The notes under the pieces were generated by a model. The model was not told where the DNA came from and searched no databases. It was given only the letters and a program-made list of their open reading frames with translations. From Branchiostoma floridae (Eukaryota; Chordata; Leptocardii; Amphioxiformes; Branchiostomatidae), in NCBI RefSeq assembly GCF_000003815.2, contig NC_049994.1, positions 11,689,376 to 11,753,375 on the forward strand: DNA of 64,000 bases, given 5' to 3'. Below are positions 1 to 64,000 of the stretch, in pieces (the stretch's first letter is position 1; each line of letters starts with the position of its first letter). Position numbers and translations under genes: made by a program.

Positions 1-2569
1 GGATTGCTGGTAAATGGGGAATAAGAAGCAATTGTGAGAAAACAGCCCGGGTAGTATTGCCCGCTCTCCAGCAAACATCCGCCGCACTGACTTACGGGAA
101 CGCAGCCTCCTTCTCCCCGCACATAGCCAGGGTCGCAGTGGCATGACGGGATGCAAGCCATGGGACAGATGGGGTTTGGCTCCTCGCACGTCGGTTGGCA
201 GCTGCCTTTCCCACAACTCTCGAAGTGGCTGTTCTCCGGGCACTTCTGTTCAGGAAGCTCGCTTGGAGTCTTTTCAGGAGGTCCTGTGACATATTAGGAG
301 ATTATTTTACAACATAAGAATTTCAGAAAGAATGTGACATGGTCGAGTTTGTGAAATACGCCATTTGATCACAGTGAACGTCTTTAATCCGTCATTATTG
401 TGTAACAGTTTTACTTCAAGAAGTTCAACCAATCCTGTAATGCCAAAGAGTTGCATTTGTATGCCGTCATCCTGAGTGTGTAAATCGCTGTTTTGACCGG
501 CTTGTGCTCCTTGCCGCAAGAAATGATAACATGCTATGCCTTGGATTTACCGAGAAGGAGTTATATACCTCCTGGGATTTATATACAGCTGACGATATGA
601 AGATGGTCTATAAGGTAGATCGCAGTTTTAAAAGCTCATGCGAAGTATGATGTATTGTGGGTAATATGTCAATGCCCCTGGACATTGTTTATAATTTGCT
701 AGGGGCCTTCACAACTTCGAGATATTACCTACAATGCCTCAAACTGCACATGCGCACTTTAAATCGCGAACTAGCTTGGACCAAAAGTATGGGAGGTGTA
801 CCGATAATGCAGGTCCAAAGGGGGTACTTGTCATCAACCCATGCGAGGTCGATCCGGGAATCCTTAGGGCAGTGGCTCCGGTCTATAGGAGTGCAGAAAA
901 CTTGCTTCATCAAACACATGCAGTTGGTTCCCTCGGTCTCACCAGCCCACTTCGCACCGTTCTGAGTAAAACAACAGAGTCGGAGTGATCTTTTACGTAG
1001 TTTCAGTACTTTTGTAGTTATGTCTCGCTTTTAAGATAGACTTACAAACGTTTCGATGACCAGAACGTAAGCACACCATACAAAAAATTGATAAACTAAT
1101 ACCAGATAAAGGCAAGACTGCTTGATACGTAAGTCTACGGTCCACTTGGAAAAGGGCCCCTTACAGGCTGTTTTTTTTAACATTCTGGCTGGACCCCTAC
1201 GTAGCCCCGTGGGATACCCTGCAGGTCCCGGGATATATTTGAGAGCGGCCGGGCCCCGGGTTTATTTTAAGTCGGACTTAAAATCATTCCGGGACCTGGT
1301 AACAAATAGCTCGCCGGGACCTATCCGTAGGTATCCAGCAGTTCACCGGGGAAAATAGGTGGCTTGGGAGACCGGTTGGTACTACATCCATGGAGTGGGT
1401 GTCATACCTAATGTACACTTCCTAAATAATTCTTATGAGTCGTAGCTATAGCCTTTATACAGTTCCCTGTTTGCAATATTCTGTAAGCTTACCGGGTAGT
1501 AGTCACCTCCTTCAACGGAACACCCATCGCATTGACTCCTGGGAATACAGCGCTCCTCTTTCCAGAGGTAGCCGGAATCGCAATGGCAGCCGGGAGGCTT
1601 GCACTCCCTGGTACACGCGGGATTCGGGTTCTCACACGTCCTCTTGCAGGTGCCGCATTGCCGGAAATGGCTGTTTTCTGGACACTTCCGGTCCGGACAC
1701 TGGTCTTCGGCGATGCACTTCCCGTCATGCAGCACAAACCCGTTGTCGCACTGACAGCTGGGAATGCACTGCATGGTGCAGAAGGGAGCTGGGTTGTCGC
1801 AAGTCGGTTGGCAGGCGCCGTGACCGCATTCATCGAAATGGGCATTTTCTCCGCAATCTGTTGAAAACAAAAAAATGCGAGTTCACGTTAAAATGTCTTT
1901 GTTCATGTGTTTGTTTGTTTGCTGTGGTAGTAAAAGGTTTGCCCTTATTGGATAAATAACCCCCTCTTACATAAATTTGTAAGAGTTATGTGGTAAGATA
2001 ATAAGAGTTATGTGGTAGTGGAGGCTTCAACTCAGCTCTAACCCAATACTGAAGTCACGTGCCCATAATCACCTGTATGTCCGTAGTATAGTGGGTCATT
2101 TATCCCGAGAAGGACCATACAAATCAGGGCTATAAATGTAGCATGGGTACCATCCGCTGTAGTTTATCGCTGACTCATTCTTTTTGCTTGCTCTGTAATA
2201 AGCTTAGTAAGCGAAAATGTAGATCCAGCGGTTGACTACGGAGGGAGATACATAGGGTAATGCTAAGGTTAACGTTATGACACTGTTATAGACAAACTAG
2301 ACACGGATGAGCGCCATGCTTAGTCTATCTGTTTACCTTGAAGAGAAGACTTATTCTTCTTACAGGTTCCGTGAACATTAAAGTCGTCATGAGGTTTGTC
2401 ACATACGAGTCCCTGATCGCAAACGCCGGCAAGGTTCCATGGGCCACCGCACTCCTCTCCTTCAACCTTAGATTGGACAAAGAAACTTAGGCCTCTTTTA
2501 AGTGATAAGGACATGCATCTTACCGACAGATGATACGTGAAATTCCACGATTCTTGTTATGCCCCACAT

Positions 2570-2610
<41 letters not shown>

Positions 2611-3299
2611 GTGACACACACACATATACACAAACACACACACACACACACACACAAGCACGCACACACAAGCACACACACACAAGCACGCATACACAGA
2701 GAGAGAGAGAGAGAGACATACACACACAACACACACACTCATACACACACTAACAATTAGCGTTTATTTTACTTCAAAATCGATAGGTGGCGTGGTTATA
2801 ACGATATCTTACCTTTGCGCACACGTCACAGCACCCACACACCCCCTTGGTAGTCCCTCCAGGACAGTTTTCAGGCGGCTGGCATGAGATCGCATTACAT
2901 GGTGCACACGACAGTGCGCGGGAACTATACGTACGCAAAATCAATGAGAACGTGTTTTGTTCCACTTAACGATTTCTATCAACAGGCTATATAGTACATC
3001 AATATAGGGGATGGTTGCGATAAATCCGAATACTATGTACCAAGATCATATAATGATATTTTTTATCACATTCTATGGCATCATTACAGAATTCAAAGCA
3101 ATTTTCTTTCCGTTCAGTAAAACAGAAAGAAATAATTCTGTTAAGCAGCCGCAACACGAGCGTTGTCATTAGTATCATCTAACGTGCGATGACGTTTTTA
3201 TACAAAGGATTGAGTTGAAAAATGATACATAATTTCAAAAGGAATTAGAAAAGCCTCTTACCCCGCCACCATACACAACAGAATCACTAGTCGAATCAT
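1..3299 (-). CDS. Secreted Cys-rich protein: IGFBP N-terminal domain + TIL + VWC modules (5' part; continues past left edge)
   Basis: Six exons read on the minus strand: 3299-3262, 2924-2813, 2466-2337, 1857-1493, 961-802 and 283 to the edge. All internal boundaries are GT-AG and the phases agree at every junction. Exon 1 starts at ATG 3299 and codes a hydrophobic signal peptide ([13 protein letters not shown]). Exons 2-3 give an IGFBP N-terminal domain (CGCCDVCAK joined to GEECGGPW). Exon 4 has two trypsin-inhibitor-like (TIL) Cys-rich domains and the start of a VWC domain (CDGC...YYP). Exon 5 completes the VWC (W...C.C...VFC...C). Exon 6 is a third TIL followed by a second CGGC...YYP start. 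The donor of exon 5 (802) is the weakest call, and the end of exon 6 is not resolved because the expected donor after YYP is absent. The family suggests an extracellular growth-factor- or protease-binding protein; ligand unknown. CRIM1 and CCN proteins share IGFBP+VWC but not TIL. Confidence 0.85.
2570..2758. repeat. (CA)n/(GA)n microsatellite in an intron
   Basis: Compound AC-rich tract with a short GA block near 2699-2716, lying in the intron between IGFBP exons 2 and 3. Frames that read through it are low-complexity Thr/His or Cys/Val artefacts. Confidence 0.95.
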
Positions 3300-4340
3300 G
3301 GTGGATGTCCTCTGGGCAGAAATGATGAAAGTATCAGTACCTTGAAGCAATGTAGTACATATGAAGTGTTGGCCACTTGGTATATATGTTAAACTGAGGT
3401 AACATGCTCTATGTCCAAATTTATAGACAAATTTTCCAAACTTCGTCGGAACCCGCTACCGATCAAAATGTTAGGATGATGTCTTCATGTTCCTGAATAG
3501 TACCGCATAGTGCAGCATATCATAGTGAAGAACTTGAATCGTTAATTTTTGCCTCGAGATCGTTGCTGCCCCTCCCCTTCTACCACTTTAGACGTTCCTA
3601 TTGACCCCCGAGTTTGCGAAACAATTAACAATTAATACCTTTCTGCGCAGTGGTCTTGTGTCGCGATTACACTTGAATCCAAGTGCACGCTGTTCAGCTC
3701 TTTTTTAAGAAATGACGCCAGTCACCGTCAATATGTAGGCTTAAATCTCCTCCAAAACCTCAGACAGACTTTATGACGAGGATTTCAAATACGCTTTGAA
3801 TGAATACTGTCGTCTGACTCAAACCTGTCTTACAACATTTGTAATCATTCATTCGCGGGTCAAAATATGGGATGTATGTTAAGAGTATTTGACCTCAAAC
3901 TCTTGTTTCGTCTGATGGCCAACCAAATACAACATTTCTTCTATGGTTCCAAACTAGAAAATCTACAAAATCTTATTTCTACGGTTGTAACATTCTCGTG
4001 TGTAAAATTGGTTTTGAAAACTGTGGTGTTCAGTGGCTGGTACATACCTACACTAGCAATAGAAATGGACTCGTCCTTGAAAAACCTGTTGGTTTGGTAA
4101 GTCGAAGGGCACGACCCAATCACACATCGTTAAAGTGACAACATCTGCAAAGTTGTTTTGCATGCACATGATTCATATTGGTAAATGACCCATAACGATA
4201 AGGCTGTCATTGTTTTTAATTCGTTTATTCGTTTATTCAGAAAAGAATCAGCATCGCAGTTTGTAAGAACAAACTGAATATCACTGATTTTGTACAAATT
4301 TTCAACATGTCGACTACAATGTTAACATCTAATTACATTC
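3300..4340. other. Upstream region without a recognised gene
   Basis: Upstream of the IGFBP/TIL/VWC gene on the minus strand, so it should hold that gene's promoter and 5' UTR. I see no clear TATA box, no untranslated exon with a convincing donor, and no coding exon here. Confidence 0.5.
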
Positions 4341-4355
4341 ACTCATACATCGATC

Positions 4356-4650
4356 AGCCCCCACATCAGCCCCCACACCAGCCCCCACATCAGCCCCAAC
4401 TTCAGCCCCCTCATCAGGCCATACATCAGCCCGCACTTCAGCACTCACTTCAGACGCCACATCAGCTCTCGCATCAGCCCCCTCTTCAGCGCTGCACATC
4501 AGCCCCCACATCAGCCCCCACATCAGCCCCCACATCAGCCCCCACATCAGCGCCAACTTCAGCCCCCACGCCAGTCCCCGCCCCCACACCAGCCCCCACA
4601 TCAGCCCCAGCATCAGTCCTCACATCGTACATCAGCCTCCACACCAGCCC
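4356..4650. repeat. 12-bp minisatellite, unit about CCCCCACATCAG
   Basis: More than 20 imperfect copies of a C-rich 12-base unit with drift toward CTTCAG and CCTCATCAG variants. Because 12 is a multiple of three it keeps frames open on both strands (His-Gln-Pro-Pro repeats on plus). Nothing flanking suggests that it is translated. Confidence 0.9.
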
Positions 4651-4735
4651 CCCTCTTCTTGACTTTTATATTTACACTGATTTGTCATTTCGCTGCCCTG
4701 GAGGAAGAAAAAGAAACCTTTCTACATTTCTACGT

Positions 4736-4795
4736 GTGCGTGTGTGTGTGCGTGAAAGTATGTGTGTGTGTTTCTGAGTGCATGCGTGTGCGTGC

Positions 4796-4836
<41 letters not shown>

Positions 4837-4912
4837 CGTGCGTGTGTGTGTGTGTGTGTGTTTGTACCCGTGTGTGTGTGTGCGTGTGTGTGCGTGTGTT
4901 GGAGTGTGTTAC
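4736..4912. repeat. (TG)n microsatellite
   Basis: Long TG/TGCG tract about 90 bases after the 12-bp minisatellite. Both tracts together make a 550-base low-complexity block. Confidence 0.95.
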
Positions 4913-5449
4913 ATTACATGCAGGTGACTTTGTTACCCCCTACGTCGCCATTTTGGGGAACATACCTATTTTGGGGGGAGGGGAAGACATGGTAAAGGGC
5001 CGCATGGCGAAACACATCAGATATGCATTTAGAGTTGGTGACTGCAAGATTCGTATTCGCACTGACAATGTCATCACTCTTACATAGTATGCAGGCAGCG
5101 AAATGCCAGCTTAAAACTTCATCGCCGTTTGATACTAAATGTTCAACTATGTAAATACCATTAGCTTCATGGAGTAAATCTATTTCTTCCCACGGTTAGG
5201 CGCACCTGTAACTTTTTATGAGCAGGGATAAAACGGTCAATTGGATAAAAGCTTTCCACTTACGTGGTGCAAGTTTACGAGTCAAAATAAAGAGTATTTG
5301 TTCAGAAAGCCGATGAATGTACCAAATCATCATCCATCTAATTTGTCGTAAGGCATACAGAAAAATGCTATCAAGTTGTAAAGTAAAATTCCCTCTAGCA
5401 ATGCATGTCAATCACTAATAATGTAAAGCAGTGCAATAGGGGCAAAACC

Positions 5450-5680
5450 TTACATGCCCTACTCTAATTTCGAGACCTATCTACAACTAAAATATTATGG
5501 CCATGGCAGATACAGAACACGAGATATCAAAACCAGACGTGGATGTGTTGCTACAGTATCATAACAGGCCGGTAGGGAGTCTATTATTCAAGCATTTCAA
5601 GGTTTTCTAAAGACCTTCTCACATACCAAATATCAAAACAATTCATCCAGGTGTTCTCTAGTTTTCGTACAAATTGACAT
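5450..5680. repeat. Dispersed repeat copy (related to 63060-63225)
   Basis: Contains CGAGATATC, a CTACAGTATCAT-like block, an AGACCT-like block, CCAAATATCAAAACAATTC and CATCCAGG in the same order as the segment at 63060-63225 (CGAGATATCG, GCAGTACCAT, AAGACCTAACCAC, CAAATCTCAAGACAATACATCCAGG). Diverged copies of one non-coding dispersed element; class unknown. Confidence 0.6.
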
Positions 5681-6715
5681 CTTCGTAACAAAGACACAGC
5701 AGTTACTACGATGTTAGCTTTGTGATTTTAAATTATGATGGGTTAGTAAAGTATAGCTACATTGTGACATTAATTAAACAAACATGTTCATCCGCGTAGT
5801 TGTCAACGCCAGAGATGGATCAGATACTACAAGGGATGCCCTTGGCACAGTACAAATCATACCTGCTTTTATGCATTACCATTATTTGTTATTCTCTGTA
5901 TGATGTTTCGTGAGTTTTAATAAAGTTTGTTTAAAATGTGTAACATGTACATGTAGAATATATTTCAGAACGCCATGTTAGATTACATTATTGTCACACA
6001 TTTACGTATCAGTGGATACGTTTGGTACCTTTTATAGCCGACGTTAGCGTAACAGTCCATCACATTGCAAAAGCTGTCACCACCTTTTCGTTATCTACGT
6101 TGGAACAAAACGATTATCTTGTTGCAGTGGGGAATAGGGTGCTGCGCTGTGGTACATGGAGTCATCCATTTTGCTCTTAACGAGAAAGATTTCGTTTGAT
6201 CTATGTCGTGTGCTGAGAGCTAATCCATTTAAAGGTCTCTAAAGGGGTGGTTATAAAATACTAATGGATCAGCCTACTCTTTCTTAGATGTCCCCAATCG
6301 CCATTTTCAGCATTTTCTATTAGAGCATGTCCTTAAAGTAAAGATGCGTGTGAACAAGTTCGTTTATTGCAGGAAAAGTTCAACATCTTTATAAGATCGC
6401 CAATTATGTTACACTGGTCATCAATCTAACACCATTGATGTCTCCAATTAACGTAAAAATGTCTTAAGCGGGTTTCTCACTGAAATCAGATAACAGCATG
6501 GCTTCAATGAGATGCTCTCTGTATTGGGATGTTGCAATATCATTCAAGTAAAATCTTTCTGAGGCCGCGGCAACGTAACAATATAGCTAAAGGGAGAGAG
6601 CGAAACACACAAAGGATTTTGTTTTTGTTTTTTTAATGGATAAAAATCGATAAACGATTTGCCAAATCGCTCGGACGCAGAGACGCCGTCTATGTGCCAC
6701 AACGACATACCTGCT
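5681..6715. other. Non-coding stretch
   Basis: AT-rich sequence with no convincing exon, tandem repeat or foldback. Open frames here are short and carry no recognisable protein motif. Confidence 0.5.
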
Positions 6716-6718
6716 TTA

Positions 6719-6958
6719 AGGTGGTATCTCACTGCACTTGGAGCACCGGTGTGGCACTGCGGGGTTCGAAAGATTACTCAACGAATTTCAGAGATAAGAA
6801 CGAATTTTCTTTCATTTTGTGTATTTTGTTGTCTTCAAAGTCATGCTTTTACCTATTACGCAATATCTTCATTATAAAAGATGGGCGAATTATAACTCAG
6901 TGCATCAGTGAACCCCGCAGTGCCACAGCGGCGCCCCAAGTGCAGTGAGATACCGCCT
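6719..6958. mobile_element. MITE family A, copy 1 (about 240 bp, terminal inverted repeats)
   Basis: The left end GGTGGTATCTCACTGCACTT is mirrored at the right end by AAGTGCAGTGAGATACCGCC. Inside, GTGGCACTGCGGGGTTCG is also mirrored (GAACCCCGCAGTGCCAC). There is no coding capacity. A second copy lies at 63574-63797. This is a non-autonomous DNA-transposon-like foldback; I could not define a clean target-site duplication. Confidence 0.85.
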
Positions 6959-7729
6959 AGCCTTTACTGAGAACGTGAGACCGAGACGCTCTCTCCCGCT
7001 GGACTAAACCTTGTTACGCTAAAGTAGGCACGTAAGCGCGATCATTAACGCGATGTACTAAAACCACAGGGGACCAATTTCCTGTTAACGACGAACGGAG
7101 AGGGATGTGAAGACGTGGGGATGAAACTGGTGATGCGATTAAAAGACTGCAGAACTTTATGACCAAAAGGTGGGGAAAATGCAGCACGAGTAAAGTGTAC
7201 AATTTTCTGTCTATGTCTTTGGACGAACAAGGACAATGTGGCACTGCACTCAAGTTGATAACTTATTTTATAGTGCCACATACAAAGGAAAACGGGTTTG
7301 GTGTACGTTAAGGTAAAGGCAGTTCCTGTCTTTTTAAGGCCATATGGCCATAGGGACAGTGGGTTGCAATCTACTGTGTCAAGGACAACGCACTGGAAGG
7401 CGGAACCAAACCCTTTCCTTTCATCGTCTTTTAGTGATTTTCGACGCTGAAGATCTAGAAATCTACATTTTCTTAGAATATTCATTGCCTACTAGAATCT
7501 TGCAATGAAACCTATTAGTCATAAAACCAACTTTACTACTGAACGATTAGTTATGATTATATTACAAAGTGATTGACGGTGCCAATAAAGCATCAGACTC
7601 CACCCACGTCTCATGACGCAGATTACGTAGTAGATATATGATGATGGTGATGACCATGGGGCGGATGTAGTGAATCAGGAAAGGTGCGTCTATCCCCATA
7701 TAAGGACAGAAGACGGCTAATCTACACGG

Positions 7730-7860
7730 CAGAAGGCTGGGAGAAGATAAGAGCAGCTCCCTGTGCCGTACGACTTTAGATTTCCCGCGAATTCAACGCG
7801 GTAAACCCGATCAGACTGTGCAGTACAGTAGAGTGCTACCGCCAGGTTCTTAGAAAACGG
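7730..7860 (+). promoter_or_regulatory. Putative untranslated first exon and promoter of GPCR 1
   Basis: A TATA-like CATATAAGG near 7696-7704 precedes a stretch ending AAAACGG followed by a strong donor GTAAGTTG at 7861. The first coding exon of GPCR 1 has an acceptor (TTTTCTTAG) only four bases before its ATG, so a separate 5' UTR exon is required and this is the best candidate. The start position is approximate. Confidence 0.5.
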
Positions 7861-9070
7861 GTAAGTTGTTTCTTCATCACCAACCCTATTCTATATGAGA
7901 TGCCTTGTATTGCATTGTATACAACATGATACTACCGTCTATACTTTTTCCCAAAACGTACAAACAGCCATTTCGGTCAAGAAAGATATTTCTTTTTAGG
8001 TGTGAATTTGTAAACAAGAAAACATGAAACATTAATGAATTCAATTCTCGTATTCATTTTTCAACTTCGAAAATGGTCTGGTTGTGTTTTTAGGTAATAA
8101 GAAAGGTGAAGTATTATATTATATAAGATGAGATTAATTTTTTAATGTTAGCAATACGGTTTAGATTTGACCTAGGTTATATCCGAATTTTATATAGATA
8201 TGTTGTATAGCTATATGGTCTAACAGTTTGCTTCCCTACAAATATTAGTTACATTTGACTAAGAAAATGTCCAAACGCTTCCCCTTGAGCTCTTCTGAAT
8301 GTTTTTTTTACAGTGGACAACATATCAGTTTGCATTTGACTCGAAAAATTAACCTAAGAGACCTTTGAGTTATACCCTGTCAGTATAATACCATTACGAA
8401 AGCAGATGCTATATAGTAAAAGCCAGAAATTTCATCACCAAATGGCCATAATACGATAAACATGTCATACTTTCTGCAAAAAAATATCAATTTTGCATGC
8501 CAATGTAATAGCGTAATTATAGGTGATGAAATACCTATGCTAGAGTATTGCTTAAAATCGATCATTTGCGTCAGATTAATGTTTTATTGTCCCCAATCTA
8601 GCTTGTGAAAATTGACTTTTCACCAAGTATTGTTTCTACGTGTAATGTTACCATGTATGTGTCCATAGGGATATACAGTTTGATTGCCTTATGGGGACAT
8701 TACCAACGTTCAAGATAGTATCAGCTTTTTACGTTTTCTCCAGGAAAAAAGTGATTTTAAGAGTCCAAAATATATTCGTCCCTTTACTTTGCTTAGTATA
8801 AATGTAGTTTGTAATGAGGATTTTACTTCTTATCCAAAACTTTCCATGAAATATATAAAAGATTATGTACTCATACAGAAGTATTTGACTTGGTAACTAC
8901 ATCGTTATGCATATCATTCTGCCATAAACATCAATGGAAACCAAACTCTTCATATATCTCTAAGCTCACTAGCAAAGCTGGTCGCCCAGTAGAAGTGTTA
9001 AACTGTACAGTCAACATTGTGACGGGTGAATCTCTTATCGTAATTTCTTTCTTTTTGTTTTCTTAGAACA

Positions 9071-10611
9071 ATGTCAGCGAACGTTAGTAATGTGTCACTG
9101 GATCCGAATCAGGACTTCCAAGCAAACTGGACACACGTGTCTTCAACCAACTCCAGTAACTTCACAACAGAGAAGCCCTCCCCTGAAAACATCGATGTTG
9201 TCAATGGCATAACAGCTCAGAACATTCCAGTCTTTGTAGAGCTTGTTCTGGCTGTGATTGGTGTTCTGGCAAACTCCCTCGTCATCTTTGTTATCGCGAG
9301 ATATCGCGAGATGAGAACAGTTCCAAACGTTTTCGTCCTTAACATTGCCGTAGCTGATTTTCTGTATTGTATCGAGTTTGTTCCTATTTGGAACGCCTAT
9401 GGTTTTTTGCCCAATGGATGGATATTTGGACTGGCAATGTGCGTAATAACACGGGCGTTATACGGTATTTGTGGAAACGCCAGTATCCTGTTCATGATAG
9501 CCATGAGCATAGAGCGGTATCAGGCAGTCGCAAACCCAATCGTCCATCATCAACGAAGTTCCAAGAAGCGAACATGGATCATCAGCGCCGGCCTTTGGAT
9601 GGTGTCAGTCATCTTCACAATCCACATCATCGTCTTTACAAAGGTTGAACCAAATGGCACACGCAAAGCATGCAAATCGGATCCAACAAGCATCGTGCCG
9701 TATGAAGATTACATGAAAGGAATCCTGATCTATCGGTTCGTGGCGTGGTGCGTCTTACCACTGTCCATCCTGGTGCCGTGTTACGCTAGGCTGTACTACA
9801 AACTGCACCACGGTAGAGTCATCCAAGCTGCCCCGTCCAAGTCAACAGTGAAGTCCCGAAACCACGTTACGAGGATGGTGACCGTTGTTGTGGCGGTGTT
9901 CGCAGTCTCCTGGATGCCGCTACATATCGTCTATATGGTTAAATATAGTTTCCATCTGTACAGCGTTCCTGAAGGTTAGCTCTAGTTTTTGTGTTGATGT
10001 TAAGTTTGTCTGTTTACGTGCATGTAAGGAAACCATGTTTTTGGTTGGCAGACGTTGTTGTGTCTCAAAAGAAAAAGCTTCACAACGAAAATAATGTGCT
10101 TTCATCAACTGATAGACTGCTAGTTTAGTTTCCTACTTTACAGTAAAACATTACACTATTCTATGTACACATAGTAGTGGCCTAACTTTTTTCCACTTCA
10201 ACTGAATGTATGTGCATAGTAGTCTTATGATTGAGTGATTATGTTTTGACCTGTTGAATGAATGTTCGGTCTTCAGGGCAACCTGATCCACTGGAGATGT
10301 TCGTGGCCATGCTGTCCTCCACCAACTCCATGATCAACCCATTCCTGTACGCTCTGCTGGGAGACAAGTTCCGCATCTACATGAAGAAAGCCCTCTGCTG
10401 CGGTCGTGGGGCGGACAAAAGAAGATATCAGCAGGGTACAACACTCAACAGTACTAGCCACGCCACACGGTTAACTCGACAAACTCTCGTCTGGCAACAT
10501 TGTCAAGGAACGAATTCGGCTGGAGAGAAAACAGTAGAGACAGAATTCAACAAGGCAACGGCAAAGACATCAGAGAAGCGGGAATATAACGTTAGCTCCA
10601 TTGAAGCCTAA
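9071..10611 (+). CDS. Rhodopsin-family (class A) peptide-type GPCR, paralog 1, 412 aa
   Basis: Two coding exons, 9071-9974 and 10277-10611, joined in phase 1 (1239 nt, 412 aa). The extracellular N-terminus (about 52 aa) has five N-glycosylation sequons. TM1 carries the GxxxN signature (N68), TM2 has NIAVAD, TM3 starts at a conserved Cys and ends in ERY in place of DRY, ECL2 has the partner Cys (KACKSD), TM6 has FAVSWMPLH and TM7 has NPFLYALL. A CC pair in the tail (ALCC) is a likely palmitoylation site, followed by a Ser/Thr-rich tail. The overall look is of somatostatin/opioid/galanin-type neuropeptide receptors; the ligand cannot be assigned. The start ATG lies four bases after a splice acceptor, exactly as in the neighbouring paralog at 13745. 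A polyadenylation signal AATAAA is at 11234. Confidence 0.92.
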
Positions 10612-13600
10612 AAACCAAATGCAAACACTTGGAAACTTCAGGCTACTGAAATAAGTCTTTATCTGCACTGAAATATCTAGAAAGGTAATGACTGAGTACA
10701 GAACAGCAGGCAAACGTTACAGTAGAAAACTAAAACAACTACGTCTTTGAAGTATTGTTATGAGTAACAAGAGCAGTGACATTCACATCGAAAGAAACAG
10801 GCTTGTATTGCTTTTTGTTAATAACAATTACACAAATGCTATTTGTGCAGTTTGATTGTGGAATGTTATTGTCCGTGGAAAGTTGTTATCTGCATAGCTT
10901 AGCTACTCCTGTCATTTAGTGCTGAATGGATTAAAACTTGAGCAAAATAACTTTATATGGAAAGTAGGATGTTGCAAAATGATTGTGAAACTGCAGTGAG
11001 GCTATTACGAAGTGTGTACGCCCAGAAATAGAGACTTCTCAATTTACGTGTTTTTGGCTGAAAAAGTCTGACAATCTGTATTGTATGGCCAGTGTAACCT
11101 CCCGTCTGTATTGTCAGTAAGTGTTGTTCAGATGTATCATCATATCATTTCGTGTCAGTACTGCAGCCAGGCCGAGGCCTTCTCATTTTCTTCTGGCAGG
11201 TCCTTGGAGATGTTGTAAGTGTTGTTAATATTGAATAAATATTCAACTCCAGGGGAATTTGTTCATCATTTATTACTTGTATATTACCTTCATTAAAGGT
11301 TCCTATAGAAATTTTCCTTTAACATAGCGAGGGAAAGACAGTATGTGGAGAAGGACAACCTCAAGCCAGCCGTTCACACTTACCGCCACATCTTCAGAAA
11401 AGACGCTGGAGTCGAATGTTCCCCGCATAGGAACTTTATTAACCGACACACAACAATAGCGAAGTAAAAACCTAGTGCTCCAAATATTAAGTACACTTCC
11501 TCGTCCATAGGTGCGGCGTACAATGAACACATCATCCTAGTCTCTGTCTGTGGCAGTTATAAGAAGATGAATCTTGTCCAATGTTGTTTTTTCTGCGTTA
11601 ACAAACACAGTAATATAGCTACTATATGGTCATTGCTAAGTATCCCCCAAGACCCTAGAGAATATGGCTAGGTCAGCACACCTCTTTACTGTGCCCTGTA
11701 ACACACTTAATGACGACCTCTCTAGCGTCGTTTTTGTTTCTAAACGTGTTTGACGTACTGCTTATTCTTGTAATCTAATAGACAGCACAGCACTTACGAC
11801 AGCCGTGAGTGTGTTGTTCCTAATACGTTGCAAAAGTAAAGACCATAACATCATCAACTCATATAACTCTACTGCTCCACGATAACACCACATAAAAAAC
11901 GTTCCTACTAAGGTCTTCTCAAGATTGTCTTCAAAAGCTTATTTTGATATCTGAAGTGTATATACCCCAGGGTTACTGATGACTAGTGATGAGAGGTGTA
12001 GGGTACATGAGCGGCAATCTGTGCTCGACAACACATCTATATTGCAACAGCTCTTCTCGCTTTACGCCACAGTGGGCACGAAAGGTACTTTTGATATTGC
12101 AACGCGTTCTGGTGTATACCCGGGGGAGGAATAAGCTTACCGGGAACCAACCAGGAAGAATCGCGGGTGTGAGCTCCCATTTTACGTAAAATAAAATTGC
12201 ACATTATCTTTAATAAATAAAACAAATGCTCAAAAATTACCAGCCATTCTGATTAAGATATTTTGTCAGGGCATCTTGAAGTTCCTACATTTTCTTATCA
12301 CGCTCCTCAGTATAAGTCAGATGGTCAAACGTCATCCCTTCAGCACTTTTTCACCTCATTAAGGGACAACGATGGTCTGGGGACGGACCTAAAGTACAGC
12401 CTGTGTTTCCGCAACCGTATAAGGCAGGCGACCTACGCATCTGCGCGACTCGAGGGAAAGATAAGACCTAGGCTGGCATCCATCCGTAGATAAGGATTTC
12501 ACTCCTTCGCCTTCGTAGATAAGGATTTCACTTCGAAGTTTCCAAGAACAAACCGTTAATGCGACCAGCATGCCGAGAGATCTTCCGCTATATCAGCAGC
12601 AGGTTTCTTGAAGACGGGCTATACTTCGGAATTACGTGTGCAGTACACCGGATTGTGGAGACAGGTATGACATTTCCGGTTCATCGAACGATATCTACTG
12701 TAGTCTACTGTTAGAACTGTTGAGACAGCTCTTTATCTGAATCAGTGAAGGAGAAGTTTCCGATCGGATACGGAAATACGGGAAATTCATCAGTTGTCGT
12801 TATAATTATGTAGGTCATAGACTCAGTCAAAGCAAGGAAGTCAACCTCCTTGGTCAAAGGTATTCGGTTTCAAATCATTATCGTTTGCATTGCCCTCTCA
12901 GTGATTTGTTTTCCATGGGCTACATTGTATAGCTTTCCATATTATATCTACTACGTTCACGTACATGATCAAGTGTGTATAGGGCTTCAAAAATTGGGAG
13001 AAAAATTAGCACGGAGAACAAGGTTTCTGTGCTCAACTTCGCTGTCTATCACTGTAGAAAATGACTAATCAAATGAAAGGTACTTGACCCATATTCAACT
13101 GAAGATTATTCAGACACGAACCCTATTTTTCTTTTCAGTGCCACAGTGAATTGCCCTATCCAGTTAATGCTTAGGCAATCTCCAATAAGGTAGATGAGAA
13201 AACAATACCAACGCCTCCCCTGTTTATGAATAGCCAAGATAATACATATTGATTTGATGAGCCCTTTGCAATATATATGAGACGATACATTTATTTAGGT
13301 CACTGAATCACATGGGACAGAATCAGATGGAAAGCATTAGCGGTGAACAAGGCAAACTAATTATACAGATCATTACTTACGCCCTTTGATTTGCATTTTC
13401 ATTGTACCATTTTCAAGAATCGAAGGGCTAAAGTTAAGTGTGTAGAAAAGTATCTTTTTCAAGATTGGACTGCAGATAATGTGAAGATATAATTTATATA
13501 CAGACATACCTGCCCAAGACGACCACCCGGAGGACCGGGCAAAAGCTGTCGATTTGGTCAGGTGGTAGGTTAGAAGAGTATCGACTCACAACATGCCAGA

Positions 13601-13740
13601 TGCATAGTTTAAAAGATTTTGTTGTGTTTAATGGCAAATAGCAAGCACACGCACGTGCATCCTCTGCCATCATTATTTTCCTGATATACTGACGAAACTT
13701 TATCCCTCATTGAAAAGTGAAAACTGATTTTGTTTTTCAG
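10612..13740. other. 3' UTR and intergenic region between the two GPCR genes
   Basis: The first 620 bases up to AATAAA (11234-11239) are plausible 3' UTR of GPCR 1. The rest should contain the untranslated first exon of GPCR 2. A weak candidate ends GGAGACAG before GTATGACA at about 12665, and part of it (CAGGTTTCTTGAAGACGGG, about 12600) resembles the end of the GPCR 1 leader exon. A short direct repeat (CGTAGATAAGGATTTCACT, twice) lies at about 12485-12535. Confidence 0.4.
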
Positions 13741-13744
13741 AACA

Positions 13745-15192
13745 ATGCCAGAGATGAATGCGTCTCTGGATCCTAGTGGCGACTTCCTTACCAATTGGAC
13801 AAGCGTGTCTACTACAAACTCCAGTAATTTCACAACAGAGATACCTTCTACTGATGCCGTTACTGTAGCGCATGACACACTCAGTACAGAAACAATTTCA
13901 ATCTTTGTAGAGCTCATTCTCGCTGCTATAGGTATCATAGCGAACTCTCTCGTCATTTATGTTATCGCGAGATATCGCGAGATGAGAACAGTGCCAAACG
14001 TTTTTGTTTTAAACCTTGCCCTGGCCGACCTTTTGTATTGCTGCGAGTTCGTCCCCATTTGGAACGCTCAATACTTTTTGCCAAACAAATGGATATTCGG
14101 ACAGGCTATGTGCACAATAACACGGGCGCTATACGGTATTTGTGGAAACGCAAGTATCCTGTTCGTGATAGCCATGAGCATAGAGCGGTATCAGGCTGTA
14201 GCAGACCCGATCGGACATCATCAGCGAAGTTCCAAGAAGCGAACATGGCTCATCAGCGCCGGCCTTTGGATGGTGTCAGTCATCTTCTCAATCCACATCA
14301 TCGCCTTCTCTAAGGTCGAAACGTATGGCACTCATAAAGGATGCAAATCAGATCCAACAAGTGTTGCACCGTATGAAGACTACATGAAAGGAATCCTGAT
14401 CTATCGGTTCGTGGCGTGGTGCATCCTGCCACTGTCCATCCTGGTGCCGTGTTACTCTAGGCTGTACTACAAACTGCACCACGGTGATCATGATGTGATC
14501 CAAGCTGATTCATCTGCAGCTGGATCCACGGCCAAATCTCGAAACCGCGTCACGAGAATGGTGACGGTTGTTGTGGCGGTGTTCACCGTCTCCTGGATGC
14601 CGTTGCACATCGTCTATCTGGTCAAATATGGCTTCCATCTGTACAGCGTCCCTGAAGGTATTCTGTTCTTACAATACTTTTTTTTTTAAATCTAGGTTTA
14701 TATAATATTAGGTTTGGGGCCACCTATAGCTACCAGCTTGTTTTGGAACTGCAGGGGCTCTTTTGTCAAAATTTTTCCAAGGAGAATAACCGAAGAGAAG
14801 AACGAGGGATTTCCATGATATTTATTATGCAATTAGCTTAGGCAGGGATGATTTATTTTCATAATTGATGCGAAAGTGCCATAATTCTTTATTTGGAGTT
14901 GAGGTACAAAACTGAGATCTGGGAGAGGGTTGAATAGATAGTTTGGGAGAGAGAGAGAGAGAGAAAGATAACGGTTATTACAAATTTTACAGAATATGTT
15001 ATGTTGAAGTCAAACACTGTATAATAATCTAATAAAATGATTTTTGTTTTCTCAGGGCACCATGATCCACTGGAGCTGTTCGTGGCCATGCTGTCCTCCA
15101 CCAACCCCATGATCAACCCCTTCCTGTACGCCCTGCTGGGAGACAAGTTCCGCATCTACATGAAGAAGGTCCTTTGCTGCGGCCGCGGGTAG
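13745..15192 (+). CDS. Rhodopsin-family peptide-type GPCR, paralog 2, short C-tail, 349 aa
   Basis: Two coding exons, 13745-14657 and 15056-15192, with the same intron position and phase as paralog 1 (1050 nt, 349 aa). The acceptor-ACA-ATG arrangement at the start is identical. The transmembrane core is very close to paralog 1: same ERY, conserved Cys pair, SWMPLH in TM6 and NPFLYALL in TM7. The N-terminus and the ICL3 region (two or more extra residues, DHD) differ more. The protein stops at CCGRG followed by TAG, so it lacks the roughly 60-residue Ser/Thr-rich tail of paralog 1. All seven membrane segments are intact, so it is probably functional; loss of the tail would be expected to reduce kinase/arrestin regulation (inference). 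Confidence 0.9.
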
Positions 15193-17290
15193 GGTAACGG
15201 TGGATTATCAGTCCCAGGAATTGCTTATATATGCCCTCTGTAGACATTGACCCTGCCATTGGATGATACAGTTTTATACCAACAACTTGGCTGGTTCTAC
15301 TTACCACCTCTAGGTGGCGTTGCAGTGAGAGAAGAATGGAATATGGCTAAGATTGTATCCACACTCCAGTCCACTCGGGTATGGCTAAGGACTGATTCGG
15401 AAGTAGATTTTCAGAACCAGAAAATCTTTTTAGACGGTTTCCACGTAATTTCTGTACGCAAAGTGAAGCTAGTTAATGAAGCATGAAGCTTGACGGTGGG
15501 GCATGAGAAGTTGTAATATATTATATCAATATAGACGTTGAAAAAAATGTTAATAATATGAAAACATACTGCAAAAAATCTGGTGTTTAAGTGTGATTAA
15601 TCTTCGTAAAATAGTGGTTAGGGTAAGGGAGGGGTGAGTATTAGAGTTAGAATTGGGATCAGGATTTGGGGTCAAGTTAGGTTAGGTTATATGATATCAT
15701 ATTGAATACTACAACAAGCACAACACATGACAATAAAGAAATAAGTTATTAGCTTGAAATGGAAATGTATATAAAAATGTTTTGAATGTTGATTTGCTGT
15801 AATCTAGGCAACGGTCATTCAATTTGATTTGACGCATTCATTGTTTTGTGCATGCACAAACTAGACACAGATATATTTAACGTTTGTGATTCCTAGTATA
15901 TAAACTTGTATGAACTATGAATACGAATAATGAAACCTCTCATATGTCGATGAGTTAATCATCAGCCCGCGATGATGATGATGATGATAGTTATTAGAGT
16001 TTACATCATATCTAGATGTACAACTGCAGTTTACGAATCACATTTTACCCACATATTGATATAATTTTTTTCATACTTATGATATGAGAACGATCTTCTG
16101 ATCATTTGATAGGTTTCCTAGACCAAATTCTCTTTAGATGGCCTTACATGAAACAGATGTGTACCACTTTATATCATCCATAAAATCAAGTTTATTACGA
16201 GACATATTACATCAGGGGATATTACAAGACAATCTCCGATTATCTGTTCCAGCGCCGCGGTTCGCTCCAGCATGTCCCATATGTATGGATTTTCCCACGG
16301 AACAAATCTGATCAGGAGTACTTCAACTGCAATGAAATTGCCCCCCAAACGACCGTTAGAAACTCAATAATCTGTAGATTAGCAGGTGATTTATATGAAA
16401 TAGATAGGATTAACTAAATCCGATTCCAAACTAACTCCAAAATGACTCAAAACACAGCAAATGCTGATTGAAATTCATAGTCTCTTATCTTCTAACACCT
16501 TGGCAGGAATTCATTTGTTTGAGCCAATACTTTATCGACGCTACTTACATGTACAATATCACGTACATGCATATATGAGTCGAATCAATAGTCATAATAT
16601 AGTTTTATCAAAGTCAAAGAGTACATATTGATAACAGAGATATTCTGAGTAAAATTGCAAATTTCAATTCATTCACTAATGAATTTTCGAATGTCAGCTA
16701 CGAAAAAGTAAACAGTTTTTGGCCTTTAAGATTATCTGGAGCGTGACCAATGGAGACGGTAAAAGTTGCAATAAAGAGGGACTTGGAATCATTATGTTTT
16801 AAAAGCCTCTGGTGATCTGTGTGTTGGAAGTACAACAGATCACCAGAGGCTTTTAAAACTTAATGGACCATATGATAGATATCTGCGTTTCAAAATGACT
16901 GCTTGTTGTGAACGAGTACACCAATTCGATACAAAGATTGAATGTTTTGTAATTAGTATATTATACTAGTTGCAGAACCAACTTATATTTTATGTATAAC
17001 CAGTCAATCGACGAAACCAACACTTAATTTGGCCTAAATATCACTATTATCTGATATGAAACAATGACGAGTCGTAGAAGAATAGAGTAGTAGAGTCATA
17101 TTTCTGTATTATGATATTATCTTACATCCTCTGCATGCTTCTAGTATATTTCAAACATATTTAACATTCATGTTATAATAATAATCAACATAACCCTGTG
17201 ACAGAGAAAAAGGGCGATTCTCCCTACAAACCCTATATTCAAACAGTCTAGTATTGTAATGTACTTACTATGACAGTGCTTCTTGCGTAG
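15193..17290. other. Intergenic, no recognised gene
   Basis: AT-rich. Holds a short (GAT)n run near 15970 and a perfect 25-bp hairpin at 16796-16859 (listed separately). No exon-like segment with splice sites was found. Confidence 0.5.
16796..16859. repeat. Perfect 25-bp inverted repeat with 14-nt loop
   Basis: Arms 16796-16820 and 16835-16859 are exact reverse complements (core GCCTCTGGTGATCTG). The loop is 16821-16834. The size fits a pre-miRNA-like or small foldback hairpin, but perfect pairing is unusual for an animal miRNA. Confidence 0.9.
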
Positions 17291-17430
17291 ATTGTTTCTA
17301 ACCTCCTTTGCAGACTTTCGAGGGAGCGGTGTTCATTTCTTTGTTAGCGTTGCAATTGATGCGGGGATTTCCTTAGCCCATGTTGAAAACCCCGAAAGTC
17401 TGCGAAGGGTGCTAAACTATTTCACAATCC
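17290..17430. mobile_element. Small foldback element (MITE-like)
   Basis: TTTGCAGACTTTCGAGG at about 17307 is mirrored by CCCCGAAAGTCTGCGAAG at about 17390, with weaker pairing outward to GATTGT/ACAATC. No coding capacity. Confidence 0.6.
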
Positions 17431-17934
17431 GATGCGGATCTCTGTAAAGTTGTAGTTGGAAAGATCGTGTTTTTGTTAATCCAGATTCCTACCGAGGTAT
17501 AAGAGGTTCTGATCATTATCACAGTTATACTGTAAAATACATACAAACTTGAATGTTGTTTAAAGCTTGCTTGACACGATAATTTCCTGTTCATAACCGT
17601 AGATTGTACAAGATTCAAAACAGTAAATTACATAACATGATAGTATGTAGTCTACGTAACATCACTGGTAGAATATACTTTAACACAAGGTGAATCTACA
17701 GCTATTAAATTTTGTAAATTTCAAACGTTGATTGTATCATAGCCACGCCTTTTGCAGTATAAGGTGGGGATATATCTGTTTCCATACCATCAGGCCGAAG
17801 GCGGTCATCAAAAATGTCGAAAACAGATAAGAATTATTGAATTACTTCAACGCATGGTCATGTAAGTGTAAGAGGAAGAAGAGATTTTGAAATGACTCCG
17901 AGAAAGAATGCCTATAAGTTATACTGTGTACAGC

Positions 17935-17940
17935 TTTATT
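17935..17940 (-). terminator. Polyadenylation signal of the MMP gene
   Basis: AATAAA on the minus strand about 30 bases after the MMP stop codon at 17972, implying a very short 3' UTR. Confidence 0.5.
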
Positions 17941-17971
17941 TTATATTTATGACTATAATCTATATGAGGCA

Positions 17972-20900
17972 CTATTCTAATGTTATTTGAAAGATACAGA
18001 TGCTGAGAAACACAATTAAGCAAATAGACATGAGAGACCCTAATGGTAAAGAGTGCGAACTTGCCGACCGATAATACAGTCGGGTTGGCTGAGGCTGGAG
18101 CGGAATGTAGATGTCGTCATCATCTTCATCCGGGGACTGTGGCGGACAGTCCATCCAATGTTCCGCGGTGTATTTTGGGTACCCAGGAAGCACCAGGAGC
18201 GCTTTCTCACTGTACTTGTAGTAACGCCGTCCTTTGAAGAAATAAACGCTGTCTGTGGTGGGCAAAAATGGTAAAGTTAAACTTTGAACTAAGGCATGCA
18301 GTTTAACCATTGCCTTTTCTTTGACCCCTTTATAAATTGGAGCTTTTCAAAAGTTTGTAATTCCCAATAAATTTTCAAAAACGTTTTTCTAAAAGTATAC
18401 TCGATGATATTTACCATCATCAATGTACTGTGTTGCCGCGTCAACATTGTTGGGCACGCCCTTCCACACGGAGATGGGGCGGGGATAACCGTCGTCTATC
18501 CGGCCCAGCTCCTCGTCGTAACGCCAGTACCTTTCACCCTGTGGAAAGGTATAACGACAACATGTGCACTTAATATATATAAAGAAAGTTAACCTGACTT
18601 ATATATATAGTATTGGCAATGCAACAAGCTTAAAGTGTGCTACAGAAGAAGCGTACTTTTCACTTATGAAAGGGGATCAGAAGAAAAACAACGATCAGCC
18701 ATCTTGCCTTTTGGCCGGCACAGAGAAGGTTATAGATTATAGACACAGAAACAGAGAGAAACTGATAGAAAGAGAGAGTAAGAAAAACAGGGAAAGAGGA
18801 AATTTACGTATACAGACTCGACAGAGACGAGTGAACTTAATGAATCCTGGCGTGTGGAAAGCTAAATTTACATATAAATTGGTGTGTATTTGTATCTTTA
18901 CTGTCTATAAGTAGTTTTACCTTGAAAAAGTATGTTTTCCCGGTCGGTTGCCAAGGCAACGCAGCATCCAAGTCGCTAGGCAACCCGAAGTCTGTAGAGA
19001 TGTACCTCGGGTATCCCGGTTCCAGTTGGCGACCGTTGTATTTCCAGTATTTGGATCCTGAATTAACATTGATGGAAGAGGTTATCAATACTGCAGAAAG
19101 TCAACTAAATATATCTTATCATTATTGTATAAGAACCACCGATCGCGACCTCTGAACTGTACTTCCTGTCGCTCCGGCAAGTCTAATCTTTCGATTCATC
19201 TTCCTACTTACATCCTGACATTTTACTGACAGAGCCGCTTTCAAATAACTACGGACACACACTAACCCAGTGGCCAACAAATAAACAAACAGACAAACAC
19301 ACAGACCGGAAACAAAGACTCGAAACAAAGTATCTGAAATTGTCTTCATTCATAGTTAGAGTATAAAAGACCTGTTTCTTCCAGATCACTTCAGTGTCAC
19401 TGACGAAGGATAGTGGATTCTATCCGAAACGTCTGACCGCTTCAAAACCATATCCAGTTGCTTGAGTAACTACTTTTTGGCGTAAAGACTCGTATACGTA
19501 GTCATAAACATATGAAGTATAGAAGGACAATGGTGTATAGAAGTACCTCCGAAGAAGAACACGTAGCCATCTTTCCTCTCGTACCCAGCGTCGACCTTGT
19601 CAGGTAGGGCAGTCCACATTTTTGTAAGAAGAATAGGACCGTCTACTTTGTGGCTCTGTCTTCGGAAATACTGTATTCCCTGGGAAGAGACCAGTTACGC
19701 AACTTTCAAAAAAACTTTAAAAAGGCAAACCATTGGTATCAAGTGCCATGATAACTGAAAGCATTTCAAACTACTTTGTAGCCATCAACATTTTCTCTGA
19801 CATATGACACTTATGAGTAAATTAGAGAAGCTTGATATTCAATTTCAGAGTAAGTAATTTTGTTGATTTGTTGAAACAGGTCTATACATACATTCTGTGT
19901 CATCCTCACAATTCTGCCCAAAGCAATCTATTTCCTATATCTACAACCAGTCATGTCAGATATAACCAGCTGCTGCCGCACCGCGTGCCTGCGAAGCTGA
20001 TGTTACGCTGAAGGCTGGTTATACCGGTACCGAATGTACATGCAGATACAGATGTTAGTTACATCATACAGTGTGCACTTCACTGTACCTGAATAAAATA
20101 GGTGTCTCCTCGGAACTGTAACACAGCATCATACTCTGAGTCATGGCATTTCTCCGGCAACAGTGAGCAGACGGGTATCAAGGGATTCTTGCTTTTCCTT
20201 GAACCTGAGTAAACGATAAAAAAGATGTCATAAATTTAATCTGTTTCAATACAACAAAATCTGAACACGCCAAATTTGTAGCTTTAGTGCTGAAGCTACC
20301 TTCCCAATAATGACATTCGATGTTTTATGAGTCTGTCATTTTGAACTTTTCAAACAACAGTCGGGATCAGAATCTTTAACTTCTCAGTCTAGATACACTG
20401 CAATACATGTGCAATGCACAAAAGGCAGTGGTTTTCTGAAGCAACGTGCAAACTTGACCTGTTGGTCTAGAAACAGGGTTGCTGATCGATGAACGTTACA
20501 CAGTGTCTACAGTAAAGTTTACATTCTCTCCTTTTTTTTGTAACAAAATGTTCTCTTTTCTCATGACTCACCATACATAGCTTGAATTCCCTGTAAGTCG
20601 TCCGGGTGGATGCAGTACTTGTCTTTGTACATGTAGGCAGGGTACATGATGGTTCCCGGAACCAGGGTGTGGCCGAGGCCAAGGGCGTGGCCGAACTCGT
20701 GCGTGGCGACCTGGAGAAGGTCAACGCCTTTCCGGGAATGGAATGAAAATGGCATAGGTACATTTATTCCTGTGAAATACGATAAGCACACTAAAGCCAG
20801 ATGATATTCAGGAATTTAGGTAGAAAGAAACGAGGACAACAGAAACGCTGTATTACCACGATGCGTTCCCGTCGTCCATTGCTCGTCTCCGTCAAAGTGG

Positions 20901-23900
20901 GTGTCGCCATCAATCCCATACTTCTTTGCGATGCGCTCTGAGCGGGGAGGCATGAACGCATGCGCAAGACCAAGACCTGTGCCGCGACTGCAAAAAGAAG
21001 TAGAATGCTGCATCCATAAGTAAGAACAACAGACTTTCTTAGAAGACCTACGGCAAGCACATGTATATAGAGGCAATGACTGCACATGCAAAAGCACAAT
21101 TGTAGTTGATCTTTATTCTAACTTAATGTCAAAGACAGCAGTTTTTAATTCGTCATATTAAAGCAGATTTAGTCACAGTTATTCAATCATCCTATTTAGC
21201 TTAAACTATATATGAGTTATTCCGTAAAACATCAAAAAAGAAAACTATCCTTCGTTCAGAATATTCTAGAAGGCAAGCGGATGCAAAACAATATATTGTA
21301 ATAAAACGCATCAACATAAAAACGCAATCAAGTATCAGCATACAACGAAGAACACAACACTATATATCAAAACTCTTTTATTTTATTCTATACAAATTGT
21401 TTGAAATTATTTCTATTTCATGATCAAATCTTTGTCTTGACACATATGTAGATTTCACCTATAACTTATAAGATAAGGAGAAAACTTACTCCGGGTCCCA
21501 GCGCCCGTCAAACGGCGTGCCGTCCCCGTGGTCCCAGCGCGGGAACGCGATGAGCATATCCGCATTTCCTGACGTCACTTCCGTAAAGTCCAGCGGCGTG
21601 TAGTCACTCCATATTTGGAAGGCGTCGTGCATGATTCTGCGCACTTCTGATTGGCTCAGCCGAGGGGTGTACTCAGTTATCCTTTGTGCAATGAGAAAGT
21701 TATTTACCATTCAGATTTGTAATGGTAATTACCCAATAATGATTGACATCTAACTTAATTAATATTGACTTTTCTCTCAAACAAACTAAGTGTCTCATCT
21801 ACATGAAGAAATAGTTGAAATACAAGTAAATGTTTGAAAAAAATCAAAATCTATCAAACTAAATTTAGATTGAATAGCTTACGGAATCGTCTCTTTGTCG
21901 CATTTGGATGCGATCGTCTGGTACACTAAGTAGTACTGTTACTGTAATGATCATTTTTACTTGGTTGAATATGGATATCATACTTTCAATCGACTAATAA
22001 GAATAATAATCTATAATGATGATGAGAACTAGATAGCTCGGAAATCATGAGTTATCATGATTATCAATGCTGTTCCATATTGGATTTTTGTAGCCGTAGA
22101 TGGACCTACGAAAATACGTGTGACTGTTACATACTTGTACGTTATTTGGAATTTGTGCCACTTCGTCCCTGAGAGAACATAGGGCGCAACATCCACAGAA
22201 AGCCAGTCCATCGGGTCCTTAACGGAACATCTGAAATTGAATTATAGGGCAGTGGATATGCACAGAAAAGTACGTTTCTTCTGTAACTTTTTTTTTTAGA
22301 TTTTACTTCCGGAACTACATGTACCGTAGTTTGTTTCAAATTCTACATATTTGTGTGATTAAGCCCCGTTTACAAATCAAGAATTTAGCTCGGCCGAGTT
22401 GTCAGCGAGCTCTAAATTACGAGGAGGCATGACCCTGACGCCTACGAACAAATGGCAAAATCTCTTCGTCGGCATCAGGGTCATACCTCCTCGTAATTCG
22501 CTGGCAACTCGGCCGAGCTAAATTCTTGATTTGTAAAGCCCCCTTTAGAACACACTGTCAGGCTGTCAGGTCATTTTGTATAACATAGATACAAATCATT
22601 CTTACGTTTTCAGAGTTGGTATTAAAGGGAACTACATACATACTCCAAACATCTATTAAGTTGAATTTCCAACAATTAGTACATGTAGTGCAAAATTACT
22701 AGTCAACATTTATTCAATAAAGCAAACAAACCTTGGTGTATGCATTATTTTTCTCGTGACGTTGTCGACTTTTCCGGTGATAGGTATCCCATAATTCCTC
22801 TGCATTTTCACAATGGCGGCGGTCAGGTTGAAATCCACCGGTGGGGACAAATTTTCTGTTCCGTTTATCAAACGTCCCGGGTCTGTTTCTGATGGGTTCT
22901 CTTGTGCGACATAGCCGTACTTTGTGAGCCATCTCTGTGAGAAACAAAGCAGAAAATGATTAGTAGCTTACAAGTTTACCTGTTCAGCGTTCTACTCGTT
23001 TACCTCAACGTCTCTCATTTTTAAAATCCCCAAAATTCCTCTCAAAGCTCAGTACTTTTACTGGCTTTTTATCCTGACCTTGAAGTTTATTTTGACCTTC
23101 AGCGTACTCAGTATGATACAGTGCCCATGCAGATATGCCGATTAAAAAGGACTACTTTAATGAGTGGAAGTTTTCAATTCAACTGAGAAGTTACTAAAAG
23201 AAATAACTTTTTTGTTGGCTGGTTTCCTATTGATCCTTACCATCGAAAAATTTGTATCACAGACTAGAAGGACTGACGATAGTAGATGTGACTTCAGGGC
23301 CTTTGCAATCGACCGAAATGGCCGCAAACGTCCTGTAGCACGCTTTTTGTTATGATTTTACTTCCGCTGGTCCAAAGCCTTTTATGTGGCCATATTAGGT
23401 AATACAGTCGCCTATGGCGGACGGAAACCGTCTGAGAACGATGGTGCACATGTACAATAAAATAAAGCATCACTTCTATATAATATCAGCATTTTCAACT
23501 GAAATGAGAGCCATAATTTTACAACTAAAACTGTTAGGTCATCGTCAAGACAATAGCGCAGTAGCGCCCCTGACGGCAGACTTGTGTACTGCTCCCATTG
23601 CATACTTCCCCTGTTACCGGCCTTTGGATTTGAAAATTAAATCTCCAACACAAAATGAAAACAGACTTTCTAAATGCTTTGCCCAATCATCTACCCCCTT
23701 TCAAGATAATCCATTCAAAACTCCGACTACTCGATCTGCTGAAGATTCTATACATCCGTTTCGTGTATAAGCTGATAGTTTAGTCCCATATTATGTCATT
23801 ATTAGATACAGAAGAGCTTTGATGCAAACTTTCGTTAGCTGTGTAATCAAGAAGGTAGTCATGAGAGAAAAAAAAGCAAGGTTTTATCCAAGGGCAAATA

Positions 23901-24101
23901 CATACACCATTATAATCAAAATTAATGGCCGCCATCTTTTTACCGTTGTCATGTATAGAAATCATTACTCACCCTAGTTTGTAGATTGTCAGTAGTTTCC
24001 TCATTGTTTACGGGGACGCCGTCAGAAACAACTATAAAGCCGCATACCACCATGAGGCAGGGGGTGAGCCCCTTCCATACGTTCATCACTACTGCGAACA
24101 T
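17972..24101 (-). CDS. Matrix metalloproteinase with hemopexin domain and hydrophobic C-terminus, 579 aa
   Basis: Eleven exons on the minus strand: 24101-23973, 22934-22732, 22230-22135, 21681-21490, 20987-20857, 20769-20572, 20204-20089, 19679-19547, 19057-18921, 18538-18415 and 18252-17972; total 1740 nt in frame. The signal peptide is at about 1-30. The prodomain (about 44-112) ends in PRCSVKD, a variant of the PRCGVPD cysteine switch. The catalytic domain keeps the structural-zinc/calcium motifs ([21 protein letters not shown]), the catalytic [11 protein letters not shown] (H274, E275, H278, H284) and the Met-turn M292. A four-blade hemopexin domain spans C329 to C522. The tail has an acidic DEDDDD stretch and a final hydrophobic segment of about 20 residues ending QITLE, suggesting a GPI signal or short membrane anchor as in membrane-type MMPs. 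No furin motif (RXKR) precedes the catalytic domain. Extracellular-matrix proteolysis is expected. Confidence 0.93.
19960..20035. repeat. Short palindromic dispersed element, copy 1
   Basis: ATATAACCAGC at the left mirrors GCTGGTTATA at the right, with GCGAAGCTG, GTTACGC and GAAGG between. The same blocks occur in reverse orientation at 29336-29390 (CCGGTATAACC, CCTTCGGCGTAACAC, CAGCTTCGCGG). It lies in an MMP intron. Confidence 0.6.
22361..22553. mobile_element. Foldback MITE with arms of about 80 bp
   Basis: The two halves are near-perfect inverted copies: AAGAATTTAGCTCGGCCGAG on the left and CTCGGCCGAGCTAAATTCTT on the right, continuing through AATTACGAGGAGG and ATGACCCTGA into a short centre. 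It sits in MMP intron 2 and does not disturb the flanking splice sites. Confidence 0.85.
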
Positions 24102-25257
24102 TTTAAGTCGGAGTCTGGATAATGTCCAATTAAGACAACGTAGAAACAAACGTTATGATGTGGTCTCTGTAAAGGAAATGTGCCCGTTTCAATTCTTTGT
24201 TTCACATCACTTTTTGACGAAATTTCAAAACATTACAATTCTACATCGACAACTTTTAAAGGGAAAAATCTACAAAATCATCAACAATTTTTGTGATTGG
24301 ATATATAAGACTTTGTATAATATGATTGATCTAGACCGACTTTCCTATTCACAAGAACTGATACGTATCATATTCTTGCTAAATGTTCTAATTGATGAAT
24401 TTGAACATCACGCAAAAAGGGTCCAAATCACATCCCAACTAATTTTCCACGGCCACATCGATTTTTTATAATAATCATTAAAAAATCTTTGTAAAATTAG
24501 TTAATTTGCCTGTGACGGCAAAACCCACAGGGAAAACCAGATGGGTAATAAATCTTACGTTTTGAGCAGTCTACAGTGATATTTTCCCCAAAGGTGATGT
24601 TTAATTTTACCTCCAACGTATTTGTTTTCGCCCAACGGTGAGGTTCAGATCGGACCACATTATCAACGTCCGGCAGAAGCGCTTAACCGGATGTGCACAC
24701 GTGACTACTGCTGGGACACTGGATGTGATGTAACGGTTCCCTTGGCAACGGGGTGTTGTATGCCAAGTTTGATTCTACATCGAATGTGATTAACTTATGA
24801 GGACCTTATCTGACCTAGGCTTTTTCTGCATATAACAAATGTGGCATACGACTTTAATATAAGTTCTCTTAAAATCATAGCACTACTCTTGAGGTTTCTT
24901 TCATTTATTCTATTCATAAGAAACGATCAAGATCTCCATATACAATGTATATACAATTTTGACAAATCAAATTAAAGAAATAGTAACAATGGCTGAAAAC
25001 ACTAGATAATTATCAAATGATATTTGATAACATACAGAAAGACATATAAAAAATAATACATATAATCACCCAATACTTATGAATGAACAACATCAACTAA
25101 CAAGGAGGCTATTGGGGTTGAGATGCTATTGGGCTTCAATAAAGATCGACCTTCGAAGGCGGAATAAAGCGAACAAGGCTAAAAGATCGTGGTTTTTAAG
25201 AGCAAGAAATTTACGTCCAAACGTAATACCAGTCAGTCCAAGTCAATCATAATTAGA
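24102..25257. other. MMP upstream region and LRR 3' UTR
   Basis: Separates the MMP start (minus) from the LRR gene stop (minus). A minus-strand AATAAA lies near 24904-24909, suitable as the LRR polyadenylation signal about 350 bases after its stop. No further coding exon is visible. Confidence 0.45.
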
Positions 25258-27745
25258 TTAATCATAAAAGTAAATTTCGTCGTCCTTTTCGAAGACGTTT
25301 TGTTCAGGACTTGGGTCCATTTCATCGATCAGCATAGCACTAGTTTCCGTTTGTTTCCTGCACCACGGGATGGGGAGTTTGTGTCGAAGGATGAAAACCA
25401 GACAAGCAATGACTACGCCGATGAAAACTCCACCGAAAAGTGCAGCAACGAGAGCCGGAATACCGAATTGCGATTCTCTCTCACAAAGTGAGGTGAGCTG
25501 CTCGGGCAACACGGTTTCTAACGGTCTTCCGCGCATGATGTCCGGGCTTGCGCAGACGGCGGCGGTCCTTTCTCCATTTCCGTCACTGATCCAAGCACGC
25601 AAACTCTCGACCCCACAGTCACAGCGGAAAGGGTTCTCCGTCAAGTTCACAAACGTCATCGGCGGGAGATTGCTAAAGGCCCCACCGGAAACTTCTTCGA
25701 TCTGATTCGAATCCAAACGAAGCTCTAGAAGAGACGACATGGCTTGAAAGGCTCCTTCGTGGATGCGACTTATCTGGCAATGATCAACAGCAAGATATCG
25801 GAGATTTTTCGTATTGTTAAAGCAGTTTGCTGGAAGCTCGCTGAGAAGGTTGTGACTGAGCTCTAAAGTCTCAAGTTGGCTAAGATGTTGGAGAGAAGCC
25901 GAAACAGTAACTAGCTTGTTATGGTTCAGAGTGAGTTTCTTAAGGGCCAGTGAACTTTGCTGATCGAAAGCGTTGTCCTCGACGAACGTGAGTTTGTTGT
26001 TATCTAATGTCACGTTTTGTAACGCCGTAAGGCGGTAGAAGGTATGTTCGAAGATATGGGAAAGTTGGTTGTTGTCCAGGTGAACAGACTTGAGACGAGG
26101 AAGAGAGGAGAAAGTGCGGCTGTGAAGTTGTTGCAGTTTGCAGCCTTTCGCGGTGAAACGTTCCAAGTTGTCCAACGAATCCAACGCGTTGTCTCCAATC
26201 TCGGCTAGAGAATTGTTATCTATGTTTAGTTTTCGCAAGTTCACGAGAAATCGCAGGTCTTCTTTCCTCAGACTCGTGATGTTGTTTACACTCAAATCTA
26301 CGTTCTCAGTACTGGGGGATAGGGACGGTACGAAGAGCAGCTGATTTCTTGCGATGTCAACTGTCCAAAGGGAAGAGAAATCGGAAAGCGAAGGCAGGCT
26401 TTTAATACTGTTGTTACGCAGCAGCAAGACCCTCAAGTTAGGCATTGCCGCAAAAACGTTTTCTTCGACAAGCTGTATTTTGTTATTGCTCAAACGAAGA
26501 CATTTCAGATTATTCAACCCTTCGAAGGGATATCCAACAATCTCTGCGATCTTGTTATTTCCTAAATGTAGTTCTTCTAGATTGACAAGATTAGAGAATA
26601 TGTTATTTCCCAAAGAAGCGAGTTCGTTGGACTCTATGTAGAGATTCCGGAGGTTTGTGAGCCCGCTAAACATTGTGCGATCCAGGTTCGTAAGCGAGTT
26701 CTTGGACACTTCCAGGGTGGTCAGATTCGAACTTTCTGTTGACACCAGAGGGCGAAGGTACGTTAGCTTATTCCCTCCAATATATAACACGGACAAAGAC
26801 GGCACGTGGTCAAGAAATGACTCTTGAAAAACGTCTATTCCGTTTTCATTTAAGAAAAGAGTGGTGAGGTTGGGTAAACCTGCGAAGCTTTCTCCTCGGA
26901 TTTGGCTTAACTGGTTTTTAGACAGGTCGATAAACTGTAGGCTGCTGTGTCGAACGAACGCGCGGGTTGGAAGGTTCGCTAGGAAGTTTCTAGGAAGTCT
27001 GAGTTTGTGTAAGTTTGGGAGGATCTGTGCATCGAGCCCGTCAAGGTTTACGATGAAGTTTCCTGTGGCGTCTATTTCTTCTGTTGTCTGTGCGATGGGA
27101 GCAGGGAAACCGGGCAGTCTCTTCTCATAGCATCGCACATACGTCCTGTTGGTGTAAAAATGCAACATTAGTGAGGATACATTACTTTGGCTACATAAGC
27201 GACCGAGAGAGCGAAGGGAAGCTAAAATGCTGACACCCAGGCTTTAATAAACAAACATACTATACATAGTACTAACAAGAAATTCTGTCAACAGTTGTAT
27301 TTCTTCGAAATTCTTCTTGAGTAGTTTGTTTATGAAGCAAGTAGGAATTGTTATAACGTTACCGGTAGTTCACCTTTATCCGCGGGGTAACCTAAATCCG
27401 TTGCTTAAAAAACAAGGGCATTTAGGGATATCAAGTACACGGACACTAGTTTCAAAGTGCAATATGCGCCTTTTGAAAAAAAAAGAAAGAAAATATTTCC
27501 ACTTACAACCATCGTCCGTCGACTTGATATTCTTTATATCCTGTGTTTAAAAACATCGGGTATAGGTTACCCCGCGGATGAAGATGAACTACCTTAGACT
27601 CTTTGGTAACTTACGAGTCTACACAGGTGCATTCTGTTGGACAGATGTCGATGTGCGAGTCTATCTGTCTGAAGAGGGCAGCCAGACCGAACACGCACAG
27701 GAACAGCGCACGGACTGACGGACTCTGGAACCCAGAGATCTGCAT
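25258..27745 (-). CDS. Leucine-rich-repeat type I transmembrane protein, 672 aa
   Basis: Two coding exons: 27745-27615 (ATG in an exon whose acceptor is at 27777) and 27145-25258; total 2019 nt in frame. Exon 1 codes the signal peptide and the LRRNT Cys motif CPTECTC. Exon 2 codes about 20 leucine-rich repeats with the LxxLxLxxNxL pattern and the interval F/GLxxL. It then codes an LRRCT cap (NPFRCDCG...C...C), a single membrane helix (ALFGGVFIGVVIACLVFIL) and an acidic cytoplasmic tail of about 45 residues ending DDEIYFYD. There is no TIR, Ig or fibronectin domain, so it is not a Toll receptor or LRIG. It is likely a cell-surface adhesion or recognition protein; partner unknown. Almost all of the extracellular part comes from one exon, as in many LRR membrane proteins. 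Confidence 0.92.
27364..27594. mobile_element. MITE with about 38-bp terminal inverted repeats
   Basis: Left end GGTAGTTCACCTTTATCC then GCGGGGTAACCTA; the right end is the reverse complement (TAGGTTACCCCGC, then GGATGAAGATGAACTACC). It fills most of the intron between the two coding exons of the LRR gene. Confidence 0.85.
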
Positions 27746-28482
27746 AGCTGATCCACGTGCACGGGGCGTCTTTTCCCTACAGTAATAGAAAACGGTATGT
27801 ATTTTGATAAGGGCAAACAAAGGAAGTGACGCATTATGGTTGTCACTCAGCACAAATAGTTGGGAAAGGTGAATTTGATCATCATTTCTGTGTTGCTACA
27901 TGTACTTTATCATTGGTATAATTAGAAAGCTTATTTATCAGTGATTGCAGTGATTCGAAATGTGTCATGATCATAACAAATGTGGTATTGTTGTCAAGGG
28001 CAATAAACACGCTTTCCAAGTACACGTGTATGTGCAATACAACGCAATGTATAGTTTTCTTTGAGACATGAAATCAAGCCTTCCAAATTTGGTTCTGAGT
28101 TTATCTAGTATTATCACACTTTTCCAAATGACCTTTGTGTCGTTAAAATGAACTTTTTACGACCCCCAAAGGTGAAACGTTACATAACGGGCTAAAATAT
28201 CTATCAATCAACTTTGTGAATTCTCGTCATCATCGTACATTTAAAAGGAATTTAAAGCTTTCTTGAGGGGGGAGGGGAGCTGGAGAACAAGACTACATGT
28301 GACATACAAATGTGGCAACGAACGGTACTTTGCATCATACATTGCAGTGCCAGTTAGATGATGAACTGATAAGTTGACCTACTTAAAAAGCAGCAGAGTT
28401 ACGAAAACAACTTTAGAATCACGCTATGACAAGCAGACGAGTTCCCATCGCCCTCTCAGTGTGACAAACAGATCAAACTTAC

Positions 28483-28620
28483 ATAAATGTAGCTTGGGGG
28501 CCGTTTTCACTAGGTTTATTCGTACCGGGTTTTCCTAGGTTGTTGAGCGGCGTAAGTCGTGAGATGGTCAGTGTGCAATGCAGGGACGGCAGGGTCACTC
28601 CGTCCTCTATAAAACGACGA
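28483..28620 (-). promoter_or_regulatory. Alternative untranslated first exon A of the LRR gene
   Basis: The minus-strand segment ends ACATTTAT before a strong donor GTAAGTTTG at 28482. It shares the blocks GACCCTG, ACCATCTCACGAC and CGCTCAACA, in the same order, with the segment at 30097-30260. The coding exon of the LRR gene begins with an acceptor at 27777, so an upstream leader exon is needed. The 5' end is approximate. Confidence 0.5.
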
Positions 28621-29283
28621 TGTATTTTTTACACGGTCAGCAAATATGTCTTGTAGTTAATTACAAACCTAAGTGCAAACAACCTATGTACTGATTCGTC
28701 CTAATTCTATGAGACTCTTTTGCCCACCTGTTTAATTGATTAGAATGTCACGACAATGCAGTATCAAACTTTATTCCAGCTACAAATTTTCAAGTCTATC
28801 GCCACAATTTTGACATTTTCTTTCGTTATTTTGAAAATATCTAGTGATCTGTGTTGTAATTAAGGTCATGTTTTCCGATTTTATGGGTGACAAATGCTCG
28901 CGCATCAATTTTCGTCCGTCTCCCGAAAAAAAAAGTTTTCAACCATACTGTAAATCGTTTAAAGCTGATGCATAATGAGTAAATATATTCTGTAAGTTGC
29001 AAAAAAAAAATATTCGGAAAATGAATACCAATGTCGAAAAATGATGAAGTCAGCTTCAAAGTCAAAGAAGATTTGAAAGAGCAAAAATGAAGAATCGTTC
29101 GATATAAATTCCAAGTTTTGTGTAATTTAACATTTTGTTCACCCTTTCCGACCACTTAGATTACATAATGATGGCCACTTTTATTTTGGGCAACCTTTTT
29201 CTTCATTCACACGCGTACATCAACATCAATATAACCAATATGGGCTAATTGTCTGAAGAAATATATCATATCAAATCTATCAA

Positions 29284-29298
29284 AAGAAAATCTGTATC

Positions 29299-29333
<35 letters not shown>

Positions 29334-29336
29334 CTA
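29284..29336. repeat. (TGTATA)n microsatellite
   Basis: Six-base TGTATA tract directly adjoining the second copy of the palindromic element that starts at 29336. Confidence 0.9.
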
Positions 29337-29390
29337 TATAGCCGGTATAACCGCCCTTCGGCGTAACACACCAGCTTCGCGGCCATTATG
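29336..29390. repeat. Short palindromic dispersed element, copy 2
   Basis: GCCGGTATAACCGCCCTTCG, then GCGTAACACACCAGCTTCGC, matches the reverse complement of the element at 19960-20035 in block order. The microsatellite abutting it suggests that the element carries or attracts a TGTATA tail. Confidence 0.6.
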
Positions 29391-29672
29391 AAGGGAGGGG
29401 GTGGGGTCTCGACAACAAAGCCTACAATGTATGATGTTTTTATTATCACCTTCAAGATACATGTACAAAGTAAGGGGACAAAGGACTAAAGTTTACTCTA
29501 GACATGTGAAAGAAAATATTGACTTTTCAGAACTGAAGTCACGTTTCCTGATTTAAGTCAAGTTGAAGTTTCACTGTGATGAAAGGTTAAACAAACGCCT
29601 GTGCGTCAATGTCCAAGTTCAAATAACCAAGGATGAACTTGAACCATGTACTATGAACATGTATACTCTCCA

Positions 29673-29803
29673 AGCAGAGGTTCGGCTCCAGCTGTTTTCG
29701 ACTTTATATGCGTTTTTATCAGGCTTTTTTTATGCTGTTTATTTTGTTATTTTTTGTCTTCCTGCCAAACTGGAAAAACTCAGCCGGAGCCGAACCTCTG
29801 TTT
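29673..29803. mobile_element. Foldback MITE, about 130 bp
   Basis: CAGAGGTTCGGCTCCAGCTG at the left is mirrored by CAGCCGGAGCCGAACCTCTG at the right (one mismatch), around a T-rich centre. It lies between the two alternative first exons of the LRR gene. Confidence 0.85.
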
Positions 29804-30096
29804 TAAGAGTACCAAGAACGCTGATATGGCTTCTTGGCAAACGGACAGCAACAACTCACATGCATTTGTGATACGTCACACGAAACGGTTATCATTTTGC
29901 GAAGGTATAAGGTCGTGGAACTCTAGTTTCCAAATGAAGGCAGGTTTCATCAACTTATAAACGATGCAATGCCCTACCAGATTACTTGATAAGATGATCT
30001 ACTTTATATTACAAGCGAGTTACAAAACGATTTTAAGAATCACACTGAAAATTTAGTTGTCATTGCGACTTGCTACGACAAATCAAACAAACTTAC

Positions 30097-30260
30097 GCCA
30101 ATTTCGCTACGTCTTCCTTTCTGGGGGATTCGTGCTGAGCGAAGATGTTGAGCAGCGTCGTGAGATGGTTCTTGCGCATGCTTTATGCTGGCATGAGGGG
30201 GTGACAGGGTCAAACTGGTGTGCCAAAAATAGCCTTCAGCAGGTACTCTGACCCTAAAAC
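30097..30260 (-). promoter_or_regulatory. Alternative untranslated first exon B of the LRR gene
   Basis: On the minus strand the segment ends GAAATTGGC before donor GTAAGTTTG at 30096, the same nine-base donor as exon A. ACCATCTCACGAC and GCTCAACA are shared with exon A, so the two leaders look like duplicates 1.6 kb apart. The 5' end is approximate. Confidence 0.45.
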
Positions 30261-30599
30261 CACGTGTATCCGAAATAGATAAAGATATTTTTCACATGGT
30301 AGACTTAACTCATCAGCAAATATATCTTACAGTTAATTATAAACTACGAGCAAATAAATGCATGTATGTAACGTTATGTATAAATGTCCATTCGTTGATG
30401 GTATACAGCGATAATCAAGCTCAATATAAAAGTGATGGTTTTCTTAGCGTATTTTTCCTATATATACTTCTGTATTACATAACGTTCGAACTTAGAAAAG
30501 GTACGGCTTGACAGGGCTGTGTGGAGTGAAAATGTACAAACTTGACCGTTCAACGGCGGCCTCTTGCGGCTTTATTCAAAACTGCAGCATTTAAAGCCA

Positions 30600-30744
30600 A
30601 CTTCTTGTGTATCTCGCCAGTTCTCGCGAGACTTCAAATTTGATGATGTTCGCGTGACGTCATTTGGAGAATCAAGGGTCTTGTCGTGATCGATGTAGTG
30701 ATTTCTTCAGCAAATTTTCGACAAGAAGGATCAAATCTTATCAG
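30600..30744 (+). promoter_or_regulatory. Putative untranslated first exon and promoter of the lifeguard gene
   Basis: The segment ends CTTATCAG before donor GTAAGACT at 30745. The first coding exon downstream has its acceptor at 32489 and 24 bases of leader before ATG, so a distal 5' UTR exon is needed. A TCTCGCGAGA-like element (TTCTCGCGAGAC, near 30621), typical of housekeeping promoters, lies just upstream or inside. The exon start is a guess. Confidence 0.5.
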
Positions 30745-32513
30745 GTAAGACTTGACAGGTTGTTAAAGAATCATCTAAAGGCTTTAGGGACATTTTTAGT
30801 AGCTGTAATTTTTGTTGGTTGTTGTTTTGGGCGTGTTTTGTGGTGAACACGAACCAGCAGCCATTTCCTTGTTGTATCTACATGCTGATTTTAGGCGTTG
30901 CAGAAATACAATTTTTTTCTGGGCTTTAATATAGAATCTACCATATTGTCACCAATATCTCATCATTAGCGTCGTCATTTAACAGTGTAGTGGCTTAATC
31001 TTTGTCTTATATTCATGTCGTTGATGGAAAACAGGATTTGACGGTGATTATTTTATAATTATTGCGCAATTCGATTACTCATTTGGCATGAAACTGTGAT
31101 GTCAAAGACTCAAAAATAAAATGACAACATCAAAGTAAAAAAAAATTAAGATAAGGCTAAAACAAAAACGGAACTTAATTTCCTCCTAGAATTTAGCTTG
31201 GTATGGTATTTTAGTAAACCAGCGCATGCCTGATTGTGACATGTTTACATAAATTCATATCTCATGTATGCATCAAGCTGTCATAAGATACAGCAAAATT
31301 ATGAATGATGTATGTATTGCTAAGAAGAATAAAAGGAAAGAATCCGCCTATGTATTGAAAATAAGTGTATTTCGAATTTGTATGTATAACTACTGGTACT
31401 GTTAATAATATTGGGTTTTGGTTGGAATTGCAGACTTGCACGGACCAGATTTTTCTGGAATGTGCGTCAGATTCTGGAAAAATCTAGTAGTATTGATTGT
31501 ATTGATGCAAATGACACCATGCGCATCTGACAACATATTCTCATTGCTTTAGATTCCTTTCACGTTATGTTATAGTTATGCTTTCCTCCTACACTCCTGT
31601 CTGCTATGTAATTTTTTAAATCTTAGTCTTAGATCCAGACTTGCTTAAATTATACTAGAATTTTTGCCACTTGTTGTTACCTTGTATGTATACATGCAAG
31701 AACATCATAAAGTTCTTCATGTATGTTAACATACAATTAAAATTGGCCCGTGGTGTAGCATTTATTTTAAGTGTTCAGCAGAGGTGGCAGCCAAATAATT
31801 ATGCTAAGTCAAACAACCCACTTGACCAAGGAGCTTTAAAAGCTCCTTGACTTGACTAACCCTATAAATTTAACTATGTAGATTAGGCATTGTAATAATA
31901 TTATATATATAAAGTGTTAGTACTAGTGGCATTGATTCAACGTGTCTAACAGAGACTTATACCATGAGCATTTTGGTCATCACTGTTTATCTCTCGGTTC
32001 TAAACATGTCTTTTAAAAATTTGCCACATTAATTATGCATTTTCAGGAGCATGGCTATTCAGCCAGGGTTTCCCCATGTCATGGCTCAGTCATGTGATGT
32101 GGTGTCATACTCATAGGTAAACTGAAAGTGAAAGAGGAACTTAAAACTAGGGTGATGAAATTCTAAGTTTTTTCCCATGATGGTGCAAAAATGAATTCTT
32201 ACTGTACTCATATATATGCAGCTACTAGTACTAATTTATTAGGTTTATGCAGTTAAACCGCTGCACACTTTGTATATATGGAAAAAGGTACACCTGACCT
32301 GGTGAGCTAGATGCAAAAATGGGCTCCATAGAGTAACATTCCAATCAATTAGGTACATATGTCTTGAAAATGACTGCTTAAACATTTGTACCTTTATTTC
32401 ATACGGTTCCAGCACAATATAATCGATATATTACAAAGATTGGTATTTTGAAAAATGACTTCTGAAGTAATTTATGTTATCATTTTCAGAGAGAAAACCT
32501 AGTGGTGTTCAAG

Positions 32514-38905
<6,392 letters not shown>

Positions 38906-38942
38906 CACGAGAAATGTTCAAGATGAATATCTCTAACAGTTG

Positions 38943-39141
38943 TACTGTAAATGTATTTACTTTTGCGGTGGTTTTATATCATGGTAGGAGGCGAAATGAG
39001 GTTTTAATTTGCGTTTGAAACAATTTTGTACTTCTATATGTAATCATACATTCAAACACATAGTCGTGGTGTGATAAATTCCCAGAGGTCACCAAGAAAA
39101 AGGAGCAAATATGACCACCGCAAAAGTATCCAGATTTACAG
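38943..39141. mobile_element. MITE family B, copy 2
   Basis: TACTGTAAATGTATTTACTT and TTTGCGGTGG on the left are mirrored by CCACCGCAAAAGTATCCAG and ATTTACAG on the right. Same family as 35628-35839, more diverged, in the presumed 3' UTR. Confidence 0.75.
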
Positions 39142-42100
39142 AAGCACAGCTTGCAGTCGGTTTTCTATCATTTCTTGATCCACATTTAAGGACATTGGGT
39201 GTTTTTTTCTTGATTTATTTAACTTTATTTTTTTACTTGTTTATGCAATGCTGAGCAGTTTCATGTAAGGGGTAGCAGGTAACTGATTTTGTTTAGGGTG
39301 ATATTTCTTCATCTAAACACAGCTGTTTGCAAAACTTGCTGTTGTTCATCATGCAGTTAAACGAAGTGCATAGAGTAATCTTATGACGTACAATTTCATA
39401 TTTTTGCCTCGCATCAGACCTCCTTGTCTCTTTACGCATGCCAAATTGAATTTTCAAAACTGACTTTCTGGCTTTTACTTATATATAATAACCAGAAAAC
39501 TGAAACAAAAGTATTTTTGAAAGTAACAGTGCTTGTATATGTCTTTTGCTTCAAGAAGTGTGGCTAAAATACTATGATATTATTGGTGTTGACTGTAATG
39601 CATGGTTAGAGTGGAAGATTCTACTACATTTGGGTGTGTTTTCTGTGTGTTCCCCTTCCATGCTGACCTAGGCGGTGGCGAGTAAAACCTTTCAGAACCT
39701 GGACACCCCTCGTGTTGAAATGGAATGATCTCTGAAACTGAAAAATAAGTCACTTGACCCAAGGAAGTCAATAGACATGAATGCAAAAGGTATCATTGGG
39801 AAGAAGTCAAGATGCTTTACTTGACATAATTTCTTTTTTTATCCACCCTATGCGAAAATGGTTCCAATCCAACTAACAAATTTTCTTACTGTTATCATTT
39901 AAAGATTAGGCCCCCCCCCCCCAAAAAAAAGTTTGGTAAATGCAAAAGATTGATGAATTTTAAGTTCCATCTTTAACAAAGTGTGCATGCTAGCCCTTGT
40001 TAACTGAAAGTCACTAACAAAATGTCCTAAAAACACTTTTGGTCATATTACATGTTTCTAGATCAAAAGAGTTTGCACATGGAGCTGAAAAAGTCATATT
40101 TTGTTGTTTTTTTACACATTTTGGTATTTCTGTTGTTGTATCAAAGGCTTGTGTTAGTTGTGTTGGAACATACATTTATATGTTGCATTTGATGTTCTTT
40201 TAAACTGTTAAGATATAGCCTAGCATAGTCATGTAAAATATAAAGAAAGTATAGAAGAAGTCTAGATATAGATTTCTATATTCTCCTGTGCAATGATAGT
40301 TAAACTTTGTGTCATGGAAACTCGATGCGCCAACGTTTGACCTGAACAACACTGGAAAAAATATCACCTAACATTATATATAGAAAAGAGAAATAAAGCT
40401 ATATAAGGAGACTTACTTGATAAACATGAGGCATTATATTCTAGATTTATAGACGGGAGAGAAAAAAGAACATCTTGTATGTTGCATGTACATGTACACA
40501 ATCACACATATTACATGCACTAGACTGTGTAAACTTAATATCACTTCTACTAGTAAAGGCAATAAAAGTGTACAATGTACCCGTAATCGATCACTTTAAA
40601 ACTAGAACCTTAAAACTGTTAGAAGTAACTTTTTAAGCATCTCTGTAACAGTATAGTATATGTGACTTTGTGTCATAACTGAAATAAGGATACTGTTTGA
40701 ACATTGAGGGCAGCATTGTCCGTAAATATCACAAAAGTGTCAATGTAATCTATCAACTAGGTAAATCTTAGGAGTTGTGACATGGTTTTCTGTGAAATTT
40801 GGGAAAGGATTTTCCCAAGATATTGCAGTTTGTGTTATATTATGCTTTGTGTGTATAATGTGAAAACATACATGTATTTCCCTCTTAGAGTTATATAATA
40901 TACCCTTCACTATATTGTACAGTTTCACAACATTTAAGAACAGTAAGTTCCCATTATGTAATGTTCTAGTAAAGGAAGGGATAGTATGTGTGCCTTTTAT
41001 TCTTCAAAAACTCTAGACTTGTAGATTGTCCATTATAAAATATTCTCTCCAATTATATAAAACTGACACTTCTTCATTATGTAATAAATAGGATTGCCAA
41101 TAATAAACAACTTCTAAACTGAATTATGTAGTCAGAAGACATTGAATCTCACGTTTGAAGGGAAACGTGTAGATCTACCATTGAAACTTTCTTTGTTGCG
41201 CTCTTTTTAAAACCAAACTGTCAAGTTAGAAAAGTCAGATTTCAATTTGTTGGTAAGGCAAATTTTGCATTTGTAAGCCAAGCATTGAAATAAACTCAAA
41301 AAGCTTATCTTAATGGTCTAGAAAAGATTCTGAAAGATATGAAAATTGCTTCAAATTATCGTTAATTGTGTGCATGTCTGATGATGTCCGTCAGTTACCA
41401 AGTCTGTAAAAAGATGATTTAGTCAAATGTACAGTTTTCGAGAGCCAAGGCACAATGTAAGAGTGCTACTTGCAAGCATGTGTGGTGTCCCATAAGAGTT
41501 TTTGCAGAGGTGGTCTCTAGCCTACGTTCACCTGTGTTGTCAGTCATCTTGTTTTGACAATTAGAATGTACTGTAAATGACAAGTGCATGTAAATTTAGA
41601 TGTACAAAGCTACAGGAATGTAGAGTTGTATTTTAGTATGCAAGGGTGCCAACAAATGGTCATTGGAAAGATTGCCACTTACAGTTTGTGAGAAATTTAA
41701 CTTGAGCTCCTTGAGAAGAAAGAAGAAACATGTAGAAACGGTACCTTATAGCTGTAGATGGAAAGCAATGTATTATACTGCTACATGATTCAATCGGAAA
41801 GGTTCAGTAAAAAGATTGACACATTTTGAAAGATTTAAGGAAATGTCTTCGAAGGACCTTTAACCCTCAACTGTTGCTCTGACAGCGAGTGAATTACACT
41901 TGGTACTCGACATATTGGAATTTGTATTGGAGCAGTCACAAACTGTATAAAGGTAAATGGAAGCTTTGTAAATCCAGTAGGAAGACGTATAGGACGGATG
42001 GATCGGACAATAGAATAACTTAATGTGTTATAAAAGTATTTTCTGATTAGTATGATGTATATTGATTAATGTGATGTACTTCTTGATCTGTGTAATGTTG

Positions 42101-43317
42101 CCATATAGTAATCGGGTATATTGTGTGGTGAAATGTATAAACTGTGTTGAATATTACAAGTTACTAAATCTATGAATAAGGAAATATACAAATGTATAGC
42201 CATGTACTAGTAATACTTAGGCCACGGAAAAAAACTAGCTTTTTTTGTGATACATGACTGTGGAATTCCAGGTCCTAGCTCTTAATGGTAAAACAAAAGC
42301 ATATCTTTTTCCTAATACGATGTATTCCTCTTTATAAACCTGCTAGCATGTATAAACTGGAAAGGGGGGAAGGGATGCTAGGACTAGCACATACTAACAA
42401 CATGGTAACTGTGTTATGGGGGGGGGGGGGGGGACACCTGCAAAATACCTAGGGGATTGAAGACTTTTTCAGACAAACAGCCCTAGTGTATGTAGGTACA
42501 TGTACTTTGCTGGAGCTGTGTAAAACTGTTCATGTATAATAACTCCAGTGGGAAGCTTACGGGTCCTGTTGTATGTACTTTTACACGGAGTAACGCAGAG
42601 ATATATATGAAATATACCTATAGTGTAACACAAATAAAAGTTATCCAGTGTAGTGTTCCAGTAACAGAATCTTTTCTTCAATACGTGGTAATACATTTGC
42701 ATGTTATACCGTATTGACTGTGGGATATGGTAATCTAATGTTGTGCACTTCTTGATGTTTGACTGTGATTTCTTCTATAACTATAAGTGTACACAAATAC
42801 AAAACTACTGTGAATAAAGCTTGTGAATAAACATGTCTGTATTTGGTCTCTTGTTCTTATATAAGTAGATAAAATAGAGTAAAGATGGTGCTTTAGGACA
42901 ATACTGGTAACTGTATACTCTTCTGACCTCAGTGCTGTGGATCAAAAGCGCCTCCTGACAAGCAATTGAGTTATTACAGTAGGATGTCCGGCGCAATGTT
43001 GCTACATACAATACTTCAAGCGCCAGGGGGCGTCATTGACACGCATACTACATGTAGTAGAATGAGCACGCACTTACACTGATCCAAGGCATGTATCCGA
43101 ACGATAACAGCACGAGACAGGCCACCAGAGGCACCAGATGTAAACAGGAGAAACCTTCGTTGAGAAGGTTAATATCCAAAATATCGAATATTATGTATAC
43201 AAACGGATTTAGCTATGTTTGATGGACTCCGGAGCATTCTCTGATTATCATTCGAGAAGGCACAATTAATCATTAAGTGACAACTGTCTCTGATTTATCC
43301 AAATGCATCACGTAGAG

Positions 43318-46300
43318 CTATTTCTGCGGTCCCAGGACTTGAGGAGCCTCATTCATAGCCACACGGAGCATCTCCTCGATGTACCACTTCTTCAGGAACT
43401 TGGCGCGATTCTCCTCATCCTTCAGCAACTTGGACAGGTTATCTTTAACGTCTTCAAGTTCATCTATACTCAACCCTTCTGTATCGGGTAAGTCATAAGG
43501 TTTGCGCTCGGGTATGTAGGCGGCCAGGTTCTTGATCACCGGGTACTGGAGAACATGTGGCACGGACGCTGCTAGTTTGGCTCTTAGGGACTCAACGTAC
43601 GCGACCAGCTCGTCCGCCTGTTCTCTCATGGTGGTGAACTCGTCCCACAGATCCTCGATTTTCCACACGTGCCTCATCTTCTCGAACTCAGGGTCGTCTT
43701 CCTTGTGTTCGGGATGTTGGTTGGCTGTCGGAAGAACCTCTCCTCCTCCCTGTGCCGTCTCACCAGGACCGTCTGTGTCCGTGTTGCTGTCTGCAGGCGG
43801 TTGCTCAGTCTCGGTGTCCGTCAAAGCTGCAGTCATCCAGGCATATTTGGGGACCAAGTGTTGAGGAAACTCACGTCGTGCTAAGATACGTTTCAGGTTC
43901 CTCAAATACATCTCAGTCATCGCGTCCTTCGGATCCACCCGAGGTTCTGGCTTCTCTTGCGTCACCGTCATGGCGGTCTTCTTCGTGGAAGCGGACTCAG
44001 CTGGGTTTGAATAGAATGAAAGTTAAAACTGTGGTTGATCTTTACAATTTACTACCAATTTGATGAGTACTTTCCTTACTTGAAACGTCTTGTATTTACC
44101 ATTGAGGGAAAGATTTTAAGATATACTGTACGATGGACGTTAAAACCAAGTTTATTTACAGAACGAACAGCAGACGCCTCTTACCTGTCGGACCCCGTCC
44201 GGGGTTGCTGTCATCCATGGGACAGCCCATAGCAGCGGGAAGATGTGGAACCACCCGGTCCTCATCAGATACAGTCATGACTTCCTTCATGTCGACGTCC
44301 TCCCGGGACTTAGCTAAGTTTGAATAGAAAACATTATTATTAGACGTCGTTGTTTTCCAAAATACTTTATTTTGCAGTAGATCATTTAGATATCAAATTT
44401 ATGAACATGTGTCTTATCAAAACCCTGTATTTACCCTGTTAAAAACATCTTGTATTTTCATGTGAGAAAATCTTATAGGATTTTCAAGTATATATAAATA
44501 CAAGGTACTAAAAGGTTCATTGACAGAACGAACAGAATGAACCTTACCCTGACTACGTCCGGAGTCGATGTTGCCCATGCACGTGGTGGGGCAGTCCGCA
44601 GCAGCGGGGACTTCGGAGACTTCCACCGCCTTGTCCTTGCGACACTCTGGGCCCGACTTGACATCGCCCTCTCCATGGCCACTTGTACCAGTCTTGTCCG
44701 GTGTGCCGACTGAAACAGGTGGGCAGGACGTTGGGGTTGACGACGCTGGCTTGCCGTCTGTGACGTCGCCGGCTGCGGACGGTGGTGAGGTGTCCGTACG
44801 GCTGCTGTCTGACGTTCCCGTCTCTCCTTCCTGGGATCCTGAGGAACGGCGCTCAGGGTTCGACTTGTCTTCTGTCTTGGTAGAAATCTTGTCTTGTGCA
44901 GCAGTCGTTGAAGACTCGTTGTCGGGCTTTGCATGATCTGAATTAAACAATACAACATGCATAACGTTTTATCATTATTCATGTTAGCACCGCGTTTCAT
45001 ACGTTTACAAAAACACTCGAAACCATGTTTTTTTCACAATAAAGTTTCAGAAATGTGTTCTAAAAAAGCCCAGTGAAAATTTGCACAATGAATAGTAAAC
45101 ATCGCTTACCCTGGCTCCGTCCGGAGCCATCGTCAACAGCCATTGTCACCTCCGCGTCCTTGAACACTTTCTTGTCTCCGGCTGAAGATTCTGGGTCCTC
45201 TTGTCCTGCCGCCATCTTCTCGGATAGCCTGGTCGGGTCTGAATAGAGTACACTTTGCAGTGGCTATTTTCACAATGTTTATCCTACATTCTGTAACGTT
45301 ATATTATTTCCAATATGATTTGCAATTGCTTGGTCTACTATTCACATCTGAGAAAAAGCATCTCAGTGCAAAGAGATAACGTTAATTAAGAGTCCCTGTA
45401 CAGAAAAGAGCACAGATTTATGATGTCTCTTACCTGTAGCCGGCCCCGTGTCATTGCCACCCGCGGGACCGTCTACTGTAGCGGGAACATGTGGAACCTC
45501 CGCGGTCTTGTCACGGGAGCGGTGAGTCGTGTCTGCCTTGACGTCGACGTCTGTGACGTTGCCGGCTGCGGACGGCGGTGAGTTATCCGCCTTGTCTTCC
45601 TGGGAAACCGAGAGACGGCGCTCATCATGGCTTGGCTTGTCCTCCCGTTTGGTAGAAGCCTTGTCGGACTCGTCTGAGGTTGACACGGCCGTCGGTGAGT
45701 TGGCCTTCAGCTCCGGCGTGATCTGTGGCTTCTCTTGTGCTGCTGTTGTAGCAGCCTCCTTAGCGGGCTTAGCAGGTTCTGAACAAAACGAAACAGTAAC
45801 GTTATGTATTATTATGTGTGCACTAGACAAAGTATGGAAGTCACCCGTTTCGCGGCATGTTCTATAGAAGGCGGAACTTTTGGTGCTTCGACGTGTCGAA
45901 CGCTGGTTCATACCCTTGTGACATACCCTTTGCCATTGCTTGCAAGTAAAGTAATGCCATCTTTACGTCTGATAAAAGCACGTATCTGTATAACTACAAC
46001 AACAAAAAGATTATTCCACATTTACACACACCTGTTACTAGTTGCCATTATGACGTCGATTTAGTATGTCTCCATTCCTAACGGGTGCACATTTAGCTCC
46101 TGTACGGCCACAAGGGCGTAAACATGATACAAATTCGACTGTTATCATAAACAGAAACAGAGCCCTTACCCTGCGTTGCACCACTTTTCACATGCTGACC
46201 GTCCACAGTCACCGTGATTTGTAGGAAGACATCTTCCTTCTGACGACCACTTTTGTCGAGTCTCTTCATTGCGTACCACCATTTGGTTGGTAAGCCGTCA

Positions 46301-46653
46301 GCTGACTCCAGTACGGTCGCAACATCGATGGAGAGCTCAGCGATGGTCGTGTCTTTGCACCGCTTCACCTTGCGCAGCTTCAGTATCAGCGGGTCTTTTG
46401 GCTTCCAACGAGAGAATTCGGCAGCCTCCTCCCAAAGCAGGCTGTCTGATTTTTTCTTCTTTGTCTGCTTCTTCTCTTTACCGTGACGAATCGTAACTAA
46501 ATATTTTGCCTGGCTGTGTCGTCCAACTTTCCCCTCATGAACAACCACATTAAGTTTGGACTCGCTCGTCCACCACTTACTACTAGGCCTGATCACTGAC
46601 AGGGCACCCACTACTGTCAGGTAGGCTGATGCGATCCTGTCTCGGACACCCAT
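43318..46653 (-). CDS. C2-like domain and coiled-coil protein with low-complexity middle, 719 aa (function unknown)
   Basis: Six exons on the minus strand: 46653-46170, 45778-45434, 45238-45110, 44937-44548, 44313-44185 and 44000-43318; total 2160 nt. All introns are phase 1. Exon 1 (161 aa) looks like a C2-type beta sandwich (KLNVVVHEGKVGRHSQAKYL, a basic KKQTKKKK loop, LLWEEAAEFSRW, LILKLRKVKR, then DVFLQITVTV). Exons 2-5 code Ser/Thr/Pro/Asp/Glu-rich, probably disordered sequence. Exons 2 and 4 share SPPSAAGNVTDV/SPPSAAGDVTDG and DKTAEV/DKAVEV; exons 3 and 5 are both exactly 129 nt. Exon 6 is a charged helical domain (EFEKMRHVWKIEDLWDEF through KFLKKWYIEEML). There is no signal peptide or membrane segment, so it is likely intracellular. 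I do not recognise the gene. The upstream codon GTG at 46686 was not used because the ATG at 46653 is the first normal start. Confidence 0.8.
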
Positions 46654-47679
46654 GGTGTCAAACGGGATCAAAATTTCTCTGTACACAACGAGACGCTTGA
46701 GACTTGCACTAATGGCATCCTTAGCTGTGTAGTTGTGTTTGGATACTGTTCCATAGCGACGCTACAACACTGTGTAAATGCCGTTCTAGAACACGGCGTG
46801 ACAATCACGGAAAACTCTTGTTTATGGAACAATCATCACTTCTATTCAACCTTTGTGTGATAGAATCAATGTAAAAAGCAAAATGCGCCTGTTCATTTAA
46901 TAGCTGTTAGCCATAGAATACACGCACAAAAGGACTCCGGAGCTTCTTGCGCATCGTCGGTTGTGGTATAGACAACAACGACACCTACCGAAAATTGTTT
47001 GAACAGCTTGAACAGTTAATTCAACAAACATTTCCACATATCTTCTTACGTCTTGTTTGATTGAATTCCATATTACCTGTATCACTTAAACGCCAAAGCA
47101 CCTCAAGCGCAACACACTGAATTGTTTATTGTGTATCAAGCCATAAGATAGAGGAAAAAAGGCTATGTTCACTGATAGGTATGCCTTTCCTTAAACGTTT
47201 CCCTTCGAGCTTATCCCACCTGAAGGACTAAAAACTTTTCAAGTTAAGTGCACTAGTGGTAATTGATAAATGGGATTCGATCTATCCTCCAGACAACTCA
47301 ACTCACCTTCTTTGGGTCAGGTCTCAACTATTTCAACACCAAATGTCAAAAACTCCTCAGTATCCCGGTAACAAAACAAAAAAACTAGATAGGAAACATT
47401 TGCAAGCAAATATATAATATTTACATTCACATGTTGTAATCTAACACTAGCAACTTTTATGTTTATATGCATTCCATCACATTTCTAAATGTAGTGACCC
47501 GAGCCCCTCTAGCTCTGTACCAAGACATTTGCTACATTATGTAACCTAACATAATTACAGCGTGCCTGCTACTTTGGTAACTATGGTGACTGCCATCTGG
47601 TCTAGGCCGTTGACCTTATTTGGAGAAGAAGATGAAGAAAGAAGAAACAAAGCCAAATTTAACCATTATTCATTGAAGG

Positions 47680-48067
47680 TAAACATAACAAACAAACAAA
47701 CAAACGCTACTTTCATAGACAGAAAAATGGCTCAAAGTTTTACGGAAGTCTCCAAGTATATACATATTTTGTAAGTGACTGAAAGGTACCGTACATGACC
47801 GATAATATCACCCACTGATCAGTCAGTAAGTGGCGCTAGCACCGCTGTGATTAGTCACATCGTTATTATCAACAGACAAACAAACAAGACAACAAACAAA
47901 AAAGCAAACGCTACTTTCATAGATACAAAGAAGTTTTAAGGAAGTCTCCAAGTATAAGTGACTGAAAGGTACCGTACATGACCGATAACATCACCCACAG
48001 ATCAGTCAGTAAGTGGCGCTAGCACCGCTGTGTAGCTCCTCATGATTAGTCACATCGTTATGATCAA
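47680..48067. repeat. Tandem duplication, unit about 203 bp
   Basis: Two copies begin at GCTACTTTCATAGA (47706 and about 47909) and share GGAAGTCTCCAAGTAT, GTGACTGAAAGGTACCGTAC, AGTGGCGCTAGCACCGCTGT and TTAGTCACATCGTTAT. The copies are more than 85% alike by eye. Confidence 0.85.
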
Positions 48068-49349
48068 CGGAAATTGAATTACTTTCCATCGGCAATGCTT
48101 TAGGGAAGCTTACATTACGTTTGCGCTCGTGTCAACTACAAATTAATTGAATTGACCCCGCTTATTTCAATCTTCCCGGCGACACATGTAGAGAGGAAGT
48201 CGGGGAAAACTAATGAGTATGGATTTACGGCTTTAGTAAGTGAACCGAGATGATTTCCCCCTAAAACCTTATTTACAAGACAGTTTCAATTTCAAGTCTT
48301 ATCTTGCTTATATTAGTCAAGAGTTCAAAAGTTGTATCTCAAACACTTATTTTCTTGTATTTCACTAGTGAAACTGATAGAATAGATGAAAGTTTCTAAG
48401 CACAGTATAAAACTCAATTCTAACAAGACCTATTTTTGTTTCAAATTAAATGGCACTGCAAAAACAGTTTTAGATTCTTTTTAGTTAAAGTGATTTTTTT
48501 AACATTTGCGATAACGTTTACGCTACAGGCATGGCAACAAACCTCATTTGGGGCAAACTGGATGTTATGTTTTAACTGTTGCCATTAGTAATGTATGAAT
48601 TCCCGTACGTTAACATCTGCTAGCTGCATGGTAGCATGTGAACCCAGTAAAAACTCAACCCCAGTTGTCTCCCACAAATCTTGTTGCTGTATCCAGCGGA
48701 AAGGGGTACCTGGGTGAAATGGAAAGATACAGTGACTGCGTCTACAAGGACAAATCTCTACATGCAGTCAAACGTCGACAAAACTGTTGGATACAACCTA
48801 TTAAACACTGTGTCAATGTATTCGTCATGAATCTAGGAATGTCCGTTGACTAGCCATTTCAGTACAGTGTAAGCGGCAATGTGTAATAGAATTCACCTAG
48901 CTAGCTTAGTTATCATACAATTTGCGATGAAGCCATACATACAATAGTTGTTTCAGATTAGTGTACTAAGTGTATTCATTGTATACAGCGGTATTGAAAA
49001 AGTCATGATCAACTGCTGTTAAGAAACAGAAGCCTCCTGTTTAACTCAGTAAAAACGAATGGTGAAATTGTTCTTTTCTATAAGATATAGGAGACGTGTA
49101 CGAATGCATGTAGTGACATCTACGAAACAGCCTTACAAAAGAATAATGACATAGTGAGGAAATTGCACCCTCAAACAATCATTGGTTAAACAAATTATCT
49201 TTTGGTAAGAGCCCCTTACATGTTTTATCCATTTGCCGTTGTTACTGATTGTGATCCATTCAGGTGCGATAGGATCAGACGCATACATTTGTTTGACCAA
49301 CGATTTGTCTTGATCATCGGTGTGGCGACACAGGTACTAGGTGCCACAT

Positions 49350-49640
49350 GATAGGATCATGAGAAAGAGAGAATCGTAATGGACCTTTGGCATCGACAAC
49401 ATTAGATCGCAGTCAAATTATACTCGGGTACCCTATTTAAAAAAGAAACCCTGAAACATGCTTTTATTGATATATGCCCTAAGTCTGTTTTCTTCAATGC
49501 AAAACACGTCAGTTCTGGATAACTGGGATATGTCTATAGATAGGATCATGAGAGAGAGAAGCATGTTGTACCTTTTGCATCGACAACATTTGACTGCAGT
49601 CAAATTATACCTAGGTACCCTATTTTCAAAAGAAAATCTA
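49350..49640. repeat. Direct duplication, unit about 100 bp spaced 190 bp apart
   Basis: GATAGGATCATGAGA at 49350 and about 49539, each followed by CATCGACAACATT, GCAGTCAAATTATAC and GGTACCCTATTT. Confidence 0.8.
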
Positions 49641-52600
49641 AAACTCAACCGTACCATAAACATTAATATTAGAAACCTTTACCATTTTTTGTATGTATAC
49701 TCCAAAATTTGTTCTAAGAATCCAAATAGAGGACTCTATAATATCAATTTGTGTTGCCAAATTGGAACATTCTGTTCCTCTCAATTTTCTTTATATCCAC
49801 TGCAGAACTATGTTTTAAAGCTTTAATTTTGATTGTTAGTGTTTACAATGTATTGGTTTTTGTAGCCGGCATCACTATAAGTGTCAATCCAAACTGTCAA
49901 TACGGACATTTTTCTCATTAATTTGTAAAACAAACATCCATTTCTATTTACTAAGTATGGATTTGTAGCTTCCGTTTCCTTCTAATCTTCCTCGTCCTAG
50001 CTTTACTTGCCCGTCCTAGCTTTACTTGCTATAATCGACACCCCGGATTCCTCTTTAATGAGCTTGACAGAATTAACCGAAGAATTGCAGTGGGTAACAC
50101 TCCGTACCTAATCGATGAAAGCAGCCACCAGCCAGATAAACGGTTTGTTGCAAAGATAGATTACATACGTAAAATACTCTGTCTATTGGCCTTGAAAAGG
50201 TTTACATTGCCCCTGAGTAAAGTTCTAGGGATGATCACAACGCTGATAAGTTGAATGAACGGTTTAAATGATAATGCGCACTGAGTACCCTACTTTAAGT
50301 GGAAAAGGTTGTTAACTGTACGGCTATCTATCATCATGTCTATAGCAATTCGTCTCAGAGTATTAGCGAGGCCCGCTCTGTCCATAGAATGACGTCTTAA
50401 CACAACCTTAACTCCTTAAAGTAAACATAGTATGCAAGGTATCCTTGGCTTCTAACATCTTACAACACAGGCAGTGCTTGGTGCTTTAACGATTTATAGT
50501 CAATGACTCGAGAAGTGACATGGATATAACGATGTTACCGCCTTATGACCCAAGAAGCAGGGACATTTGTAATGTAGGACGGATCGATTTTAAGGTGCTC
50601 TTACTGATGGGGTCTTGCATTTTGCATGCTGAAACTATCTAGTGAAGCAAACAAGATTTAGATAGGTACGCATTCAGGGTATTCTAATTCACATTAAGTG
50701 TATGTGCAATGTCAATTTCTGATCACAAATAATGAAAATATATCATTTTTCTGCTCCTGAAATTCAGAAGTTTTAGCATTTCTTATCGTTACAAAATCAC
50801 TTTCAATAATGTGGCTTTCTTTTTTTTGCCGAATGTGCTTCGTTTGAGCTCTGTGATTAAAGTTATGTATATGTGTATAGATAATCCAGAATCAACCTTT
50901 CTGCAATATGGTAAAAGGGGTACTTCAGTGGCCAATAACCATCACAGCAGAGAGACGGAGGACGTCATAGAGTATTTACTACATTTCATCAACTTCTGAA
51001 CGAAATACGGTAGATGAACAGCTTCTCAAATAATGGTCTGGTACAGAATGCAATTCAAGATGCAAGTCAAGATGCAATTCTTCAGTCGGAAGTTTCATTA
51101 CTTATGAAACTGACAGCCATCACCTCATTGACACCTCTATACAAAGAATTCATCATCTTCCCTTCTTCTTCACAAGAAGAATTATCCCCCCCCCCCGATC
51201 TACCAGATCTATGTCCTTCAACGCATCGATCGCCGTTGAGATGTACGGTCAGTTCGTGCTCTAACAATGGCTTTACCGATGTCTATTTAGGGGGAGGTAA
51301 TGACTTTCTCATGCCCTGCCTACAATGTGACTACAGCCGACAACCTGACTCCCCCGCGATGAAAAGCATTGCCCTAATGCAATAAATCAATCCAAACTTG
51401 TGTGCTGAACAATGATCTATATCTACCCTGATTTTCTATGGCTAAAATTGAAATCACATTGTCCCTGTGTATATAAGGACCCATTATGTATATTGCTTGA
51501 ATAAATGTCATTACATTCCTTAATGACCTATAATTATATGACGTGATTTTATCAAGTTACATTATTTATTTATCATATTAGATTAATTTATGAAATGCTT
51601 TTTATTAGTTGGCATAAATATCTGAAATTCTACCGCACAATTCACCATAAAGCAAAATACGTTATGTAAAGACCAGTAAAGTAGATTTGTTTTGGCTTTT
51701 ACCATGAGAAAACTGCTGGTGATGTCTGTATTGTTAAAGAGCAGTGACCAAATTGAATATTCCAGGAGATTGGCATAGATATACCCGAATAAGAAATCAC
51801 CGTTTTGTTGTATTGTGTCCGGTCTAGAAAACGCAGAGAATAAAACATAGCTAAACCTAGAAATTATTTGTCTTCATACATGATATTAGAATGATTTTTG
51901 ATATTCATTTTACAATCCGTAAGGTTAAAATTGCTAATGCTCGAACACGAGTCAACACGGTGTGAATTACTTATAATCAATAATCTAATTATCCAGCTTT
52001 CCTGTTAATTAGCGCTGGCCTTGCCTTCTTATCAGCATATCCTGCCAATGATAATCAGATTATCACAAAATCGAGGACTAGGCTGATAAATTATTGAGCA
52101 TCTCTCTACTATACAAATGGACCGCTCCCCCACCCGCCAGACAACTGTCCAATGTGCGAGTCTGTGTGTACGTGTCGGCCATTCGTGTAAGGATCTCTTA
52201 AAGTGTACGCGAATCACACTCACGGTGTTTGAAACGTTAGGACACCATGTGGATTTTTCCTTGAGGCTCTCTTCGGACCCCTTTGCTATCCTTTACTGGA
52301 AAGGTAGGAACGAAAGCCTACGGGAAACTGGATCTGGAGAAAACCACCACGGCATCTTCAAGGCTTACACCAGAAGGTGAGTAGTATCTCCAAAGATTAT
52401 CCAACCATGGCAAAGACCGTATTTGTTGTCGGGATTATTATTGTGGCTAAAGAACTAGTTTTTTTGGGTTAAGTAGTTGTTTAAGATTAAGGTTATTTAG
52501 ATGTGATATGATACAATGTATTTTTGTTGGGAATTTGGTATCTATGTTTTCTGTTATTCAACACTCCTCATTACAAAGGCTTCAGGTAGTTCCTTCAGCT

Positions 52601-52849
52601 AGCAGTATTTGCCACTTCTTTCAAATTACCAAACTTTAATGGTAAGGGCAATCTGTTCTTGTCATGAAACATTTTCAATGAAATGAAAGTTTATATATCT
52701 AGATGTTTGCAACATAAAAAAATTAGATGTTTATTACAGCATTTTTGCAGCCTGATGTAGCTAAGTCCTCATTTACTATTTTATTAGCTTAATAAATACA
52801 TCATGTGTTAACCGTCTGTTGCGACCAGTATCTGATTCTACCTTCTTTG

Positions 52850-53300
52850 CCAACATTGCTGCCGTGTATATACCTTTGCCAAGAAGCAATCGAAAATTAC
52901 ACAGTCAGACTAGCAGCAAAAATCGCAGATAAAGATGCTGACACACGAATTTGTCAACTTCCTCGAACTCAAGAACTGGAAAATAGTCATTCAGTCTGCC
53001 AACATTGCTGCCGTGTATACACCTTTGCCAAGAAGCAATCGAAAATTATACAGTCAGACTAGAAGTAAAGATCACAAAGATAAGATTGCTGACACACAAA
53101 TTTGTCAACTTCCTCGAACTGAAGAACTGGAAAATAGACATTCAGTCTGCCAACACTGCTGCCGTGTATATACCTTTGCCAAGAAGCAATCGAAAATTAT
53201 ACAGTCAGACTAGAAGCAAAGATCTCAAAGATAGAATTGCTGACACACGAATTTGTCAACTTCCTCGAACTCAAGAACTGGAAAATAGCCATTCAGCCTC
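52850..53300. repeat. Three 150-bp tandem repeats
   Basis: GCCAACATTGCTGCCGTGTA recurs at about 52849, 52998 and 53149. Each unit ends CTCAAGAACTGGAAAATAG or close. A 150-base unit keeps reading frames open across the array, so the open frames here are not evidence of a gene. Confidence 0.85.
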
Positions 53301-56300
53301 GGTCAAAGGGCTCTTTAGGGACGACGATGAGTTATATTTCTGCCATCAGTTCTGCACTTTATGGCTTGCAAATTGCACATCCGAGCTAAACGTCTACCTG
53401 AAGCTAATCGAATCCACATAGGTAGACGATTGCTTTCGGATCTGAGAAATACTAAATCGACTATTGATAGGTGGTGAGACAAATGCCTTGCAGTGTTATG
53501 TCTCACAGAGGACAAATAGTTATTGAGAATAAGTGTTCCGTTGGGATTCATGGGCAATATTGTCCTACAAATTGCATGTCTTCGTCTCGCTGAACCCAAA
53601 GTACAATATCAACGAATGAATACACATTTAGGTCGTGGTAGACGCCATCCATTTGACATCGCAAGTATATCATCATTGACACAAAGTAGTATGTGGTCAT
53701 CGTAAAGTATTCACATTGATGGCACGATATAGAAGATTGAAACACGCTTTTGCGATGGAAAATGCCAAAATAAAACCCCTTGCCAACTGAAGCCCCTGAA
53801 ATCTATCGGCATGCATTTTCCATTTTATTTCATAATGCAGGGTATCGCATGACATTTCTGCACATAGAATACAGTATCAGACTCAACATGATTAGAATAC
53901 CTAGCGATACGATCCCTTAGTCTAATTTACTACGATATATACATATACAAATACGTATATGTAAATGTGTGTGTATGAGTGTCTGTCTGCGATATGGATA
54001 AGTATACTGTTGAAAAGTAGAATATGTTTCATTGCTCATGATTCAATGAACATCGATATTCTTGGCAATCTATGATCTATGATGGCAAACTTTCAAAAGC
54101 TGACTTCGCTATAAACGAAAGGAAATGTAGCAGCCGATATTTCATATTAAACGTTTTACTATATGAGTTTGCAAAAATGCATAGCACGGTCTTAGACCCA
54201 AAGTACTTTATCACCACTACCGGACAGTATGCGTTATGGCCCATTTTCTATACTTCACGGATACATAATATCCCGTATCACGATGTTATGGTTTGATGTA
54301 AGACTTTATGGGACGCTGCCATCATAACAGATCCCATTTTACCGTGAATGCCAAGGGTAAATCAAGGAGGCACAATATTGTAGCCATCTTCAAATATTGT
54401 CATCAAAAACTGACCGTTTATGAATGTGATGCGACTATGGTTGATTTATAGTTTAAGTAGCCATTCGTACAATTTCCTTCACAATAGATGGAACATTAGT
54501 TGGACCTTATCAATCTTTGGGGGAATTTGTCAGGTATTTGTAGACACAAACAATAAAGTTATGCAAGTGAAGCAACTTTATTTCTATCTAAGTGGATTTT
54601 CTGTTCTCCAATGTGGTAAAAAGGGTGCTGGTGGGTTGTAAAAACTCACTGCTTCCTTGGTTTATATCATTTTTGAAGAAAATGTTTTTTAGATATGTAA
54701 ACACCATCTGTTTCTCTATCACCTCAGTGAGCCAACAAACAATTTCATTGGACACTTTGGATTCAATCCCAAAGAAAACTTTATATTCTATGTTTATTTC
54801 AAGCATAACTGGTTAGATAGCTGGGGCCCAAGATTTTGAATAAATCAAGTCAATTCTCATCTCCATACATTCGAAGAACAGACAAACTGCCATTGTTATT
54901 ATGTGGAATATATTGCTCACTGGATTGGAAGTACAAAGACAGCCAATGATCTCTGATATTTGTCAGGCAATAAGTGAATACTATACTAATAATGAATGTT
55001 TGAAATGAAAAATAGACTCCAGCAATTCTTCGGACAAAAATCAAAATAATTGATGATGAAGCTAACCATTCATGTTCTGTGTACTTATATTACATGTAAT
55101 AGTAGTATTAGACAATGATATATAATTTTGATAATTGCTTTATTGTATCACCTTCAACTGAGCATATTTTGGAACAGGCACTGACGTTACGTTAACCTAA
55201 ACGATAGTTATGGTAACGTTGTGTGATTATGTGAAATATATCAGCGCAAAACGAAGATAGAAACGTCAAAAGGATATTCTGCTGACGGCATGATTTTTTT
55301 CCAATCATGACATTTACTTTAAATTAAAAATACTTCAAAGTTTCAAGATTTAACAGCAATATATATCCGTCATTGGGTCGTAAACATTTATGTAATCTTC
55401 AACAAGTTTTACCCTTTCCCCAATTCAAGTTTGGTTTGTGTGGCATAGTGTATGACTTCACGAAAGCATAAATTGTAAATCTATAAAACCAATTCTTCAC
55501 GGCCCGTCGATGGGATTACGTTAAACTAATTGCTTGAAGTTAAATGGTGCGTGCCATGTGTTCAGGAACGATAAGGGCGTGTAAACAACGTTTTGCATTG
55601 GTGAACGTATTGGTGCACTTCTAGATATTTCCGATGGGTCTTCTAGGTAGTCAAAATGGAAATATCCATTACAGATTGACGAAACTCAAGATAAAGATAG
55701 TCATCAGATGGCAGAAAATTTTAAAATGAAAAGTTAACCGGTAACCGCCACATAATACACGATTCCATCATTGAAAAGCAACCACTCCAATCCAAGCAGG
55801 CCGAAATGGCAGAAACCATATGGCTATATTTTATTAGGGATCACCAATGCATTATCTGCTGGCTTTTTGCAGAGCTATTTATCATTATCCCAACTGTCAG
55901 CTAGGCCATTACGGCGAAATTTTCCTCAATCAAAAATGTATTGCCTCGTAGGTCTGAGCAGGTTCCAAGTATACATGATGGGACTATAGAACCAGCGGCT
56001 CACAACTATTGATCGAAAAATTCTCCAATACTTTCCAATTCCCAGACGTCACTGTAAAGGAAGGTTTGGTTTTGGCACGCAAGGAATAAGCGATAAGAAC
56101 ACTGTTTGATGAGGAGCCAAAAATATATCGAAACCCGATTGAAGACTCATACATTACGTACATAGTAACGAGCGGATTAATACAAAAGCACGACCTGGAG
56201 GTGATAAATTTTATCTACAGACGGTTATCAATGGCGGTGGGCAATCTAAGAACCGCAAGCCCTTTGTTGCCTGCATATCTGTGTATACTTTATGATATAC

Positions 56301-56354
56301 CGTGCGATTAAAATCATATATATGTTGCAAAAACAGAAGAGGTGACGACCAACC

Positions 56355-59300
56355 ATGAATGAGGAGGAAAAAGAAGAGCTGGCCCGAAACGTCGAGGCCA
56401 GAACTTTGAAAGCCATAAAGGCTTACATGTACGAAGCCGAGGAGAAGGAGAGGGAGGATGAGAAGAAGAACGAGATCAAAGTCATCACGGCGGAGTTCAC
56501 GTCCACCACGACTGCCCATGGGGTCAGCAGGATCGGAGATGCGGCCACGTTTGGGACCAAGCTGATGTGGTGGACAATATTTCTGGCAGCTTTTAGTCTC
56601 TTTTCCTTCCAGGTACGTGAGAGAAAAATGATATAGAAACTAGGGTTCTTGTTACACAGCTCATTGGACTTTTATATAGAAAAGTTTTGGAAACTTGTCA
56701 GTCGCCGTCATCTAATCAAGCCGTAATATACTAACTCTATAAGATAATGTTTGTCATATTTTTGGGATGCACCGTCTATAACTATCCAAATTGTACATCT
56801 GTACCCTACTTTCTGTATTTTTTTATCCTTTACATTCTTCACCGTAAACTCTTTTGCAAAGTGTAAACGACAAGTTTCTGAAGCGACGTAAATGTATTCC
56901 GGTTTTAAAGACAAATTCCGAGGACTATTGTCAAATAACCAGCTAGCGGATGAAACTGTTGCAAAAGAAACACCAATTTGGTTAACTTATTACATACACT
57001 GTTTCATGTTTAAGTAAGGAATATGATTCTATCTCTAGTAAATAGATATAGTTGCGGTTTTTTTTTTGGTAAATGTTTTTGTTGAATAATACATTTCATA
57101 CAGTTGCCAAGGGTGAGATAAAACTAAACTTTGGGAGATCAACTTAAAATGTACCGGTACGCTATTTTTTTATAACCGGGAACTTGTCTTAAAAGTAAAA
57201 ATTTATAACACTGCACGAGAAAATCTAAAGTAAAAAAAATGCCCACTTGACAATACTTACTCAGAAACATATTGGCTCATTAATTCTACATGATGGCTGA
57301 AACTGTATGATATTGTGAGTGTTTAATTATGTGAAAGCAGAGTATTTGATTCTAATTCTAATACATATTTTCTTTACAGGCTTACTCGTTGATCATGATG
57401 TATTTCAGCTATCCAGTTGTCGTCAAAATCAAGGTAAGAATAACAGTCACCAATTGAAATGTGAAATAATTCAGGAACTGATACATTTTTTAAAAATATC
57501 GGAACTGAGTTTACCACATGATGACATCGAAATGCACATAGTAGATGATTTGTGTTCAAAGATTCCTGTCAACTACATTTATTTTCTCTGGGAGGGAGAC
57601 TATTTCGATCTTTTAACCCTATTCAGACCGGGCTTTTTTGGTCAACCCTTTGGGGGTGGCTTTTGAGGCCCTCCCCTTCTAAGTCTTCTAACTCTTGAAC
57701 AACTTATTGTAAAACCACCAAATCAGGGAATAATGTAAATATGATATCTGACGGTTCTAAAATTTTTGACGCTATTATAACTTAATATGACGTAATTATA
57801 ACGTCATCATTTTGATTAAATGGGCTGAACCCATGAAAATAGGGTACTCCCAGAAAACGTCAAGGTATACGACAATAATGTAACAGCCAGCGCAGATAAC
57901 AGAATTATAATGTTTGTTACAACTTGTGTTGCCAATAGTATCTTGGGCAACACCCACTTGTAAAACATTTTACTACATCTGTTCTCTTAAAAGATGTGGG
58001 AGATATTAGTAGACTAACGTATGGGTACGGTTATCGGATATCAGGTGAAACATGTAAGCTCTCCAAGAAGGCAATCGTAATCAATGAACCCTGATTATTT
58101 CATCAGTACTGGACAGCTGTAATCTTGGCTTACCCAATACAACCAATAAACGAGCACACAGCCCATTATAGCACGACATTGGTGCTGATTTATTGCATGT
58201 TCGATTTCAATCTACACCTTTGACCGAGCTTTCCTTTAAAAAGCATTTCGCCAAGGACGCAAACGATGGTCTGTATTTGCTTGAATGGCGATATACGTAG
58301 GTTTAGATTTCTGTATACTTCTCTCATTTTGTGTATTAATAACTTTGTAAAATCTAAGAAATGCCAAATTACTTAGTAAAAGAACGCACTTTATCACAAG
58401 AATCTATAACTTTAGAACTGAACAGGGAACATGAAATCTTTCTTCACCAAAATAACGAAGATATGTTTTTTCCACATTATAACAAGGTCGTGGATACAAA
58501 ACACATGGCGTTTCCATCCGTGACCATCTGCAACAACAATCGGCTGAAACGATCATCGCTGACCGGGACCCACTACAGCAGTCTGTACGATATTGATGTG
58601 ACTTCAAGGGAAAATATTGAGGTAAAATGCACCAAGAAATATACGACCATTTGTTGTAAAATAATTTACGTAGACTTTTAGAAGCTAGCCTATTTAGTAG
58701 TTATTACAATGTTATTCCATTAGTAGTTGTGATGAAATAGTATTTTCATTGAATTTAGAAGAAAATGTCATAGTGCAAGTTATGCTCAAAACGTGCCCTT
58801 GCTTTTGTTGTTGTATTTGTATCAGTGAATAAGCGAGCTACCACGTGTATTGTCTAGGAACTTAGGGGATACTGTTTCAACTTTTAAAACAACTTTGCAA
58901 TAGCAAACATTGAACACTTATTCCCATGTTTTATTCATTTGCTTGTTGTTTAGTTGTTAAAGCAAAACAAATAGATAGCAAAGTTTCCAGATTTCCAGAT
59001 TTCAAACGTGTTATGGTTTGTTTCCTGTTGTAGAAAATGCTGAACACCAGTGTTGAAGCAATCACACGGGGTGACCTCGAGGATCTACTCCTCAGGGTCG
59101 CCAGGCTACAGAACAAAACTGCACACTATCGCCCCCAAAAGTTGTCCGGTAACGACAGCGATACTGGACTAACGTCAGACGGACAAGGCACCTGTGACGA
59201 GCTATCAGGAACCCCGTGTATGTCAACTGACAGCAGACGGAAACGGGACATCTCACGCGCGTCAAATTATGATAATGCGGAAGATGCTGACTACTATGAT

Positions 59301-62300
59301 AGATATGAACCCTACAAAAGGATGAGCGATGATTTCTTAAGAGGCTTGTATGATGGCACTTATACATCATCCACTGCCAGATTGTGGAAGGGTACTTTTC
59401 TCCAAGATGGCGATAACGAAGATGGAGGAGATATGTACTTCCGTAATGGTTCTCTAACCTGGTTAGAACCGAACGAAAATCAATTACTCGTCGGGGCCGT
59501 ACCCGTGATGTCGGCGACTCATAGTTACGAAAGTATCCGGAGATCAGAGAGATCGACGAGTCAGGATGAGAAGAATATGCTAACTTTGACAGCCGGTGAC
59601 GCCTCTAGTTACAACGAGTCGTGGAAACTGTGTTCGGACATGGGGAAACAACTCTGCACTCTGCGACAACTCCGAAGCGCACACCGGTCCGGGTATCGTA
59701 ATGCTAAATGGGGATACTACAGTGAAGAAGGACGGAAGGCAATGGTCAGTGAAGACTGTAGAGATAGCGTGGATCTATGTGAGGAGTGTTACGATGACGC
59801 CTTGATGACTAAAACAATGGATGAAGACGAGTCTCTTCCTGCATACTGCTGTAAACAAACGTTCATGATTACAGAAGAAGAGTACTACAGCTACGAGCAG
59901 GCTGCGTTGGGATGCAAAGAACGTGAACTCCGCCTTTGCTCGATGGAAGTCATGAAGCAAGCTCACAGGGATGGTTTCAGGAACGAAGCGTGGGGCTGGT
60001 TCGTCCGGAATGACAAACAAATCTCTTTAACGGAGAGATGCAACGTGAGCAGGATGGTGCCCCGAAACAGGACTGTCTGTAACACAACCTTAGTGTACAT
60101 CTGCAGCAACGAAACGGAACCTGCGACCGCTGCCCCAACTGCGACCGCTGAGCCAACGACCCCCGAACCAACAGCTACTCCAGTCTACTGCAACGAGACA
60201 GATTATGAGTGCATGGGCTGTAACATAACCGAGGAAGTTAACTGCTATGTCGTAGACTACTTCGAAACTGTGCCAGCGGACTGTCATGGCGACACCATTC
60301 CCATGATTCCAATCGAGATGCAGGCGCATGCGTACTGCTGTGATTACTCCACGTGCACCCGGTCGCCCTGCAGTAGTCCGTGGCCCGGATGTAGCAGCCC
60401 GCTAGGTTTAGAAAATGGCCGAATCATGGACATGTACATTACAGCTTCATCTGCAGAACCAGCTTTTCCCGCCCACCACGCCAGATTAAACGCACGAAAT
60501 GCCTGGTCGAGCTTGTCCAGCGATCCAAGTCCCTGGCTACAAGTAGACCTACGAAGAAGGTTGATGGTAACAGGAATCATTACACAAGGTTTTGAATCAA
60601 GCTTCGTGAAATCGTTTCGGTTCAAGTACAGTAGAGACGGCTCGGAGTGGTGGACGTACAAGGAGTACTACGGAGAGAATATGTTGATTTGTGGCAACCA
60701 CGATGACAAGAGCTACAACCACCAGCACTTCGAGAGGCCGTTTGTTGCCCGTTACGTTAAAATCATGCCAGTAGATTGGAACGTTCTTCCTCGCATGCGT
60801 ATAGAACTGCTAGGATGTGATAAGATGGACTGTAATATTTCACGTCCTTATCAAAGAGAGGAGTTTCCTGATCCAGCCGGGCTGCAGTGCCTGGGGGAAG
60901 AGTGCATGACTAGTGTAAGCAGCTACCGCGGAGCTCTCAGTCAATCAGCCACGCTTACGTGCGGCGCCTGGAAGTGTCCAAACAGGCATCCAGACATGTG
61001 CTTGGAGGAGAACTATTGTCGCCCCTTCACTGGACATGGGGATACCCGTTTGGCATGCCCATGGAACTCTGCCGCACCTTTATCCGACACGTCCCTATCT
61101 GGGGACGACGCCCTGATGCCGTGCTCTGCCATAGACATTTGCAGGATCAACGAGGGAGACAAAGACACGGCTCAACCGACGAAACGATTGTTTTACCATC
61201 ACCAACACGCTCTGCAGTACTGTGAAGAAAGAGAGATGCACTTGTGCACTATCCAGCAGCTCACGTTCATGCATGTCTCTGGAAAACGTACCAAGAAATG
61301 GGGCTGGTTTGAAGCTGAGGGGAAAGAAGTCGTGTTGTCTGAAGGTTGCGGCAAGTACGTCGGGGAAAACTGCTACCAAGGTTTGTTTCCTATCGTTCCT
61401 AGTGCCGCAATCAGCCGGCCTGCGTATTGCTGTAGACCAACGTTCAGCGTTACGGATAAGAAGTATGAAATGCAACGCGATGCCAGAAAGAACTGTAACA
61501 AGATGGGTCTCCAGCTCTGCACGGTTGAGCAAATGCGAGCGGCACACAGGGCCGGGTACAGACTTCAGGGTGGAGCCTCAACTAACCTGGAGGACAAACA
61601 GCCAAAGAAAGCAGCCTGGTACTCCAGGCCAAACGGACTAGGGTTGATAGAAGAAAGTTGTGGCTGCCGTAAGGGGCGTGAATGCTACAAATCGGTCGTC
61701 ATCACCTTGGTGAACGAAAAGAAGCGTCCATCAAAAGCAATGTGCTGTGAGAAAACGGTTTTGCTGACGGAGACAGAACACTTCGAGTTTGAGAACGCGT
61801 CTCTAGACTGCGCTAGACACGGCATGCAGCTCTGCGAACTAAATCAGCTCTCTGAGGCCCACCAAGATGGCCACCGGGACAGATCCTTCGGCTGGTTCTT
61901 CGACAAGAAGAGAGCGGCTTCTCTGCCCAAACACTGCAACAACACGAAACATGAATGTGTGGAAAAAGTAACACTAGCTCCTTTAACCAGTCTCCTTCCT
62001 GTAGGCGCCTACTGTTGCAGTCCTCCTCTTAAGAGAGTGGTGAACGAAACAGGACCGTTCGTCTCCCAGTGTTATACCTACTTTCCAACATGCAATAATC
62101 CAATAGGAATGGAGAACGGCAACATTCCGGATCATCAGATTAAGGCCTCGTCGTACAAACCCGAGTTCGGAGCTCACAAGTCCCGTCTTAATCTAAAAGG
62201 TGCATGGATCAGCGAATCAAGCATACCGGGTAAAGAATGGCTGCAATTGGACATGGGAGAGGTACGCATCGTCACAGCTGTACTTACGCAAGGCCACGGC

Positions 62301-63506
62301 CTTAGTAGTGAGCAGAGTTGGGTGGAAACGTATTCCTTATCTTTTAGCATCAACGGAATCAAGTGGTGGCACTACAAAAACGCCACCACCAACGAGGTCG
62401 TTGTGTTCAAAGGAAACGACGATGGGGAAGCTATTCAACACCAGCATCTTCCAAGGGCGGTTGTGTCCAGATACGTTCGGTTTTATCCGGCTAGGTTCGT
62501 AAACAATATGGCGTTGAGAGTGGAGCTAGTTGGCTGTACGCTTGACGAGTGTGACATCAAGCAAGACATCAAGGGCGTCAAGTTGTTCAATCAAGGTTCA
62601 CTGGTGTGCAAAACGTATGAATGCATCAATGGAAAGGGCCACACCTACAGAGGAACTAAGAATGTGACGATGAACGGCCTACCATGTCAGAGGTGGAACA
62701 CGGATGATCCAAACCCCCACTGCTATTCTCAGACAAAGTAAGGAATACATTTTGAATTTATACACAGGCAATACTTACATCACAAGATAAATGGATATTA
62801 CCACAAAACACAGTAAAACTGTGAGCTATTATTTTCATTTCTATAACGACTTAGTGTTCATCTTCATGTTACATATACAGATCATCCTTCCAACAGTAGG
62901 CATTAGTCCCCTTGAACACAGACGTGGCCAGGTATCGACTTCAAAGTAACGTTGACCCTGTCATGTATTTTATCCGGTAGCTATATTTTAGTCAGTAAGT
63001 AAATCGCAGATGCACAGTTTACTTTTTAAAAACATACTCTCTGCCCCAAGACCTATCAACCGCTCAAAAATCACGACCGAAGAAAGTACAAAACTCGAGA
63101 TATCGAACCGCTGCAGTACCATAGCAAGTCCCTAGGGAGCCCAAAATCTAAATGTGTCAAGGTCTCATCAAGACCTAACCACGTACAAATCTCAAGACAA
63201 TACATCCAGGCATTATGGAGTTATGATGGTCAACTACACACATAGACACAAACACTACGGAAAACATAACCCTTTAGCGAAGTTAAAAATGTTATACGTT
63301 CTTTTGTTCTATCAGGTACCCCCACCGATGCCTGGTCCACAACTACTGCCGTAACCTGCTGGATGACCCGACCCCCCGGCCCCGTCCCTGGTGCTACACC
63401 TCGGAGAAGTCGGAGAAAGGCTGGGAGTTCTGTGAGATCGAGCAGTGTGAGCTGGCCAGGAACAACCTGGGCTTCATCGGTGTGGAGGGCGAAGGGGACT
63501 GGGCAG
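56355..63506 (+). CDS. DEG/ENaC-type channel N-terminus spliced to a giant extracellular module (F5/8C, kringle, Cys-rich repeats); partial, continues past right edge
   Basis: Five exons: 56355-56612, 57380-57433, 58487-58621, 59034-62737 and 63316-63506, ending in phase 1, so the gene continues. Exons 1-3 (149 aa) give a charged cytosolic N-terminus, the DEG/ENaC gating motif TTAHGVSRIG, a TM1 helix (WWTIFLAAFSLFSF, AYSLIMMYF), and the post-TM1 strand MAFPSVTICNNNR that is diagnostic of the family. Exon 4 then codes a furin-like SRRKR (217-220), five Cys-rich repeats, a Thr/Pro linker, two F5/8 type C domains, a degenerate kringle and the first half of a kringle (YRGT...CQRW). Exon 5 finishes it (NYCRN, PWCYT, CEIEQC). 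The phases join at every intron. The rest of the channel (finger, palm, TM2) is not in the window. A sodium channel gated by or attached to matrix is an inference. Confidence 0.85.
59034..62737 (+). other. Giant 3.7-kb exon: module layout of the channel ectodomain
   Basis: One uninterrupted frame of 1234 codons. By nucleotide: Cys-rich repeat R1 59600-59860, R2 59880-60110, Thr/Pro-rich linker 60110-60190, F5/8C-1 60385-60830 (LENGRI, WLQVDL, IITQGF, RYVKIMP, IELLGC), degenerate kringle 60880-61140 (YRG, C, NYCRP, CPW), R3 61190-61440, R4 61455-61760, R5 61775-62030, F5/8C-2 62075-62545 (MENGNI, WLQLDM, LTQGHG, RYVRFYP, VELVGC), kringle start 62610-62737. Each R repeat has C(x5-7)QLCT/S(x2)Q(L/M)xxAHRxG, then WGW(F/Y), a later C and AYCC. 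R1-R2-F5/8C-kringle and R3-R5-F5/8C-kringle form two super-repeats. Confidence 0.85.
62738..63315. repeat. Channel intron with a diverged dispersed repeat copy (63060-63225)
   Basis: 63060-63225 carries CGAGATATCG, GCAGTACCAT, AAGACCTAACCACGTAC, CTCAAGACAATACATCCAGG in the order seen at 5450-5680. The remainder of this intron shows nothing notable. Confidence 0.55.
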
Positions 63507-63573
63507 GTAGGATCAGACGGCACCTTGTTTGGGTCACTTGGTCACTTTAGATATAAGGGTACATTACACAATA

Positions 63574-63797
63574 GTGGTGGTATCTCACTGCACTTGGGGC
63601 ACCGGTGCGACACTGCGGGGTTCGTTCACTGCGGCACTGTTGTTATTTTCGCCATCAACTTCTATAAGTTAGATATTGCGTAATACGTTAAGTATTACTT
63701 AGAATACAAAATACACAAAACGTAAGAAAATTAGTTCTCTATCTCTGAAATTTGTTGAGAACCGCACCGGTGCCCCAAGTGCAGTGATATGCCACTT
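63574..63797. mobile_element. MITE family A, copy 2
   Basis: The left end GTGGTATCTCACTGCACTTG, then GGGCACCGGTGCG, is mirrored at the right by CGCACCGGTGCCCCAAGTG and CAGTGATATGCCAC. It shares both termini and the internal CACTGCGGGGTTCG with the copy at 6719-6958. It lies in a channel intron just after the kringle exon. Confidence 0.85.
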
Positions 63798-64000
63798 ATA
63801 TCTGACCTCCGTATGGGCCAATCTACATTACAAGCACGTGGTCTTGTTTAGAAAGTCGCAATTTTTCTGAACAGACTTACCACCAGGCCTTTGTGATACC
63901 CGCAATCCCACTAGATGATGTAGTTTCTTTGTTAGAAAAAACACACAACAACTAAAAAAGTACTTTTAAATGGTAATGGTATACAATGTCATGTACGTGC

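Follow-up and report, generated by a model that had tools for sequence, protein, structure and literature searches.

The window, a stretch of 64,000 nucleotides from Branchiostoma floridae (C16:11689376-11753375), carries the first five exons of a gene that almost certainly encodes a complete DEG/ENaC subunit, with a Link-F5/8C-kringle insert of approximately 1,280 residues in its finger loop. As judged from the sequence, the gene product is most likely a channel that carries its own tether or ligand arm.

Gene structure and channel core

The sequence-only reading had assigned positions 56355 to 63506 to the gene. The exons in this interval do join in frame, but the gene, which lies on the + strand, extends past the right end of the window to extended coordinate 68823. 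The full model comprises 11 exons with GT-AG borders and encodes 1,836 residues, with a single terminal stop. The five exons of the window (Table 1) are joined in frame without any stop. Exons 6-11 occupy extended coordinates 65180-68823 at locus L010, and the remaining channel sequence is located 1.2-4.8 kb beyond the right end of the window. The splice sites of this gene were inferred from the sequence, and the end of exon 9 was placed one base over, at a GT donor, as an earlier border ran into stops. Exons 4 and 5 together comprise 3,895 bases, which is not divisible by three, so skipping just these two exons would break the frame; a skippable cassette was thus rejected.

Channel sequence is matched on both sides of the insert. 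In the window part, the Pfam ASC profile is matched with an E-value of 2.9e-21 (profile positions 1-105 of 455), whereas the full model yields 3.9e-85 in two stretches, the better one aligning residues 1459-1776 with profile positions 129-455 of 455. With phmmer against the PDB, residues 1-149 match FaNaC1 (1.4e-11) and ASIC5 (2.2e-10), and the core following the insert matches ASIC1 (2.2e-36, spanning 5-317 of 320 residues). Two transmembrane segments are observed: the only 19-residue windows with a mean hydropathy above 1.6 begin at residues 74-75 and 1750-1763 of 1,836. An HG motif before TM1 and a GxS selectivity motif in TM2 are hallmarks of DEG/ENaC channels. Both are present, as TTTAHGVSR in exon 1 and as GLYVGIS, aligned to GLFIGAS of ASIC1, in exon 11. 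TM1, finger, palm and TM2, with its GIS motif, are all present in the full gene. The palm and the second transmembrane segment, which the sequence-only reading had proposed to look for to the right of the window, follow in frame, and the DEG/ENaC identity that it had assigned holds. The gene shares with ASIC, FaNaC and ENaC (PF00858) the HG motif and TM1, the FPSVTICN strand, the finger-palm-thumb core and TM2, and differs from them in its finger loop of approximately 1,280 residues of Link, F5/8C and kringle modules.

Table 1. Features of the gene within the window (positions of the window).
Feature	Position	Strand	Evidence
Exon 1: start codon, cytosolic N-terminus with HG motif, TM1 start	56355..56612	+	Pfam ASC from residue 48; PDB phmmer; splice model
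Exon 2: remainder of TM1	57380..57433	+	In-phase join; hydrophobic 19-residue windows (starts 74-75)
Exon 3: palm strand FPSVTICN, beginning of finger alpha1 region	58487..58621	+	Pfam ASC; PDB alignments; phase 0
Exon 4 (3,704 bases): remaining alpha1 region, bulk of insert	59034..62737	+	1,235-codon open frame from acceptor; C8 comparison
RRKR, furin-like polybasic site in linker before Link-like module 1	59235..59246	+	Pattern only
Link-like module 1 (residues 330-422)	59574..59852	+	Xlink 0.00088; family HMM 2.2e-24, built partly from module 1
Link-like module 2 (421-511)	59847..60119	+	Xlink 9e-5; family HMM
F5/8 type C domain 1 (618-733)	60438..60785	+	Pfam 5.6e-24 on segment
Decayed kringle (~765-851)	60879..61139	+	First part aligns with kringle of second unit; segment without Pfam match
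Link-like module 3 (860-949)	61164..61433	+	Xlink 0.009; family HMM
Link-like module 4 (948-1054)	61428..61748	+	Xlink 0.0019; family HMM
Link-like module 5 (1053-1144)	61743..62018	+	Pfam Xlink above curated cut-off
F5/8 type C domain 2 (1184-1314)	62136..62528	+	Pfam 1.8e-20 on segment
Kringle, first part (from residue 1346)	62622..62737	+	Pfam 5e-20 on segment, full profile 1-79 of 79
Exon 5: kringle remainder (to residue 1428), linker back to finger	63316..63506	+	Splice model; Pfam

Composition of the insert

The insert occupies approximately residues 184-1465 of the finger, flanked by the alpha1 and alpha2 helix regions, its start being set by comparison with an insert-less gene on C8. 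It comprises five Link-like modules, two F5/8C domains, and one clear and one decayed kringle, arranged as an internal tandem duplication (units A and B align with an overall E-value of 3e-66). In the window part, Pfam matches F5/8C (1.4e-43, two stretches), kringle (6.9e-18) and Xlink (7.3e-17, 61.8 bits for a cut-off of 27), the last with five stretches at a lax limit and one at a limit of 0.01. In the full-length model, these three profiles and ASC all match within one protein. The F5/8C, kringle and Cys-rich modules of the sequence-only reading are indeed present; it had not noted the decayed kringle and the duplication.

The Cys-rich modules had been regarded as novel, and this proved incorrect: they are a divergent Link subtype. 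Pfam Xlink (PF00193) matches all five, with E-values from 0.009 to 1e-6, although only module 5 singly exceeds the curated cut-off. A profile built from the five modules matches aggrecan in the PDB at 2e-7, whereas LYVE1, TSG-6 and CD44, at 0.05-0.57, are not significant alone. A novel fold was rejected on the basis of these Xlink and aggrecan matches. Compared with the canonical Link cysteine pattern, which is also visible in the aligned aggrecan and TSG-6 sequences, the second cysteine (before GW) is absent in 5/5 modules, and a cysteine in the LC motif takes its place in 5/5. Given this altered pattern, the modules are named Link-like and hyaluronan binding cannot be assumed. They differ from those of Link-domain proteins also in being sited inside an ion channel. 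Ordinary Link domains are found in the genome too: among 46 Xlink matches at E <=0.001, one is in the window gene and none is in its ten insert-bearing paralogues, so the Pfam profile by itself does not reveal the channel family. With one Link module as query, all 21 matches were at loci of these channels.

Paralogues with and without the insert

Ten paralogues at three other genomic places carry the insert, with varied copy number and including tandem clusters of five and three copies, which brings the family to at least 11 genes with the same architecture. Since the insert recurs at these places, it is not a splicing artefact. Five single open frames of paralogues were scanned with no splicing assumed. 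Those of L011, L018 and L019 contain F5/8C, kringle and ASC (126/129-453), and those of L014 and L015, on C1, contain ASC (1-90/87), Xlink, F5/8C and kringle, with ASC 174/166-455 in the next open frame. As TM1 or the palm is fused to the modules within single frames, the fusion itself is independent of the inferred splice sites. Xlink is weak in the paralogues: at 0.01 it was found in four of these five frames, being absent from that of L011, and in L018 and L019 it is reported yet no single stretch passes.

The related C8 gene shows an empty site, across which the flanks align. From FPSVTICN to the GHQ finger motif, there are 1,355 residues in the window gene, 782 in both C1 genes and 76 in the C8 gene. 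A single origin of the Link-F5/8C-kringle arm in the 11 or more genes is not rejected. Loci C7a (L033) and C221 (L034), both scanned, were left out of the tree. At C2:34.71 Mb, the loop of another channel holds a Ser/Thr-rich arm that resembles mucin, contains no cysteine and reaches up to approximately 1,090 residues.

In close paralogue pairs, omega values of 0.29, 0.18, 0.43 and 0.27 were obtained for the insert and of 0.07, 0.07, 0.16 and 0.22 for the channel, from frames that run stop to stop and may include some non-coding codons at their start. Both parts are under purifying selection in these pairs, and the insert evolves faster, the channel core being more constrained in all four pairs for which dS could be used in insert and channel alike (C16a/C16d for both parts and C1a/C1b for the insert were left out, as dS was not computable). 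The window gene itself has no close pair, so these figures are those of its paralogues.

Alternative explanations

As the splice sites of the window gene were inferred from sequence, exons 1-3 and 59034-63506 could belong to two adjacent genes; we give this practically no credence. The palm and TM2 follow in frame and the identical fusion lies inside single open frames of paralogues, which refutes the artefact for the family. With a crude filter, three ATG frames at 48001-59033 had a signal-like hydrophobic core, none of them with an in-phase GTRAG donor. A non-conducting or regulatory role for the subunit, or decay of its gene, is very improbable: the frame is broken in one copy among the 11 (C6:22.073) and another (C6:22.047) is without the first Link stretch, but the window gene is fully open across 11 exons and, in the paralogue pairs, omega is well below 1 in both parts. 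The insert could also be an adhesion or recognition ectodomain, for instance immune or cell-cell, uncoupled from the gate, with the channel part serving mainly as a membrane anchor or ion leak. The tandem clusters and the faster-evolving insert resemble recognition-type families, and the lancelet genome has unusually many new domain pairs, according to a passage of PMC4284660. The stronger constraint on the channel core and the retention of TM1, the finger motifs and the TM2 GxS motif speak against this explanation, which we consider rather unlikely.

Protease gating appears improbable. In this scheme, cleavage at polybasic sites of the linker that precedes the insert would free the arm or make it mobile and switch the channel on, in the manner of alpha and gamma ENaC. 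ENaC activation is described in part of PMC8791634 as a double cleavage in its GRIP domain, and the linkers that lead from the palm strand to the first Link module contain RRKR in the window gene, RSRR in C1a, and RMKR and RKRR in C1b. However, 735 of 5000 shuffles of the window gene linker reach one such site, which makes the RRKR call weak, and the C1a site is also within chance (619/5000); only C1b stands out (15/5000). Among seven cluster linker peptides (C6b left out), only that of C16b contains a further site (RGKR) apart from the RLRR adjoining the palm strand. Paired sites beyond chance, which would correspond to those of ENaC GRIP, are confined to C1b, the window gene having a single site, and double furin-type cleavage is unsupported as a family trait.

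Proposed mechanism

Gating through a tether or ligand arm has, in our estimation, about an even chance of being correct. The sequence-only reading had likewise considered that the channel could be bound to matrix or opened by a ligand or a protease. The protein would form a trimeric cation channel at the cell surface, from whose collar the inserts would project as a crown of binding modules. Each arm would be joined to the gating machinery via the finger loop, where ENaC has its gating-inhibitory GRIP segment. When a matrix component, a glycan, mucus or another surface ligand binds to or pulls on the arm, the effect would be passed via finger and thumb to the pore, and the channel would be gated or biased by its own arm. 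As a whole, a complete subunit, a trimeric surface channel and arm-biased gating form the best explanation, which we regard as somewhat probable.

Two known systems offer partial parallels. In the cryo-EM structure of ENaC, as presented in passages of PMC6197857, GRIP sits between alpha1 and alpha2, where it likewise adds a domain to the finger; vertebrate GRIP consists of a beta-strand core and an inhibitory tract, whereas the window gene has large modular repeats. In delta ENaC, an added N-glycan motif led to a higher shear response, an effect abolished by hyaluronidase, as reported in a portion of PMC7958617. The delta ENaC result is a proof of principle. Both cases would have in common that force reaches a DEG/ENaC channel through an extracellular tether, made of engineered glycans in delta ENaC and of a natural protein arm in the window gene. 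More tentatively, the alpha1-alpha2 finger loop may be an evolvable docking port that, in this lineage, has received at least two unrelated giant arms (Link-F5/8C-kringle and mucin-like Ser/Thr-rich), yielding a subunit-borne tether and a natural single-chain channel gated by force from filament or by a ligand arm.

Among the papers listed on amphioxus, ENaC, channel modules and domain shuffling, none names this architecture in its title or the beginning of its abstract, although automatic annotations may still have it; the searched passages of PMC9822975 and PMC9949801 (ENaC/ASIC, Branchiostoma) name neither a kringle nor an insertion. Knowledge of the tethers that couple DEG/ENaC channels to the extracellular matrix is described as scarce in PMC7958617. 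A natural family with a candidate tether inside the subunit, together with an insert-less relative, provides a ready plus/minus pair, and the finger loop, which is the protease-gating site in ENaC, may be a general site of regulatory insertion. The replacement of a small outer loop by up to approximately 1,300 residues of modules of matrix- or ligand-binding type suggests that, in this amphioxus family, the channel may be wired to something extracellular.

Completion of the channel gene

The sequence-only reading had described a gene starting at position 56355 as a DEG/ENaC channel with an F5/8C, kringle and Cys-rich ectodomain, and had proposed to look for the palm and TM2 further to the right. 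Its exons 1-5 join in one frame with zero stops. The window corresponds to C16:11689376-11753375, and a genome search for the ASC profile (PF00858) revealed two more pieces on the same strand, at 11754587 and 11757857, just beyond its right end. Stretches L009 and L010 agree exactly with the window and extend it without a break, and L010 completes the predicted gene, whose 11 exons encode 1,836 residues up to a single terminal stop. On the whole protein (Pfam, limit 0.01), the matches are ASC (3.9e-85, two stretches), F5/8C (2.6e-43, two stretches), kringle (3.1e-18) and the Link profile Xlink (2.6e-16, one stretch passing alone). ASIC1 aligns with the post-insert core from the finger helix to TM2 (2.2e-36).

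The intron after exon 5 exhibits a MITE-like inverted repeat (63577-63795), with 33-base arms that are 94% complementary and 153 bases between them. Elsewhere in the window, we noted by eye a tandem pair of similar rhodopsin-type receptor-like open frames (9044-9979 and 13721-14689), matrix metalloproteinase-like pieces comprising propeptide/peptidoglycan-binding-like and hemopexin-like stretches (17975-22967, minus strand), and a leucine-rich-repeat receptor-like gene whose open frame spans 661 codons (25258-27895, minus strand).

Exons beyond the window (extended coordinates, continuing the window numbering) and loci carrying the insert
Feature	Location	Remark
Exon 6	65180-65455	GT-AG borders
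Exon 7	65942-66077	GT-AG borders
Exon 8	66456-66663	GT-AG borders
Exon 9	67043-67117	GT-AG borders
Exon 10	67888-68049	GT-AG borders
Exon 11	68512-68823	GT-AG borders
Insert locus	this gene	1 place
Insert loci	C16:12.25-12.30 Mb	5 copies in tandem
Insert loci	C6:22.02-22.08 Mb	3 copies
Insert loci	C1:20.767 and 20.776 Mb	2 copies

Modules of the insert

The interval from FPSVTICN to the GHQ finger motif comprises 1,355 residues in this gene versus 76 in the related, insert-less C8 gene, and the alignment between the two holds on both flanks of the gap. With the helices assigned by sequence alignment, the insert is predicted to occupy the interval between finger helices alpha1 and alpha2, which, in the published ENaC structure (PMC6197857), is the location of the GRIP domain. 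Whereas GRIP fills this loop in ENaC, Link-F5/8C-kringle modules would fill it here.

Xlink matches all five Link-like modules of the insert, one of which exceeds the cut-off alone. The cysteine pattern is shifted in the same way in each of these modules. When combined into a profile, they find aggrecan at 2e-7, with LYVE1, TSG-6 and CD44 at 0.05-0.57, which is not significant alone; only Link proteins were present among the 11 sequences listed. Units A and B, each of which comprises a Link run, an F5/8C domain and a kringle, form a tandem duplication (3e-66 by blastp); the kringle of unit A is decayed.

A family of insert-bearing channels

A 436-residue query (Link-Link-F5/8C-kringle) gave at least 75 matches in the genome, a lower bound because scoring covered 96 of the 869 first-look candidates. 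By our count, 27 of these 75 fall in at least 11 places covering both Link and F5/8C, while the other 48 begin at query residue 177 or later, beyond almost the whole Link part. ASC matches are present at all 11 insert places. All eight copies of the C16 and C6 clusters reach ASC position 453 or 454 of 455, and exons encoding the HG motif and TM1-FPSVTVCNNNR lie upstream of each; by eye, an additional Link-like exon is found in seven of them (not in L020). In each of three cluster loci (L011, L018 and L019), a single open frame joins a pair of F5/8C stretches with a kringle and with ASC up to 453 of 455. In each of the two C1 genes (L014 and L015), a single open frame joins ASC from position 1 with Xlink, one F5/8C stretch and a kringle. 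The fusion is thus seen inside single open frames and is therefore independent of splice guesses.

In the cluster frames, Xlink is weak (Pfam, 0.00094 in L019 and 0.0017 in L018), with no match in L011 at the limit of 0.01, and their assignment as Link rests on the family HMM. With a single Link module as query and a limit of E 0.01, 21 places were matched, all within insert loci (10 of 11); the locus missed, C16:12.296, contains runs of N. The family HMM, iterated on these same sequences and applied to the large open frames other than those of C16c and C6c, counts five Link-like modules in this gene, four each in C16a, C16b, C6a, C1a and C1b, four matches each, several partial, in C16d and C16e, and three in C6b. 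In L020 (C6:22.047 Mb), the linker exon frame continues directly into the F5/8C part and the first Link stretch is absent. In L013 (C6:22.073 Mb), the large frame is split into 798 and 530 codons, which would indicate either a pseudogene or an assembly error.

Origin and selection

In a 19-row tree built on the post-insert core, with eight of the rows being stitched exon pieces, the 11 insert genes fall together to one side of a branch that has support 72/80 and is present in 70% of the bootstrap trees. C8, a long branch of unsure placement, adjoins them; a single origin of the insert is therefore allowed by this grouping, but not proven. Close paralogue pairs are under purifying selection on both insert and channel, with omega values of 0.29 and 0.07, respectively, for C16a/C16b, 0.43 and 0.16 for C6a/C6b, 0.27 and 0.22 for C16d/C16e, and, as a rough estimate (dS > 1), 0.18 and 0.07 for C16a/C6a. 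For C1a/C1b, the values are 0.23 for TM1 plus loop and 0.21 for palm-TM2, also rough at dS of 2.1 and 1.5.

Other unusual finger loops

Another DEG/ENaC gene, at C2:34.713 Mb (L023:2303-5950), exhibits ASC 1-99 followed, directly after EERRKR, by a long arm of about 1,087 residues in the same open frame. This length extends as far as the frame stays open, and the last part of the frame may be intronic. The arm is 45% Ser+Thr with zero cysteine, and palm and TM2 pieces lie downstream (profile matches, in stretches containing runs of N). This channel probably carries a second, mucin-like type of giant arm in the same finger loop. A DEG/ENaC first exon at C2:29.69 Mb (L030:3816-4655) exhibits RLKR and RERR polybasic stretches in its finger loop. 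At C2:691276-693366 and C7:3976826-3978682, ASC pieces several hundred bases apart nonetheless fall within open frames, 750 codons long at the first locus and 690 at the second; these are possibly other inserts or intronless genes.

Novelty and proposed mechanism

The individual parts, channel and modules, are already known. In the literature searched on amphioxus channels and these modules, we found no report of the Link/F5/8C/kringle combination inside a channel. According to the lancelet genome paper (PMC4284660), the rate at which lancelets gain new domain pairs exceeds 10 per million years, so any one fusion is less surprising.

The linker polybasic site of this gene is within chance. The divergent Link subtype of the insert may not bind hyaluronan. 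In engineered delta ENaC, an added extracellular attachment can give a hyaluronidase-sensitive shear response (PMC7958617). The arm formed by the insert enters and exits via the finger loop, which controls gating in ENaC, and the predicted trimer would carry three such large arms. Binding to these arms, or pull on them, would bias the gate.
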